From Pseudomonas sp. PDNC002 (GTDB lineage Bacteria; Pseudomonadota; Gammaproteobacteria; Pseudomonadales; Pseudomonadaceae): DNA of 64,000 bases. This document shows, one piece after another, positions 1 through 64,000 of this stretch. The position numbers and the translations under genes were made by a program. The notes beneath the pieces were generated by a model, which searched no databases, was not told the origin of the DNA, and saw nothing but the letters and a program-made list of their open reading frames with translations. The stretch spans positions 2,946,001 through 3,010,000 of the forward strand of contig NZ_CP070356.1 of the NCBI RefSeq assembly GCF_016919445.1, written 5' to 3'. The number at the start of each line of letters is the position of its first letter. Positions within the stretch are counted from its first letter, which is position 1.

Positions 1-1199
1 AGTTTGGTGATCAACTAATTAAGCCGCGCGTGGATAATCCCAAAGGGTTTTGGGAGGATCAGGATGTTATAAATATCAATGATGCTTTGTATAACGTGTT
101 GGGCGGATTTTCATCAAGTCTCGGCTTCGATGAGCGGGAGCTCGTGCTTGCACCACAGTATGGTGAGATTGAGGCTCAAATAGTAGAGCTAATATCTTGT
201 CGTTTGCGATCTCATCCCGTTTATGGTGTCAAGGATCCTCGTATGGCGCGACTCATGGCAGTATGGGGTCCGCTTCTGGAGAGCGCCGCTGATCACGTTA
301 GCTATCTTGTACCTCTGCGGAATCCATTGAGTGTTGCAGCCTCTTTGAATGCTAGGGATGGCTTTTCCATGCGCAAGGGGATGCTTCTCTGGTATGAGCA
401 TATGTATCGGGCTTTATCGTATGCCAAGGATCGAGAAGTTGTCGTTGTAGACTATGATGTGTTTCTCGATGATCCGGCGGCGGTACTATCAAGGGTTGCG
501 GAAAAAATTCATCTGACCTTTGACGTTGATAGGATAGATAGTTTCGTTGAACGCGTTTTTGATAGAGAGTTACGACATAGCTCCTTTGATTCGAACGATC
601 TGCGTGCTCATCCAGACTCATTCCCAGCACTTTGTCGCCTTTATGATGTTTTGTGCGATATCTCGAATGACAGCTGCCAATCCGACAAGAAGTTTCAGCT
701 GAAGCTCGCCCAAGTCGAAGAGGATTACCGTTCGCTCTGGACATTGCTGCGTCATTGCGGAGAGCAGGACGTTAACCTTTGGCGGTCGTGGCAGGAACGA
801 TGCTCCGAGCGCGAGCGGTGGGACGAGAGAGAGCGAGAACTGTCCAGTTGGACCGGTCAGCTGGAGTCGCAAGTCAATTCACTCACAGCAGACTTGGGAC
901 GCTTAGAGGGAGATAGGTTGCTGCTGCTTACGAGCTGGCTCCTTGACTGTAGGCAGTTTTCACTTGCGAAGGCCGAGCTAGAGGCGTTAGTGGAAGGTCG
1001 TGGCTTGGAATTGGCGGCCGCGCAATTCGAGGCTGACCGGCTTGCGCATGAGCTTTTTGTGAAAGCGGCGGAAGTCGATAACCTTTGTCGTGTGAATGAG
1101 GCAATGCTTTCCAGCCGGTCGTGGCGCCTTACGGCTCCACTGCGCAAGCTTCGAGCTGTGTTGATGGCGGCCATTGACCAGAAAGGGCATCGTTGCTAA
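1..1199 (+). CDS. Sulfotransferase-like protein with C-terminal coiled coil (5' partial)
   Basis: The frame is open from base 3 to a TAA at 1197-1199, so the true start lies before the window; a GTG at 30 is unlikely to be the start. The visible N-terminal part (GDQLIKPR.DNPKGFWED) resembles sulfotransferase-family proteins of surface-glycan clusters, in which a DNPxGFWE segment follows the PAPS-binding loop. VYGVKDPRMARL and VPLRNPLSVAASL look like the conserved KDPR and R-P-x-xVAxSL elements. The last 130 residues or so are charged and coiled-coil-like and end with SSRSWRLTAPLRKLR, a motif often seen in glycosyltransferases of O-antigen loci. Base composition is visibly more AT-rich than the following genes, as in horizontally acquired polysaccharide loci. 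The family call is recalled from motifs; the substrate is unknown. Confidence 0.6.
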   Translation, partial: FGDQLIKPRVDNPKGFWEDQDVININDALYNVLGGFSSSLGFDERELVLAPQYGEIEAQIVELISCRLRSHPVYGVKDPRMARLMAVWGPLLESAADHVSYLVPLRNPLSVAASLNARDGFSMRKGMLLWYEHMYRALSYAKDREVVVVDYDVFLDDPAAVLSRVAEKIHLTFDVDRIDSFVERVFDRELRHSSFDSNDLRAHPDSFPALCRLYDVLCDISNDSCQSDKKFQLKLAQVEEDYRSLWTLLRHCGEQDVNLWRSWQERCSERERWDERERELSSWTGQLESQVNSLTADLGRLEGDRLLLLTSWLLDCRQFSLAKAELEALVEGRGLELAAAQFEADRLAHELFVKAAEVDNLCRVNEAMLSSRSWRLTAPLRKLRAVLMAAIDQKGHRC

Positions 1200-1406
1200 C
1201 ATTCCAGACCTTATATCGGGACCGTTTCGCCCCTCCGGAGCGAATCGATTCCCCTAAAATCTGAATGTGGAGTGCCCGTTTCGGCGGGTGCAACAGGGGG
1301 CCGGCGGGATACCAGTCTTGATCCTGCTGGCTTCTTTTTCATCACTTGACCGTGTTCGCTGGTGACGCGGAATCGGGCTTACAAGCCTTTGACTACAGGT
1401 ATAGAC

Positions 1407-3089
1407 ATGAGCGAAAGCTTCGCAGAACTCTTTGAAGAAAGTCTGAAATCCCTCGACATGCAGCCGGGTGCAATCATCACCGGCATCGTGGTTGACATCG
1501 ATGGTGACTGGGTCACCGTCCATGCTGGCCTCAAGTCCGAGGGCGTCATCCCGGTCGAGCAGTTCTACAACGAACAGGGCGAGCTGACCATCAATGTGGG
1601 TGACGAAGTCCACGTTGCGCTGGACGCGGTAGAAGACGGCTTCGGTGAAACCAAGCTGTCCCGCGAAAAAGCCAAGCGTGCCGAGAGCTGGATTGTTCTG
1701 GAAGCTGCTTTCTCTGCCGACGAAGTGGTCAAAGGCGTCATCAACGGCAAGGTCAAGGGTGGTTTCACCGTCGACGTCAACGGCATCCGCGCGTTCCTGC
1801 CGGGTTCGCTGGTCGACGTACGTCCGGTTCGCGACACTACTCATCTGGAAGGCAAAGAGCTCGAGTTCAAGGTCATCAAGCTGGACCAGAAGCGCAACAA
1901 CGTTGTCGTTTCCCGCCGCAGCGTGCTGGAAGCCGAGAACAGCGCCGAGCGCGAAGCTCTGCTGGAATCCCTGCAGGAAGGTCAGCAAGTCAAAGGTATC
2001 GTCAAGAACCTCACCGACTACGGTGCGTTCGTTGACCTGGGCGGCGTCGATGGTCTGCTGCACATCACCGACATGGCCTGGAAGCGTATCAAGCATCCGT
2101 CGGAAATCGTCAACGTTGGCGACGAGATCGATGTCAAGGTTCTGAAGTTCGACCGCGAGCGCAACCGCGTATCCCTGGGCCTGAAGCAACTGGGCGAAGA
2201 CCCATGGGTTGCCATCAAAGCCCGTTACCCGGAAGGCACCCGCGTTACCGCGCGCGTTACCAACCTCACCGACTACGGCTGCTTCGCCGAGCTGGAAGAG
2301 GGCGTGGAAGGCCTGGTACACGTCTCCGAAATGGACTGGACCAACAAGAACATCCATCCGTCGAAAGTCGTTCAGGTTGGCGACGAAGTGGAAGTTCAGG
2401 TTCTGGACATCGACGAAGAGCGTCGTCGTATCTCCCTGGGCATCAAACAGTGCAAGTCCAACCCGTGGGAAGACTTCTCTGGCCGCTTCAACAAGGGCGA
2501 CAAGATCTCCGGCACCATCAAGTCGATCACCGATTTCGGTATCTTCATCGGCCTGGAAGGCGGCATCGACGGTCTGGTTCACCTGTCCGACATCTCCTGG
2601 AACGAAGTTGGCGAAGAAGCCGTTCGCCGCTTCAAGAAGGGCGACGAGCTGGAAACCGTCATCCTCTCCGTTGATCCGGAGCGTGAGCGCATCTCCCTGG
2701 GCATCAAGCAGCTGGAAGACGATCCGTTCTCCAACTACGCGTCGCTCAACGAGAAAGGCACTATCGTTCGCGGTACCGTGAAAGAAGTGGACGCCAAAGG
2801 CGCTGTCATCAGCCTGGGCGGCGAAATCGAAGGCGTCCTGAAAGCCTCCGAAATCAGCCGTGACCGCGTTGAAGACGCTCGCAACGTTCTGAAAGAAGGC
2901 GAAGAAGTCGAAGCCAAGATCATCAGCATCGACCGTAAGAGCCGCGTCATCTCCCTCTCCATCAAGTCGAAAGACGTTGATGACGAGAAAGATGCGATGA
3001 AAGAACTGCGTCACAAGCAAGACGTAGAAGCGACTGGTCCGACCACCATCGGTGATCTGATCCGTGCTCAGATGGAGAACCAGGGCTAA
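1407..3089 (+). CDS. rpsA: 30S ribosomal protein S1
   Basis: This 560-residue protein (E. coli S1 has 557) binds mRNA on the 30S subunit and lets structured messages enter translation. Six S1 RNA-binding repeats can be followed, starting near residues 20, 105, 192, 277, 364 and 451; repeats 3-6 show the typical TDYGAFVDL / GLVHxSxxxW / RISLGIKQ pattern. The ATG at 1407 gives the standard N-terminus [12 protein letters not shown]; an in-frame upstream start at 1362 would add 15 residues with no family support. An intrinsic terminator follows. Oddly, neither cmk (upstream) nor ihfB (downstream), the usual neighbours in Pseudomonas, is present, so it may be a second or relocated copy. Confidence 0.97.
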
Positions 3090-3108
3090 TCCCTGATTCA
3101 CCATCCAG

Positions 3109-3136
3109 AAAAAGGGCGACTTCGGTCGCCCTTTTT
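3109..3136 (+). terminator. Intrinsic terminator of rpsA
   Basis: A 12-bp perfect stem (AAAAAGGGCGAC / GTCGCCCTTTTT) with a TTCG tetraloop ends in a T-run, 20 bases after the rpsA stop. Confidence 0.93.
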
Positions 3137-3229
3137 CGTTTCTGCCTTTCGCTGGCGGCGGGCGCGCAGTGCTTTTCTCCGAGTTGAGACAGGCGCTATG
3201 TTGCTTGCCCCGTTCCGGTCGCCTTGTCC

Positions 3230-4099
3230 ATGCCATACCTGCTTTTCGTCACCGTCCTCTGGGCGTTCTCCTTCAGCCTGATCGGCGAATACCTCGCCGG
3301 GCAGGTCGACAGTTATTTCGCCGTGCTGACCCGCGTGGTGCTGGCCGGCCTGGTGTTCCTGCCGCTGACCCGCTGGCGTGGCGTCAACCCTCGCTTCATC
3401 GCTGGGGTCATGCTGGTAGGGGCGCTGCAGTTCGGCATTACCTACGTCTGCCTCTACCAGAGTTTCCGCGTGCTGACGGTGCCGGAAGTGCTGCTGTTCA
3501 CTGTGCTGACGCCATTGCACGTGGCGCTGATCGACGATGCGCTGATCCGCCGCTTCAATGCCTGGGCGCTGTTGGCGGCCGCCGTAGCGGTGCTGGGTGC
3601 CGGGATCATCCGTTACGACGGCGTCAGCGGCGACTACATCCAGGGCTTCCTGCTGCTGCAGGTGGCCAACGCGACCTTCGCCGCAGGGCAGGTGTTCTAT
3701 AAGCACCTGGTGCAGCGTTTCCCGTCCGACATCCCGCAATACCGCCGCTTCGGCTACTTCTTCGTCGGCGCGCTGCTGATTGCGCTACCGGGCTGGCTGT
3801 TGTTCGGCAACCCGCAGAAGCTGCCAACCACTGACCTGCAATGGGGTGTGCTGGTGTGGATGGGCCTGCTGGCCACCGCACTGGGCCAGTTCTGGTGGAA
3901 CAAGGGAGGCACCTTGGTGGATGCCGGGACGCTGGCGGTAATGAACAACCTGCATGTGCCGGTAGGCCTGCTGATCAACCTGCTGATCTGGAATGAATCA
4001 GCGGACCTGCCCCGCCTGGCGTTGGGCGGCGCGATCATCGTGGCATCCCTGGGTGTGAACCGCTTTGGTCTGTGTCGTCGCAAGGAGCGCATCGCTTGA
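3230..4099 (+). CDS. EamA/DMT-family inner-membrane transporter
   Basis: About 289 residues with ten hydrophobic segments arranged as two EamA repeats, as in drug/metabolite transporters that export or import amino acids and other small metabolites. Conserved features include the N-terminal LLFVTVLWAFSFSL helix and the VLTVPEVLLFTVLTPL segment. The ATG at 3230 gives MPYLLFV; a TTG at 3224 is an alternative two codons upstream, and neither has a strong Shine-Dalgarno. The stop overlaps the TTG start of the next EamA gene (TTGA), so the two are translationally coupled. Substrate unknown. Confidence 0.8.
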   Translation: MPYLLFVTVLWAFSFSLIGEYLAGQVDSYFAVLTRVVLAGLVFLPLTRWRGVNPRFIAGVMLVGALQFGITYVCLYQSFRVLTVPEVLLFTVLTPLHVALIDDALIRRFNAWALLAAAVAVLGAGIIRYDGVSGDYIQGFLLLQVANATFAAGQVFYKHLVQRFPSDIPQYRRFGYFFVGALLIALPGWLLFGNPQKLPTTDLQWGVLVWMGLLATALGQFWWNKGGTLVDAGTLAVMNNLHVPVGLLINLLIWNESADLPRLALGGAIIVASLGVNRFGLCRRKERIA

Positions 4100-5007
4100 A
4101 TATTTCCGGTCGTGGCGTGGCGCTGTCCCTGGCGTCCTCGATCCTGTTCGTGACCCTGCCGGGTTATATCCACTCGCTGGAGCCGCTGACCAGTATTCAG
4201 GTGATCGCCCACCGGGTGGTCTGGTCGATTCCCATGGTCCTGCTGCTGGTGCTGTTCACTCGCCAGGGTGGTGTGTTGCGTGATGCCGGCCGGCGCCTGC
4301 TGCGTGAGCCGTGGCTGCTGGCATGCTTCCCGCTGACGGCGGCCATGATGCTGATCCAGTGGGGGGTGTTCATCTGGGCGCCCATGGTTGGCCGGACACT
4401 GGAGCTGTCGCTGGGCTATTTCCTGCTGCCGCTGACCATGGTGCTCTGCGGCCGGGTGTTCTATGGCGAGCGTCTGACCACGCTGCAGGCCATCGCCGTG
4501 GCCTTCGCCCTCGTCGGCGTGTTGCACGAGTTGTGGCTCACCCGCGCATTCTCCTGGTTCACGCTGATCACTGCGCTGGGCTACCCGCCGTACTTCATGT
4601 TGCGGCGCAAGATGGCGGTGGATGCGCTGTCCGGCTTCGTCTTCGAAATGCTCGTGCTGCTGCCGTTCGCCTTTGCGGCGCTGTGGATGACCGATAGTGG
4701 CAAGGTGCTGGAGGAGGTACCGCGCCTGTGGGCGCTGCTGCCACTGCTGGGGTTGATCAGTGCGCTGGCGTTCGGCGCCATGATGGCGGCCAGCCGGCTG
4801 CTGCCCATGGGGCTGTTCGGGATTCTGAGCTATGTCGAGCCGGTGTTGCTGTTCGCTATCGCCGTGCTGTTCCTGGGCGAGGCGTTCAACCCGGCGCAGA
4901 TCTGGACCTACGGGCCGATCTGGATTGCTGTGCTGCTGACCGGTTGGGATAGCGCGCGACTGCTGCGCCGGCAGGCGCGTCGCGATGCGTTCGAGGTGAA
5001 GCGCTAG
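4096..5007 (+). CDS. rarD: RarD-like EamA-family transporter
   Basis: The protein has 303 residues and ten predicted membrane helices. The segment LEPLTSIQVIAHRVVWSIPMV corresponds to the signature ILTHRVIWS region of RarD permeases. The start is inferred to be the TTG at 4096, because a near-perfect AAGGAG at 4082-4087 lies 8 bases upstream and the family N-terminus begins just there; a TTG 24 bases further upstream lies inside the previous gene. It overlaps the preceding EamA gene by 4 bases, so the pair is probably co-expressed. The function of RarD is poorly defined (chloramphenicol resistance was reported in some species). Confidence 0.78.
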   Translation: MNISGRGVALSLASSILFVTLPGYIHSLEPLTSIQVIAHRVVWSIPMVLLLVLFTRQGGVLRDAGRRLLREPWLLACFPLTAAMMLIQWGVFIWAPMVGRTLELSLGYFLLPLTMVLCGRVFYGERLTTLQAIAVAFALVGVLHELWLTRAFSWFTLITALGYPPYFMLRRKMAVDALSGFVFEMLVLLPFAFAALWMTDSGKVLEEVPRLWALLPLLGLISALAFGAMMAASRLLPMGLFGILSYVEPVLLFAIAVLFLGEAFNPAQIWTYGPIWIAVLLTGWDSARLLRRQARRDAFEVKR

Positions 5008-5015
5008 GAAGAAAA

Positions 5016-5040
5016 ACGCTCTCCCGCAAGGGGAGAGCGT
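5016..5040. terminator. Bidirectional terminator between rarD-like gene and NlpC/P60 gene
   Basis: A 10-bp perfect stem (ACGCTCTCCC / GGGAGAGCGT) with a 5-base loop lies between two convergent genes. An A-run on its left side gives a U-tract for the minus-strand transcript. Confidence 0.8.
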
Positions 5041-5046
5041 GATGCA

Positions 5047-5655
5047 TCAGTCGAAGCGGCGGCTGCCGACGTCGGCCTTCGCCAGGGTTTCCGGCAGGAT
5101 GCGGCGGGCTGCGGTGTAGTGCTTCTTCCAATAGTCGCCACTGAGGTCGGAGACGCGGACCTTCTGGCCGCGGCGCGGCGCATGGACGAACTGGTTGTCA
5201 CCGACATAGATGCCGACGTGGTCGACATTGCGGCGGTTGTGGATGCGGAAGAAAACGAGATCGCCGGGTTGAAGGTCGCCGCGTGCCACGTTCGAGTTGC
5301 CGCGCATGCTGTACATCTCCCGCGCAGTACGCGGCAGATCCACTTCATCGACGTTCTGGAATACGTAGTTGACCAGGCCGCTGCAGTCGAAGCCGCGCTT
5401 GGGCGAGGTGCCGCCCCAGCGATAGGGCGTGCCGATCATGCTGTAGGCGCGTTGGGTGACCTGGTGCGCCTCGCTCTTGGTCGGTTTGACCGGCTTGGCG
5501 TTGAAGGTCAGCAGGGCGCTCCCCTGAACCGGGACCCGAAGGTCAATCGGCGCGGGTTGATAGGTGCGCGTGATCTTGGAGGAGGCGGTTGCCTCGGTGG
5601 CGGCCAAGAGGGTCGCCAAGCCTATGGAAAGGCATGTCAAAAGGGTACTTCGCAT
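5047..5655 (-). CDS. Secreted NlpC/P60-family (C40) cell-wall peptidase
   Basis: The protein has 202 residues. The first 24 form a Sec signal peptide ending TEATA; there is no convincing lipobox. The NlpC/P60 domain covers about residues 62-195, with the catalytic Cys91 in FDCSGL, His146 in VDHVGIYVG and the third polar residue His158 in FVHAP. YRWGGTSPKRGFDCSG is the classic family motif. Such enzymes cleave the D-Glu-mDAP bond of murein peptides in the periplasm. It is a single gene facing the rarD-like gene, with 340 bases of non-coding DNA upstream. Confidence 0.9.
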   Translation of the reverse strand: MRSTLLTCLSIGLATLLAATEATASSKITRTYQPAPIDLRVPVQGSALLTFNAKPVKPTKSEAHQVTQRAYSMIGTPYRWGGTSPKRGFDCSGLVNYVFQNVDEVDLPRTAREMYSMRGNSNVARGDLQPGDLVFFRIHNRRNVDHVGIYVGDNQFVHAPRRGQKVRVSDLSGDYWKKHYTAARRILPETLAKADVGSRRFD

Positions 5656-5998
5656 TCGGCATGTCTTCTTGCTGGTTGATGTCGCCCAGACTCCGCTGGA
5701 TCGCCGTTGTTCTCGGCGTGGTTTCCTTTGGTCCGCTCAAAAATTCCACGCATTCTGAACGAGTTTTCATGACAGTTCGTACCGTTGGTCGATTCCGCTG
5801 TCGTGCATGTGACTCGTCGAACGGTGCGTGACATGTGTCCGGACGCATCAGTCACGGCCTGACCTTATAGCCGGAAGCCCTATGGAATGGGGCTTTCGGC
5901 CGGGTGGCGGAAAGCTGACGGCTTGCTGGCCAAAAGCCAGGCGCGCGCACTCTCTTAAGGAAAAACCCGACGAAATGCAGGTAATTAAGCGGAAATAA
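5656..5998. other. Intergenic region upstream of the NlpC/P60 gene
   Basis: These 343 bases contain only short open frames that lack codon bias or a ribosome-binding site. The region should hold the promoter of the NlpC/P60 gene (minus strand). No clear -10/-35 pair or hairpin was recognised. Confidence 0.5.
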
Positions 5999-6406
5999 TC
6001 AGCCTAAATGGGCGAGAAGCGCCGGAATGACCTGTTCGCGCAGCAGCGGCGCGAGATTCTGCGGAGTTTCGCCATCGGGGTTCAGCCAGGCGAGCTCTTC
6101 CAGCTCGGCGGCGGGCTGGACGGAGTGGGGCAGGGAGGCGATGAAGACGTGCGCATCCACGCGCATCCCTGGCTCGTTGGCGGCGTCGGCCTGGAAGTGG
6201 CCGAGCGGGATCAATGCGTTAGGGGAAAGGTGCAGGTCGAGTTCTTCGCCCAGCTCGCGCAGCAGCGCCTGGATCGCCGTTTCACCGGGCTCATGCTTGC
6301 CGCCGGGCAGCATGAAGGCCCGCGTGCCACGCTTGCGCACCAGCAGCAGGCGTCCGCCGTCATCCAGCAGGCACGCGGCGGCGATACTGATCGTGGAGGT
6401 GGTCAT
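5999..6406 (-). CDS. Nudix hydrolase
   Basis: The 135-residue protein carries a Nudix box starting at GGKHEPGETAIQALLREL and continuing GEELDL; it matches G-x5-E-x7-REU-x-EE-x-G-U except that the final Gly is Asp. The box binds the divalent metal and cleaves nucleoside-diphosphate-X bonds. The start codon overlaps the stop of the upstream RibD-like reductase gene (ATGA), so the two form a coupled pair. Such small stand-alone Nudix proteins often act on (d)NTPs or flavin/folate pathway intermediates; the pairing with a RibD/DHFR-type reductase hints at the latter but this is inference. Confidence 0.85.
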   Translation of the reverse strand: MTTSTISIAAACLLDDGGRLLLVRKRGTRAFMLPGGKHEPGETAIQALLRELGEELDLHLSPNALIPLGHFQADAANEPGMRVDAHVFIASLPHSVQPAAELEELAWLNPDGETPQNLAPLLREQVIPALLAHLG

Positions 6407-6948
6407 GGCGTGGGCGTTTCCTTCAATACCTGGTAGCGCATCTGCACGATGCCGCTGGGGAAGCTGCGCTGCTCGAGCAGCTGCAGGCGTTGCTCCAGCC
6501 CGATGCTGAACAGCGGAATGCCAGCCCCGAGCAGGTGCGGAATGATGCTGACGATCACTTCGTCGAGCAAGCCTCCGGCGAGGAAATTGCCGGCGAGGCT
6601 ACCGCCGCCCACCAGCCATATGCGCTGGCAGCCTCGGGCCTCCAGGGAGGCGAGGGCGTCCACTGGTGCGTAATGCTCCAGCTCGACTTGCGGCGCGGCC
6701 CGGGGCAGGTGGTTGGAGCGGGTCATGACCAGCGCGGGCTTGTCCGGGTAGGGCCATTCGCCCAGGCCCAGGCAGAACAGGTAGGTGGCGCGTCCCATGA
6801 GCAGGCCGTCGATGCCAGCGTAGAAGGCGGCGTAACCGTGATCGTCTCCGCCTGGGTCGTAGCCGTCGAGCCAGTCCACGCTGCCATCGGGCCGGGCGAT
6901 GTACCCATCGAGGCTGGCAGCTACGTAATAGATGAGAGTTGCTGGCAC
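6403..6948 (-). CDS. Dihydrofolate reductase/RibD C-terminal domain-like reductase
   Basis: The 181-residue protein has the RibD_C/DHFR fold pattern: IYYVAASLDGYIARPDG at the N-terminus, LLMGRATY (the NADPH-binding MGRxTY motif) and IWLVGGGSLAGNFL followed by LLDEVIVSIIPHLLGAGIPLF. The start is GTG at 6948, preceded by an AGGGGAA Shine-Dalgarno on the minus strand. Stand-alone members of this family (YyaP/YwjB-like) are NADPH-dependent reductases of unknown substrate. It overlaps the Nudix gene by 4 bases. Confidence 0.82.
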   Translation of the reverse strand: MPATLIYYVAASLDGYIARPDGSVDWLDGYDPGGDDHGYAAFYAGIDGLLMGRATYLFCLGLGEWPYPDKPALVMTRSNHLPRAAPQVELEHYAPVDALASLEARGCQRIWLVGGGSLAGNFLAGGLLDEVIVSIIPHLLGAGIPLFSIGLEQRLQLLEQRSFPSGIVQMRYQVLKETPTP

Positions 6949-7170
6949 CCGAATTCCCCTTTTTGTCAGGCCCAGTCAGAGCATGGCATCGGAGTTGACG
7001 CGCTGCCGGTGCGTTTGTCCGATTCTTGACGCTGCCGGCTCGGTTGGCGTTCGACATCCCGGGGTGTCGGGACCAGCCGGGCGCTTTGTCCGGCAATATT
7101 TCCAGCGCGCCGGCGCTGCAAACGGTACGCTATGCAGCTATTTGGTCTTTACGTGATATCGAGGTCTGCC

Positions 7171-8493
7171 TTGTTCTCCCAATTCGCCCTGCACGAACGC
7201 CTGCTCAAGGCGCTCGATTCGTTGTCCTTCACCGAGCCGACTCCGGTCCAGGCTGCGGCCATTCCGAAGGCCCTGGAGGGACGCGACCTACGGGTGACGG
7301 CGCAGACCGGCAGCGGCAAGACCGCGGCCTTCCTGCTGCCGCTGTTGCATCGCCTGCTGAGCGAAGAGAAGCCCAAGAGCGGCGCCCGCGCGCTGATCCT
7401 GCTGCCGACCCGCGAGCTGGCCCAGCAGACCCTCAAGGAAGTGGAGCGCTTCGCCCAGTTCACCTTCATCAAGGCCTGCCTGATCACCGGTGGCGAAGAC
7501 TTCAAGGTGCAGGGCGCGCGCCTGCGCAAGAACCCGGAAATCATCATTGGCACCCCGGGCCGCCTGAACGAGCAGTTCAACGCCGGCAACCTGCCGCTGG
7601 GCGATGTCGAAGTGCTGATCCTCGACGAAGCCGACCGCATGCTCGACATGGGCTTCTCCGAGGACGTGCTCAAGCTTGCCGCGCAGTGCCCGGCCGAGCG
7701 CCAGACCCTGCTGTTCTCCGCCACCAGCGGCAGTGGCCTGCACGAGATGGTCGAGAAGGTCCTGCGCGAGCCGGAAACTCTCCAGCTCAACCGCGTCAGC
7801 GAGCTGAACGAAGATGTCAGCCAGCAGGTGATCCTGACCGACCACGTCGGCCACAAGGAAGCACTGCTGCAGTGGCTGCTGGCCAACGAAACCTATGAGA
7901 AGGCCATCGTCTTCACCAACACCCGTGTCGCCGCCGATCGCCTGACCGGCCGTCTGATCGCCGCCGGGCACAAGGTCTTCGTGCTGCATGGCGAGAAGGA
8001 CCAGAAGGACCGCAAGCTGGCCATCGAACGACTGAAGCAGGGCGCGGTGAAGATCCTCGTCGCCACCGACGTCGCTGCCCGTGGTCTGGACGTCGACAGC
8101 CTGGACCTGGTGATCAACTTCGATATTCCGCGTCGCGGCGACGAGTACGTGCACCGCATCGGCCGCACCGGCCGCGCGGGCGCCGGCGGCACCGCGATCT
8201 CGCTGGTCGGCCATGGCGACTGGAACCTGATGTCGAGCATCGAGCGCTACCTCAAGCTGCGTTTCGAGCTGCGCACCATCAAGGAACTGAAGGGCACCTA
8301 TAAGGGGCCGAAGAAGGTCAAGGCGTCCGGCAAGGCCGCCGGCAGCAAGAAGAAAAAGGACGATACGAAGAAGACCGGCAGCAAGGCGCCTGCGAAGAAG
8401 AAGCCCTCCGCCAAGCCCAAGGCCGGCCCGTCGAAGGTCGTGAGCCAGGACGGCCTTGCGCCGCTCAAGCGCAAGAAGCCGGCGGCGGAATAA
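7171..8493 (+). CDS. deaD: DEAD-box ATP-dependent RNA helicase
   Basis: The protein has 440 residues. Motifs in order: Q motif and FTEPTPVQAAAI, Walker A AQTGSGKT, PTRELA, TPGR, DEAD in LILDEADRMLDMGF, SAT in LFSATSG, then ARGLD and HRIGRTGRAG in the second RecA domain, followed by a Lys-rich tail that probably binds RNA. The TTG at 7171 is preferred: GAGG lies 6 bases upstream and the encoded N-terminus (FSQFALHERLLKAL) matches the family; an ATG at 7132 would add 13 unsupported residues. It resembles P. aeruginosa PA2840, which is called DeaD there; the symbol is recalled and provisional. A strong terminator follows. Confidence 0.88.
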   Translation: MFSQFALHERLLKALDSLSFTEPTPVQAAAIPKALEGRDLRVTAQTGSGKTAAFLLPLLHRLLSEEKPKSGARALILLPTRELAQQTLKEVERFAQFTFIKACLITGGEDFKVQGARLRKNPEIIIGTPGRLNEQFNAGNLPLGDVEVLILDEADRMLDMGFSEDVLKLAAQCPAERQTLLFSATSGSGLHEMVEKVLREPETLQLNRVSELNEDVSQQVILTDHVGHKEALLQWLLANETYEKAIVFTNTRVAADRLTGRLIAAGHKVFVLHGEKDQKDRKLAIERLKQGAVKILVATDVAARGLDVDSLDLVINFDIPRRGDEYVHRIGRTGRAGAGGTAISLVGHGDWNLMSSIERYLKLRFELRTIKELKGTYKGPKKVKASGKAAGSKKKKDDTKKTGSKAPAKKKPSAKPKAGPSKVVSQDGLAPLKRKKPAAE

Positions 8494-8510
8494 GTCTTCC
8501 GTGTCACCTG

Positions 8511-8540
8511 AAACGCCTCCCCTGATCGGGAGGCGTTTTT
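8511..8540 (+). terminator. Intrinsic terminator of the helicase gene
   Basis: AAACGCCTCCC / GGGAGGCGTTT stem, loop CTGATC-like, T-run at the end. It also lies just past the stop of the convergent MFS gene, so it may act on both. Confidence 0.9.
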
Positions 8541-8553
8541 GTTTCTGCGTGGA

Positions 8554-10218
8554 TCAGCCCAGCGTCTCCGGCGGCGCCTCGTAGCTACCCGACTCGTAGC
8601 TCACGCCGTGACGGATCACCGGCGGTGCATCGCCATCGTGGAGGCTTGTCACGTTGTCGATGATGGTCTTGTCCTCCAGGGTCAGGCGGTCGAGCATGCG
8701 CAGGTGGCCGATCCAGTTGTCCACCAGGAACAGCTCCTGCCAGACCTCGGGATTACTGACGTCGCGGTACAGCGCCCAGCGCTCCGCCCCATTGCGCAGG
8801 CGCAGACGGCGTAGCGGCTTGGCGGCGCGGACGAAGTCGCGGGTGCGCTCGGCGGGAATCCGGTACTCGATGGAGACCAGTACCGAGCCGCGCTCTGGGT
8901 TGAACACGAAGGTCGGTTGCCCCGGCACGCCGCCCGGCGCACGAGCGATGCTGGCGGAGTTCAGCTCCGGCAGGCGCGAGTTGTAGAGCAGCGCCACGGA
9001 GATCAGCAGCAGGCAGCCGGCGGCGATCAGCGCACCTTGCACACCCATGGTCTCGGCGAAGTGCCCCCAGAGGAAGGAGCCCGCCGCGAGGCCACCATAG
9101 ATGGCTGTCTGGTACAGCGCCAGGGCCCGAGCCTTCACCCAGTCCGGCACGAGGATCTGTACGGCGGAGTTGTAGGTCGCCACTGCGGCGATCCAGCAGG
9201 CACCGCCCAGCACCAGCGCGGGGAAGATCACCCAGAGGTTGTCGACCCAGCCCAGGATGAGCATGACGACGGCGAGGGTGGCGGCGGCGAAGCTGATCAG
9301 CCGGCTGCTGCCCAGCCACTGCCGCGCCTTGCTCACCACGGTGCTGGCGACGATGGCGCCGAGCCCGAGAGCCCCCAGCATGTAGCCGTAGACCGAGGCG
9401 CTGCCGTCCGGGTTGCGGTGCGCCAGTAGCGGCAGCAGTGCCCAGATGGCGCTGGCCGAGAGGCCGAACACCGCCGAACGCAGCATCACCAGGCGAGTGA
9501 CGCTGGAGTACTGGGTGAAGCGCAGCGCGGCGATCACGCCTTCGAAGATATGCTCCGGTGGCAGGGTCCGCTTGGGCACGTCACGGCGCCATTGCCAGAT
9601 CGCCCAGATCAGCGCGGCGTAGCAGATGCAGTTGAACAGGAACACCCAGGATGCGCCGGTGGCCGACAGCAGCAGGCCGCCGATGGCCGGGCCGACGGCA
9701 CGGGCGACGTTGTAGTTGACGCTGTTGAGCAGCACCGCATCGCCGAGCATGCGCGGCGGCACTTGCTCGTTCACCGCCGCCTGCCAGGCGGGGATGGTGA
9801 TCGAGCTGCCCAGCGACAGCCAGAGGATCGACACGATCAGCATCAGCGGGTCGAGATAACCCATGAAGGCCAGTACCGTCACCAGCGCGGCGCCGGAGAG
9901 TTCGACGGTCAGCCCCACCAGCATGATCTTGCGGCGGTCGTGGTTGTCGGCCAGTACGCCGGACATGATCGACAGCAGCACCAGCGGCAACGCCGAGGCG
10001 ACCTGGATCATCGCCACCATCAGCGGGCTGGCATGGGCTTCGGTGACCACCCAGGCGGCGGCGACCGATTGCGCCCAGGTGCCCAGGTTGGCGAACAGGT
10101 TGCAGATCCAGATGATGCGGAACGCGGCGATGCTGAAGGGGGCGAGGACGCCGCTGCGGGATTCGGCTGGATCGGGCTTGAGGGGAAGGTCTTGCTTGGG
10201 TGAAACGGACTGCAGCAT
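8554..10218 (-). CDS. MFS_3-type major facilitator exporter with C-terminal soluble domain
   Basis: The protein has 554 residues. About 12 membrane helices cover residues 25-410, with the MFS loop motif GVLADNHDRRKIM between helices 2 and 3. A soluble tail of about 120 residues (from RGSVLVSIEYRIPAERT) follows and is typical of the MFS_3/DUF894 group related to the enterobactin exporter EntS. The ATG at 10218 is chosen because it gives the family N-terminus and is preceded by AAGG; the frame stays open upstream but without a start with a ribosome-binding site. Likely a drug or metabolite exporter; substrate unknown. Confidence 0.83.
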   Translation of the reverse strand: MLQSVSPKQDLPLKPDPAESRSGVLAPFSIAAFRIIWICNLFANLGTWAQSVAAAWVVTEAHASPLMVAMIQVASALPLVLLSIMSGVLADNHDRRKIMLVGLTVELSGAALVTVLAFMGYLDPLMLIVSILWLSLGSSITIPAWQAAVNEQVPPRMLGDAVLLNSVNYNVARAVGPAIGGLLLSATGASWVFLFNCICYAALIWAIWQWRRDVPKRTLPPEHIFEGVIAALRFTQYSSVTRLVMLRSAVFGLSASAIWALLPLLAHRNPDGSASVYGYMLGALGLGAIVASTVVSKARQWLGSSRLISFAAATLAVVMLILGWVDNLWVIFPALVLGGACWIAAVATYNSAVQILVPDWVKARALALYQTAIYGGLAAGSFLWGHFAETMGVQGALIAAGCLLLISVALLYNSRLPELNSASIARAPGGVPGQPTFVFNPERGSVLVSIEYRIPAERTRDFVRAAKPLRRLRLRNGAERWALYRDVSNPEVWQELFLVDNWIGHLRMLDRLTLEDKTIIDNVTSLHDGDAPPVIRHGVSYESGSYEAPPETLG

Positions 10219-10437
10219 GGGGACGCCCTTATTTCGAGTGGTCGGTACGCGCGTCGCAGCGGCGCCTTTCCATGCCGGGCAAGTGTAGTGGCTGAGGCGG
10301 TTCGCGCCATTGATGATGGTCAGCCGTGGCGTTATCGGTGACTTGCGCTGGCAAGCTTCGACAGTGCCTGAGTGGCCGTGGATTGCTAGTCTGCGACGAC
10401 CTTTTCTGTCCGATTTGCCAACAAGAGCGAAGAGCCG

Positions 10438-11733
10438 ATGAAGCGAATTTCCACTTGCCTGCTGGCCGGCCTGCTGGCGTTGCCGCAGAGCCTCTGGGCC
10501 TGGTCCAATCACACCTTGGGCAGCTACATCGCCCTGCAGCAATTACCCGCCGTCGCCCAGGCGCCGGAAGTCGAGGTGGAGCCGCTCGAGAGCTTCATCA
10601 GCCAGCAGCGCGCGGGCCTGGTAAAGCTGCTGGACGAGCAGGAAGCCTATGCCCGCGAGCACTTCCGCGAGTACCCGTCGCGCCCGGACGACCTGCGCCT
10701 GACCGAAGATGGCCGCGACGACCTGCGCAAGGCCTTTCTCATGGCGCTGCGTCTGAATCCGGAGATCAAGCTGGCTACCGCGGTGCAGCCGCCGCCCGGC
10801 GGTGAGCTGCCCAATCACGCCGCGTTGCAACCGGCAGAGGTGCTGGTGTTCCGCAACCTGTCCGGCTGGAATCAGTGGCGCTTCGTGCAGTTGCAGGCGG
10901 GCGAGAAGATTCCGGCTATCGACGTGCTGGCCAGCGCCGCCGACGAGCCGGACTTCGGTCACGACATCAACCTGTTCAGTGACAATCCCGGCGAGGCCGG
11001 CCAGCGCTATGGCTTCGGCCCGCAGCCGTTCGGTGATCCGCGCTACGAGTTCAGCTCCCAGGCGCCGTTCCACATGGGCTTCTACCATGAGGACGCGATC
11101 ATCTTCACCGGCGCGCCGTACCTGGAGCGCAACTGGCCGGAATGGCGCGCGTACCAGTTCTTCGGCCTGGCGCGCTTCGCCTTCGAGAACGGCCATCCGT
11201 ACTGGGGCTATCGCTTCCTCGGCTGGGCGATGCACTACATCCAGGACATGACCCAGCCCTATCACTCGACGCCGCTGCCGGGCGAGACCACCACCAGCAT
11301 GCTGTGGACGGCGGGCAAGTCCATGGCCGGTTTCGACGCCGACAAGCAGGCGGCGATCCAGCGCGTGGCGGACCGACATACGGGCGTGGAGCGTTATCAG
11401 GTGGACTGGCTGCGCGAGACGCTGCGCCTGGGCGGGCAGTCGCCGTTGCTGACGGCCTATGCGGATGTCAGTACCGACGGCACTTATCCACCGTACTCGA
11501 CGGAGTATCTGCGCGAGGTGGTGGCGAGCGAGTCCCATGCCCATGCGGCGGCGTTCGATGCGGCGATCGGCCATTGGCTGGAAAACGAGAAGGCGCCGGC
11601 GGGGGATTTCAGCGCGGGGAACTCACCGGAGCCGTTCCGGCACGATGAGGCGTTGGATGAGCAGATTCTGCAATTGATCCGGCACTTCGGCGCGCACAGT
11701 CGCAACATCGCGAAGGCGGCCCTGCAGCCGTAA
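10438..11733 (+). CDS. Secreted zinc-dependent phospholipase C/P1 nuclease-fold protein
   Basis: The protein has 431 residues. The signal peptide (1-21, ending SLWA) would leave Trp22 as the mature N-terminus (WSNHTLGSY). In the phospholipase C/S1-P1 nuclease superfamily the N-terminal Trp itself ligates zinc, so this placement is meaningful. A second zinc motif is HYIQDMTQPYHS, matching HxxxD...H of the superfamily. FHMGFYHED and further His/Asp residues may complete the site. Monocistronic, followed by a strong palindrome. The enzyme type (lipase or nuclease) cannot be decided from sequence alone. Confidence 0.68.
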   Translation: MKRISTCLLAGLLALPQSLWAWSNHTLGSYIALQQLPAVAQAPEVEVEPLESFISQQRAGLVKLLDEQEAYAREHFREYPSRPDDLRLTEDGRDDLRKAFLMALRLNPEIKLATAVQPPPGGELPNHAALQPAEVLVFRNLSGWNQWRFVQLQAGEKIPAIDVLASAADEPDFGHDINLFSDNPGEAGQRYGFGPQPFGDPRYEFSSQAPFHMGFYHEDAIIFTGAPYLERNWPEWRAYQFFGLARFAFENGHPYWGYRFLGWAMHYIQDMTQPYHSTPLPGETTTSMLWTAGKSMAGFDADKQAAIQRVADRHTGVERYQVDWLRETLRLGGQSPLLTAYADVSTDGTYPPYSTEYLREVVASESHAHAAAFDAAIGHWLENEKAPAGDFSAGNSPEPFRHDEALDEQILQLIRHFGAHSRNIAKAALQP

Positions 11734-11746
11734 AAGAGGGCTGGCA

Positions 11747-11779
11747 ATTACGCCGGGGCTGCGTGGGCCCCGGCGTAAT
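11747..11779. terminator. Palindromic terminator between convergent genes
   Basis: A 13-bp perfect stem (ATTACGCCGGGGC / GCCCCGGCGTAAT) with a 7-base loop lies between the phospholipase-like gene and the DUF2790 gene. There is no long T-run, so it may also act as an mRNA 3'-end stabiliser. Confidence 0.65.
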
Positions 11780-11791
11780 CGCACAAGTCGC

Positions 11792-12055
11792 TTAGCCGCC
11801 GGAGCAGCCGTTGCCCCACACCTGATATTCGACGGTGTGACGCTGACCCTGGGAATCTTCGTAGGTCATGCGCGCCGGCACGATGCCGCACTCGCTGGAC
11901 ACGTCGGTGGTCGAGATCACGTGGGCGACGTCCAGTTTCATGTCGTAGGTGTACTGCTCCACGGCCGCGCTTGGCGCCTGGTCGGCGGCGTTCACCTGCT
12001 CGGCCAGGGCGAGCGAAGAGAAGCCCAGCATGGCCAGGATGACTACAGCTTTCAT
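11792..12055 (-). CDS. Small periplasmic DUF2790-family protein
   Basis: The protein has 87 residues: a signal peptide (MKAVVILAMLGFSSLALA), then a small domain with the pattern YDMKLDVAHVISTTDVSSECGIVPARMTYEDSQGQ and a final WGNGC. This matches DUF2790 proteins, which occur in several copies in Pseudomonas genomes and are often metal- or stress-regulated. The two Cys residues (in SSECG and GNGC) could form a disulfide. The ATG at 12055 is preceded by AAGGCAGG. Function unknown. Confidence 0.8.
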   Translation of the reverse strand: MKAVVILAMLGFSSLALAEQVNAADQAPSAAVEQYTYDMKLDVAHVISTTDVSSECGIVPARMTYEDSQGQRHTVEYQVWGNGCSGG

Positions 12056-12454
12056 GAATTTACCTGCCTTGTTCCCGGTGTCCGGACGACACTCGTCCGT
12101 GACGCTCAGCCGGAGCTGCATCGGGAAGCGTTGGGGAAATGAATTACGGGTCTTGGGTGGTGTTGCGGCGCGCGCTGTAACAGCACGGAAATAATAGGAT
12201 TTGCCTGACCTGAGTCATATATCCAGGCGCCAACAAGACTTCGTACTCAGAGGCAACAATCCAGGATTGACGCGGGTTGCAGGGGTGGTCTTGCGGCGGG
12301 TGGTCGCAGGTTCGATCGATTTGCGATGCGGTTGCGGATGGCGTAGGAGCGGACTTCGTCCGCGATAGATTTGCGGCGCGCCGGAGACCATCGCGGACGG
12401 AGTCCGCTCCTACGAAACGATCTGAAGTTCTGCGCCGTGCGGTTCGCGACCAGC
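12056..12454. repeat. Intergenic region with an inverted pair of GTAGGAGCGGA-type REP elements (12343-12413)
   Basis: The left REP reads GTAGGAGCGGACTTCGTCCG and the right one is its inverse (CGGACGGAGTCCGCTCCTAC), about 30 bases apart, the usual paired layout of Pseudomonas REP sequences. The rest of these 399 bases shows no gene; the DUF2790 promoter should lie at the left edge, read on the minus strand. Confidence 0.8.
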
Positions 12455-14602
12455 TCAATCGAGCAGCGGCGACTGCGGATCGAGCAACGAGGTGCGGATG
12501 AAGTGCAGGTAGCTGCACACCCGCCGCAGGGGTGAGGAATCGAAGTGCGGTGGGCGACGATCATCGGTAGTGCGCGTCGCATGGATAGCGTGCTCCACCG
12601 CCGCCAGCGCCCGCTGGCGGTTGCTTTCGCTGGGTTGGATGAACAGTCGGATCAGCGCACGGCCCAGGGCGCGGATCGCACGGCGCCAGGGCATGCGCTC
12701 GGCGTACCAGGGCTCCTTCGGCAGGGCCTCCTGCTCACGGCGCAGCTCGATGATCGACAGGCCGATCTCCTGCACCTGGAAGGTCCAGCGCAGCAGCCGG
12801 CGCTGTACATCCGGGCGGCCTGTGGATAACCCATACGCCTGGTTGAGCAAATCGCGGGTGCCACTCTCGAAATTGGACGACAGGCCCTTCAGCGGATCGC
12901 TGATCACCCGCACCACGCGCAGGCGCAGCTCGGCTTCCAGGCGCTCCCACAACCACGGCCGGTTGGGCGGCAGGATGACGATCGCCGCGACCACCGCCAT
13001 GCCCATGGACAGCAGCATCGCCAGGTATTCGTTGATGAAGGTGTAGGCGTCGTAGCGCGCCAGGTTCGCCGGCAACGAGGCGATGCAGAACCACACCAGC
13101 AGGCCGACGCCGTAGCCGCTCCACTTCGGCCGGGTGATCAGGAAGGCGCCGAGGGCGAACACCGGCGCGAGCACGAAGCACAGCAGCGGGAAGCCGTCGA
13201 TGTGCGGCAGCACGCGGAAGGTGAGGATGAAGCCGAGCGTCGCGCCCAGCAGTGTGCCGAGGGTCAGTTGCAGCGACAGGCGCTTGGGATTGGGTGAGGC
13301 GGAGGAGAGCGCGGCGATCAGCACCGAGGTCAGTGCGAAGGTGGCGCCGCTGAGCCAGGAGGTTTCGATCCAGAACACGCCACCGACGATCACCAGCAGC
13401 GCGCAGCGGAAGCCCGCGACGGCGGCGGCAAGGGCGTTGGCCTTGGGCGTGAAGCGCTCTTTCCACTGCTCGCGCTCGTGCTTGTGCGCGGCGAGCGAGG
13501 CGTGGGTCTGCGCATAGTTGTGCATGTCGTCGACGAAGCGGAACAGCAGCTCGGCGGCGGTCTCGAAATCCAGCTGGTCGGCTTCCCGCGGGCAGGTGTG
13601 GCCGAGGCTGGCGCGGGCTTCGCGGATACGCGGCATCAAGTGATGCTTGCACAGTTCCAGTTGCACGCTCAGGCGCTCGGCATCCGCTTCGGCGAGTGGC
13701 CGGCCGTGCCAGCTCGCGAGCAGTTCGCTGACATCGATCAGGCACGGCATCAGGACTTCGAGTACGTTGCAGGCCTGGCGCTCGCGCAGCCGATCGAGCA
13801 GGCGCTGCAGCGCGTGGAAGCGTGTGGTCAATTGCATGAACTCGCTGTTCAGCCGCGCCAGGCGACCGCTGCGCAAGCGCATGTGCGGGTCTTCGAAGGC
13901 GGTGACGTTGCGCAGGCTCTCCAGGCCCACCACCTCGGCGGCGATACGTGCGCTGGCCTGTTCGAAGCGCTCGCGCTCCAGCGTGCCATTGAGGCCGGCG
14001 CTGGCGAGGCCGGCAAAGTCGCCGAAGCGGGTGTTCAGCGCATTGCGCAGGGCGGCGGTGCTGGTCTGCGGCAGCACGACGGCGCTGACCACGCCGGTGC
14101 AGAGGATGCCCAGGGTGATCTCGATCACCCGCCACAGCGCCTGCATGAAGGCGCCTTCGGGGTGCAGCGTGGCGGGAATGCCGATCATCACGGCGGTGTA
14201 GCCGGCGAGCAGGCAGGCGTAGGCGCGGAAGTCCCGATAGCGCGCTGCGCCGGCGGTACACAGGCCGACCCAGATCGCCACGCAGAGCAGGAACAGCACG
14301 CGCTCCTGGGCGAACAGGGCGATGAAGGTGACCATCACCGTGAGCCCGGCGAGGGTGCCGAGGATGCGGTAGAAGCTCTTCGCCAGCACCTGGCCGCTCT
14401 GTGGTTGCAGGACGATGAAGGCGCTCACCAGCACGGTGTTGGGTTGCGGCAGCTCCAGCCGGTAGGCCAGCCACAACGCCGTGAAGGCGGTGATCAGCGT
14501 CTTGAGGATGAACATCCAGGTGACGCCGTCGGTATGCGCCCAGTCGGACAGGGCGAAGCGCACCGCGGCGGCCTTGGGCAGGCGCACGGACAGACTGCTC
14601 AT
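12455..14602 (-). CDS. FUSC-family (fusaric acid resistance/AaeB-like) inner-membrane efflux protein
   Basis: The protein has 715 residues with two blocks of membrane helices (about 25-180 and 385-540), each followed by a long soluble helical region, as in AaeB/FusC/YccS-type proteins. Typical segments are LPQPNTVLVSAFIVLQPQSGQVLAKSFYRI in the first block and SPNPKRLSLQLTLGTLLGATLGF in the second. AaeB-like proteins expel aromatic carboxylic acids together with a membrane-fusion partner (AaeA) and a small protein (AaeX); neither partner gene is adjacent here. It is divergent from a LysR regulator with a LysR-type palindrome between them, so it is a likely target of that regulator. Confidence 0.8.
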   Translation of the reverse strand: MSSLSVRLPKAAAVRFALSDWAHTDGVTWMFILKTLITAFTALWLAYRLELPQPNTVLVSAFIVLQPQSGQVLAKSFYRILGTLAGLTVMVTFIALFAQERVLFLLCVAIWVGLCTAGAARYRDFRAYACLLAGYTAVMIGIPATLHPEGAFMQALWRVIEITLGILCTGVVSAVVLPQTSTAALRNALNTRFGDFAGLASAGLNGTLERERFEQASARIAAEVVGLESLRNVTAFEDPHMRLRSGRLARLNSEFMQLTTRFHALQRLLDRLRERQACNVLEVLMPCLIDVSELLASWHGRPLAEADAERLSVQLELCKHHLMPRIREARASLGHTCPREADQLDFETAAELLFRFVDDMHNYAQTHASLAAHKHEREQWKERFTPKANALAAAVAGFRCALLVIVGGVFWIETSWLSGATFALTSVLIAALSSASPNPKRLSLQLTLGTLLGATLGFILTFRVLPHIDGFPLLCFVLAPVFALGAFLITRPKWSGYGVGLLVWFCIASLPANLARYDAYTFINEYLAMLLSMGMAVVAAIVILPPNRPWLWERLEAELRLRVVRVISDPLKGLSSNFESGTRDLLNQAYGLSTGRPDVQRRLLRWTFQVQEIGLSIIELRREQEALPKEPWYAERMPWRRAIRALGRALIRLFIQPSESNRQRALAAVEHAIHATRTTDDRRPPHFDSSPLRRVCSYLHFIRTSLLDPQSPLLD

Positions 14603-14801
14603 CGGGCTTATCTCGGCAGGCGGTGATCGGGCTGGGTTGGGTTTTTAGAACCCTGTAGTTCGAAGGCGGAGCGAAGGGGTGGAAGCACGTTGCACGAAGG
14701 GCGGAGCACGGGTGCGAATCCTGGGGTGTCGCGGCGGGCCGCGTTGGGGATGGCGATTCTAGAAGTGCGCCGGGGGGCAGGATAAGCTGACGGTTGGATG
14801 A

Positions 14802-14828
14802 ATTATTGTTGCCTGAAAGGACAATAAT
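14802..14828. promoter_or_regulatory. Perfect 8-bp inverted repeat, candidate LysR operator
   Basis: ATTATTGT, 11 bases, ACAATAAT. The site lies in the divergent promoter region between the FUSC efflux gene and the LysR gene, and has the spacing expected of a LysR-type T-N11-A box. Confidence 0.55.
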
Positions 14829-14948
14829 CCCGTCGCGACAGGTATGCGACAATTCGCCGCCTGTCATGAATCTGTAACAAGGCGTTGCTCGTTCGAGCGC
14901 CGTTGCAGAGGCGCCCGCCGTGGCGTGGACAGGCTCTCAGGAGAAATG

Positions 14949-15896
14949 ATGGACCTGCTGCACAACATGCGTGCTTTCGTCTGTGTCGCCGAGACTGGCA
15001 GCTTCACCGCCGCCGCCCAGCGCATGGACCTCACCACCGCGTACGTCTCGCGGACGGTGGCCAAACTCGAAGCGCACCTGCGTACCCGCCTGCTGCACCG
15101 TACCACCCGCCGTATCGCCCTCACCGAAGCCGGGCAGCGCTACCTGCAGCGCTGCCAGCAGATCCTTGGCTACATCGAGGAGGCCGAGGCCGAAGCCGGC
15201 GACGCCCATGCCCGACCCCACGGCAAGGTGAAGGTGCATGCCATGACCGGCATTGGCCAGCACTACCTGATCCGGGCCATCGCGCAGTACTGCGAGATCT
15301 ACCCCGAGGTCACGTTCGACCTGACCCTGGCCAATCGCATCACCGATATCCTCGACGAGGGCTACGACATTTCCGTGGTCATCGCCCAGGAGCTGCCGGA
15401 TTCAGGCTTTGTCTCCAAGCGCATCGGCAAGTCCTACAGCGTGCTCTGCGCCTCGCCCGAGTATGTGGCGCGCCACGGCATGCCGAAGCAGCTCGCCGAG
15501 CTGACTGACCACCGCTGCCTGCGCCTGGTGAACTCGGTGATGTCCCTGGACAAGTGGCTGTTCGACGGCCCGGATGGCCAGGAAATGGTCGGCATCAACC
15601 ACAGCCATTTCCAGGTCAATACCGCCGACGCCATGACCGAGGCGGTGCGCGCCGGTATGGGCATCGGCGCGCTGCCGGTGTACTCCGCCGTGCAGGGCCT
15701 CAAGGACGGCAGCCTGGTGCGCGTGCTGCCGGACTACAGCCTGTTCCACCTCAACGTCTATGCGCTGTATCCGTCGCGCCAGTATCTCGATGCGAAGATT
15801 CGCACCTGGGTGGAGTTTCTGCGCGACTGCGTGCCCGGCATGCTGGAAGAGCACGAGCGGATGATGGTCCAGCACGGTCGTACTGCTTTGGTCTGA
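14949..15896 (+). CDS. LysR-family transcriptional regulator
   Basis: The protein has 315 residues. The N-terminal winged helix-turn-helix is MRAFVCVAETGSFTAAAQRM..TTAYVSRTVAKLEAHL, and a substrate-binding domain follows from about residue 90. The ATG at 14949 is preferred over the one at 14946 because AGGAG lies 5 bases upstream of it; an ATG at 14844 would add 35 residues with no family support. It is divergent from the FUSC efflux gene with a palindromic site in between, so it probably controls that gene and itself. The ligand is unknown but aromatic acids are plausible given the efflux partner. Confidence 0.86.
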   Translation: MDLLHNMRAFVCVAETGSFTAAAQRMDLTTAYVSRTVAKLEAHLRTRLLHRTTRRIALTEAGQRYLQRCQQILGYIEEAEAEAGDAHARPHGKVKVHAMTGIGQHYLIRAIAQYCEIYPEVTFDLTLANRITDILDEGYDISVVIAQELPDSGFVSKRIGKSYSVLCASPEYVARHGMPKQLAELTDHRCLRLVNSVMSLDKWLFDGPDGQEMVGINHSHFQVNTADAMTEAVRAGMGIGALPVYSAVQGLKDGSLVRVLPDYSLFHLNVYALYPSRQYLDAKIRTWVEFLRDCVPGMLEEHERMMVQHGRTALV

Positions 15897-16045
15897 GGTC
15901 CGCCTGCGAGCGCCAGAAGCCGCGCTTATGGGGCCCATCAGCATGGGGCCCTAGTGGTAAGACCATGGTCGAATGGCCCGGGGAAGGGTGTCGCCGTTAC
16001 AACTGACGGCAACAAAAACAACACTCTTCACCGAGGTAAAACGCC

Positions 16046-18001
16046 ATGACAGCGGCATCCGTGTACCCCGTGCGTCCCGAAGTGGCCGCGACCACTCTGA
16101 CCGACGAGGCCACCTACAAGAAGCTGTACCAGCAGTCGGTGGTCAACCCCGACGGCTTCTGGCGCGAACAGGCCCAGCGCATCGACTGGATCAAGCCGTT
16201 CACCAAGGTCAAGCAGACCTCCTTCGACGACCACCACGTCGACATCAAGTGGTTTGCCGACGGCACCTTGAACCTCTCCTACAACTGCCTCGACCGTCAC
16301 CTGGCCGAGCGCGGCGACCAGCTCGCCATCATCTGGGAAGGCGACGATCCTTCCGAACACAAGGAAATCACCTACCGCGAACTGCACGAGCAGGTCTGCA
16401 AGTTCGCCAACGCCCTGCGCGGCCAGGACGTGCACCGTGGCGACGTGGTGACCATCTACATGCCGATGATTCCCGAAGCCGTGGTCGCCATGCTGGCCTG
16501 CGCCCGTATCGGCGCGATCCACTCCGTGGTGTTCGGCGGCTTCTCCCCCGAAGCCCTGGCTGGCCGCATCATCGACTGCCGCTCCAAAGTTGTGATCACT
16601 GCGGACGAAGGCCTGCGTGGCGGCAAGAAAACCCCGCTGAAGGCCAACGTCGACGACGCGCTGACCAACCCGGAAACCAACAGCGTGCAGAAGATCATCG
16701 TCTGCAAGCGCACCGGTTCGAACATCAAGTGGAACCAGCACCGCGACGTGTGGTTCGAGGACCTGATGAAGGTCGCCGGCTCCACCTGCGCGCCGAAGGA
16801 AATGGGCGCCGAGGACCCGCTGTTCATCCTCTACACCTCCGGCTCCACCGGCAAACCCAAGGGCGTGCTGCACACCACCGGCGGCTACCTGGTCTACGCC
16901 TCGCTGACCCACGAGCGCGTGTTCGACTACCGTCCGGGCGAAGTCTTCTGGTGCACCGCCGACATCGGCTGGGTCACCGGCCACACCTATGTCGTCTACG
17001 GCCCGCTGGCCAATGGCGCGACCACCGTGCTGTTCGAGGGCGTGCCGAACTACCCGGACATCTCCCGCGTTGCGAAGATCGTCGACAAGCACAAGGTCAA
17101 CATCCTCTACACCGCACCGACCGCCATCCGCGCCATGATGGCCGAGGGCAAGGCCGCGGTCGAAGGCGCTGACGGTTCCAGCCTGCGCCTGCTGGGTTCG
17201 GTGGGCGAGCCGATCAACCCGGAAGCCTGGCAGTGGTACTACGAGACCGTCGGCCAGTCGCGCTGCCCGATCGTCGACACCTGGTGGCAGACCGAAACCG
17301 GCGCCTGCCTGATGACCCCGCTGCCGGGCGCCCACGGCCTGAAGCCGGGCTCCGCCGCCAAGCCGTTCTTCGGCGTGGTGCCGGCTTTGGTGGATAACCT
17401 GGGCAACATCCTGGAAGGGGCCACCGAGGGCAACCTGGTGATCCTGGACTCCTGGCCGGGCCAGGCGCGCACCCTGTACGGCGACCACGACCGCTACGTG
17501 GACACCTACTTCAAGACCTTCAAGGGCATGTACTTCACCGGCGACGGCGCCCGTCGCGACGAGGACGGCTACTACTGGATCACCGGCCGCGTCGATGACG
17601 TGCTGAACGTCTCCGGCCACCGCATGGGCACCGCCGAGATCGAGAGCGCTCTGGTGGCCCACCCGAAAGTCGCCGAGGCCGCGGTGGTTGGCGTGCCGCA
17701 CGACATCAAGGGGCAGGGCATCTATGTCTACGTCACCCTGAATGCCGGGGAGGAAACCAACGAGCAGCTGCGCCAGGAGCTGCGTGCCTGGGTCCGCAAG
17801 GAAATCGGCCCGATCGCCACTCCGGACGTGATCCAGTGGGCGCCCGGCCTGCCGAAGACCCGCTCGGGCAAGATCATGCGCCGCATCCTGCGCAAGATCG
17901 CCACGGCCGAGTACGACACCTTGGGTGACATCTCCACCCTGGCCGATCCGGGTGTGGTGCAGCACCTGATCGACACGCACCAGGCCATGCGCGCGGCCTG
18001 A
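16046..18001 (+). CDS. acsA: Acetyl-CoA synthetase (acetate-CoA ligase, AMP-forming)
   Basis: The 651-residue cytosolic enzyme makes acetyl-CoA from acetate, ATP and CoA via acetyl-AMP. Signatures include the P-loop-like [21 protein letters not shown] in the acetate pocket, and the C-terminal [11 protein letters not shown] with Lys609, the lysine whose reversible acetylation switches off Salmonella Acs. Length is standard. A strong terminator follows. Its position directly upstream of the aot operon matches P. aeruginosa PA0887. Confidence 0.96.
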
Positions 18002-18015
18002 TCTGCCAGCCGATG

Positions 18016-18045
18016 AAAAACGCCCCGCTTGCCGGGGCGTTTTTC
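18016..18045 (+). terminator. Intrinsic terminator of acsA
   Basis: AAAAACGCCCC / GGGGCGTTTTT stem, 7-base loop, extended T-run. Confidence 0.93.
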
Positions 18046-18120
18046 TTTTTGTGCTTTTGTAGAAGGGGCGCCTGTTCCTGACTCGTGAGCTTATTCAAGT
18101 ATGGCGCGGCGGCGGGGCAA

Positions 18121-18274
18121 TCGCGCACGGAGTCCGCTCCTACAATGATCAACAGCCCCTCACCCTAACCCTCTCCAGCAAGCGGGAGAGGGGACCGTTT
18201 GGTGCAGGAGGAAACCTCGGCATCAGCCGACACAATCGGCTCCCTCTCCCTCTGGGAGAGGGCTGGGGTGAGGG
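18121..18274. repeat. REP half-element plus a CCCTCTCCC/GGGAGAGGG palindromic element
   Basis: A single inverted GTAGGAGCGGA-type REP ends near 18143. It is followed at 18156-18274 by an element bounded by CCCCTCACCCTAACCCTCTC on the left and GGGAGAGGGCTGGGGTGAGG on the right. The rest of the 756-base acsA-aotJ gap holds the aot promoter region and no gene. Confidence 0.75.
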
Positions 18275-18551
18275 ACGGCCCAGGCACGGACTTACCTGAA
18301 GAAGACAGTTGCTCCTACAGTGTGCTTCCTGCCCATCGGTAACATTTCCCTGCGACAAAATGAGGCGCCAGGAAACAATTCGCACAGCTTCGGTGCGACT
18401 TTTCTGTCTGTGCGGAATGAGTCAATATCGCGCACCCCGCGCAGGACCTGCGATTTCATATTTGTGGCCCAATTTCTGCAGGTAAATTGGGTTTTACTAC
18501 TCGCTTTCAGATCACGTAAAATCCGCGCCGTCAAGCCGCCGGGGCTCTGTC

Positions 18552-18588
18552 TCCGGCGCTTCTATAATTACTTGTCGCATTGAAGAAA
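18552..18588 (+). promoter_or_regulatory. Candidate ArgR-binding site upstream of aotJ
   Basis: The P. aeruginosa ArgR site is remembered as two direct half-sites of the form TGTCGC-N8-AA repeated every 21 bases. Here 18573-18588 matches exactly (TGTCGC, 8 bases, AA). Exactly 21 bases upstream, 18552-18567 is a weak match (TCCGGC, 8 bases, AA). It lies about 170 bases before aotJ, whose operon is ArgR-controlled in P. aeruginosa. Confidence 0.5.
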
Positions 18589-18757
18589 TAACCGCTCCGG
18601 GGCTGTCGCTAGAATGCCGCTCACCCCGGTAGGCGCGCTTTTCACAAGAATCGCGCCGGCAATGCGCAGACGAACAATAACCTTCACTTCTGCACGGGCA
18701 GCCTGGGCCAACCCCTTTCTCCTGCCAATCGAAGTCCTACCCTCGAAGGAGTTACTG

Positions 18758-19537
18758 ATGAAGAAGTTTGCACTTCTCGGTGCGCTGGCCCTGTCCGCGC
18801 TTTCCCTGGTTGCCCACGCTGACGACAAGCCGGTCCGCATCGGCATCGAAGCCGGTTACCCGCCTTTCTCCTTCAAGACTCCCGACGGCAAGCTCGCCGG
18901 CTTCGACGTGGATATCGGCAACGCCCTGTGCGAAGAAATGAAGGTCAAGTGCACTTGGGTCGAGCAGGAATTCGACGGCCTGATCCCGGCGCTGAAGGTC
19001 CGCAAGATCGACGCCATCCTCTCGTCCATGACCATCACCGACGAGCGCAAGAAGTCCGTCGACTTCACCAACAAGTACTACCACACCCCCGCGCGCTTCG
19101 TGATGAAGGAAGGCGTGACCCTGAACGACCCGCTGGTCGACCTGAAGGGCAAGAAGGTCGGTGTGCTGCGCGCTTCGACCCATGACCGTTATGCCACCGA
19201 CGTCCTGGCGCCGGCCGGCATCGAAGTCGTGCGCTACAACTCCCAGAACGAAGCCAACATGGACCTGGTCTCCGGCCGCATCGACGCGACCATGGCCGAC
19301 TCGGTCAACCTCGACGACGGCTTCCTGAAAACCGACGCCGGCAAGGGCTACGCCTTCGTAGGTCCGGAATACAACGATCCGAAGTACTTCGGTGGTGGCG
19401 CCGGCATCGCCGTGCGCAAGGGCGATACCGCCCTGGCCGAGAAATTCAACGCGGCCATCGCCGGCATCCGTGCCAACGGCAAGTACAAGGAAGTACAGGA
19501 CAAGTACTTCAAGTTCGACGTCTACGGCGAGAACTGA
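18758..19537 (+). CDS. aotJ: Arginine/ornithine ABC transporter, periplasmic binding protein
   Basis: The protein has 259 residues: a signal peptide (1-21, ending VAHA) and then a family 3 solute-binding fold ([42 protein letters not shown]). It captures arginine and ornithine in the periplasm for AotQMP. The ATG at 18758 follows AAGGAG by 6 bases; the upstream in-frame extension lacks support. It is first in aotJQMOP; a hairpin after it probably lowers expression of the downstream genes relative to the binding protein. An ArgR-type site precedes it. Confidence 0.95.
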
Positions 19538-19548
19538 TCCACGTCCAG

Positions 19549-19596
19549 AAGTGGCGCAAACCCAGGCCCGGTCCTGAAGTTTGTGCCACTTTTTTA
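19549..19596 (+). terminator. Attenuating terminator between aotJ and aotQ
   Basis: A 13-bp stem with one G-T wobble (AAGTGGCGCAAAC / GTTTGTGCCACTT), 17-base loop, then a T-run. It sits inside the operon, where partial termination would give more binding protein than permease. Confidence 0.8.
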
Positions 19597-19677
19597 TTGG
19601 GGGCGATCCGTCAGGTGGCGGGCGCCCTGCAGCGTCCGTGCGGTTGCGGGCGGCTTCCGGTCTAGAGGTGCGAAACT

Positions 19678-20367
19678 ATGTTCAATGGCTACGGAGCCAC
19701 CATCGTCGATGGTGCCTGGCTGACGCTTCAGCTATCCCTGCTGTCGATGGCCCTGGCAATCGCGTTGGGCCTGCTCGGTGCGGCCATCCGCCTGTCGCCG
19801 GTGAAGTGGCTGGCCTGGTGCGGCGACCTCTATTCCACCGTGATCCGCGGCGTGCCGGACCTGGTGCTGATCCTGCTGATCTTCTACGGCGGCCAGGCTG
19901 CGGTGAACTGGGTCGCGCCGATGGTCGGCTATGACGACTACATCGATCTCAACCCCTTCGCCTCCGGCGTCGGCACCCTGGGCTTCATCTTCGGTGCCTA
20001 CCTGTCCGAAACCTTCCGTGGCGCCTTCATGGCCATCCCGAAAGGGCAGGGCGAGGCCGGCTTCGCCTATGGCATGAGCGGGCTTCAGGTGTTCTTCCGC
20101 ATCCAGGTGCCGCAGATGATCCGCCTGGCCATTCCGGGCTTCACCAACAACTGGCTGGTGCTGGTCAAGGCCACCGCGCTGATCTCCGTGGTCGGCCTGC
20201 AGGACATGATGTTCAAGGCCAAGCAGGCCTCGGACGCCACCCGCGAACCCTTCACCTATTTCCTCGCCGTGGCGGCGCTGTATCTGGTGGTCACCAGCGT
20301 TTCCCTGGTGCTGCTGCGCATGCTCGAACGCCGTTATTCGGTCGGCGTGAAAGTCGCCGAGCTTTGA
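19678..20367 (+). CDS. aotQ: Arginine/ornithine ABC transporter, permease subunit
   Basis: The 229-residue inner-membrane protein of the HisQM family has five predicted helices. The EAA loop is present (FIFGAYLSETFRGAFMAIPKGQGEAGFAYGMS). It pairs with AotM to form the channel driven by AotP. The ATG at 19678 follows GAGG. The gene lies 140 bases after aotJ, beyond the attenuator hairpin, and 16 bases before aotM. Confidence 0.94.
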   Translation: MFNGYGATIVDGAWLTLQLSLLSMALAIALGLLGAAIRLSPVKWLAWCGDLYSTVIRGVPDLVLILLIFYGGQAAVNWVAPMVGYDDYIDLNPFASGVGTLGFIFGAYLSETFRGAFMAIPKGQGEAGFAYGMSGLQVFFRIQVPQMIRLAIPGFTNNWLVLVKATALISVVGLQDMMFKAKQASDATREPFTYFLAVAALYLVVTSVSLVLLRMLERRYSVGVKVAEL

Positions 20368-20383
20368 GTCAGAGGACGCCATC

Positions 20384-21082
20384 GTGATATTCGACTTCTC
20401 CGTCATCTGGGACAGCCTGCCGCTCTACTTCAGCGGCCTGCTGGTAACCCTCAAGCTGCTGGCCATCTCGCTGTTCTTCGGCCTGCTCGCGGCGGTGCCG
20501 CTGGCGCTGATGCGCTGTTCGAAGAACCCGGCGGTGAACCTGCCCGCCTGGCTCTACACCTACGTGATCCGCGGCACCCCGATGCTGGTGCAGCTGTTCC
20601 TCATCTATTACGGCCTGGCGCAATTCGCCGTGGTGCGCGAAAGCTTCCTCTGGCCGTGGCTGTCCAACGCCACCTTCTGCGCCTGCGCCGCGTTCGCCAT
20701 CAACACCAGCGCCTATACCGCCGAGATCCTCGCCGGCAGCATTCGCGCCACACCCCATGGTGAGATCGAAGCCGCCAAGGCCATGGGCATGTCGCGCCTG
20801 AAGATGTATCGCCGCATCCTGCTGCCCTCGGCCCTGCGCCGCGCGCTGCCGCAGTACAGCAACGAAGTGATCATGATGCTGCAGACCACCAGCCTGGCGT
20901 CCATCGTCACCCTGGTGGACATCACCGGCGCCGCGCGCACCGTGTACTCGCAGTACTACCTGCCGTTCGAGGCGTTCATCACCGCCGGCATCTTCTACCT
21001 GATCATGACCTTCACCCTGGTGCGCCTGTTCAAGCTGGCCGAGCGCCGCTGGCTGGCCTATCTCGCGCCGCGCAAGCACTGA
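20384..21082 (+). CDS. aotM: Arginine/ornithine ABC transporter, permease subunit
   Basis: The 232-residue inner-membrane protein of the HisM type carries the EAA loop (AEILAGSIRATPHGEIEAAKAMGMS). The start is GTG at 20384 with AGAGGA 7 bases upstream. It is coupled to aotQ upstream and to aotO downstream (10-base gap). Together AotQ and AotM form the membrane part of the importer. Confidence 0.94.
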   Translation: MIFDFSVIWDSLPLYFSGLLVTLKLLAISLFFGLLAAVPLALMRCSKNPAVNLPAWLYTYVIRGTPMLVQLFLIYYGLAQFAVVRESFLWPWLSNATFCACAAFAINTSAYTAEILAGSIRATPHGEIEAAKAMGMSRLKMYRRILLPSALRRALPQYSNEVIMMLQTTSLASIVTLVDITGAARTVYSQYYLPFEAFITAGIFYLIMTFTLVRLFKLAERRWLAYLAPRKH

Positions 21083-21092
21083 GGAAAAGACC

Positions 21093-22205
21093 GTGGAACG
21101 TATCGATCATCTGCTGCCGTGGAGCAGCCTGGGTAGCGAGCGCCGCCTGAGCGTGTTCCGCTACGGCAAGGGCCCGCGCAAGGTCTATATCCAGTCCAGC
21201 CTGCACGCCGACGAGCTGCCGGGCATGCGCACCGCCTGGGAACTCAAACAGCGCCTGGCCGACCTCGAGTCGCGCGGGCAACTGAACTGCGTCGTCGAAC
21301 TGGTGCCGGTGGCCAACCCCATCGGCCTGGGCCAGACCCTGCAGGCCAGCCACCTGGGCCGTTTCGAGTTCGGCAGCGGGAAGAACTTCAACCGCGATTT
21401 CGTCGAGCTGAGCGCTCTGGTTGCCGAGCGTGTCGGTGAAAAGCTGGGCGCTGACGAAGCCGCCAACGTCGAGCTGATCCGTCAGGCCATGCGTGATGGC
21501 CTCGACGCGCTGCCGCCGGCTTCGTCCGAGCTGCAGGGCATGCAGCGCATACTGCTGCGCCATGCCTGTGATGCCGAGGTCGTACTCGACCTGCACTGCG
21601 ATTTCGACGCCGCCATCCATGTCTATGCGATCCCGCAGCACTGGCCGCGCTGGAAGTCCCTGGCCGCACGCCTGAAGGCTGGCGTGGCGCTGCTCGCCGA
21701 AGATTCCGGCGGCAGTTCCTTCGATGAATCCTGCTCGCTGCCCTGGCTGCGCCTGTCGCAGGCCTTCCCGCAGGCGGCGATTCCGCTGGCGTGCCTGGCG
21801 ACCACGGTCGAGCTGGGTGGCGTGGGCGATACCCGCGTCGACCAGGCGCAGGACAACTGCGAAGCCATCCTCGGCTTCCTGGCCGAGCAGGGCCTGATCG
21901 CCGGCGACTGGCCGGCAGCCCCGGCTGAATGCTGCGAAGGCATGCCGTTCGAAGGCACCGAATACCTCTACGCGCCCCACGTCGGTGTCGTGAGCTTCCT
22001 GCGCAAGGCGGGGGAGTGGGTGGAGAAGGGCGACGCGCTGTTCGAGGTGGTCGACCCGCTGAACGACAAGGTCAGCACCGTACGCGCCGGGACCTCCGGC
22101 GTGCTGTTCGCCATCGAGCGTGGGCGCTACGCCCAGCCAGGGCTTTGGCTGGCCAAGGTGGCCGGGCGTGAGCCGTTCCGCAAGGGCCGGCTGATCAACG
22201 ACTGA
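21093..22205 (+). CDS. aotO: AotO, succinylglutamate desuccinylase/aspartoacylase-like protein
   Basis: The 370-residue protein belongs to the AstE/aspartoacylase zinc-carboxypeptidase fold. Likely metal ligands are His and Glu in SSLHADELPG and His in VLDLHCDFD. The last 80 residues (PHVGVVSFLRKAGEWVEKGD...) resemble a lipoyl/biotinyl-type barrel sandwich domain. The start is GTG at 21093 just after the aotM stop, with GAGGAAA before it. It is encoded inside the arginine uptake operon but is not needed for transport in P. aeruginosa as I recall; its substrate is not established. An acyl-arginine or acyl-amino-acid hydrolase role is plausible. Confidence 0.88.
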   Translation: MERIDHLLPWSSLGSERRLSVFRYGKGPRKVYIQSSLHADELPGMRTAWELKQRLADLESRGQLNCVVELVPVANPIGLGQTLQASHLGRFEFGSGKNFNRDFVELSALVAERVGEKLGADEAANVELIRQAMRDGLDALPPASSELQGMQRILLRHACDAEVVLDLHCDFDAAIHVYAIPQHWPRWKSLAARLKAGVALLAEDSGGSSFDESCSLPWLRLSQAFPQAAIPLACLATTVELGGVGDTRVDQAQDNCEAILGFLAEQGLIAGDWPAAPAECCEGMPFEGTEYLYAPHVGVVSFLRKAGEWVEKGDALFEVVDPLNDKVSTVRAGTSGVLFAIERGRYAQPGLWLAKVAGREPFRKGRLIND

Positions 22206-22222
22206 ATTCGAGAACCGACACC

Positions 22223-22987
22223 ATGTACAAACTTGAAATCCAGGACCTGCACAAGCGCTACGGCACCCACGAGGTGCTCAAGGGCGTCTCCATGGCGGCC
22301 AAGGCAGGCGACGTGATCAGCATCATCGGCTCCTCCGGCTCGGGCAAGAGCACCTTCCTGCGCTGCATCAACCTGCTGGAGCAGCCCCACGCCGGCAAGA
22401 TCCTGCTCAATGGCGAAGAGCTCAAGCTCGTGCCGAACAAGGACGGTGCGCTCAAGGCCGCCGACGCCAAGCAGCTGCAGCGCATGCGCTCGCGCCTGTC
22501 GATGGTGTTCCAGCACTTCAACCTGTGGTCGCACATGAGCGCCCTGGAAAACGTCATCGAAGCGCCGGTCCATGTACTGGGCGTGTCGAAGAAAGAGGCG
22601 CTGGAAAAGGCCGAGCACTACCTGGCGAAAGTTGGCGTGGCGCACCGCAAGGACGCCTATCCCGCGCACATGTCCGGTGGCGAGCAACAGCGCGTGGCGA
22701 TTGCCCGTGCGCTGGCGGTCGAGCCGGAAGTGATGCTGTTCGACGAACCGACCTCGGCGCTCGACCCCGAACTGGTCGGCGAAGTGCTGAAGGTCATGCA
22801 GGACCTGGCCCAGGAAGGCCGCACCATGGTGGTGGTGACCCACGAGATGGGCTTCGCTCGCGAGGTCTCCAACCAGCTGGTGTTCCTGCACAAGGGACTG
22901 GTGGAAGAGACGGGCTGCCCGAGGGAAGTCCTCGCCAACCCGCAATCGGAACGCCTCAAGCAGTTCCTTTCCGGCAGCTTGAAGTAA
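22223..22987 (+). CDS. aotP: Arginine/ornithine ABC transporter, ATP-binding subunit
   Basis: The 254-residue HisP-type ATPase has Walker A GSSGSGKS, signature MSGGEQQRVAIARAL, Walker B VMLFDEP followed by TSALDPE, and the switch His in VVTHEMGFAREV. It energises AotQM at the inner membrane. It is the last transporter gene of the operon, 17 bases after aotO and 37 bases before argR. Confidence 0.95.
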   Translation: MYKLEIQDLHKRYGTHEVLKGVSMAAKAGDVISIIGSSGSGKSTFLRCINLLEQPHAGKILLNGEELKLVPNKDGALKAADAKQLQRMRSRLSMVFQHFNLWSHMSALENVIEAPVHVLGVSKKEALEKAEHYLAKVGVAHRKDAYPAHMSGGEQQRVAIARALAVEPEVMLFDEPTSALDPELVGEVLKVMQDLAQEGRTMVVVTHEMGFAREVSNQLVFLHKGLVEETGCPREVLANPQSERLKQFLSGSLK

Positions 22988-23024
22988 GCTGTCTGTCATT
23001 CGCACCGTTGGGTGAACCTGCCGC

Positions 23025-24008
23025 ATGACCGCACAACGCATCGGATTCCTGCTCTGGCCGCACACGCGGGCGCTGACCCTTGCGCTGGCCGAGGAGGCCC
23101 TGCGGGTCGCCCGCCGACTGCACCCCGAGGCGCTCTACGAGCCCGTGTTCATGAGTGCCGAGACGGTGGCCGAAGCCGATGGCTGGCGCCTGCCGGGGCA
23201 GGCCTGGAATGGCGTGCTGGAGCAATGCCAGCGCATCTTCCTGGTCGCCGACGAGATTCCACAGACGGTCTCTGCGCCGCTGGCCGCCGTGCTCAAGCAG
23301 CTGTCGCGCAGCGGCGTGAGCATTGGTGCGCTGTCCGCCGGTATCTATCCGCTGGCGCAGTTGGGCCTGCTCGACGGCTACCGCGCCGCTGTGCACTGGC
23401 GTTGGCACGACGATTTCACCGAGCGTTATCCCAAGGTCATCGCCACCAACCACCTGTTCGAGTGGGATCGTGATCGCCTCAGCGCCTGCGGCGGCATGGC
23501 GGTGCTCGACCTTCTGCTGGCCGTGCTGTCCCGCGACCATGGCGCGGAACTGGCTGGCGCGGTATCCGAAGAGCTGGTGGTGGAGCGCATCCGCGAAGGC
23601 TCCGAACGCCAGCGCATCCCGCTGAAGAACCGCCTCGGCTCCAGCCACCCGAAGCTCACCCAGGCGGTGCTGCTGATGGAGGCGAACATCGAGGAGCCGC
23701 TGACCACCGACGAGATCGCCCAGCACGTGTGTGTCTCGCGCCGCCAGCTGGAGCGCATCTTCAAGCAGTACCTGACCCGCGTGCCGAGCCAGTACTACCT
23801 GGAACTGCGCCTGAACCGCGCGCGGCAGATGCTCATGCAGACCAGCAAGTCGATCATCCAGATCGGCCTGTCCTGCGGTTTCTCCAGCGGCCCGCACTTC
23901 TCCAGCGCGTACCGCAACTTCTTCGGCGTGACTCCACGCGAAGACCGCAACCAGCGTCGCGGCCAGGGTGCCGCCGAAGCCGCTCCGGTCGCCACCGAGC
24001 GGGGTTGA
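23025..24008 (+). CDS. argR: AraC/XylS-family arginine-responsive regulator ArgR
   Basis: The 327-residue protein has an N-terminal DJ-1/PfpI-like (GATase1-type) sensing domain over about residues 1-190 and a C-terminal pair of AraC helix-turn-helix motifs (TTDEIAQHVCVSRRQLERIFKQYL and IIQIGLSCGFSSGPHFSSAYRNFFGVTP). In P. aeruginosa ArgR senses arginine, activates aot and aru and represses biosynthetic genes. It is unrelated to the hexameric E. coli ArgR of the same name. It ends the aot operon and lies just before the aru genes it controls. Confidence 0.94.
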   Translation: MTAQRIGFLLWPHTRALTLALAEEALRVARRLHPEALYEPVFMSAETVAEADGWRLPGQAWNGVLEQCQRIFLVADEIPQTVSAPLAAVLKQLSRSGVSIGALSAGIYPLAQLGLLDGYRAAVHWRWHDDFTERYPKVIATNHLFEWDRDRLSACGGMAVLDLLLAVLSRDHGAELAGAVSEELVVERIREGSERQRIPLKNRLGSSHPKLTQAVLLMEANIEEPLTTDEIAQHVCVSRRQLERIFKQYLTRVPSQYYLELRLNRARQMLMQTSKSIIQIGLSCGFSSGPHFSSAYRNFFGVTPREDRNQRRGQGAAEAAPVATERG

Positions 24009-25772
<1,764 letters not shown>

Positions 25773-25924
25773 TCCCCCGGCTACGCTGAATCGGCGGGGC
25801 CCGCGCCTCGCCGTTTAGCCGGCCGGATTGTCCCGGCTGGTGCTTTCGAATGCCCTGATGAGTGCGGCACGGGTCGTGTCGCGCCTGCCAATCACGAATT
25901 TTGTCTGGTTAGAGGAGTGACGCC

Positions 25925-26941
25925 ATGCTGGTGATGCGCCCCGCCCAAGTGGCCGACCTGCAGCAAGTGCAGCGTCTCGCCGCGGACAGCCCGGTCGGCG
26001 TCACGTCGCTGCCGGACGACGCGGAACGCCTGCGGGAAAAGATCCTTGCCTCGGAGGCCTCGTTCGCCGCCGAAGTGAGCTTCAACGGTGAAGAGAGCTA
26101 TTTCTTCGTGCTGGAAGACACCGACACCGGCCGCCTGGTCGGCTGCTCGGCCATCGTCGCCTCGGCCGGTTTCTCCGAACCGTTCTACAGCTTCCGCAAC
26201 GAGACCTTCGTGCACGCCTCCCGCGAGCTGAAGATCCATAACAAGATCCACGTCCTGTCGCTGTGCCACGACCTCACCGGCAACAGCCTGCTGACCAGCT
26301 TCTACGTCGAGCGCGACCTGGTGAACACGCCGATCGCCGAGCTCAACTCCCGTGGCCGCCTGCTGTTCATGGCCAGCCACCCGGAGCGCTTCGCCGACGC
26401 GGTGGTGGTGGAGATCGTCGGCTACAGCGACGAGCAGGGCCAGTCGCCGTTCTGGAACGCCATCGGGCGCAACTTCTTCGACCTCGACTACACCGAGGCC
26501 GAGAAGCTCTCGGGGCTGAAGAGCCGCACCTTCCTCGCCGAGCTGATGCCGCACTATCCGATCTACGTGCCGCTGCTGCCGGACGACGCGCAGGAGGCCA
26601 TGGGCCAGGTGCATCCGCGTGCGCAGATCACCTTCGACATCCTGATGCGCGATGGCTTCGAATCCGACAACTACGTCGACATCTTCGATGGTGGCCCGGC
26701 GCTGCACGCGCGCACCTCGGGCATCCGCTCCATCGCCCAGAGCCGTCAGGTGCCGGTGCGCATCGGTGAAGGCGGCAAGGGCAATCGCGGTTACCTGGTG
26801 ACCAACGGCCAGCTGCAGGATTTCCGCGCCATCGTCGTCGAACTCGACTGGGTACCGGGCAAGCCCGTGACTCTGAACCAGCAAGCCGCCGAAGCCCTGG
26901 GCATCGGCGAGGGCGCCAGCGTGCGCCTGGTTGCGATCTGA
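25925..26941 (+). CDS. aruF: Arginine N-succinyltransferase, alpha subunit
   Basis: This 338-residue AstA-family protein transfers succinyl from succinyl-CoA to arginine (and ornithine) in step 1 of the AST pathway. Hallmarks are MLVMRPAQ at the start, KIHVLSLCHDLTGNSLLTSFYV and FWNAIGRNFFDLDY. Pseudomonads use a two-subunit enzyme, and the next gene encodes the paralogous beta subunit 11 bases downstream. The two proteins align over their whole length, as expected of a tandem duplication. Confidence 0.96.
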   Translation: MLVMRPAQVADLQQVQRLAADSPVGVTSLPDDAERLREKILASEASFAAEVSFNGEESYFFVLEDTDTGRLVGCSAIVASAGFSEPFYSFRNETFVHASRELKIHNKIHVLSLCHDLTGNSLLTSFYVERDLVNTPIAELNSRGRLLFMASHPERFADAVVVEIVGYSDEQGQSPFWNAIGRNFFDLDYTEAEKLSGLKSRTFLAELMPHYPIYVPLLPDDAQEAMGQVHPRAQITFDILMRDGFESDNYVDIFDGGPALHARTSGIRSIAQSRQVPVRIGEGGKGNRGYLVTNGQLQDFRAIVVELDWVPGKPVTLNQQAAEALGIGEGASVRLVAI

Positions 26942-26952
26942 GGGGAGAGAGC

Positions 26953-29463
<2,511 letters not shown>

Positions 29464-29464
<1 letters not shown>

Positions 29465-30810
29465 TGACCGCCTATGAAATGAACTTTGATGGCCTGGTCG
29501 GACCGACGCACAACTACGGCGGCCTGTCCTACGGCAACGTGGCGTCGCAGAGCAACAGCCAGGCCGCATCCAACCCGCGTGAAGCGGCGAAGCAGGGCCT
29601 GTCGAAGATGAAGGCGCTGATGGAGCTGGGCTTCAAGCAGGGTGTATTCGCCCCGCAGGAGCGCCCGGCCGTCGCCTCGCTGCGCGCCCTGGGCTTCTCC
29701 GGCACTGACGCCGAAGTCATCGCCAAGGCGGCCAAGGAGGCCATGCCGCTGCTGGCCGCGGTCAGCTCTGCGTCCTGCATGTGGACGGCCAACGCCGCCA
29801 CCGTCAGCCCCAGTGCCGACACCGCCGATGGTCGCGTGCACTTCACCGCGGCCAACCTGAACTGCAAGTTCCACCGCTCCATCGAGCATCCGCAGACCAG
29901 CCGCATCCTCGCGGCGATGTTCAACGACGAGCAGCGCTTCGCCCACCACGCCGCTTTGCCGGCGGTCGCCCAGTTCGGCGACGAGGGTGCGGCCAACCAC
30001 ACGCGCTTCTGCAAGTCCTACGGCGAAGCGGGCGTGGAGTTCTTCGTGTTCGGCCGCAGCGCCTTCGACAGCCGCTTCCCGGCGCCGCAACGCTATCCGG
30101 CGCGGCAGACCCTGGAAGCCTGCCAGGCGGTCGCCCTCCTGCACGGCCTGAGCGATGACGGCGTGGTCTATGCCCAGCAAAATCCGGCGGTGATTGACCA
30201 GGGCGTGTTCCATAACGACGTGATCGCGGTTGGCAACGGCGAAGTGCTGTTCCACCACGAAGACGCCTTCCTCGACACCGAGCGCGTCCTCGCCGAACTG
30301 CACGACAAGCTGGGTCGCCGTGGCGGCCGCTTCCGCGCCGTCTGCGTGCCGCGCGACCAGGTCACTGTGGAAGACGCGGTGAAGTCCTACCTGTTCAACA
30401 GCCAACTGCTCACCCGTGCCGACGGCAATATGCTGCTGATCGTCCCGGAGGAGTGCCGCAAGAACGAGCGCGTGTGGAGCTACCTGTCGCGCCTGACTGC
30501 CGAGGACGGCCCGATCCGCGAGGTGAAGGTGTTCGACCTCAAGCAGAGCATGCAAAACGGCGGCGGCCCCGCCTGCCTGCGCCTGCGCGTGGCGCTGAAC
30601 GACGCCGAGCTGGCGGCGGTCAATCCCGGCGTGATCATGACCCCGACCCTGCACGACACCCTGGTCACCTGGGTCGACAAGCACTACCGCGATCGACTTG
30701 CCGAGTCCGACCTGGCCGACCCGCAACTGCTGGTCGAGTGCCGGACGGCGTTGGATGAATTGACTCAGATCCTTAAACTGGGCTCGGTTTATCCCTTCCA
30801 GCTGAACTGA
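29464..30810 (+). CDS. aruB: N-succinylarginine dihydrolase
   Basis: The 448-residue member of the guanidino-modifying (arginine deiminase) fold hydrolyses succinylarginine to succinylornithine, 2 NH3 and CO2 (step 2). Signatures are [19 protein letters not shown] at the N-terminus, the catalytic HED-type motif in [10 protein letters not shown], and the Cys near the end in [17 protein letters not shown]-linked and [12 protein letters not shown] segments. The ATG at 29464 overlaps the aruD stop (TGATG); a GTG one codon upstream is possible. Confidence 0.96.
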
Positions 30811-30819
30811 GTGAATGAC

Positions 30820-31101
30820 ATGACCGAAAGCCTCCCGCTGATTCTCGAAGACAACAAGGGCGAACGCCGCGAGACCCACACCGCGCGCCTGGCCATCCGA
30901 CTGGAAGGGCGCGAGCTGTGGCTGGAAGCCGACGGCAAGGGCGGCCTGGTGATCTACGCCGACTCCCATGAGGACGACGCCGAGATCCCGCTGCTGGTGG
31001 TGCGCCCGCAGGCGGTGAACCAGTTGGGCTTGAGCCTGGAACTGGAAGCCGCCGAAGTCCACGAACATGGTCCAGACTGTGGATGTGACCACCACCACTG
31101 A
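30820..31101 (+). CDS. Small conserved protein of the aru operon (PA0900-like), His/Cys-rich tail
   Basis: The protein has 93 residues and no signal peptide or membrane segment. The body is a likely beta-rich domain ([23 protein letters not shown]). The tail [12 protein letters not shown] offers four His and two Cys and looks able to bind metal. The ATG at 30820 is used; a GTG at 30811 immediately after the aruB stop is an alternative. It lies between aruB and aruE, as does PA0900 in PAO1. The metal dependence of AruE and AruB neighbours makes a metal-handling role conceivable, but no function is known. Confidence 0.75.
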
Positions 31102-31151
31102 CCGCGGAGTCCACGGCCGGCCAGGCCGCAGGACATGATGGAGGCGTCCGC

Positions 31152-32144
31152 ATGCTAGCCCTGGGCAAACTGCTCGAACTGACCCTCGCCGGCCGTGAGC
31201 CGACGGAAAAGATTCAGCTCACCGCAGACGGCACCCGTTTGCACTGGCTGGCCGAAGGCGCCCTTGAAATCACTCCGCCGGTGGCGCGGGACAATGGCCG
31301 CGACCTGCTGCTCTCGGCCGGTATCCATGGCAACGAGACCGCGCCCATCGAGCTGATCGACCGCCTGGTGCACCGCATCGCCCGCGGCGAGCTGAAGCCG
31401 GCGGCGCGGGTGCTGTTCCTGCTCGGCAATCCCGAGGCCATGCGTCGCGGCGAGCGTTACCTGGAACAGGACATCAACCGCCTGTTCTGCGGTCGCCATG
31501 AAGAGGGCAGCGGCAACGAGGCCCTGCGCGCGGCGGAGCTCGAGCGACTGGCCGCTGCGTTCTTCGCCCGTGACGGCCGCCCACGCCTGCACTACGACCT
31601 GCACACCGCTATCCGCGGCTCGAAGATCGAGCAGTTCGCGCTCTATCCCTGGGCCAGCGGCCGCGAACATTCCCGCGAGGAGCTGGCGCGCCTGCGCAGC
31701 GCCGGCATCGACGCCGTGCTGCTGCAGAGCAAGCCGGGCATCACCTTCAGCGCCTACACGTACAGCCACCTGGGCGCCGAGGCCTTCACCCTGGAGCTGG
31801 GCAAGGCGCGGCCGTTCGGGCAGAACCAGTCGGTGAACCTGGATCGCCTGGAAGCCATGCTCGAAGGCGTAATCAGCGGCCAGGAGGCAGACAGTGCGCA
31901 GCTCGACGGCCTGCAGCTGTTCGCCGTTTCCCGCGAAGTGATCAAGCACAGCGACCACTTCCGCCTTCACCTGGACGACGCGGTGGACAACTTCACCGAG
32001 CTGGACCACGGCTTCCTGCTTGCCGAGGACATCGGCGGCACCCGCTGGATAGTGGAAGAGCAGGGGGCGCGGATCATCTTCCCCAACCCGCGGGTGAAGA
32101 ACGGCCTGCGTGCCGGCATTCTGGTGGTGCCTACCGAGCTCTGA
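31152..32144 (+). CDS. aruE: Succinylglutamate desuccinylase
   Basis: The 330-residue zinc enzyme performs the last step of the AST pathway, releasing glutamate and succinate. The zinc site is formed by His and Glu in [11 protein letters not shown] and His in [21 protein letters not shown] and [13 protein letters not shown] are further AstE signatures. The ATG at 31152 follows GGAGG. It is related in fold to AotO of the transport operon. Repeat DNA follows it. Confidence 0.95.
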
Positions 32145-32193
32145 TTTGCCATTCTTCCCGGCTGGCTTCGCGGTTTCCCTTCACGCCGAACGG

Positions 32194-32318
32194 CTCCCTC
32201 TCCCTTCGGAGCGGGGCGCGTAGCCAGGGCTGGGGAGAGGGGAGCGGGCTACGGGGATACTTCGGCGTAGACTTGGCACCATTCCCCCTCCCTAACCCTC
32301 CCCCTTAAGGGAGAGGGG
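32194..32318. repeat. CCCTCTCCC/GGGAGAGGG palindromic element (copy 3)
   Basis: It is bounded by CTCCCTCTCCC on the left and GGGAGAGGGG on the right, with an internal GGGCTGGGGAGAGGGGAG and CCCTAACCCTCCCCC. It fills most of the 300-base gap between aruE and ltaE. No gene is seen in the gap. Confidence 0.72.
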
Positions 32319-32444
32319 ACCATCCGGCGTGGCTGCAGGTGATGCTGCTCGCCGACGAGGCTCTATTAATAATCCGCGCCTTGTTCCTCTGCCTCCAAGC
32401 CCTTAGCATCGGCCCTTTCCGCCTGATGCCCGAGGAGCCTTGCC

Positions 32445-33449
32445 ATGTCCATCATCGACCTTCGCAGCGACACCGTGACCCTGCCCACCGCCGGCATGCG
32501 CGAGGCGATGGCGCGGGCCGAACTGGGCGATGACGTCTACGGCGAAGACCCGACAGTGAACCGCCTGGAAGCAACCCTGGCCGAGCGCCTGGGTTTCGCT
32601 GCCGCGCTGTTCGTGCCTACGGGCACCATGAGCAACCTGCTCGGCCTGATGGCCCACTGCGGCCGGGGCGACGAGTACATCGTCGGCCAGCAGGCACATA
32701 CCTATAAATATGAAGGTGGTGGCGCCGCCGTGCTGGGTTCGATCCAGCCGCAGCCCATCGATGGCGAAGCCGATGGTTCGCTGGATCTGGCCAAGGTCGA
32801 GGCAGCGATCAAGCAGGACGATTTCCACTTCGCCCGCACCCGCCTGCTGGCGCTGGAAAACACCATGCAGGGCAAGGTCCTGCCGCTGACCTACCTGGCG
32901 GCTGCACGCGAGATGACCCGCCGTCGTGGCCTGGCGCTGCACCTGGATGGGGCGCGCCTGTACAACGCGGCGGTGAAGCTGGGTGTGGACGCCCGCGAGA
33001 TCACCCGCCACTTCGATTCCGTTTCGGTCTGCCTTTCCAAGGGCCTTGGTGCGCCGGTGGGTTCGGTGCTCTGTGGCGATGCTGAGCTGATCGGCCGGGC
33101 GCGCCGCCTGCGCAAGATGGTCGGCGGTGGCATGCGCCAGGCCGGCGGCCTGGCAGCGGCTGCACTGTATGCGCTGGATCATCAGGTCGAGCGCCTGGCC
33201 GAGGACCACGCCAACGCCGAAGCGCTGGGACGTGGCCTCGCGGAACTGGGCTACAGCATCGAGCCGGTACAGACCAACATGGTCTATGTCGGTATCGGCG
33301 AGCAGGCCGGCGCTTTGGGCGAGCATTTGGCCGAGCGCGGCATCCGCGTCAGCCCGGCGGCGCGCCTGCGCCTGGTCACTCATCTCGACGTGAAAAGCGC
33401 GGCCATTCCTCGAATCGTCGAAGCATTCGCCGCCTTTCGTCGTTCCTGA
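32445..33449 (+). CDS. ltaE: Low-specificity L-threonine aldolase
   Basis: The 334-residue PLP enzyme (E. coli LtaE has 333) cleaves L-threonine and L-allo-threonine to glycine and acetaldehyde. Signatures are DLRSDTVTLPT, GDDVYGEDPTVN, YIVGQQAHTY, the PLP Lys199 in SVCLSKGLGAPVGS and MVGGGMRQAGGLAA. The ATG at 32445 follows GAGGAG. It occupies the PA0902 position between aruE and alaS. Confidence 0.9.
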   Translation: MSIIDLRSDTVTLPTAGMREAMARAELGDDVYGEDPTVNRLEATLAERLGFAAALFVPTGTMSNLLGLMAHCGRGDEYIVGQQAHTYKYEGGGAAVLGSIQPQPIDGEADGSLDLAKVEAAIKQDDFHFARTRLLALENTMQGKVLPLTYLAAAREMTRRRGLALHLDGARLYNAAVKLGVDAREITRHFDSVSVCLSKGLGAPVGSVLCGDAELIGRARRLRKMVGGGMRQAGGLAAAALYALDHQVERLAEDHANAEALGRGLAELGYSIEPVQTNMVYVGIGEQAGALGEHLAERGIRVSPAARLRLVTHLDVKSAAIPRIVEAFAAFRRS

Positions 33450-33458
33450 CAGAAATTA

Positions 33459-33521
33459 TTGCGCGATAGGCGTTAACTATCGCGCAAAGACACTACAACC
33501 TTGATGCGGGGCCGATATAAT
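33459..33521 (+). promoter_or_regulatory. Palindrome and -10 element upstream of alaS
   Basis: 33459-33487 is a perfect 11-bp inverted repeat (TTGCGCGATAG, 7 bases, CTATCGCGCAA). It has no T-run, so it is either a weak terminator of ltaE or an operator. A consensus TATAAT lies at 33516-33521, 50 bases before alaS; no good -35 hexamer is seen. Confidence 0.5.
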
Positions 33522-33570
33522 GCGGCCCTTTGCCGGCGATTCGTGGCCGCATTTTTCCGTGGAAGAACCT

Positions 33571-36195
33571 ATGAAAAGCGCTGAAATCCGTGAAGCCTTC
33601 CTCCGCTTCTTCGAAGAGAAGGGGCACACCCGCGTAGCGTCCAGTTCGCTGATCCCCGCGAACGACCCGACCCTGCTGTTCACCAACGCAGGCATGAACC
33701 AGTTCAAGGACTGCTTCCTGGGTCTGGAAAAGCGCGCCTACACCCGCGCCACCACCAGCCAGAAGTGCGTGCGTGCCGGCGGCAAGCACAATGACCTGGA
33801 AAACGTCGGTTACACCGCGCGCCACCACACCTTCTTCGAAATGCTGGGCAACTTCAGCTTCGGCGACTATTTCAAGCGCGACGCCATCACCTACGCCTGG
33901 GAATTCCTCACCTCGGACAAGTGGCTGAACCTGCCCAAGGACAAGCTCTGGGTCACCGTCTACGCCACCGATGACGAGGCCTACGACATCTGGACCAAGG
34001 AAGTCGGCATTCCGGCCGAGCGCATGGTCCGTATCGGCGACAACAAGGGCGCGCCGTACGCCTCCGACAACTTCTGGGCGATGGGCGACACCGGTCCGTG
34101 CGGCCCGTGCACCGAGATCTTCTTCGACCACGGCGCCGACATCTGGGGCGGCCCGCCAGGCTCGCCGGAAGAAGACGGCGACCGCTACATCGAGATCTGG
34201 AACAACGTCTTCATGCAGTTCAACCGCACCGCGGACGGCGTCATGCACGCGCTGCCGGCGCCGAGCGTGGACACCGGCATGGGTCTTGAGCGCATCAGCG
34301 CCGTGCTGCAGCACGTCCACTCGAACTACGAGATCGACCTGTTCCAGAGCCTGCTGAAGGCTTCCGCAGAAGCCATTGGCTGCGCCAACGACAACGCGCC
34401 GTCGCTGAAAGTCGTGGCCGACCACATCCGTTCGTGCGGCTTCCTGATCGCCGACGGCGTGCTGCCTTCCAACGAAGGCCGCGGCTACGTGCTGCGCCGC
34501 ATCATCCGTCGCGCCTGCCGCCACGGTAACAAGCTGGGCGCCAAGGGTACCTTCTTCCACAAGATCGTGGCCGCGCTGGTCGGCGAGATGGGCGAAGCCT
34601 TCCCCGAGCTCAAGCAGCAGCAGGCGCACATCGAGCGTGTGCTGAAGACCGAGGAAGAGCAGTTCGCCAAGACCCTGGAGCAGGGCCTGAAGATCCTCGA
34701 GCAGGACCTGTCCGAGCTCAAGGGCAGCGTCATCCCCGGCAACGTGGTGTTCAAGCTGTACGACACCTACGGCTTCCCGGTGGACCTGACCAACGACATC
34801 GCCCGCGAGCGCAGCCTGACCCTCGACGAGGAAGGCTTCGAGCGCGAGATGGAGGCCCAGCGCGAGCGCGCCCGCTCCGCCAGCGCCTTCGGCATGGATT
34901 ACAACAGCCTGGTGAAAGTGGATGGCGACACCCGCTTCCTCGGCTACCAGGGCGTTTCCGGCGCTGGCCAGATCATCGCGCTGTTCAAGGATGGCAAGGC
35001 CGTCGAGCAACTGAACGAAGGCGAGGAGGGCGTCGTCGTCCTCGACCAGACCCCGTTCTACGCCGAGTCCGGCGGTCAGGTCGGTGATAGCGGCTACCTG
35101 CAGGGTGCCGGCGTGCGCTTCGACGTGCGCGACACCACCAAGGCCGGCGGTGCGCACCTGCACCACGGTGTGGTTGCCCAGGGCAGCCTGAGCGTGGGCG
35201 CGGCTGTCAAAGCCGAAGTCGACGCCTCCGTGCGCCAGGCCACTGCGCTGAACCACTCCGCTACCCACCTGCTGCACGCCGCGCTGCGCCAGGTGCTGGG
35301 CGATCACGTCCAGCAGAAAGGCTCGCTGGTCGACAGTCAGCGCCTGCGCTTCGACTTCAGCCACTTCGAGGCGATCAAGCCCGAGCAGCTGAAGCAGCTG
35401 GAGGACATCGTCAACACTGAGATCCGCAAGAACTCCGAGGTCGAGACCGAAGAGACCGACATCGAATCCGCCAAGAACAAGGGCGCCATGGCGCTGTTCG
35501 GCGAGAAGTACGGTGATCAGGTGCGCGTGCTGAGCATGGGCGGCAGCTTCTCCGTCGAACTTTGCGGCGGCACGCACGTGTCCCGTACCGGCGACATCGG
35601 CCTGTTCAAGATCACCAGCGAAGGCGGTGTGGCCTCCGGCGTGCGCCGTATCGAAGCGGTCACCGGCGCCGCTGCGCTGGCTTACCTCAATGGTGCCGAA
35701 GAGCAGCTCAAGGAAGCGGCCGGCCTGGTCAAGGGCAGCCGTGACAACCTGCTGGACAAGCTGTCCGGCCTGATCGAGCGCAACCGTCAGCTGGAAAAAG
35801 AGCTGGAACAGCTCAAGGCCAAGGCCGCCAGCGCAGCCGGCGACGACCTGGCGGGTTCCGCCGTGGACGTCGGCGGCGTGAAGGTGCTGTCCTCGCGTCT
35901 CGACGGCCTCGATGGCAAGGCGCTGCTGGCGCTGGTCGACCAACTGAAGAACAAGCTGGGCAGCGGCGTGATCCTGCTGGGCGGCGTGTTCGAAGAGAAG
36001 GTCGTGCTGGTCGCCGGTGTGACCCAGGATCTGACCGGCAAGCTCAAGGCCGGTGATCTGATGAAGCAGGCCGCTGCAGCCGTGGGTGGGAAGGGCGGTG
36101 GTCGCCCGGACATGGCTCAGGGCGGTGGCGTGGATGCCGGCAAGCTGGACGAAGCTCTGGCACTGGCAGTGAAATTTGTCGAACAGGGCCTCTAA
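33571..36195 (+). CDS. alaS: Alanyl-tRNA synthetase
   Basis: The protein has 874 residues (E. coli 876). The aminoacylation core contains [42 protein letters not shown] and [10 protein letters not shown]. The editing domain has the zinc motif HSATH (His562, His566) with Cys665 and His669 in CGGTH. A C-Ala domain ends the protein ([12 protein letters not shown]). It charges tRNA(Ala) and hydrolyses mischarged Ser/Gly. It heads alaS-lysC-rsmA, the same order as in P. aeruginosa. Confidence 0.98.
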
Positions 36196-36296
36196 AGGCC
36201 CTGAAATACGGGGCCCGCAGCGCGTCCGGCGGGCCTTGGCAGCATGCGGTGATGCATGTTTAATGGGCGCCCTTCAGGAATCAGGCGGCTTTTGAA

Positions 36297-37532
36297 ATGG
36301 CTTTGATCGTACAGAAGTTTGGAGGGACCTCCGTCGGCACCGTCGAGAGAATCGAGCAGGTAGCCGAGAAGGTGAAGAAATTCCGTGAAGCAGGCGACGA
36401 CATCGTCGTAGTGGTGTCCGCCATGAGCGGCGAGACCAACCGCCTGATTGGTCTGGCCAAACAGATCATGGACCAGCCGATCCCGCGTGAGCTGGACGTC
36501 ATGGTCTCCACCGGCGAGCAGGTGACCATCGCCCTGCTGAGCATGGCGCTGATGAAGCGCGGCGTGCCGGCGGTGTCCTACACCGGTAACCAGGTCCGTA
36601 TCCTGACCGACAGTTCCCACACCAAGGCGCGTATCCTGAGCATCGACGATGCGAACATTCGCGCAGATCTGAAGGCTGGCCGCGTAGTCGTGGTCGCCGG
36701 CTTCCAGGGTGTGGATGAGCACGGCAATATCACCACCCTCGGCCGTGGCGGCTCCGACACCACCGGCGTGGCCCTGGCGGCGGCGCTGAAAGCTGACGAG
36801 TGCCAGATCTACACCGACGTCGATGGCGTCTACACCACCGACCCGCGCGTCGTGCCGCAGGCGCGCCGCCTGGACAAGATCACCTTCGAAGAGATGCTGG
36901 AAATGGCCAGCCTCGGTTCCAAGGTGCTGCAGATCCGTTCGGTGGAATTCGCCGGCAAGTACAACGTCCCGCTGCGCGTGCTGCACAGCTTCCAGGAGGG
37001 TCCGGGCACCCTCATTACCCTTGATGAAGAGGAATCCATGGAACAGCCGATCATCTCCGGCATCGCCTTCAACCGCGACGAAGCCAAGCTGACCATCCGT
37101 GGCGTACCGGATACCCCCGGCGTTGCTTTCAAGATTCTCGGCCCGATCAGTGCCGCCAATGTAGAAGTCGACATGATCGTGCAGAACGTCTCGCACGATA
37201 ACACCACCGACTTCACCTTCACCGTGCACCGCAACGACTACCAGGCCGCCCTGGAAATCCTCAAGCAGACCGCCACCAGCATCGGTGCGCGCGAAGCCAC
37301 CGGCGACACCAACATCGCCAAGGTTTCCATCGTCGGCGTCGGCATGCGCTCCCATGCCGGTGTCGCCAGCCGCATGTTCGAAGCCCTGGCCAAGGAGACC
37401 ATCAATATCCAGATGATCTCCACCTCGGAAATCAAGGTTTCTGTGGTCATCGAAGAGAAGTACCTCGAGCTGGCGGTCCGTGCTCTGCACACCGCATTTG
37501 AACTCGACGCCCCCGCCCGACAGGGCGAGTAA
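36297..37532 (+). CDS. lysC: Aspartate kinase
   Basis: The 411-residue enzyme phosphorylates aspartate for lysine, threonine and methionine synthesis. The kinase domain contains VQKFGGTSVG, VVSAMSGETNRL and TLGRGGSDTTGVAL; two ACT domains (from about residue 265) give allosteric control. A well-placed internal ATG at 37038 with AGAGGA upstream could yield a separate ACT-only beta subunit, as in other class II aspartokinases. It lies about 100 bases after alaS; hairpins without T-runs lie in the gap (36184-36203 and 36212-36235). Confidence 0.97.
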   Translation: MALIVQKFGGTSVGTVERIEQVAEKVKKFREAGDDIVVVVSAMSGETNRLIGLAKQIMDQPIPRELDVMVSTGEQVTIALLSMALMKRGVPAVSYTGNQVRILTDSSHTKARILSIDDANIRADLKAGRVVVVAGFQGVDEHGNITTLGRGGSDTTGVALAAALKADECQIYTDVDGVYTTDPRVVPQARRLDKITFEEMLEMASLGSKVLQIRSVEFAGKYNVPLRVLHSFQEGPGTLITLDEEESMEQPIISGIAFNRDEAKLTIRGVPDTPGVAFKILGPISAANVEVDMIVQNVSHDNTTDFTFTVHRNDYQAALEILKQTATSIGAREATGDTNIAKVSIVGVGMRSHAGVASRMFEALAKETINIQMISTSEIKVSVVIEEKYLELAVRALHTAFELDAPARQGE

Positions 37533-37546
37533 GGGGAGAAACTTCG

Positions 37547-37572
37547 AAAGGCGCGGCTAACCCGCGCCTTTT
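37547..37572 (+). terminator. Intrinsic terminator of lysC
   Basis: AAAGGCGCGG / CCGCGCCTTT stem, 5-base loop, T-run. Confidence 0.9.
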
Positions 37573-37718
37573 GTCGTTTTTGACTGTCAGTCAGGAACTT
37601 TCTTTCCGACAGGACTGGTCAATACTTGGGTGAAGGATTCGAGCACTTGATCTACACGAATCTGCCACCATTTCTTTTTTTGCAGACTGCTTATCCCGTA
37701 ACACGTAAGGAGAAAGGA

Positions 37719-37904
37719 ATGCTGATTCTGACTCGCCGGGTCGGAGAGACCCTGATGGTCGGTGATGACGTCACCGTGACTGTGCTGGGCGTCAAAGGAA
37801 ATCAGGTGCGTATCGGTGTGAATGCGCCGAAGGAAGTTGCTGTGCACCGTGAGGAAATTTACCAGCGCATCCAGAAAGAGAAAGACCAAGAACCAAACCA
37901 TTAA
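37719..37904 (+). CDS. rsmA: Carbon storage/secondary metabolite regulator, CsrA-family RNA-binding protein
   Basis: The 61-residue protein reads [15 protein letters not shown]... and appears identical to P. aeruginosa RsmA as I remember it. It binds GGA motifs in mRNA leaders and represses translation; Leu4 and Arg44 of the RNA-binding face are present. A strong AAGGAG lies 6 bases before the ATG at 37719. It is separated from lysC by a terminator, so it has its own promoter; a GAACTT element at 37595 may be the -35 of an AlgU (sigma-22) promoter. No terminator is seen before the tRNA(Ser) gene. Confidence 0.97.
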
Positions 37905-37964
37905 TTTTTCTAAATTTTTTCTTTGCAAACGGGGAAAACATGGTTATCATGCGCCCCGTGTTGC

Positions 37965-38057
<93 letters not shown>

Positions 38058-38164
38058 GCATCTCCTGGTGCGATGAGCTGTCCGGTTACGTAAGTGGCTG
38101 AAATGATTGAAAAATCGTGTTGACAGGTCAGAAGTTTAGCACTAGAATTTGCGCCCTCATCAGC

Positions 38165-38241
38165 GCACTCATAGCTCAGCTGGATAGAGTACTCGGCTAC
38201 GAACCGAGCGGTCGGAGGTTCGAATCCTCCTGAGTGCGCCA
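38165..38241 (+). tRNA. tRNA-Arg (anticodon ACG), copy 1
   Basis: 77 bases: acceptor GCACTCA pairs with TGAGTGC, anticodon loop CTACGAA, encoded CCA. The ACG anticodon is expected to be edited to ICG by TadA. Confidence 0.97.
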
Positions 38242-38340
38242 TATACGAAGCAACGCGAAAGCGGGGTTTCAGTGGCAAAGAAGGCGAAGCCTGAACTTGC
38301 TGCAGCCAGTTGGTGAATCTGGTTAAACTTTACCGACGAC

Positions 38341-38417
38341 GCACTCATAGCTCAGCTGGATAGAGTACTCGGCTACGAACCGAGCGGTCGGAGGTTCGAA
38401 TCCTCCTGAGTGCGCCA
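38341..38417 (+). tRNA. tRNA-Arg (anticodon ACG), copy 2
   Basis: Identical in all 77 bases to copy 1, which starts 176 bases upstream. Probably part of one transcript with it, ended by the terminator at 38423. Confidence 0.97.
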
Positions 38418-38422
38418 TATAC

Positions 38423-38454
38423 AAAAGGGCCTGCAGAAATGCAGGCCCTTTTTC
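38423..38454 (+). terminator. Terminator of the tRNA operon
   Basis: AAAAGGGCCTGC / GCAGGCCCTTTT stem with a 6-base loop and a T-run just after the second tRNA-Arg. Confidence 0.93.
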
Positions 38455-38491
38455 TTTGCGCGGAAGAAAGTTATTTCCACTCGAAGTGCTG

Positions 38492-39004
38492 TCAGCGCTT
38501 TGTCTTTCCCGCCACGCAACCGTCCTCGTCGAATGTGACGCTGCGTGCCCCGTGCTTCTTGTCCGCCAGGTAGTGGTAGCGCAGCGTTTCGTTGTTCTGG
38601 CTGATCGTGTCCGGTCGCCCCAGGGCGCTCTCGACGTCCGCGCGCGTCATCCCCGTCCGGATTCTCCCTTCGATGATCGCCTTGCGCCGGTCCGCGCCGG
38701 TAACGCGATTGCCGCATCCGTTCTGTTGCTCGCCGACAACCACAAGCGTATCGGTCTGGGTGGTGGCTTCCTGTGCGCGTGCATTCCTGTGGGACGCAGA
38801 GGCTGGCGCGGTAGCCATGGGGACGGGCTTGCCGCTGCCGGGCGTGGGATTGCTCGGCGCTGTCACCTCCTGCTGTTCATCGACGGGGCAGCCATGCTGG
38901 CTAAACAGCACGCTGCCGTCAGCGGCGGTGCAGCGGAACACCGTGGCACCTTCGCTGGTCGGTACTAAGGTCATGAGTGAGGACAGCAGAATGGGCAGGC
39001 GCAT
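38492..39004 (-). CDS. Secreted DUF4124-domain protein with BamE/OmlA-like C-terminal segment
   Basis: The protein has 170 residues. It has a short signal peptide (MRLPILLSSLMTLVPTSEG), a DUF4124 motif (ATVFRCTAADGSVLFSQHGCP), a Pro/Ala-rich linker, and a C-terminal segment IRTGMTRADVESALGRPD...YHYLADKKHGARSVTFDEDGCV that resembles the SmpA/OmlA (BamE) fold. GGAGGAA precedes the ATG. It occupies the place where PAO1 has the alpR-alpABCDE region, between the tRNAs and mgtE. Function unknown. Confidence 0.72.
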   Translation of the reverse strand: MRLPILLSSLMTLVPTSEGATVFRCTAADGSVLFSQHGCPVDEQQEVTAPSNPTPGSGKPVPMATAPASASHRNARAQEATTQTDTLVVVGEQQNGCGNRVTGADRRKAIIEGRIRTGMTRADVESALGRPDTISQNNETLRYHYLADKKHGARSVTFDEDGCVAGKTKR

Positions 39005-39326
39005 GGTTTCCTCCGTGATTACGAGCCTGCCAAGAGCCTAGGAGTGGAGTTTGTCAGTCGGAGCCGGGTGTCCTGTGGGAGCTTTCGGGCGTCAGACCGG
39101 GCAGTGATTCGGCAGTGAACTTTCGGCCGCAAGCGATTGTTCTGGCCGCCATTTTGTAACGCCTAATACACCCCGGAGTGTTATCATTTCCCGCATCTGC
39201 CCTCGATGGGCGCATGGGACACCACCATGGACTTACCCAGTAGTTATTCAGAACCCCGATTGCGTACACACGACCTGATGTATTGATCCCCTCTGGCCCG
39301 TTCTGCCACTGGGGGTGGAGCGTGCT
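39005..39326. other. Intergenic region upstream of mgtE
   Basis: 322 bases between divergent genes. CCCC at 39289 and GGGGG at 39311, just before the mgtE ribosome-binding site, could pair and mask it; this is weak. No gene, no M-box-like magnesium riboswitch architecture was recognised. Confidence 0.4.
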
Positions 39327-40769
39327 ATGACCGAAGTAGAAGCCAAGAAGCCGCAGGAAAGCCTGCAGGACCGCCTCAACCAGGTGGTCGACCTGCTGCA
39401 CAAGCACAAGCTGGTGGAAGACCTGACGCACCGTCAGGAAGGCCAGCATCATGATCGCGTCGAAAACCTGGTTCATCGCCAGAATCTTGCGGAGCTTCAA
39501 CGCAAGCTGGACGAGTTGCACCCGGCTGACATCGCCCACATCCTCGAGTCCCTTCCGCTGGATGACCGCCTGACGGTCTGGCAGCTGGTCAAGGCCGAGC
39601 GCGACGGCGATATCCTCCTCGAAGTCTCGGATTCCGTGCGGGAAACCCTGATCGCCGACATGGACGATCACGAGATTCTCGCCGCCGCCCGGGACATGGA
39701 CGCCGACGAACTCGCCGACCTCGCACCGGAGCTGCCGCGCGACGTCGTCCACGAGTTGATGGAAACCCTCGATGCGCAGCAGCGCGAGCGCGTGCGCTCG
39801 GCGTTGTCCTACGAGGAGGACCAGGTGGGCGCGCTGATGGACTTCGAGATGGTCACCATCCGCGACGACGTCAGCCTGGAGGTAGTGCTGCGCTACCTGC
39901 GCCGCCTGAAAGAACTGCCCGGCCACACCGACAAGCTCTTCGTGGTCGACTACGACGGCGTGCTCAAGGGTGTGCTGCCGATCAAGCGCCTGTTGGTTAA
40001 CGATCCGGAGAAGGACGTGGCGGAAGTCATGGCCACCGACCCGGTGACCTTCAGTCCTGACGAAGACGGCTACGATGCCGCCCAGGCATTCGAGCGTTAT
40101 GACCTGATTTCCGCCCCGGTGGTGGACAAGAACGGCAAGCTGATCGGTCGTCTGACCATCGACGAAATGGTCGACCTGATCCGTGAGGAAAGCGAAAGCG
40201 AAGTCCTGAACATGGCGGGTCTGCGCGAGGAGGAAGATATCTTCGCCTCGGTCTGGAAATCGGTGCGCAACCGCTGGGCCTGGCTGGCCACCAACCTCAT
40301 CACCGCGTTCATCGCCTCGCGGGTGATCGGCCTGTTCGAAGGCTCGATCGAGAAGCTGGTGGCGCTGGCAGCGCTGATGCCCATCGTTGCCGGCATCGGC
40401 GGCAACTCCGGCAATCAGACCATTACCATGATCGTGCGCGCCATGGCGCTGGACCAGATCCAGACCAACAGCGCCAACCGCCTGCTGCGCAAGGAACTCG
40501 GCGTGGCCCTGGTGAACGGCCTGGTATGGGGCGGGGTGATCGGCCTGGTAGCCTTCTATCTGTATGGCAACTGGGAGCTGGGCGCGGTGATGACCGGCGC
40601 GATGACGCTGAACCTGCTGCTCGCCGCCCTGATGGGCGTACTGATCCCGATGACGCTGCTGCGTCTGGGGCGCGACCCGGCCATGGGTTCCAGCGTGATG
40701 ATCACCGCCATGACCGACAGCGGTGGTTTCTTCATCTTCCTCGGGTTGGCCACGCTGTTCCTGATGTAG
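39327..40769 (+). CDS. mgtE: MgtE-type magnesium transporter
   Basis: The 480-residue protein has an N-terminal MgtE_N superhelical domain (LHPADIAHILESLPLDDRLTVWQLV), two CBS domains (about residues 150-275) and a C-terminal five-helix channel domain with the Mg-selectivity segment PIVAGIGGNSGNQT and TAMTDSGGFF. The cytoplasmic domains close the pore when Mg is plentiful. The ATG at 39327 is chosen over a GTG four codons upstream because GGGGTGGAG lies 6 bases before it. In P. aeruginosa MgtE (PA0913) also affects type III secretion. Confidence 0.95.
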   Translation: MTEVEAKKPQESLQDRLNQVVDLLHKHKLVEDLTHRQEGQHHDRVENLVHRQNLAELQRKLDELHPADIAHILESLPLDDRLTVWQLVKAERDGDILLEVSDSVRETLIADMDDHEILAAARDMDADELADLAPELPRDVVHELMETLDAQQRERVRSALSYEEDQVGALMDFEMVTIRDDVSLEVVLRYLRRLKELPGHTDKLFVVDYDGVLKGVLPIKRLLVNDPEKDVAEVMATDPVTFSPDEDGYDAAQAFERYDLISAPVVDKNGKLIGRLTIDEMVDLIREESESEVLNMAGLREEEDIFASVWKSVRNRWAWLATNLITAFIASRVIGLFEGSIEKLVALAALMPIVAGIGGNSGNQTITMIVRAMALDQIQTNSANRLLRKELGVALVNGLVWGGVIGLVAFYLYGNWELGAVMTGAMTLNLLLAALMGVLIPMTLLRLGRDPAMGSSVMITAMTDSGGFFIFLGLATLFLM

Positions 40770-40786
40770 CCAGCGCCAGCGAAAGG

Positions 40787-40809
40787 GCCGCCCGCGAGGC
40801 GGCTTTTTT
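40787..40809 (+). terminator. Intrinsic terminator of mgtE
   Basis: GCCGCC / GGCGGC stem, 5-base loop, six Ts. Confidence 0.85.
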
Positions 40810-40846
40810 GTGCCCGTCATGCTGTCGGAGGGAAATCGCGGGCATG

Positions 40847-40869
40847 AAAAAGCCGGCTCAGGGCCGGCT
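40847..40869 (-). terminator. Intrinsic terminator of amrZ
   Basis: AGCCGGC / GCCGGCT stem with a 5-base loop. On the minus strand it is followed by a U-run and lies about 23 bases past the amrZ stop. Confidence 0.88.
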
Positions 40870-40891
40870 GTTTTCGGTGTGTCCGAACGAC

Positions 40892-41224
40892 TCAGGCGTC
40901 GTTCTGCGCCATCTCGGCGTCGTGCGCGATCAGGGCGATCAGGGCGTTCTGCTGGCGGTGGGTCAGCTGGCGGAAGCGCTGCAGCAGTTCGCGTTCGTGC
41001 AGGCTGAGCTCCGGGCTGTCCAGGCGGATGCCCAGGTTGTCCTGCAGGGCGCCTTCCTGAAGCAGGCTCTGCTCGAGGCGCGCGATGATCTCGGAGTTCA
41101 TGCTGCGATGGTGGCTGCGAGCGACGTCGGCGATACGCTCACGCATGCCTTCGGGCAGACGTACGACGAACTTGTCAGCAGTGCGGCTGGAGTAGGTGGG
41201 GGTTGCCTGTTTCAATGGGCGCAT
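40892..41224 (-). CDS. amrZ: Ribbon-helix-helix (Arc-type) regulator AmrZ
   Basis: The 110-residue protein reads almost like P. aeruginosa Amr[21 protein letters not shown], then [32 protein letters not shown] as the beta-strand/helix-helix DNA-binding unit, and a C-terminal tetramerisation part. AmrZ controls alginate, motility and biofilm polysaccharide genes, including cyclic-di-GMP enzymes. Here it sits between mgtE and a lone phnN; in PAO1 it adjoins the complete phn (C-P lyase) operon. Confidence 0.94.
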
Positions 41225-41714
41225 ACATTAAACCTGTAAGTCAGGGAGGCCGATGCCATGGGTCAGCGTTGGTTCAGGCCCTTTGACAGCGATTTCCAAT
41301 GGCCGTTCAGCGCGTCGTCAAAGCTTTTGAAGAAAAATCCAATAAGTTGACGTCAAACCTTCGGCATATTGTGTCGTGGGTAGCGGCGAAATGCCAGCAC
41401 CAATCGTCCGAAATGAGACCGTCTAGGCAGACCTTCCTTTGGTATGGAACTGCTGGCGATGTGCCGGATGTTGTGAGCGTAGACGATTTGCACACGGCTT
41501 CGGCGGGCCGGGGATGCCGTTGGGCGGCTCGAGTCGCCGGGTCATCACGGAGGTCGCGAATGATGGCACAGCAACTGACCACACGGCAGGGTAGACAGCC
41601 TCTGCTTCGTAGGATTCCACCGTTTATCGCTGATATCCCACATTCCGCAGCGTATTATCCTCCTGGCGGATCAGAACAGATGTAATGCCGAGCCGCCGGC
41701 GTTCCGAGAGTTTT
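41225..41714. other. Intergenic region between amrZ and phnN
   Basis: 490 bases holding the divergent promoters of amrZ and phnN. An open frame at 41299-41685 has no plausible codon use or known motif and was rejected. Composition is more AT-rich next to amrZ, as expected for its promoter. If the phn operon was once here, this is where it was lost. Confidence 0.45.
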
Positions 41715-42278
41715 ATGACCTCAGGCAGACTGATTTATCTGATGGGCCCTTCCGGGGCCGGCAAGGACAGCGTCCTGCAGGCCGCCAGCGTGCCCCTGGC
41801 GGCGCGGGACTGCCGGATCGTACAGCGTGTGATAACCCGTTCCGCCGAAGCGCGCGGTGAGTCCGCGCATTCGGTGAGCATCGAGGCGTTCGCCGAGATG
41901 GAGCGCAACGGCGCCTTTGCCATGAGTTGGCGCGCCAACGGCCTGCACTACGGTATCCCACGTGAGATCGATGACTGGCTGCGCGCCGGCCATGACGTGC
42001 TGGTCAATGGCTCGCGCAAGTATCTCGCCGAGGCACGGCGCCGTTATCCGCAGCTGATCGCGGTGCTGCTGCGCGTCGAGCCCGAGATCCTGCGGCAGCG
42101 CCTGCTCAAGCGCGGACGCGAGACATTGCCGGAGATCGAGGCGCGGCTGGCGCGCAATGCGCATTTCGCCGATGGCTTGCCCGGACCGCTGTTCGAGCTG
42201 GACAACTCGGTTTCCCTCGATGTCACCGTTGGCCGCCTTCTCGACCTGCTCGACCCTCCGGACGCCGAAGCGGGCTGA
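41715..42278 (+). CDS. phnN: Ribose 1,5-bisphosphate phosphokinase PhnN
   Basis: The 187-residue P-loop kinase of the guanylate-kinase fold has its P-loop GPSGAGKDS at residues 11-19, with the PhnN-typical RVITRSAEARGESAHSVS and FAMSWRANGLHYGIPREID. It makes PRPP from ribose 1,5-bisphosphate in the C-P lyase pathway. The ATG at 41715 is preceded by GAGAG; an ATG ten codons upstream is less likely. No other C-P lyase gene is in the window, so it is an orphan here. Confidence 0.9.
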   Translation: MTSGRLIYLMGPSGAGKDSVLQAASVPLAARDCRIVQRVITRSAEARGESAHSVSIEAFAEMERNGAFAMSWRANGLHYGIPREIDDWLRAGHDVLVNGSRKYLAEARRRYPQLIAVLLRVEPEILRQRLLKRGRETLPEIEARLARNAHFADGLPGPLFELDNSVSLDVTVGRLLDLLDPPDAEAG

Positions 42279-42281
42279 GCC

Positions 42282-42758
42282 TCAGTCCAGCGTCAGCGAC
42301 AGGCTGACGCCATGGGGTGCGAAGCCCATGGCGGAGTAGAAACGATGGGCCATCTCGCGGTCCTGATGGCTGGATAGCGCCAGCTTGTAGCACTTCCAGT
42401 CCCGAGCCCATTCCACCGCCCGACCGATCAGGGCCTGGCCGATGCCTTGGCCGCGAGCGCGGCTGTCCACCACCATGTCCTCCAGGATCGCCGAGCGGGC
42501 GAAATCGTGGGCGATGTGCTCGATCAGATGGAGCGTGCAGGTACCCAGCAAGGCGCCGTCGCGCTCGGCCACCAGGGTGACCCGCGAGTGCTGCGGATTG
42601 CCCAGGGCGAGGGCGAGCAATGCGGTGTCAGGAAGCGGGTCGTGGATTCCCAGCTGTCGTAGCAAGGGAGCCAGCGCCTGCGCGTCTTGCGCGGTCGCGA
42701 CGCGTACATCGAACGTGGCGAAGGGTGAATCGGGCAGGGCGCCGCTGTCTGTCGTCAT
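42282..42758 (-). CDS. GNAT-family N-acetyltransferase
   Basis: The 158-residue protein shows acetyl-CoA binding motif A (LEDMVVDSRARGQGIGQALIGRAVEWARD) with R/Q-x-x-G-x-G/A, and YKLALSSHQDREMAHRFYSAMGF as motif B. It faces phnN with a gap of only 3 bases between stops. Substrate unknown. Confidence 0.86.
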   Translation of the reverse strand: MTTDSGALPDSPFATFDVRVATAQDAQALAPLLRQLGIHDPLPDTALLALALGNPQHSRVTLVAERDGALLGTCTLHLIEHIAHDFARSAILEDMVVDSRARGQGIGQALIGRAVEWARDWKCYKLALSSHQDREMAHRFYSAMGFAPHGVSLSLTLD

Positions 42759-42850
42759 GATCTTTCTCCCACTGGCGCTGAAATTATGGACGGTGGCCGT
42801 GGCAGCGGCATGACAAATCGCTTGTCGGTGGTTAACATGCCGACCCGATT

Positions 42851-42927
42851 GTCCCGGTAGCTCAATTGGATAGAGCGTCCCCCTCCTAAGGGGAAGGTTG
42901 GAGGTTCGACCCCTCTCCGGGACACCA
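42851..42927 (+). tRNA. tRNA-Arg (anticodon CCT)
   Basis: 77 bases: acceptor GTCCCGG pairs with CCGGGAC, anticodon stem TCCCC/GGGGA with loop CTCCTAA (CCT at 42885-42887), encoded CCA. It reads AGG codons, which are rare in this genome. Confidence 0.97.
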
Positions 42928-42934
42928 GCACGCC

Positions 42935-42960
42935 AAGGCCCGCATCTGCGGGCCTTTTTC
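42935..42960 (+). terminator. Terminator of tRNA-Arg(CCT)
   Basis: AAGGCCCGC / GCGGGCCTT stem with tetraloop ATCT and a T-run; it may also end the convergent diguanylate cyclase operon. Confidence 0.9.
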
Positions 42961-42986
42961 GTTTCCGGGCCTACGCCAGGGATGCA

Positions 42987-44054
42987 TCAAGGTGAATAGG
43001 TCACGCGGTTGCGGCCGTTGTGCTTGGCGTTGTAGAGCGCCTGGTCCGCCTTGATCAGTGCCTGGCTGAGGTTACCGTCGGCGGTGAGGTGGGCAAGGCC
43101 CAGGCTGATGGTGACGCTGGGCTTGCCGGGCAGGTCCGCGGTGACACTGCGCAATTGTTCCACCCGCGCCTGGACGTCTTCGACGCTGATGCCCCAGAGG
43201 TACAGGCCGAACTCTTCGCCGCCCAGCCGGGCGAACTCGAAATCCTGCATTTCGCGCTTGATGGTTTGCGCCACGCGGGTCAGCACCTCGTCGCCGACAT
43301 CGTGCCCGTAGGTGTCGTTGACTCGCTTGAAGTGGTCGATGTCGATCATCACCAGGTAGCGCTGTTCGCCGTCGCCCGCCAGGCGCTGGCCAACGCGGGT
43401 CATGAAGGAGCGGCGATTGGGAATGCCGGTGAGTGCGTCGAGGTAGGCCTGGTCCAGCAGCAGGCGGGCCATGGCGTAGTTGTACAGCTTGGCCTTGCTC
43501 AGATGATTGAAGATGTAGATCGACAGCGCGCTGATGAACAGCGGATAGCAGATCAGCATGCTACGGCGCGCGTCGAATTCCGGCACGTCGCCCAGCAGCG
43601 GATTGAGGAAGATCCAGGTAATCACCAGCACCGAGTAGAAGGCGGTGTTGTTCAGTGGCATCGCCGTGGCGCTGTACAGCACGGTGGCGGCGGCGATCAC
43701 CAGCCAGGCCTGGCGGATGGCCTCGGGAACGCCATCGATGACCAGCCGGGCGCCGAGGCTGAAGGTGAGGACGAAGGCCAGGTTCAGCCAGTAGAAGTGC
43801 ACCGCCTTGCGCACGAAGGTAGTGACGATGGTGATCAGGAAGAACACGCCGAGGAAGGCCACTGATTTCCAGGTGAAGCCCTGGTCGGCCTGGAAGCTGA
43901 CGATCAGGTCGAACAGTAGCCAGATGGCGATGCTGACGCCGAATACCAGCAGGCTGAAGCCGTGGAGCCGCTCGAAGTCGTGCTGGAGGAATTCGGCCTT
44001 GATCCCGGCCGGCACGCTTTGCTTGAGTACTTCGGATTCAATGGTCTTGAACAT
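42987..44054 (-). CDS. Membrane-bound diguanylate cyclase (GGDEF)
   Basis: The 355-residue protein has about six hydrophobic segments over residues 30-195, forming an integral sensor region, and a GGDEF domain over about 200-355. The active-site loop is GGEEF (residues 278-282), with DALTGIPNRR and DIDHFKRVNDTYGHDVGDEVL upstream, so it should make c-di-GMP. The inhibitory RxxD site normally found five residues before GGEEF is not present, which suggests weak product inhibition. ATG 44054 gives MFKTIESEV; a longer frame has no support. It lies 96 bases after the DUF4434 gene, in the same direction as wecB-nfrB-nfrA, so it may feed c-di-GMP to NfrB. Confidence 0.9.
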   Translation of the reverse strand: MFKTIESEVLKQSVPAGIKAEFLQHDFERLHGFSLLVFGVSIAIWLLFDLIVSFQADQGFTWKSVAFLGVFFLITIVTTFVRKAVHFYWLNLAFVLTFSLGARLVIDGVPEAIRQAWLVIAAATVLYSATAMPLNNTAFYSVLVITWIFLNPLLGDVPEFDARRSMLICYPLFISALSIYIFNHLSKAKLYNYAMARLLLDQAYLDALTGIPNRRSFMTRVGQRLAGDGEQRYLVMIDIDHFKRVNDTYGHDVGDEVLTRVAQTIKREMQDFEFARLGGEEFGLYLWGISVEDVQARVEQLRSVTADLPGKPSVTISLGLAHLTADGNLSQALIKADQALYNAKHNGRNRVTYSP

Positions 44055-44150
44055 CAATCGCCCTGTGCGAGTGTGGGATCGCTCGCGCGAGAATAGCCGA
44101 ACTGGAGGCGCCCCGCGCAAGCGGGCAGGGCGCTTCGAGCAGCGGTTGTT

Positions 44151-45014
44151 TCAGGGCGCTGCGTGGGCTCGCTGGTTGTCCAGCAGGGCCTTGCCCCAGG
44201 GCCGGTAACGCACCTCGAATACTGCGCTGGCGTGGCAGCCGGTGGAGGTTGCCGAAGGCGTCGCGGGTTCGGCCTGGAACGGCTGCCCGGCGGCGCTGGT
44301 CTGGCGGAAAGCTTCGCGGACGATGCCGACCGAACAGGGCAGGGCAGCGGCATAGGCCTGGCGCACGCGCTCGGGCAGGGCGCCGGTGCCGGCACCGTCC
44401 TGCCACCAGACCTGGATGCCCAGCCCGGCGATCTGCCCCAGCCAGTTGCCGTAAACCTGCGGCGCCAGCTTGCCACCGGAGAACGCGCTCAGTTGCAGCG
44501 GTGCGTTCAGCTTGCCGGCGAAATCCTTGAGCTGGCGTTGCAGGGCCTGGCGACGTTCGACGCCCTGGAAGTGCCAGTCGTCCAGTTCCATCGGCAGGTA
44601 CCAGGCGGTGACCGGCAGCTTCCACTGCTCGCTCACCTGCCGTTGCTGCGCCAGGGAGCGCCCGAGCTGGTGCTGCCAGTAGGCTTCCAGGCCGGGGGTG
44701 TCCAGTTCGCTCTGGCGCTGGTAGTAGGCCGAGTCCATGTACAGGCCGAGCACCAATTGCAGGCCATTGTCGTGGGCGCTTGTCAGGGCGCGCGCGAGCC
44801 AGCCGTCGGCGCCGCCGAAGTCGGAGTCGCCATATACCGTCCATTGCACGATCAGGGTCTTCGCGCCCTGGGCTGCACTGGTGCGCCAGATCTGCTGCCA
44901 TTGAGCCTCGCTCAGCGAGGCGTCGACGTTCAGCGGCTGGTAGAACAGGCGATCGTCTGCCTGGACCGTGAGCGTGGAGAGCAACAGCGTGAGGGTGAGC
45001 AACAGGCGGCGCAT
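44151..45014 (-). CDS. Periplasmic DUF4434-family protein (YbcH-like)
   Basis: The 287-residue protein has a signal peptide (MRRLLLTLTLLLSTLTVQA) and a DUF4434 domain. The pattern YQPLNVDASLSEAQW, then TLIVQWTVYGDSDFGG, LVLGLYMDSAYYQ and AWYLPMELDDWHF suggests a TIM-barrel fold like that of glycoside hydrolases. E. coli has YbcH in the same position after nfrB-nfrA. Its start overlaps the nfrA stop by one base (TGATG), so it is translationally coupled. It may trim or modify the secreted glycan; this is inference. Confidence 0.75.
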   Translation of the reverse strand: MRRLLLTLTLLLSTLTVQADDRLFYQPLNVDASLSEAQWQQIWRTSAAQGAKTLIVQWTVYGDSDFGGADGWLARALTSAHDNGLQLVLGLYMDSAYYQRQSELDTPGLEAYWQHQLGRSLAQQRQVSEQWKLPVTAWYLPMELDDWHFQGVERRQALQRQLKDFAGKLNAPLQLSAFSGGKLAPQVYGNWLGQIAGLGIQVWWQDGAGTGALPERVRQAYAAALPCSVGIVREAFRQTSAAGQPFQAEPATPSATSTGCHASAVFEVRYRPWGKALLDNQRAHAAP

Positions 45015-48000
45015 CAGAAGTTCACCTCGAGTCCCACCAGCCAGCCATTGGCTTTTTCATAGAGATTGCCCGCCATGCCCAACTGGTACTCGGTGCGCAC
45101 GGTGACGTGGGCGCGGTAGGCGTTGTAGCGGTCCTCGCCGTACCAGTATTGCCAGCGCAGACCGACGCCGCTGCGCAGGTCCTGGCGCCAGTCGTTGCTC
45201 GGGTCCTGGGTGGAGAGCTCGGCGAAGCCGTAGGGCATGATGGTTTGCGGTGAGTCCACGGGCAGCTTCCAGGCATGACCCTGCTGATAGCGCGAGACCC
45301 ACTGGTGATCGCCGGCATGGGTCCACCACGCGAAGTCGGTATAGAGGAAGCGCTCGTCCCAGTCGCTTTCATCGACGCGCCAATCGTTGCGGTACTCGCC
45401 CTGGTCGAGGACGGACGCCGTGGCGCGCAGCAGGAAGTCGGTGGAGGTCTGGCCGTACTTGTCCCGCTGGCGGGCGTAGCGCTCGAACTTCTCCGGCGTG
45501 CCGATCTCGTGCCAGCGCAGTCCTTCGAAGGCGTCTTCCGGATCGCCGTCGTCCTTCACCGTGTTCTGTTTGTACAGCTCGCTGTAGAGGTTGAGGTTGT
45601 AGTCGCCGAACGGCTTGTAGCGCAGGCCGAAGCCGGCGGCGAGGGTCTGGGTGTAGTTCTTGCGCCCTTCGTTGCCGGCAATGGCGCGGCCATACACTGA
45701 GAGTGTGCTGCCGTTGCGGGTCGGTTCCTCGCCCAGGGCGTGGTCCCAGATGAAGGTCTGCAGGTTCTGCGATTGCGCACGGCGTTTGTTGCCGACCTTG
45801 TTTTCGCCGATGGGGACCGCCACCGTGGTGACGCCCGCCGGCGACCAGGTGCTGGCGATGGTCAGGTTGTCGCGCTGCGACAGCACCTGGTGCGCGCGGC
45901 GCTGGCGGTAGCGGCGGGCTTCGAGGCTGCCGTATTCGTCGTCGGCGGCTATCGGGTCCTGTTCCAGGTCGATCACCCGGCGCAGCTCGCGGCGGGCGGC
46001 GAAGCTGTCCTCGGCTTCGTCGTAGCGCCAGGCGAGGGTCTCGCCGAGGCGGAAGTCCTCGGGGTAGTCGCGGGTCGCTCGCTCCAGATAGGGGATCGAG
46101 GTACGGCGCTCCTCTGGCGTGTCGGTACCGGCCAGGCGCATGCCGTAGTCGGCACGGAAGCGCGGGTTGTCCGGTTCGCGGCGTACCGCCTCGGCGAGCC
46201 AGAGCTTGCTCTGCTGTTTGTCGCCGGCCTTCTGTGCGCTACCGGCGGCGTTGTAGAAATGCTGGGCGTTTGGCTCGTGCTGCAGCGCCTCGCGATGCCG
46301 CGTCAGGGCCTCGGGATAATCGCCGCGAGCGTCGGCGATAGTGGCGCCGAGGGCCCAGTCGTCCGCGCTGCCTTTCTTCGACTGCTGCCAGAAGCGCTCG
46401 GCGGCGGCGTTGTCACCGGTGACCAGCGCAGCGCGGCTGGCGGTCAGGCGGGCGTTGTCGTTGAGGTCGCCGGCCGGCAGCGCCTTGAAGATGCGCAGGG
46501 CGCCTGCCGGATCGCCCGCGGCTTCCAGTGCATAGGCCAGCGGTAGTTGGCTTTGCTTGTCGCCGTGGGCGATGGCGGCCTGGTAGTACACCACGGCTTC
46601 ACCGGGACGCGCCGGCATGGCGCAACGGCCCAGGGCGCGCAGCTCGCCGGGCGTGTTGGAATCCGGGCTCAGGTAGCGTTGCAGGGCATCGCAGCGCCCG
46701 GCCTCGGCCAAGCGTCCGAGCAGATAGCCGCGCGAGACCGGATCGGCCTTGGGCAGCAATGCTTCGATGCGTGCCACGTCCAGCGGTGTGTCGCTGCGTG
46801 CGTGAATGCCGGCCAGGCGTTGCAGCAGCGTGGGCGGCAGGTTGCCGCCACGGCGGTCGTAGGCGTTCTCCAGCAGTTGTCGCGCGTGCTCGGTTCGTCC
46901 GGCATTGAGGGCGAGGTAGCTGGCCTGATCGAGTGCCTTGGTATCGCCGGTCTGGCGGTAGCGTTGCTCCCAAAGCGCCGCCGCCTCGCCGGTGCGGCCG
47001 CGCGCTTGCAGGAGTTCGGCGCGCTGGCGTGTGGTGTCGGGAGTCTGTGGCTGGCGCGACAGCCACGCCAGGGCGAGGTCGGTGCGTCCCTGCTTTTGCC
47101 AGGCCTCCACCAATCGCGCGCGCCGTGCGCTGTCCCAGGGCTCGGGCAATGAGGTGTTTTCCAGCAGGTCGGTGGCGTTCAGGCGCTGGGCCAGGACCAG
47201 CCAGGTCTGTGGGTCTTCCTGGGGGTGGCACTGGCGCAGCTTCTGCAGGGCGGCCTGCTGATCATGACGCGACAGCCACTCGCTGGTTTCCAGGCAGGGG
47301 CGCTTCAGGTGGTCGCTCAGTTCGCTTACCAGAGGGGCGTCATTGCTGTCGCGGGCCAGCTCCAGTAGCTGCGCCTGACGCTTCGGATCGCGGCGATCCT
47401 GTTCCGGCAGGGCGAGCAACCAGCGCTTGGCGACTTCGGTCTGGCCGACGGCGATAGCGCGGTCGATGATGGCGAAGCGAGCCTGCTGCGCGGCGTCGGC
47501 AGTGGGCGCCTGTTCGATGAGCTGTTGCAGCGGCCGCTCTTCCAGGCGCTGGGCGTACGCGTTGGACAGCCGGCGCCAGTCGTCCGCGCCGAGCTGGTGG
47601 CTGGCGGCCAGGGGCGCCAGCTGGGCGATGGTGGTGTCCCAGTCGCGCAGCTGCTCGGCCCAATTGGCGCGGGCTTCACGCAGCACGCGGCCGTCGTTGC
47701 CTGGCGGCAGGGTGCCGAGCCATTCCAGCGCCTTGGCCGCGCCCTGGGTCTGGCCGAGCTTGAGGCTATAGGCCTGCCACAGGCGCACGCGCTCGTTGGC
47801 GTTGCCGGTATGGGCCAGCCACTGGTTGACCTGGGCTTCGGGTGGCGGGCCGTTCTCGATCATGTCCAGGCGCAGTTCGGTCAGTGCCTGCTCGCCGGCT
47901 TCGGTGCCGGCCAGTGCCTGAGCTTCCTTTTCGGCGTCGGCGTAGCGCTGCTGCTTGGCCAGGGCCTGCACCAGCAACCCGCGAGCCTCCCCGTTGTTCG

Positions 48001-48199
48001 GCACACGCTGCAGCAGGTGGCGCATCAGGCGTTCGACTTCTACCCAGTTGTTCTTCTTCGCTTCCTTGTAGCCCCGGTCAAGGTAGGGAAAGCTGCGGAA
48101 GCGCTGGAATTCGGTGAGCTGGTCGTCGGCGGCGTGCGCCAAAGGGCTGGCGGCCGCCGCCAGGATCAGGCCGTAGAGAAGGGTTTGTTGCAATTTCAC
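45014..48199 (-). CDS. nfrA: NfrA-like outer-membrane polysaccharide export protein with TPR repeats
   Basis: The 1061-residue protein (E. coli NfrA about 990) has a signal peptide (1-23), a long periplasmic TPR-type helical solenoid over about residues 30-760, and a C-terminal beta-barrel NfrA_C region (from about 810: YGRAIAGNEGRKNYTQTLAAGFGLRYKP). It ends in NWLVGLEVNF-like sequence with terminal Phe, as expected of a BAM-assembled barrel. In E. coli NfrA is the phage N4 receptor component and the presumed exporter of the NfrB glycan. The start overlaps nfrB by 4 bases. The architecture parallels BcsC, PgaA and AlgK/AlgE. Confidence 0.88.
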   Translation of the reverse strand: MKLQQTLLYGLILAAAASPLAHAADDQLTEFQRFRSFPYLDRGYKEAKKNNWVEVERLMRHLLQRVPNNGEARGLLVQALAKQQRYADAEKEAQALAGTEAGEQALTELRLDMIENGPPPEAQVNQWLAHTGNANERVRLWQAYSLKLGQTQGAAKALEWLGTLPPGNDGRVLREARANWAEQLRDWDTTIAQLAPLAASHQLGADDWRRLSNAYAQRLEERPLQQLIEQAPTADAAQQARFAIIDRAIAVGQTEVAKRWLLALPEQDRRDPKRQAQLLELARDSNDAPLVSELSDHLKRPCLETSEWLSRHDQQAALQKLRQCHPQEDPQTWLVLAQRLNATDLLENTSLPEPWDSARRARLVEAWQKQGRTDLALAWLSRQPQTPDTTRQRAELLQARGRTGEAAALWEQRYRQTGDTKALDQASYLALNAGRTEHARQLLENAYDRRGGNLPPTLLQRLAGIHARSDTPLDVARIEALLPKADPVSRGYLLGRLAEAGRCDALQRYLSPDSNTPGELRALGRCAMPARPGEAVVYYQAAIAHGDKQSQLPLAYALEAAGDPAGALRIFKALPAGDLNDNARLTASRAALVTGDNAAAERFWQQSKKGSADDWALGATIADARGDYPEALTRHREALQHEPNAQHFYNAAGSAQKAGDKQQSKLWLAEAVRREPDNPRFRADYGMRLAGTDTPEERRTSIPYLERATRDYPEDFRLGETLAWRYDEAEDSFAARRELRRVIDLEQDPIAADDEYGSLEARRYRQRRAHQVLSQRDNLTIASTWSPAGVTTVAVPIGENKVGNKRRAQSQNLQTFIWDHALGEEPTRNGSTLSVYGRAIAGNEGRKNYTQTLAAGFGLRYKPFGDYNLNLYSELYKQNTVKDDGDPEDAFEGLRWHEIGTPEKFERYARQRDKYGQTSTDFLLRATASVLDQGEYRNDWRVDESDWDERFLYTDFAWWTHAGDHQWVSRYQQGHAWKLPVDSPQTIMPYGFAELSTQDPSNDWRQDLRSGVGLRWQYWYGEDRYNAYRAHVTVRTEYQLGMAGNLYEKANGWLVGLEVNF

Positions 48200-50370
48200 G
48201 CGGCCTCCCGGGCGATGCGATAGGCCTCGTGCTGCTCGCCGGCCTGTTCGAGCAGGGCTTCGTCGAGTACCTGCTGGGTGATGATGCCGCGCTTGATCAG
48301 GTGCTCGCCGAGCGAGTCCTGCTCGGGATCGAAGTCGATCAGGGCCTGGTTGAACAGGCTCGGCGGCACCATGCCGCGTACCTGCAGCAGCGTGCCGAAC
48401 AGCACCAGGTGGCTGCAGACTCGCTCCATCAGCGCCTCATTGCTCTGGCGTTGCCGCAGCACCTCGAGGATGGTGCGGGTTTCCTCGCTCTGGTGCCGGC
48501 CACCGTACCAATGGCGCAGGCCCAGGGTGACGCGGCCTTGCGGCGCGAGCTGGCCGCGCACGGGGCGCTTGAGCTGGCGGCTGATGGCGCCGATGGAGAC
48601 CTGGCTGATCTGCTGTTCGCTGGCCAGGACCAGGGTGTCGCCTTCCACGGCCACCGGCAGTACGGCGTAGCGCAGCGCCAGCTTGCGTGGCAGCGCTTCG
48701 ATCAGCTTCGGATCGAGGGTGAAGGGATTGAGCGGCGCCCATGCCTCGCCCAGTTCCTCGGCCAGGGCTTCCACCAATTGCGTGCTGGTGATCAGCTCGC
48801 GCAGCAGCAGTTCGCGGCCCAGGCGCCGGCGAACCGGGCTGGTGAGTGCCGATTGCAGTTGCTCCTCGGTGATCAGGCCCTTTTCCTTGAGGCGCTGGCC
48901 CAGCGGCGTGCGCTGCGGGCCGGCGAGGGCGGGGAATTCGTGGGTGGTCTTGTCCCACGCCACGCGGCGCGAATCGCCCATCTCCATCACCTGCCTGAGC
49001 GCGCGCAGGTTGGCGAAGAAGTTGACGAAGTTGCTCCACATCATCCGCGGCGCCGACAGCAGCCCTTCGAAGATGCCGTAGAAGCGAGTGACGAACCAGA
49101 AGCGCTGGAACAGCCGGTTGAGCAGCATCAGGCCGTTGAGGAACAGCAGCACCACCAGCAGCTGGCTGCCTTCGAGGATCGAGGGGAAGCGCCAGGCATT
49201 GGGCGACAGGGTGGTGATCAGCCACATGGTGATCAGCACCAGGAACAGCAGGTTGACCAGGAAGCTCAGCAGGTAGGCGATCAGCCCCCGGCGGTCGCGC
49301 CAGAGGAAGTAGTTGAGCATGCCCTTGCGGCTCCAACCCAGGTTGCGCGTGCCCTGGAAGACGATCCCGGTGATCCACCGGGACTTCTGCCGGATCGCGT
49401 GCTGCCAGGTGCGCGGGAAGTGTTCGCGCACGCAGATGACCTGCGAGAAGCGCCGGTCCATGCCTACCACCCAATCGGCTTTCAGCGCGAGCTGCGGATC
49501 GGTGATCGAGTAGCGGGCGAAGATGCACTTCATGCCCTTCTGCTTGAGGCGGAAACCGATGTCGTAGTCCTCAGTGAGACTCTGCACATCGAAGGCGATG
49601 CCGTCGCCGTCTTCCAGCAGCGCGGCGATGGCGCGGCGGCTGAAGCAGGTGCCGACGCCGGCGCTGGGCACCTGGCCGGTCAGCGCCTCGCGCACCGGCA
49701 CGTCCTTGCCGTGGTTCTCGGCGAACTCGTCGACATAGTGGCCGGCGGTGAAGCCGGTCCATTCCGGGGCGTAGGGGTAGACCGGAATCTGGATCAGGTC
49801 CTTGGCCGGCAGCAGGTAGTTGAACAGGCGCAGCTCCAGCGGCGAGATGACGTCCTCGGCGTCGTGCAGGATGAAGCCGGAGAATTCGATCTTCGCGTCG
49901 GCCTCGAAGCGCAGGATGGCGTCGATGATGTTGTTCAGGCAGTCGGCCTTGCTGGTCGGGCCGGGGCGCGCGCAGACCACCTTGTGCACGTTGGGGTAGT
50001 GCAGGCAGACGGCGTCCACGTCCGCCTGGGTCTGCGGATCGTTGGGATAGGTACCGACGAAGATCTGGTAGTTCTCGTAATCCAGCGTGGACGCGGCCAG
50101 GCGCGCCATCTCGCCCACCACGCCGACTTCGTTCCAGGCCGGCACCATGATCGCCAGCGGCTTTTCCGGGGCGGCGAAGAGGCGCTCCTCGTCTGCCCGG
50201 TCGAAGCGGCTGTAGATGCGGAAGCGCCGGACCAGCACGCGGCCCCAGTACACCAGGTCGATGAACAGGTCATCCAGGCCGAGCAGGAACATCAGCGCGG
50301 CCAGGATGATGGCCAGGTACTTCAGGGCGAACAGGACGTAGGTGACGATATCGATCAGTTCGAGGCTCAT
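48196..50370 (-). CDS. nfrB: NfrB-like c-di-GMP-responsive family 2 glycosyltransferase
   Basis: The 724-residue inner-membrane enzyme begins with a hydrophobic stretch (about 8-35) followed by a GT2 domain with the processive-synthase residues: PAWNE, DAED at 170-173, TED at 266-268 and QKSRW at 328-332. Four more membrane segments lie between about 350 and 440. The C-terminal part is an MshEN/T2SSE_N-type c-di-GMP-binding region with LGxxL motifs at Leu490, Leu517 and Leu687. E. coli NfrB polymerises a ManNAc-containing glycan when bound to c-di-GMP. It overlaps wecB and nfrA by 4 bases each. Confidence 0.9.
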   Translation of the reverse strand: MSLELIDIVTYVLFALKYLAIILAALMFLLGLDDLFIDLVYWGRVLVRRFRIYSRFDRADEERLFAAPEKPLAIMVPAWNEVGVVGEMARLAASTLDYENYQIFVGTYPNDPQTQADVDAVCLHYPNVHKVVCARPGPTSKADCLNNIIDAILRFEADAKIEFSGFILHDAEDVISPLELRLFNYLLPAKDLIQIPVYPYAPEWTGFTAGHYVDEFAENHGKDVPVREALTGQVPSAGVGTCFSRRAIAALLEDGDGIAFDVQSLTEDYDIGFRLKQKGMKCIFARYSITDPQLALKADWVVGMDRRFSQVICVREHFPRTWQHAIRQKSRWITGIVFQGTRNLGWSRKGMLNYFLWRDRRGLIAYLLSFLVNLLFLVLITMWLITTLSPNAWRFPSILEGSQLLVVLLFLNGLMLLNRLFQRFWFVTRFYGIFEGLLSAPRMMWSNFVNFFANLRALRQVMEMGDSRRVAWDKTTHEFPALAGPQRTPLGQRLKEKGLITEEQLQSALTSPVRRRLGRELLLRELITSTQLVEALAEELGEAWAPLNPFTLDPKLIEALPRKLALRYAVLPVAVEGDTLVLASEQQISQVSIGAISRQLKRPVRGQLAPQGRVTLGLRHWYGGRHQSEETRTILEVLRQRQSNEALMERVCSHLVLFGTLLQVRGMVPPSLFNQALIDFDPEQDSLGEHLIKRGIITQQVLDEALLEQAGEQHEAYRIAREAA

Positions 50371-51521
50371 TCGAACTCGCTTGGCGTACGTGACTCACCG
50401 AACCAGGACAGCAGCCGGGCGACGATCTTCTCGCTGGCGTGGCCATCGCCATAGGGGCTGAACACCCGGCTCATCTGCTCGTACACCTCTTCATCGCGCA
50501 GCAGGTGGCTGGCTTCGCTGACGATGCGTCCGGTGTTGGTGCCCACCAGCACCACGGTGCCGCCTTCCAGCACGGCGGGGCGCTCGGTGACGCGGCGCAG
50601 CACCAGCAACGGCTTGCCCAGCGCCGGGGCTTCTTCCTGGATGCCGCCCGAGTCGGTGAGGATGATGTAGGCGCGGTCCATCAGCCAGACGAAGTGCTGG
50701 TAGTCCTGCGGGGCGATCAGGTGGATGTTCGGCTTGTCCGAAAGCAGGCCGTAGACGGCGTTCTGCACTTGCGGATTGAGGTGCACCGGGTAGACGAAAT
50801 CCACGTCGGGAAAGCGCTGCGCCAGTTCCGCGAGGGCCTGGCAGATACGCTCGAAGCCCTTGCCGAAGTTCTCCCGGCGGTGCCCGGTGATCAGCACCAG
50901 GCGGCGGTCGCCGGTGAATTTCGCCAGCGGCGAATCGGCGGCGGGCTTCCAGTTGGTTTCATGCAGGTGCTCGCGCATCCACAGGAGGGCGTCGATCACG
51001 GTGTTGCCGGTGACCTCGATCTGATCGATGTTCACCCCTTCGCGCAGCAGGTTGTCGCGCGAGGCCTTGGTCGGCGGGAAGTGCAGGTCGGCGATCACCG
51101 CGGTGAGGCGGCGGTTGGCCTCTTCCGGCCAGGGCTGGTGGATGTTGCCGGTGCGCAGCCCGGCCTCGACATGGCCGACGGGAATCTGCCGGTGGAAGGC
51201 GGTGAGGGCGGCAATGAAGCTGGTGGTGGTGTCACCGTGGACCAGTACGATGTCCGGGCGGTGGCGATCGTAGCTGTCGTCCAGTTTGCCCATCATCTGC
51301 AGGGACAGGCTGTTGAGCGTCTGTCCCTGGGTCATCACGTCGAGGTCTTCATCGACCTCCAGTTCGAAGGAGTCCAGGACTTGCTGTAGCATCTCGCGGT
51401 GCTGGCCAGTGGAGCAGATGCGTAGCTCGATTTCGGGGGTACGGCGGAGGACGCGCGCAAGCGGCGCCATCTTGATGGCTTCCGGACGAGTGCCGAAAAC
51501 CATGGTGACCTTGTACTTCAT
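50367..51521 (-). CDS. wecB: UDP-N-acetylglucosamine 2-epimerase (non-hydrolysing)
   Basis: The 384-residue cytosolic enzyme interconverts UDP-GlcNAc and UDP-ManNAc. Signatures: VFGTRPEAIKMAPL, STGQHREML, VHGDTTTS, GHVEAGLRTGN, PEEANRR, TGHRRENFG and the loop DSGGIQEEAP. The ATG at 51521 has AAGGAG 6 bases upstream. It is the first gene of the exopolysaccharide operon and would supply UDP-ManNAc to NfrB. No wecC (ManNAc dehydrogenase) gene is nearby, so the sugar probably stays ManNAc. Confidence 0.94.
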   Translation of the reverse strand: MKYKVTMVFGTRPEAIKMAPLARVLRRTPEIELRICSTGQHREMLQQVLDSFELEVDEDLDVMTQGQTLNSLSLQMMGKLDDSYDRHRPDIVLVHGDTTTSFIAALTAFHRQIPVGHVEAGLRTGNIHQPWPEEANRRLTAVIADLHFPPTKASRDNLLREGVNIDQIEVTGNTVIDALLWMREHLHETNWKPAADSPLAKFTGDRRLVLITGHRRENFGKGFERICQALAELAQRFPDVDFVYPVHLNPQVQNAVYGLLSDKPNIHLIAPQDYQHFVWLMDRAYIILTDSGGIQEEAPALGKPLLVLRRVTERPAVLEGGTVVLVGTNTGRIVSEASHLLRDEEVYEQMSRVFSPYGDGHASEKIVARLLSWFGESRTPSEFE

Positions 51522-51612
51522 CAATTGCTCCTTGGGCGTACCCCTGTGGGGCCGCCTTCGGTTTTTCGTGTGGGATTTTTCCAAGGGGAATGAAAGTCGC
51601 TCCACTCCGGGC

Positions 51613-51663
51613 TGTCCAGCCCGAACTGGACATCCTTGTGATACAGGTCAGCTATATTGACCT
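51613..51663. promoter_or_regulatory. Two palindromes in the wecB/LysR divergent promoter region
   Basis: 51613-51632 is TGTCCAG, 6 bases, CTGGACA. 51645-51663 is AGGTCA, 7 bases, TGACCT; its core GTCAGCTATATTGAC resembles the FleQ box (remembered as GTCAATAAATTGAC) but is one base longer. They lie 92-142 bases before wecB and 114-164 before the LysR gene. Confidence 0.5.
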
Positions 51664-51776
51664 TTTTGCGGGTTTCTCGACGAAGGGCAAAGCCGCGTCG
51701 TCATTGGGCTGGCGCCGGTTTGCCGGCAACCGGAAGAAAAACTGTTGATGAATTTTTCGAGAGGCGGAGCGAGCCA

Positions 51777-52628
51777 ATGCTGAGCGCGGAACTGAAGGCG
51801 TTCTACCGGGTGGCGAAGCTGGGCAGCATCACCCAGGCGGCGAAGAAACTCGGCCTCAGCCAGCCAACCGTGACGACCCAGATCCGCAACCTGGAAAGCC
51901 AGTACGCGGTGGAGCTGTTCTATCGCGGCGGCCGCCGACTGACTCTGAGTGACGAGGGCGTGCGCTTGCTGCCAATGGTCGAGGCTCTGTTGCAGCAGGA
52001 AGCCGATATCGAGTTCTACCTGCGCAATTGTGGGCAGATGCAGGGTGCCTTGCGCATCGGCGCCACCTCTCCTTATTACGTGCTCGGGCTGATCAAGGCC
52101 TTTCGCGAACGCTTCCCGCAGATCGAAGTGTCGGTGGAGATCGGCAACTCGCAGCAGGTGCTCGAATCGCTCATCGAATGCCGGGTCGACCTGGCGGCCT
52201 CGTCGCAGCAGGTGGAAGACGCGCGCCTGACCCGCGTGGTGCTGGGCAGCGATCCGCTGGTCCTGGCGGTGCACCGCAGCCATCCATTGGCGGCCTTGCA
52301 GTCCGTCAGCCTGGCTGACCTGCGCCAGCATTGCCTGCTGATGCGCGAGGCGGGTTCCACCACGCGCCAACTGACCGAGGCGATGTTGCAGCAGGCGGGA
52401 GTGACGCCAGCCTCGATGCTGGAGATCGGCAGCCGCGAATCGATCCGCGAGGCGGTGATCCGCAATCTGGGGGTGAGCATCATTGCCCGCCAGGAAGTGC
52501 CGGATAACCCGCAGTTGTGCGTGCTGGAGATCAAGGGCGCGAGCCTGATCGACGAGTATCTGTACTGCCTGAAGGATCGGCGGCAGGCGCGGTTGCCGAG
52601 TGCTTTCCTGGCGTTGGCGCAGTCGTAA
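51777..52628 (+). CDS. LysR-family regulator of the putative aminophosphonate cluster
   Basis: The 283-residue protein has the helix-turn-helix ELKAFYRVAKLGSITQAAKKLGLSQPTVTTQIRNLES and a substrate-binding domain. The ATG at 51777 follows GGAG by 7 bases; an upstream in-frame start has no support. LysR regulators of this type commonly accompany 2-aminoethylphosphonate genes, and this one precedes the importer on the same strand, with 363 bases and repeat DNA between. It is also divergent from wecB, so control of the glycan operon cannot be excluded. Confidence 0.84.
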   Translation: MLSAELKAFYRVAKLGSITQAAKKLGLSQPTVTTQIRNLESQYAVELFYRGGRRLTLSDEGVRLLPMVEALLQQEADIEFYLRNCGQMQGALRIGATSPYYVLGLIKAFRERFPQIEVSVEIGNSQQVLESLIECRVDLAASSQQVEDARLTRVVLGSDPLVLAVHRSHPLAALQSVSLADLRQHCLLMREAGSTTRQLTEAMLQQAGVTPASMLEIGSRESIREAVIRNLGVSIIARQEVPDNPQLCVLEIKGASLIDEYLYCLKDRRQARLPSAFLALAQS

Positions 52629-52991
52629 AGACCGCTCCCTGTAGGAGCGGACCTTGTCCGCGATCCGTCGGCAGGGCCGACGCCTGCGCTGATTGCGCTG
52701 CTTGCAATCAGGTATTTCAGCGCGCGTCGGCGTGCGCGGGCGTTTCTGTGGAAGTCGTCTAAGCGTGGAGCCAGAGCGCGGTGCATGCTTTTCCTGGAGG
52801 GGCGTCAGGGCGAACCGCTCAACTCCGGCTCTTCGCAAAATTTTTTCCCCTCATACCAAAATCTGCCTATGGATCTATCGGTGCACTTGGCCTCTTCGCA
52901 ATAGTGCCGTCGCAATCCATCCCTAGCATGGACCTCGTCTCTTCACGCGGCAGCCCTCGCGGCGTGAATCACAAGAACACGAGGTACCGCC
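52629..52991. other. Intergenic region upstream of the ABC importer: REP element and a direct repeat
   Basis: 52642-52665 is a GTAGGAGCGGACCTTGTCCG-type REP. CTCTTCGCAA occurs at 52829-52838 and again at 52892-52901, 63 bases apart, in an AT-richer stretch that probably holds the importer promoter. No gene was seen. Confidence 0.55.
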
Positions 52992-54047
52992 ATGCATCCC
53001 ACCATCGCCGGCACGCCGCTCAGCGTGCGCCACATCCGCAAGCGCTTCGGCCAGTTCGTCGCTCTCGACGGCGTGTCGCTGGACGTCAAGGCCGGTGAAC
53101 TGGTCTGCCTGCTCGGCCCCTCCGGTTGCGGCAAGACCACGCTGCTGCGCTGCATCGCCGGCCTGGAGCAACAGGACGACGGCAGCCTGCACCTCGGCGA
53201 GCGCGATGTGTCGAACCTGCCGCCGCAGGCGCGGGACTACGGCATCCTGTTCCAGTCCTACGCGCTGTTCCCCAACCTCACGGTGGAACAGAACATTTCC
53301 TACGGGCTGACCAACGCGAGCAAGGAAGAAGCCCGCCGCCGCGTCGCCGAGATGCTCGAACTGGTCGGCCTGACCGGCAGCGAGAAGAAGTACCCCGGCC
53401 AGCTCTCCGGCGGCCAGCAGCAGCGCGTCGCCATGGCCCGCGCGCTGGCGCCGAGCCCGTCGCTGCTGCTGCTCGACGAGCCGATGTCGGCGCTCGACGC
53501 CCGTGTCCGCGAACACCTGTGCGGCGAGCTGCGCCAACTGCAGAAGAGCCTGGGCATCACCACCGTCATGGTGACCCACAACCAGGACGAGGCCATGCTG
53601 ATGGCCGATCGCATCGCGGTGATGAACCACGGGCGCATCGAGCAGTACGGCACCGCCCAGGAGATCTACAGCACCCCGAGCACGCCCTTCGTCGCCGAGT
53701 TCGTCGGCCAGGGCAACTGGCTGCCCTTCGAGCGCGGCAGCGATGGCCATGCCCGCGTCGGCAGCCTCAACCTGCGCCTGCACAGCCAGGCGCAAAGCGC
53801 CTCGGGCCGGCTGTTCTGCCGCCCGGAAGCAATCAGCGTGAACCCGGCGGTGCACCAGGAAAACCTGTTCCGCGCGCAGATCCGCGAGATCACCTTCCTC
53901 GGCAACCGCTGCCGCATGAGCTTCGAGCTGGAACAACTGCCGGGCCATGCGCTGCTCGCCGAGCTGGCGCCCGAGGACATGCCGCGCCTGGGCACTCCGG
54001 ATATCTGGGTGTCGTTGCCGCCGCGCAGCCTGCAGGTGTTCGCCTGA
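52992..54047 (+). CDS. Putative 2-aminoethylphosphonate ABC transporter, ATP-binding protein (PhnT2-like)
   Basis: The 351-residue ATPase of the spermidine/Fe(III) (PotA/FbpC) class has Walker [10 protein letters not shown], signature [15 protein letters not shown], Walker B LLLLDEP followed by MSALDAR, and a C-terminal TOBE-like regulatory domain from about residue 250. It energises the fused permease encoded next. The ATG at 52992 follows GAGG. Assignment to aminophosphonate uptake comes from the set of neighbours and is not proven; iron or polyamine uptake are the alternatives. Confidence 0.75.
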
Positions 54048-54048
54048 G

Positions 54049-55764
54049 ATGGAAGCCGTGGTGAAGCACAGCCCGACGCTGTCCGTCGGCAAGGTTCGCG
54101 GCGATCTGGGGGATCGCCTGTTCGTCCGTGGCGGCAAGTACCTGCTGCTGCTCCTGCTGACCCTCGCGGTGCTGATGCCGCTGCTGGCCATCTTCTGGCG
54201 CGGCTTCAGCGGCGAAGCGGGGCAGGGCGGCGGTCTGGCCGCCATGGGCGAGCTGCTGCGCAGCGACAACTTCCACTGGCTGCTGGGCAACAGCCTGAAG
54301 GTCTCGGTGAGCGTGGCTTGCATCGTCGTGCCGGCGGCCTACCTGTTCGCCTACGCCCTGCAACGCACGCTGATCCCGGCCAAGGGCCTGTGGCGCGGGA
54401 TTTCCCTGCTGCCGCTGCTGGCGCCGTCGATGCTGCCGGGCATCGCGCTGATCTACCTGTTCGGCAACCAGGGCCTGCTGCGCCACCTGCTGCCGGACAA
54501 CATCTACGGCTTCTGGGGCATCGTTCTCGGTGAGGCGATCTACACCTTTCCCCATGCGCTGATGATTCTGCTGTCGGCACTGTCACTGGCCGATGCGCGC
54601 CTGTTCGACGCCGCCTCCAGCATGGGCGCCGGCCCGTGGAAAGCCTTCCGCAGTATCACCTGGCCCGCCTCGCGGCAGGGTGTGTTCGCTGCCTTCTGCC
54701 TGGTGTTCACCCTGACCATCACCGACTTCGGCGTGCCGGTCGTGGTGGGCGGCGATTACCAGGTGCTGGCGCTGGAAGCCTACAAGGCGGTGGTCGGCCA
54801 GCAGCAGTTCGGCCGTGGCGCGCAGATCGGCATGATCCTCCTGCTGCCGGCGCTGCTCAGTTTCGCCGTGGATACCTGGCTGCGCCGTCGCCAGGGTGAT
54901 GCCATGAGCGGCCGCGCGCAGGTCTATCACCCGAAACCCTCGCGTCGCCGCGATGCCGCCTTCCTCGCCATCGTCGTGCTGATCAGCACGGTGTTGCTGG
55001 GCGTGCTGGGCATGGCCGTGTACTCCTCGCTGGTGAAGTTCTGGCCCTATAACCTTTCGCTGTCGCTGAACCACTACGACTTCAACACCACTGCCGGCGG
55101 TGGCTGGCTGGCCTACCGCAACAGCCTGACCATGGCTGTGTGTACCGCGCTCATCGGCAGCGCGCTGATCTTCACCGGCGCCTACCTGATCGAGAAGACC
55201 CGCGAGCAGCGCTGGCTGAGCCAACTGCTGCGCATGCTGTGCTTCGTGCCGATGGCCGTGCCGGGCCTCGTGCTGGGCCTGGGCTACGTGTTCTTCTTCA
55301 ACCTACCGGGCAACCCGCTGCACGTGTTCTACGGCAGCATGGCGCTGCTGGTGGTGTGCACCATTGCCCACTACCTGACCACCGCGCAGATGACCGCCAC
55401 CGCCGCGCTGCGCCAGCTCGACGGCGAGTTCGAGGCTGCCGCGCTGTCGCTGAAGATGCCGCTGTGGCGCCACTACCTGCGCGTCACCGTGCCGATCTGC
55501 CTGCCGGCGCTGCTGGACATCACCCGCTACCTGTTCGTCTCGGCGATGACCACGGTCTCGGCGGCGATCTTCCTCTACAACCCGGACACCATCCTCGCCG
55601 CCGTCGCCGTGCTGAACATGGACGACTCCGGCAACGTCGGCGGCGCCGCCGCCATGTCCACCCTGATCCTGCTCACCTCCGCGGCCGTGTCGCTGCTGCT
55701 GGCCGGCGCCTCGCGCGGCCTGCTGCGCCGTTCCCAGGCCTGGAGGAGGGGCGCGAACCCGTAA
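54049..55764 (+). CDS. Putative 2-aminoethylphosphonate ABC transporter, fused permease (PhnU2-like)
   Basis: The 571-residue protein has about 12 membrane helices in two BPD_transp_1 halves. EAA-type loops are DAASSMGAGPWKAFRSITWP in the first half and EAAALSLKMPLWRHYLRVTVP in the second. Such fused permeases form the whole channel as a single chain. Start ATG 54049 lies one base after the ATPase stop (TGAGATG). Resembles the FbpB/PhnU2 class. Confidence 0.77.
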   Translation: MEAVVKHSPTLSVGKVRGDLGDRLFVRGGKYLLLLLLTLAVLMPLLAIFWRGFSGEAGQGGGLAAMGELLRSDNFHWLLGNSLKVSVSVACIVVPAAYLFAYALQRTLIPAKGLWRGISLLPLLAPSMLPGIALIYLFGNQGLLRHLLPDNIYGFWGIVLGEAIYTFPHALMILLSALSLADARLFDAASSMGAGPWKAFRSITWPASRQGVFAAFCLVFTLTITDFGVPVVVGGDYQVLALEAYKAVVGQQQFGRGAQIGMILLLPALLSFAVDTWLRRRQGDAMSGRAQVYHPKPSRRRDAAFLAIVVLISTVLLGVLGMAVYSSLVKFWPYNLSLSLNHYDFNTTAGGGWLAYRNSLTMAVCTALIGSALIFTGAYLIEKTREQRWLSQLLRMLCFVPMAVPGLVLGLGYVFFFNLPGNPLHVFYGSMALLVVCTIAHYLTTAQMTATAALRQLDGEFEAAALSLKMPLWRHYLRVTVPICLPALLDITRYLFVSAMTTVSAAIFLYNPDTILAAVAVLNMDDSGNVGGAAAMSTLILLTSAAVSLLLAGASRGLLRRSQAWRRGANP

Positions 55765-55858
55765 CACCGCTGGACGCTGTCGCCCCCGTTTCGGCGAGGG
55801 CTCAACCCCTGACAACACCCGCCCCGCGCGGGGAAAAAACACTGCCAAGGAGCTCCAC

Positions 55859-56884
55859 ATGTTCAAACGTCTTGCCCTCGCCGCCGCCGTGGTTGCCGGT
55901 TTCGCCGCACAGGTCCACGCCGCCGACACCGAACTGACCGTCTACACCGCCCTGGAACCGGAACAGCTGACCGCCTACAAGCAGGCCTTCGAAGCCGAGA
56001 ACCCGGACATCAAGATCAAGTGGGTGCGTGATTCCACCGGCATCGTCACGGCCAAGCTGCTGGCCGAGAAGGACCGCCCGCAGGCCGACGCCGTCTGGGG
56101 CCTGGCCGCTTCCAGCCTGGCCATCCTCGACCAGCAGGGCATGCTGGAGAAATACGCGCCCAAGCACCTGGACGCCATCGGCAAGAACTACCGCGACCCG
56201 GCGAACCCGCCGGCGTGGGTCGGCATGGACGTCTGGGCCGCGACCATCTGCTTCAACACCGTCGAGGCCGAGAAGCTGGGCCTGGAGAAGCCGGTGAGCT
56301 GGCAGGACCTGACCAAGCCCGAGTACAAGGGCAAGATCGTCATGCCGAACCCGGCGTCCTCCGGCACCGGCTTCCTCGACGTTTCCGCCTGGCTGCAGAC
56401 CTTCGGCGAGAAGCAGGGTTGGGCCTACATGGACGCCCTGCACGAGAACATCGGCCAGTACGTCCACTCCGGCTCCAAGCCGTGCAAGCTGGCCGCCGCT
56501 GGTGAATTCCCGATCGGCATCTCCTTCGAGTACCCGGCCGTGCAGCTCAAGCGCCAGGGCGCGCCGCTGGACATCGTCCTGCCGAAGGAAGGCCTGGGCT
56601 GGGAAATCGAAGCCACCGGCATCGTCAAGGGCACCCAGCATGAAGCCGCTGCGAAGAAACTCGCCGACTTCTCCGCCAGCCCGAAAGCCATGGAGCTGTA
56701 CAAGGAAAACTTCGCCGTGCTGGCCCAGCCGGGCATCGCCAAGCCGCAGACCGAACTGCCGGCCGACTACGAGCAGCGCCTGATCAAGAACGACTTCGCC
56801 TGGGCCTCGAAGAACCGCGACGAGATCCTCGCCGAGTGGCGCAAGCGCTATGACGGCAAGTCGGAGAAAGTGGCGCAGAAGTAA
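55859..56884 (+). CDS. Putative 2-aminoethylphosphonate ABC transporter, periplasmic binding protein (PhnS2-like)
   Basis: The 341-residue protein has a signal peptide (1-21, ending AAQVHA-like) and then a family 1/6 solute-binding fold (ELTVYTALEPEQLTAYKQAFE, SSGTGFLDVSAW, GISFEYPAVQLKRQGAPLDIVLP). It lacks the paired C-terminal tyrosines of ferric-binding proteins, which supports a non-iron ligand. AAGGAG precedes the ATG. Ligand assignment rests on neighbours: FAD amine oxidase downstream and LysR upstream. Confidence 0.76.
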   Translation: MFKRLALAAAVVAGFAAQVHAADTELTVYTALEPEQLTAYKQAFEAENPDIKIKWVRDSTGIVTAKLLAEKDRPQADAVWGLAASSLAILDQQGMLEKYAPKHLDAIGKNYRDPANPPAWVGMDVWAATICFNTVEAEKLGLEKPVSWQDLTKPEYKGKIVMPNPASSGTGFLDVSAWLQTFGEKQGWAYMDALHENIGQYVHSGSKPCKLAAAGEFPIGISFEYPAVQLKRQGAPLDIVLPKEGLGWEIEATGIVKGTQHEAAAKKLADFSASPKAMELYKENFAVLAQPGIAKPQTELPADYEQRLIKNDFAWASKNRDEILAEWRKRYDGKSEKVAQK

Positions 56885-56900
56885 GGTTTGACGCCGATGG

Positions 56901-57063
56901 CTCCCTCTCCCCAACCCTCTCCCTGAAGGGAGAGGGGGCTGTTCGGTGTGTTGGTTCGGTTTCAGCGTCTGCCTGTGCCTTTGATGGTTTCAGGATGACC
57001 TCAGGGTTTCTCTTCGCAGAGGAGAGCTCCCTCTCCCTTCAGGGAGAGGGCGGGGGAGAGGGG
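56901..57063. repeat. CCCTCTCCC/GGGAGAGGG palindromic element (copy 4)
   Basis: Two CTCCCTCTCCC...GGGAGAGGG units flank about 75 bases. It fills the gap between the binding protein and the FAD oxidoreductase, so the latter may be transcribed only by read-through or from within this element. Confidence 0.72.
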
Positions 57064-57089
57064 CTCTTCGCCACGCAGGAAATACCCCC

Positions 57090-58220
57090 ATGACCCACAC
57101 CCACTGCGACGTCGCCATCGTCGGCGCCGGTATCCTCGGCCTTTCCCACGCCTACGCCGCCGCCCGCCGCGGGCTGTCCGTGCGCGTCTTCGAGCGCACC
57201 GCCACGCCGCTGGGCGCCTCGGTGCGCAACTTCGGTCAGGCGCTGGTCACCGGTCAGCCGCCGGGCGTGATGTCGGACCTGGCACGGGCCAGCCGGGCGA
57301 TCTGGGCGCAATGGGCGGAAGGCGCGGGTTTTTCCCTGCGCCGCAACGGCTCGCTACTGTTCGCCCGCACCGAGGCCGAGGAGGCGCTGTTGGAAGCCTT
57401 CTGCGCGGGTCGCGCCAAGGAGCTGGATTACCGCGTGGGCCTGCTGCGCGGCAGTGAACTGAACGACCTCTACCAGGGCCAGTTCCGCCATCACCGCGCC
57501 GCGCTGCTGGGCTTCGACGACCAGCAGCTGTACTCCCGCGAAGCGCTGCCAAGCCTGATCGATTACCTGCGCCACGAGCACGGCGTGCAGTTCCATTTCT
57601 CCACCCTGGTGCGTGATGTCGATACCGGCGTGCTGCGCACCACGGCGGGCAGCTTCACCGCCGGGCAGGTGATCGTCTGCTCCGGCCACGATTACCAGAC
57701 CTTGCTGGCCGAGGTGATCGCCCCGCTGGAGCCGCAGGTGTGTCGCTTGCAGATGCTTCGCGCCCGCCCGCAACGGGATTTCGGCTTGGCCCACGCGGTG
57801 CTGACCGGGCTGAGCTGCGTGCATTACGGCGCCTTCGCCGACCTGCCCGAAGCCCAGGCCATCCATGAACAGATCCGCCGCGAAACCCCCGAGCTGGAAG
57901 CCAACGGCATCCACCTGCTGATCAGCCCGACGCCCCATGGTGAGCTGATCATCGGCGACTCCCACCATTACGGCGGCGACGCCGCGCCGTTCAATGCTGA
58001 GGCTGTGGACAGACTCATGCTGGAGCTGGCCGAAGACACCCTGGGCATGCGCGTGGAGGTGGTCGAGCGCTGGCAGGGCGTCTACGGTTCGCGCGGTCCG
58101 GGGCCTTTCTCCGTGCTGCAGGCCGCCGACGGCATCACTGCCGTGCTGATGCATACCGGCGTGGGCATGAGTGTCGGTCCGGCGCTGGGCGAGCGCACCG
58201 TGGCGGCGCTGTTCGGCTGA
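57090..58220 (+). CDS. FAD-dependent amine oxidase of the phosphonate-associated DAO family
   Basis: The 376-residue protein has the FAD-binding GAGILGLSHAYAAARRGLSVRVFER at the N-terminus (GxGxxG...E) and a DAO fold; the end has the second FAD contact region (HTGVGMSVGPALGERTVAALF). It matches the group described as TIGR03364, which is found next to phosphonate transport genes and phosphonatase-like hydrolases and oxidises aminophosphonates related to 2-aminoethylphosphonate. No hydrolase gene follows here. AGGAAA precedes the ATG. Confidence 0.75.
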   Translation: MTHTHCDVAIVGAGILGLSHAYAAARRGLSVRVFERTATPLGASVRNFGQALVTGQPPGVMSDLARASRAIWAQWAEGAGFSLRRNGSLLFARTEAEEALLEAFCAGRAKELDYRVGLLRGSELNDLYQGQFRHHRAALLGFDDQQLYSREALPSLIDYLRHEHGVQFHFSTLVRDVDTGVLRTTAGSFTAGQVIVCSGHDYQTLLAEVIAPLEPQVCRLQMLRARPQRDFGLAHAVLTGLSCVHYGAFADLPEAQAIHEQIRRETPELEANGIHLLISPTPHGELIIGDSHHYGGDAAPFNAEAVDRLMLELAEDTLGMRVEVVERWQGVYGSRGPGPFSVLQAADGITAVLMHTGVGMSVGPALGERTVAALFG

Positions 58221-58282
58221 CACGTGGCTGTCATCTGCCGTTCATTGGACTCTGCTAACACCGAAGAGCCGATGCGGCTTTC

Positions 58283-58350
58283 GTAGGGCGCATGAAGCGG
58301 AACGCTTCATCCGCCATGGCGGATGACCGCAAGCGGTCATTCGCCCTACG
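58283..58350. repeat. GTAGGGCG/CGCCCTAC palindromic element
   Basis: A 68-base imperfect palindrome: GTAGGGCG and CGCCCTAC at the ends, with internal GAAGCGG/CCGC arms around GGCGGATGACCGC. The related copy is at 24207-24282. Confidence 0.75.
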
Positions 58351-58377
58351 TCAGACATTCAGGTTCAGCGGAGCCCC

Positions 58378-59400
58378 ATGAACCACAGCATCGTCCAGAG
58401 CCATCAGGATTCCGACCTGTTCGGCCTGCTCTACGGCTTCAGCTTTCGCCCCGGCCAGCCCGGCCTGGAAATCGACTCGCCCACCGCGCTCCAGCGCCTG
58501 CAGGAGCCGCGCGCGTCGGACGAGTTTCTCTGGCTGCACCTGAACCTGGCGCACGCGGCCTGCGAGCGCTGGATGAAGTCGCACCTGGAACTGCCCGACT
58601 ACTTCTTCGAGACGCTGCGCGAAGGCTCGCGCTCGACCCGTATCGAACAGGTGGACGGCGCGCTGCTGGCAGTGGTCAACGACGTGGTCTTCGACTTCAG
58701 TAGCCGGGTGTCCTCCGACGTGGCGACACTCTGGGTCTGCGCCCGTGGCCGCCTGCTGGTGACCGCCCGCGCGCAGCCGCTGCGCTCGGTGGATACGCTG
58801 CGTTCTTCGGTGAAGCGCGGCGAGAGCTTCCACTCACCGCTGGAGCTGCTGGTGCACTTGCTGCGTGACCAGGGCGACATCCTTACCCGCATCGTCCGTG
58901 AGACCAGCATCAGCGTGGACCGCATCGAGGACCAACTGCTGTCCTCGCGCCTGTCCGACAACCGCGCCGACCTGGGTGCCATGCGCCGCGTGCTGGTGCG
59001 CCTGCAACGCCTGCTGGCGCTGGAGCCGGGCTCGTTGATGCGCCTGCTCAACCGTCCGCCTGTGTGGCTGAAGGACGACGACGTGCGTGTACTGCGTGAG
59101 GCCACCGAAGAATTCTCCCTGGTGATCAACGACCTCACCGCCCTGGGTGAGCGCATCAAGCTGCTGCAGGAAGAGATCGCCGCGAAGATCAACGAGCAGA
59201 GCAACCGCACGCTGTTCACCCTCACCGTGGTCACGGTGCTGGCGCTGCCAATCAACATCATCGCCGGCTTCTTCGGCATGAACGTCGGTGGCATTCCCTT
59301 CTCCAGCGACCCGGAAGGGTTCTGGATTCTCGTCGTGCTGGTGGCCAGCTTCACCGGCCTGGCCGGGCGTTGGGCGTTTCGCAAGCGAGATGATTATTGA
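58378..59400 (+). CDS. CorA/ZntB-family divalent metal transporter
   Basis: The 340-residue protein has a long cytoplasmic alpha/beta funnel followed by two C-terminal membrane helices with the selectivity motif GMN at residues 300-302 (AGFFGMNVGG). It resembles zinc transporter ZntB more than CorA because of GMN followed by VGGIPF and the C-terminal FRKRDD. Mg, Zn, Co or Ni could be the substrate. It is the second Mg/Zn-type channel in the window besides MgtE. Confidence 0.85.
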   Translation: MNHSIVQSHQDSDLFGLLYGFSFRPGQPGLEIDSPTALQRLQEPRASDEFLWLHLNLAHAACERWMKSHLELPDYFFETLREGSRSTRIEQVDGALLAVVNDVVFDFSSRVSSDVATLWVCARGRLLVTARAQPLRSVDTLRSSVKRGESFHSPLELLVHLLRDQGDILTRIVRETSISVDRIEDQLLSSRLSDNRADLGAMRRVLVRLQRLLALEPGSLMRLLNRPPVWLKDDDVRVLREATEEFSLVINDLTALGERIKLLQEEIAAKINEQSNRTLFTLTVVTVLALPINIIAGFFGMNVGGIPFSSDPEGFWILVVLVASFTGLAGRWAFRKRDDY

Positions 59401-59515
59401 AGCGCCGGTGCCGATGCCATTCCGGCCTGACTGACAGACAGCAGGCAATGGCTGTCACCAGCCTGACACCGACCAGCCCTAGGCTGGAGGCAAAGAACCA
59501 GCGCGAGGCCTCGCC

Positions 59516-60433
59516 ATGCCCCTGACCAATGAATCCGTGATCCGCCGCATCCACCGTGAACTGCTCGACCACAGCGACGAAGAGCTGGAGCTGGAGCTGC
59601 TGGAAGACGTGCGCAACCTCGACGAACTGTTCGACGAGCACGCCGATGTCGACGAGGAGAAGCTGGCGCGCCGTCGCTACTTCAGCGAGCTGTTCCGCCT
59701 GCAGGGCGAGCTGGTGAAGTTGCAGAGCTGGGTGGTGAAGACCGGCCACAAGGTGGTCATCCTCTTCGAAGGCCGTGACGCCGCCGGCAAGGGCGGGGTG
59801 ATCAAGCGCATCACTCAACGGCTCAATCCCCGTGTCTGCCGGGTCGCGGCGCTGCCCGCGCCGAACGACCGCGAGCAGACCCAGTGGTACTTCCAGCGTT
59901 ACGTCTCGCACCTGCCGGCGGCGGGGGAGATCGTCCTGTTCGACCGCAGCTGGTACAACCGCGCCGGGGTCGAGCGGGTGATGGGCTTCTGCAACGACGA
60001 GCAGTACGAGGAGTTCTTCCGTAGCGTGCCGGAGTTCGAACGCATGCTGGCGCGCTCGGGCATCCAGTTGATCAAGTACTGGTTCTCCATCTCCGACGAT
60101 GAGCAGCACCTGCGCTTTCTCAGCCGCATCCACGACCCGCTCAAGCAGTGGAAGCTCAGCCCGATGGACCTGGAGTCACGGCGGCGCTGGGAGGCCTACA
60201 CCAAGGCCAAGGAAATCATGCTCGACCGCACCCATATCCCCGAAGCCCCCTGGTGGGTGGTGCAGGCCGATGACAAGAAGCGCGCGCGGCTGAACTGCAT
60301 CAGCCATCTGCTGAAGCTGATCCCCTACGAGGACGTCGAGCATCCGTCGGTGATCCTGCCCGCGCGGCAGCGCAACGAGGACTACTCGCGCACGCCGACC
60401 CCGCGGGAGATCGTGGTGCCGGAGGTTTATTGA
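59516..60433 (+). CDS. ppk2: Polyphosphate kinase 2 (class I PPK2)
   Basis: The 305-residue P-loop kinase phosphorylates nucleoside diphosphates with polyphosphate. Motifs: Walker A EGRDAAGKGG (residues 85-94), NDREQTQWYFQRYVSHLP, and Walker B with Asp143 in FDRSWYNRAGVE; lid-module residues follow in RIHDPLKQWKLSPMD. A single PPK2 domain of this length is class I. It is followed after repeats by a PiT phosphate transporter. Confidence 0.93.
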   Translation: MPLTNESVIRRIHRELLDHSDEELELELLEDVRNLDELFDEHADVDEEKLARRRYFSELFRLQGELVKLQSWVVKTGHKVVILFEGRDAAGKGGVIKRITQRLNPRVCRVAALPAPNDREQTQWYFQRYVSHLPAAGEIVLFDRSWYNRAGVERVMGFCNDEQYEEFFRSVPEFERMLARSGIQLIKYWFSISDDEQHLRFLSRIHDPLKQWKLSPMDLESRRRWEAYTKAKEIMLDRTHIPEAPWWVVQADDKKRARLNCISHLLKLIPYEDVEHPSVILPARQRNEDYSRTPTPREIVVPEVY

Positions 60434-60492
60434 GGTGATGCATTCCGCGTAGGGGCAAGGGTCTTTCCCGGGGTAGCCCGTGCCGATGCTTT

Positions 60493-60705
60493 CCCTCACC
60501 CCAGCCCTGGCTACGCGCCCCGCTCCTGAGGGAGAGGGAGCGGTCCGAGCCGGCTGACGCGATGGTTTCATCCCGCACCGAACAGTCCCCTCTCCCCCTG
60601 GGAGAGGGTTAGGGTGAGGGGCTTTTGATCTTTGTACAAAGCGGACTTCGTCCGTGATAGGTCCGCATCGCGCCGGATGCCATCGCGGACGGAGTCCGCT
60701 CCTAC
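60493..60705. repeat. CCCTCTCCC/GGGAGAGGG element (copy 5) plus inverted REP pair
   Basis: 60493-60621 is the element, in inverse orientation to copy 1 by its central sequence. 60640-60705 is a left REP arm (GCGGACTTCGTCCG) and an inverted right arm ending CCGCTCCTAC. They occupy most of the 378-base gap before pit. Confidence 0.75.
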
Positions 60706-60811
60706 GCATTGCCCACCTTCGAGCGGACGGCGGTCGCAGGCTGGTAGAGACATAACTTGTAACATTCCCCGCCGATCATGACTGGGACCTCCCCCCACGC
60801 GGACTCCCAGC

Positions 60812-62425
60812 ATGACCACCGATACCCTGGCCGCCGGCGACCTTCCCGTCGCCGAAGAACGGCCCCATCTGGAACACAAGCCCGGCCGCATTACCGCCTT
60901 CATCTTTTTCGCCGTGCTCGCCGTCGGCCTGCTGTTCTCGGCCTGGAGCCTGGTGCGCGACGTCGACGACGTCACCACCGCGGTCACCACCTGGACGCCG
61001 TTCCTGCTCCTGGGAGTCGCCCTGTTCATCGCCCTGGGCTTCGAGTTCGTCAACGGCTTCCATGACACCGCCAACGCGGTGGCCACTGTCATCTATACCC
61101 ACTCGCTGCCGCCGCACTTCGCGGTGGTCTGGTCGGGCTGCTTCAACTTCCTCGGCGTGCTGCTCTCCAGCGGTGCGGTGGCCTTCGGCATCATCGCCCT
61201 GCTGCCGGTCGAGCTGATCCTGCAGGTCGGCTCCTCGGCCGGCTTCGCCATGGTCTTCGCCCTGCTGATCGCCGCCATCCTGTGGAACCTCGGCACCTGG
61301 TGGCTGGGCTTGCCGGCGTCGTCCTCGCACACCTTGATCGGCTCGATCATTGGCGTGGGCATCGCCAACGCCCTGATGCACGGCCGCGATGGCACCAGCG
61401 GCGTCGACTGGGCGCAGGCGACCAAGGTCGGCTACTCGCTGCTGCTCTCGCCGCTGATCGGTTTCGTCTGCGCCGCGCTCCTGCTGCTGGCGCTGCGCCT
61501 GCTGGTGAAGAACCGCGCGCTGTACAAGGCGCCCAAGGGCAAGACGCCGCCGCCGTGGTGGATTCGTGGTCTGCTGATTCTTACCTGCACCGGCGTGTCC
61601 TTCGCCCACGGTTCCAACGATGGGCAGAAGGGCATGGGCCTGATCATGCTGATCCTGGTGGGCACCCTGCCGATGGCCTACGCGCTGAACCGCACCATGC
61701 CGGCCGACCAGACCGTCCAGTTCGTCGCCATCGCCGAAGTCACCCAGCAGGCGCTGGTCCGTGCCGCGCCGCAGCCCGCGCCGGCTGACCCGCGTGCGGT
61801 GCTGTCGGAATATGTGCGCACCAAGGAAGCCAAGCCGGACCTGATCCCGTCCCTGGCCGCGCTGACCGGCGCCATCGGCACGGAAGTGAAGGGTTATGGC
61901 AGCCTGGCCCGCGTGCCCGCCGAAGCCATGGGCAACGTGCGCAACGACATGTACCTGACCAGCGAGGCGATCCGCCTGATGGACAAGGACAAGGTCGGCA
62001 ATTTCGACGCCGACACCACCAGCAAGCTGGCCGCGTTCAAGGGCAAGATCGACGAGTCGACCCGCTTCATTCCGCTGTGGGTGAAGGTCGCCGTGGCCAT
62101 CGCTTTGGGCCTGGGCACCATGGTCGGCTGGAAACGCATCGTGGTCACCGTCGGCGAGAAGATCGGCAAGACCCACCTGACTTACGCCCAGGGCGCCTCG
62201 GCGGAGCTGGTGGCGATGATGACCATCGGTGCGGCGGACATGTACGGATTACCGGTATCGACGACTCACGTGCTGTCTTCCGGCGTGGCCGGGACGATGG
62301 CGGCCAACGGTTCGGGTCTGCAGATGCGCACCATCCGCAACCTGCTGATGGCCTGGGTGCTGACCCTGCCGGCGGCCATCGTGCTTTCCGCTTCGTTGTA
62401 CTGGCTGTTCACTCACCTGTTCTGA
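60812..62425 (+). CDS. pit: PiT-family inorganic phosphate transporter
   Basis: The 537-residue inner-membrane protein has two inverted halves, each with the phosphate transporter signature (GFHDTANAVATVIYT and GVSFAHGSNDGQKG), joined by a soluble loop over about residues 290-420. It takes up metal-phosphate with protons. The last helix ends ASLYWLFTHLF; the final codons and the terminator after them recur in the tandem repeat that begins inside the gene. Confidence 0.92.
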   Translation: MTTDTLAAGDLPVAEERPHLEHKPGRITAFIFFAVLAVGLLFSAWSLVRDVDDVTTAVTTWTPFLLLGVALFIALGFEFVNGFHDTANAVATVIYTHSLPPHFAVVWSGCFNFLGVLLSSGAVAFGIIALLPVELILQVGSSAGFAMVFALLIAAILWNLGTWWLGLPASSSHTLIGSIIGVGIANALMHGRDGTSGVDWAQATKVGYSLLLSPLIGFVCAALLLLALRLLVKNRALYKAPKGKTPPPWWIRGLLILTCTGVSFAHGSNDGQKGMGLIMLILVGTLPMAYALNRTMPADQTVQFVAIAEVTQQALVRAAPQPAPADPRAVLSEYVRTKEAKPDLIPSLAALTGAIGTEVKGYGSLARVPAEAMGNVRNDMYLTSEAIRLMDKDKVGNFDADTTSKLAAFKGKIDESTRFIPLWVKVAVAIALGLGTMVGWKRIVVTVGEKIGKTHLTYAQGASAELVAMMTIGAADMYGLPVSTTHVLSSGVAGTMAANGSGLQMRTIRNLLMAWVLTLPAAIVLSASLYWLFTHLF

Positions 62426-63510
62426 CAGTGGGTAGGTGAACGCCAAGCGCCGCTCTTCGGAGCGGCGTTTTCGTTGGGTTGGGCGAGAGATTTTAAGTCT
62501 CCTGCGCCGAATCCATTTGCAGGACTACCCATGCCCGCGATTCGCGGACAAGGTCCGCTCCTACAGTGAGGCTCGGTGCCCGGCTTTTGTGTTCACTCAC
62601 CTGTTCTGACAGTGGGTAGGTGAACGCCAAGCGCCGCTCTTCGGAGCGGCGTTTTCGTTGGGTTGGGCAAGAGATTTTAAGTCCCCTGCGCCGAATCTGT
62701 TTGCAGGATTGCCCATGCCCGCGATTCGCGGACAAGGTCCGCTCCTACAGTGAGGCTCGGTGTCCGGCTTTTGTGTTCACTCATCTGTTCTGACAGTGGG
62801 TAGGTGAACGCCAAGCGCCGCTCTTCGGAGCGGCGTTTTCGTTGGGTTGGGCAAGAGATTTTAAGTCTCCTGCGCCGAATCCATTTGCAGGATTGCCCAT
62901 GCCCGCGATTCGCGGACAAGGTCCGCTCCTACAGTGAGGCTCGGTGTCCGGCTTTTGTGTTCACTCACCTGTTCTGACAGTGGGTAGGTGAACGCCAAGC
63001 GCTGCTCTTTGGAGCGGCGTTTTCGTTGGATTGGGCAAGAGATTTTAAGTCCCCTGCACCGAATCCATTTGCAGGATTGCCCATGCCCGCGATTCGCGGA
63101 CAAGGTCCGCTCCTACAGTGAGGCTCGGTGCCCGGCTTTTGTGTTCACTCACCTGTTCTGACAGTGGGTAGGTGAACGCCAAACGCCGCTCTTCGGAGCG
63201 GCGTTTTCGTTGGGTTGGGCAAGAGATTTTAAGTCTCCTGCGCCGAATCTGTTTGCAGGATTGGCCATTCCCGCGATTCGCGGACAAGGTCCGCTCCTAC
63301 AGTGAGGCTCGGTGTCCGGCTTTTGTGTTCACTCACCTCTTCTGACAGTGGGTAGGTGAATGCCAAGCGCCGCTCTTCGGAGCGGCGTTTTCGTTGGGTT
63401 GGGCGAGAGAATTTAAGTCTCCTGCGCCGAATCTGTTTGCAGGATTGCCCATGCCCGCGATTCGCGGACAAGGTCCGCTCCTACAGTGAGGCTCGGTGTC
63501 CGGCTTTTGT
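62407..63510. repeat. Six tandem 184-bp repeats that include the 3' end of pit
   Basis: Units start with GTTCACTCACCTGTTCTGA at 62407, 62591, 62775, 62959, 63143 and 63327; every step is exactly 184 bases and the total is 6 x 184 = 1104. The first unit contains the real last codons of pit (FTHLF and stop). Each unit holds, in order, the pit end, a terminator hairpin, a CGAGAGATTTTAAGT-like spacer, and a REP element. Copies differ at a few positions each. The array fills the whole gap after pit. Confidence 0.97.
62448..62474 (+). terminator. Intrinsic terminator of pit, repeated in each of the six array units
   Basis: CGCCGCTC / GAGCGGCG with TTCG tetraloop and TTTTCGTT. Copies lie 184 bases apart; the fourth copy has C-to-T changes in the stem and loop (GCTGCTCTTTGG) that leave G-T wobble pairs. 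Confidence 0.9.
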
Positions 63511-63697
63511 AGGAGCGGAGCTTCTCCGCGATCTGGCCGCCGTGCGGCGAAACGGCATCGGTCTCCTCCCGCTCCTCCAGGAAAATCCCATCTTCGACCC
63601 GCTTGAAATATCGAACGCGTGGTGCGTATTTTGTACGGGCTTGCGCACCTCGCGCGGCGTCCTGTCACAAGGACAAGAAGAACAAGGATAAGAAGTC
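63508..63697. other. Region between the tandem array and the final gene
   Basis: An orphan REP (TGTAGGAGCGGAGCTTCTCC) lies at the array edge at 63508-63535. The rest should hold the promoter of the glutamine synthetase-like gene; an AAGGACAAGAAG-rich purine stretch precedes its ATG. Confidence 0.6.
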
Positions 63698-64000
63698 ATG
63701 AGTAGCGATCTAGGAATCCCGCTCGCCGAACGCCTGGCTGGAGTGGAAGAGATCGAGTGCGTCACCCCCGACCTCAACGGGGTGCCGCGTGGCAAGGTGA
63801 TGACCGGCGAGGGCTTCCTCACCGGGCGCCGGTTGCAGCTGGCGCGCGGCGTCCTGCTGCAATGCATCATGGGCGGCTACCCGCCGGCGAAATACTACGG
63901 CAGCGACGATGGCGACCTCGCCCTGGTTGCCGAGCCCACCCAGATCCACCGCCTGCCCTGGAGCGACGAGCCCCGCGCCTTCGCCATCTGCGATGCGGTC
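63698..64000 (+). CDS. Glutamine synthetase-family protein, probable gamma-glutamylpolyamine synthetase (3' partial)
   Basis: 101 codons are visible from ATG 63698 to the window end without a stop. The sequence (LNGVPRGKVM, LQCIMGGYPPAKYYGSDDGDLALVAEP, RAFAICDAV) is the N-terminal beta-grasp part of the PuuA/PauA branch of glutamine synthetases, which ligate glutamate to putrescine, spermidine or other amines at the start of polyamine catabolism. Pseudomonads carry several paralogues; which one this is cannot be told from the fragment. Confidence 0.8.
   Translation, partial: MSSDLGIPLAERLAGVEEIECVTPDLNGVPRGKVMTGEGFLTGRRLQLARGVLLQCIMGGYPPAKYYGSDDGDLALVAEPTQIHRLPWSDEPRAFAICDAV

Follow-up and report, generated by a model that had tools for sequence, protein, structure and literature searches.

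The window, a stretch of 64,000 nucleotides from Pseudomonas sp. PDNC002, contains a five-gene block that is a real operon. Its genes and the features next to them, in window coordinates, are the following.

50367-51521, minus strand: wecB (nfrC), ATG start; Epimerase_2 (Pfam)
48196-50370, minus strand: nfrB; GT2 and MshEN (Pfam)
45014-48199, minus strand: nfrA, GTG start; TPR and NfrA_C (Pfam)
44151-45014, minus strand: ybcH; DUF4434 (Pfam)
42987-44054, minus strand: membrane diguanylate cyclase gene, ATG start; GGDEF (Pfam)
51646-51662, strand not applicable: palindrome GGTCA-N7-TGACC, about 125 bases upstream of wecB
42851-42927, plus strand: tRNA-Arg(CCT), bordering the block on the cyclase side; a neighbour outside the pathway

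The coordinates agree with the block claimed by the sequence-only reading: all five genes lie on the minus strand, wecB, nfrB, nfrA and ybcH successively overlap by 4, 4 and 1 bases, and 96 bases separate ybcH from the cyclase gene. The ATG of wecB at 51521 is supported, because the homologous codon is ATG in 24 of the 24 relatives compared and all 12 sequences aligned from the genus share the GGAGC directly preceding it. The block is set among phosphonate genes, as assigned with NCBIfam. An aminoethylphosphonate-type LysR regulator, a PhnT2-type ABC ATPase and a PhnU2-type permease flank it on the wecB side, and a GNAT protein and PhnN flank it on the cyclase side, where the tRNA-Arg(CCT) lies between the GNAT gene and the cyclase gene. 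All of these flanking genes, the GNAT gene excepted, score above the NCBIfam cut-offs.

WecB (384 aa) belongs to the non-hydrolysing UDP-GlcNAc 2-epimerase family, shares 54% identity with E. coli WecB and scores 476.5 against a curated NCBIfam cut-off of 210. All of the residues compared with the E. coli enzyme are kept, including the Lys at E. coli position 15 (K15), a change of which inactivates E. coli WecB according to passages of PMC8669472. The whole genome has a single Epimerase_2 match, which is the wecB of the block, in agreement with the linkage of wecB to nfrB where it is the sole copy. PF03721 dehydrogenases occur at four places, three of them with full proteins; these three (the partial fourth was left out of the comparison) have just 27-29% identity to E. 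coli WecC, and the claimed absence of wecC thus stands in the sense that none of the three is a close WecC relative.

NfrB (724 aa) is 53.5% identical to E. coli NfrB, combines a GT2 domain with a C-terminal MshEN domain (PF05157), and scores 1232.8 bits against an NCBIfam equivalog cut-off of 1170. Its GT2 residues D170, D268 of the TED motif and W332 of QxxRW align with E. coli D169, D267 and W330, and the MshEN residues L490, G491, G518 and L536 correspond to E. coli L490, G491, G519 and L537; these E. coli residues were mutated in the 2021 studies, as passages of PMC8669469 and PMC8669472 report. Both hallmarks of the synthase are therefore found, the DxD-type Asp, TED and QxxRW of GT2 and the Leu and Gly residues of MshEN, and the GT2 assignment made from the sequence alone survives the alignment, in which every GT and MshEN residue compared with E. 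coli is kept. A PDB sequence search matched the MshEN part to solved MshE and PilF domains, some of them deposited as c-di-GMP-binding. Among the matches listed, the NfrB proteins of P. nicosulfuronedens, P. pseudonitroreducens and P. nitroreducens share 94-96% identity with that of the window, which suggests a place close to the P. nitroreducens group. NfrA (1061 aa) is more distant, with 25% identity to E. coli NfrA across 693 aligned positions and a score below the NCBIfam equivalog cut-off (1035 vs 1223), and it carries the NfrA_C and TPR matches of the family (PF13283 and PF14559). A PDB sequence search with NfrA returned no NfrA structure, the matches being mainly designed TPR and other TPR proteins.

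YbcH (287 aa), probably located in the periplasm, scores 353.8 against the DUF4434 NCBIfam cut-off of 344. Its structure model (pLDDT 91.4, pTM 0.87), built together with the alignment from 50 of 71 non-redundant relatives (51 proteins aligned), shows strands and helices in alternation, like a TIM barrel, and its eight main strands span residues 22-25, 53-56, 86-90, 135-145, 173-178, 201-205, 229-234 and 263-266. Three acidic residues are notable: E143 is close to the end of strand 4, E234 is at the end of strand 7, and D206 follows strand 6. In retaining glycosidases of clan GH-A, the acid/base and the nucleophile are Glu residues at the ends of strands 4 and 7, and an Asn usually precedes the strand-4 Glu. 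The placing of the two Glu residues of YbcH matches this signature; the Asn is not found, the residue preceding E143 being Met, Leu, Ala or Glu in a wider alignment of 13 rows, which includes E. coli, the second-type clusters described below and three distant family members. E143, D206 and E234 are invariant in 51 of 51 aligned proteins and in 13 of 13 rows of the wider alignment, where identity falls to about 27%, and D94 and D146 are not kept in the second-type clusters.

Since the model resembles a TIM barrel and has invariant Glu residues on strands 4 and 7, our analyses suggest that YbcH is a periplasmic glycosidase with E143 and E234 as its acids, rather than the scaffold proposed in the literature. 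Passages of PMC8669469 term YbcH a 'putative scaffold', and report that ybcH is dispensable for N4 infection and that its deletion suppresses the motility effect just partly. A non-catalytic role, in which YbcH bridges NfrB and NfrA and is no enzyme, would account for these data, and it would also fit the Foldseek search of the model, in which the top matches are TIM-barrel proteins of weak similarity (TM to query 0.2-0.5), a mixture of glycosidases, carboxylases and aldolases with pyruvate carboxylases ranking first. The GlcNAc-cleaving TIM barrels SleL, GH20, GH84 and dispersin B are among them, likewise at low TM. However, the strict keeping of E143, D206 and E234 in both alignments speaks against a purely structural role, as paired acids would rarely be kept so strictly in a scaffold, and we regard the published proposal as possible, if somewhat doubtful. 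A PDB sequence search with YbcH gave one chance-level match and nothing else, and DUF4434 is unmentioned among the literature matches listed from open-licence PMC full texts. If YbcH is a glycosidase, it would offer a tool to cut and sequence the Nfr polymer.

The cyclase (355 aa) joins an N-terminal six-helix membrane domain, as predicted by its model, to a GGEEF domain. The model (pLDDT 87, pTM 0.66), built with the alignment from 41 of 55 non-redundant relatives (42 proteins aligned), shows one short helix followed by six long N-terminal helices. GGEEF is conserved in 42 of 42 aligned relatives, and the RxxD of the I-site is absent from all 42, its positions being occupied by Met, Val or Ala and mostly by Phe or Tyr; the cyclase may thus escape product inhibition. 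The best solved match of the model is ImcA of P. aeruginosa, which we take to be PA1851 (8wcn; TM 0.63 over 376 columns, 24% identity). We know of no link between ImcA and nfr. The likeness lies in the six-helix membrane domain, which is required for the activity of ImcA according to passages of PMC10904736; the same source links ImcA to iron signalling via IsmP, and in this signalling and at 24% identity the two proteins differ.

The sequence-only reading had likened the cyclase to the dedicated DgcJ of E. coli. A membrane cyclase does adjoin the operon, but it is not of the DgcJ type: it scores 84.6 bits against a cut-off of 500 for the DgcJ NCBIfam model, and blastp aligned it to DgcJ (compared as 486 residues, a stretch ending before the stop codon) at 30% over 140 aa in the GGDEF part, with one 24-residue chance-level match elsewhere. 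A DgcJ-type cyclase is a trait of the E. coli system, and the pseudomonad version, as passages of PMC8669469 describe it, does not require DgcJ. Moreover, DgcJ has RKSD before its GGDEF motif, whereas no RxxD occurs in the 42 relatives of the window type. DgcJ carries a periplasmic dCache domain according to passages of PMC8669472, in place of the six-helix ImcA-like domain modelled here, and because of this difference the input signal of the window cyclase is probably not that of DgcJ.

To place the block among its relatives, nfrB was called at E up to 1e-60, with at most five candidates scored per genome, in a family sample of 198 genomes. It was found in 24, of which 15 are among the 25 genomes of the window's genus. 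wecB adjoins nfrB in 23 of the 24, the exception (G162) having wecB elsewhere; in one genome (G190) wecB is split over frames. Among 181 relatives, 80 named loci (two of them labelled Pantoea) have nfrA in 80, ybcH in 80, an adjacent wecB in 70 and the cyclase in 65, all on the strand of nfrB. The 70 were counted at an adjacency threshold of 100 bits and include one locus (L111) where wecB is in pieces; the 10 without adjacent wecB all have an Epimerase_2 match elsewhere in the genome. The gene grouping is not due to chance, because every one of the 80 named loci has nfrA and ybcH behind nfrB on its strand. The co-occurrence of wecB and the cyclase gene with nfrAB, on which the sequence-only reading depended, is thus borne out in the family sample (23/24 and 19/24) as well as in the named loci (70/80 and 65/80).

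The same counts bear on whether the cyclase is a dedicated partner of NfrB or a general source of c-di-GMP that lies beside the operon by accident. No cyclase relative lies beside the operon in 15 of the 80 named loci (at one of these, L105, the contig ends, another, L079, has a short GGDEF piece, and in a third, L133, a GGDEF gene lies on the opposite strand), and a relative of the membrane domain is present in 7 of the 174 family genomes without nfrB: at full length in G022, next to wecB in G018, as a 65-residue match in G081, and in G115, G127, G142 and G184. The cyclase may therefore have other targets. On the other hand, such a relative occurs in 19 of the 24 genomes with nfrB against those 7 of 174, counts that come from related and hence not independent genomes, and where the cyclase is present in the named loci it follows ybcH on the same strand, the order nfrB-nfrA-ybcH-cyclase being kept in 65 of 65. 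The accidental placing is also at odds with the second type of nfr cluster in Pseudomonas, and we consider it unlikely.

This second type emerged from a genus sample around G190, in which a search at E up to 1e-100 (at most three candidates scored per genome) found an NfrB relative in 93 of 298 genomes. The NfrB rows fall at 76-81% identity (55 rows) and at 38-45% (42 rows), with four genomes having both. Six of the 42 rows (L152-L157) served to describe the second type, with matches of more than 60 residues counted. Three of these stretches (L152-L154) contain wecB, a BcsB-like protein, NfrB with MshEN, NfrA and a YbcH relative, whose DUF4434 score in L153, 25.6 bits, falls short of the cut-off of 30; AlgF- and AlgX-like genes are also present in L153 and L154. 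The other three (L155-L157) contain wecB, a shorter NfrB, NfrA, AlgX-like genes and a relative of the BcsB-like protein of L152-L154 (41% identity in L155 and L157, 40% in L156), with no match to YbcH and no Pfam MshEN match in NfrB. None of the six stretches showed a relative of the cyclase. On this small sample of six stretches, wecB accompanies nfrB throughout, and the cyclase is what distinguishes the type of the window.

Within the window's genus, a phn-type flank adjoins the operon on at least one side, both in the window and in 14 of the 14 other nfr-bearing genomes. Three of the 10 members without nfrB keep partial copies. One (G015) has at the site a wecB piece covering residues 1-164, with one stop in the family match, and another Epimerase_2 gene elsewhere; in a second (G022), where nfrB-nfrA-ybcH are gone, the site still has a cyclase of full length and a short wecB-like piece (48% over 45 residues); in the third (G018), close to the end of a contig, wecB adjoins a cyclase match of almost full length, and the stretch shows no phn flanks. 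G015 and G022 are most simply explained by deletion of genes from an ancestral operon. In G019, G003 and G001, LysR lies close to the tRNA or to phnN and tblastn gave no trace of nfr; G012, G014 and G004 have no LysR flank in the stretch examined. At these nfr-less sites, LysR and ABC-ATPase matches were counted from 45% identity.

Given that the block begins 59 bases beyond the 3' end of the tRNA, we considered that it might be a mobile island inserted at tRNA-Arg(CCT). In one relative (G021) the same gap is filled by an element with integrase-like and VapE-like genes, the integrase-like gene scoring 25.6 bits for PF00589, just under the cut-off of 27.1, and the far edge of the element carries a 45-base copy of the tRNA 3' end. 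However, window positions 42700-52000 contain no further copy of any 11-base piece of the tRNA, the G+C content of the block (63-70%) is similar to that of its surroundings (60-68%), all 15 nfr-bearing genomes of the genus have at least one phn-type flank, and G015 and G022 keep partial copies at the site, which points to loss. A mobile island is thus not supported, and we regard it as very improbable.

The palindrome GGTCA-N7-TGACC upstream of wecB is shared by the window and 13 of the 14 other nfr-bearing relatives of the genus. It is missing from five nfr-less site stretches (L027, L144, L146, L148 and L149); in a further one, L145, the sole match is differently spaced and lies inside the inserted element. 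The palindrome belongs to this genus, since a scan of other nfr-bearing loci (L047-L055, L064, L073, L086 and L104) did not find it upstream of wecB, and it is a candidate operator. It resembles what we take to be the FleQ box, GTCA-N6-TGAC, with one extra base. Simple patterns for sigma-54, FliA and FleQ boxes gave no match in the 280 bases upstream of wecB in the window; the same scan of 24 relatives found a FliA-like match in one (L044) and a sigma-54-like match in another (L046). Flagellar control as in E. coli is therefore not evident from the sequence at the window operon. A general promoter and terminator scan gave matches at the level of shuffled sequence.

Taken together, the block is very probably an Nfr (NGR-type) operon for a c-di-GMP-gated exopolysaccharide fed by WecB. 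In the proposed pathway, WecB would convert UDP-GlcNAc to UDP-ManNAc, and binding of c-di-GMP to MshEN would switch on the inner-membrane NfrB, whose GT2 domain would polymerise ManNAc or a ManNAc-containing chain. The chain would leave through the TPR and outer-membrane barrel of NfrA, YbcH would act on it in the periplasm, likeliest as a trimming glycosidase, and the adjacent membrane cyclase would give local c-di-GMP. The Nfr biology is well supported because active-site conservation and linkage agree with the published E. coli genetics: passages of PMC8669469 and PMC8669472 report that E. coli NfrB binds c-di-GMP and that N4 infection needs the GT and MshEN residues of NfrB, WecB and one dedicated cyclase, and the ManNAc proposal for the polymer is made in PMC8669472. 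The identity of the polymer, the pairing of the cyclase with NfrB in Pseudomonas and the activity of YbcH are the parts that we infer. A further and more tentative proposal, which we hold to be possible at best, is that YbcH is an unrecognised glycosidase and that the six-helix, I-site-less cyclase replaces DgcJ, so that the same glycan is made under a lineage-specific signal, with repeated loss of the operon, perhaps under phage pressure.

Phage selection may be the cause of this loss. In E. coli, the N4 sheath protein binds NfrA according to passages of PMC8669472. A search of 50,697 phage records matched the sheath protein in 118, of which 13 bear the name Pseudomonas phage; the relatives among the matches listed are those of inbricus (two records, 54% over 100%), Arace01 (44% over 83%), PspYZU01 (two records) and Ppu-503 (35% over 73%). 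Pseudomonas phages with a relative of the N4 sheath, such as inbricus, thus make the receptor question testable. A lead to Halfdan and P. taiwanensis yielded no title or abstract on the receptor among the matches listed, and PMC11726461 was set aside as a source on N4, the N4 of its text being a Vibrio phage. As far as passages of the 2021 papers go, the structure of the NfrB polymer was still unknown, and the window genome would be a clean host for isolating the polymer and naming its sugar, because its sole WecB-family epimerase lies in the nfr operon and no close WecC is found among the three full dehydrogenases compared.

The closest known systems place the operon as follows. The NGR system of E. 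coli K-12 has the same four families (epimerase, synthase, exporter and DUF4434) and the same catalytic and c-di-GMP residues; its wecB (nfrC) and dgcJ are located elsewhere, as the E. coli loci confirm, while the window has wecB and a cyclase gene in the block. The supposed novelty of this arrangement does not hold, since the five-gene arrangement was already described for pseudomonads in 2021 (Junkermeier and Hengge, PMC8669469). Passages of that study, which covers 1,841 NfrB homologs, state that wecB is directly linked to nfrB in organisms that have no other copy, P. soli SJ10 being an example, and that the operon comes with a GGDEF gene 'in most pseudomonads', in some perhaps as a fourth gene behind nfrBA-ybcH. 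All five genes are present in P. soli LMG 27941 (L104), and we found no essential difference between the window and the pseudomonad operons of these passages, which have wecB by nfrB and a GGDEF gene alike. What is added here is the I-site-less, ImcA-like cyclase, the TIM-barrel model of YbcH, the partial copies in three relatives and the palindrome of the genus. The nfr cluster of Achromobacter has nfrB, wecB and nfrA together, as in the window, according to passages of PMC8669472; the published Achromobacter and Simplicispira clusters add BcsB-like and/or acetyltransferase genes, which the window operon lacks, and it is the second Pseudomonas type, not the window operon, that resembles them.

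The features on which this part draws are listed below; L-numbers denote stretches read from other genomes, and G-numbers denote genomes of the 198-genome family sample.

Window 51646-51662: palindrome GGTCA-N7-TGACC, upstream of wecB
Window 37965-42927: tRNA-Ser(GCT), two tRNA-Arg(ACG) and tRNA-Arg(CCT), close to the nfr block
L145 about 1062-9810 (G021): element that lies between LysR and tRNA-Arg(CCT) and carries an integrase-like gene and a VapE-like gene
L027 6683-7750 (G022): relative of the nfr cyclase, full-length or nearly so
L026 7538-8593 (G018): relative of the nfr cyclase, full-length or nearly so
L028-L031 (G115, G127, G142, G184): relatives of the nfr cyclase, full-length or nearly so

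The scan of the window and of the loci of its nfr-bearing relatives (L033-L045) revealed that the palindrome accompanies the nfr operon in this genus, and the same-genus scan did not find it at five nfr-less sites. In G021, the element takes up the place of nfr in relatives, and its far edge carries a 45-base copy of the tRNA-Arg(CCT) 3' end. The genome search yielded no nfrB match in any of the six genomes with a listed cyclase relative.

In some relatives, wecB or nfrA reads as broken. The wecB gene is in pieces across several frames in L049/L111 and a remnant in L095, and nfrA is divided over frames in L071 and L092; these disruptions may reflect either real decay or assembly error.

A second type of nfr cluster, which includes a BcsB-like protein, is present in Pseudomonas at the six loci read (L152-L157). 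AlgX-like acetylation genes occur in five of the six. Pfam detected MshEN in the NfrB of L152-L154, and gave no MshEN match in that of L155-L157. Both types are present together in four genomes of the 298-genome genus sample.

Relatives of the phage N4 sheath protein, which binds NfrA in E. coli, are encoded in the Pseudomonas phage records MG018928, PP179312, KY971609 and OR683508.
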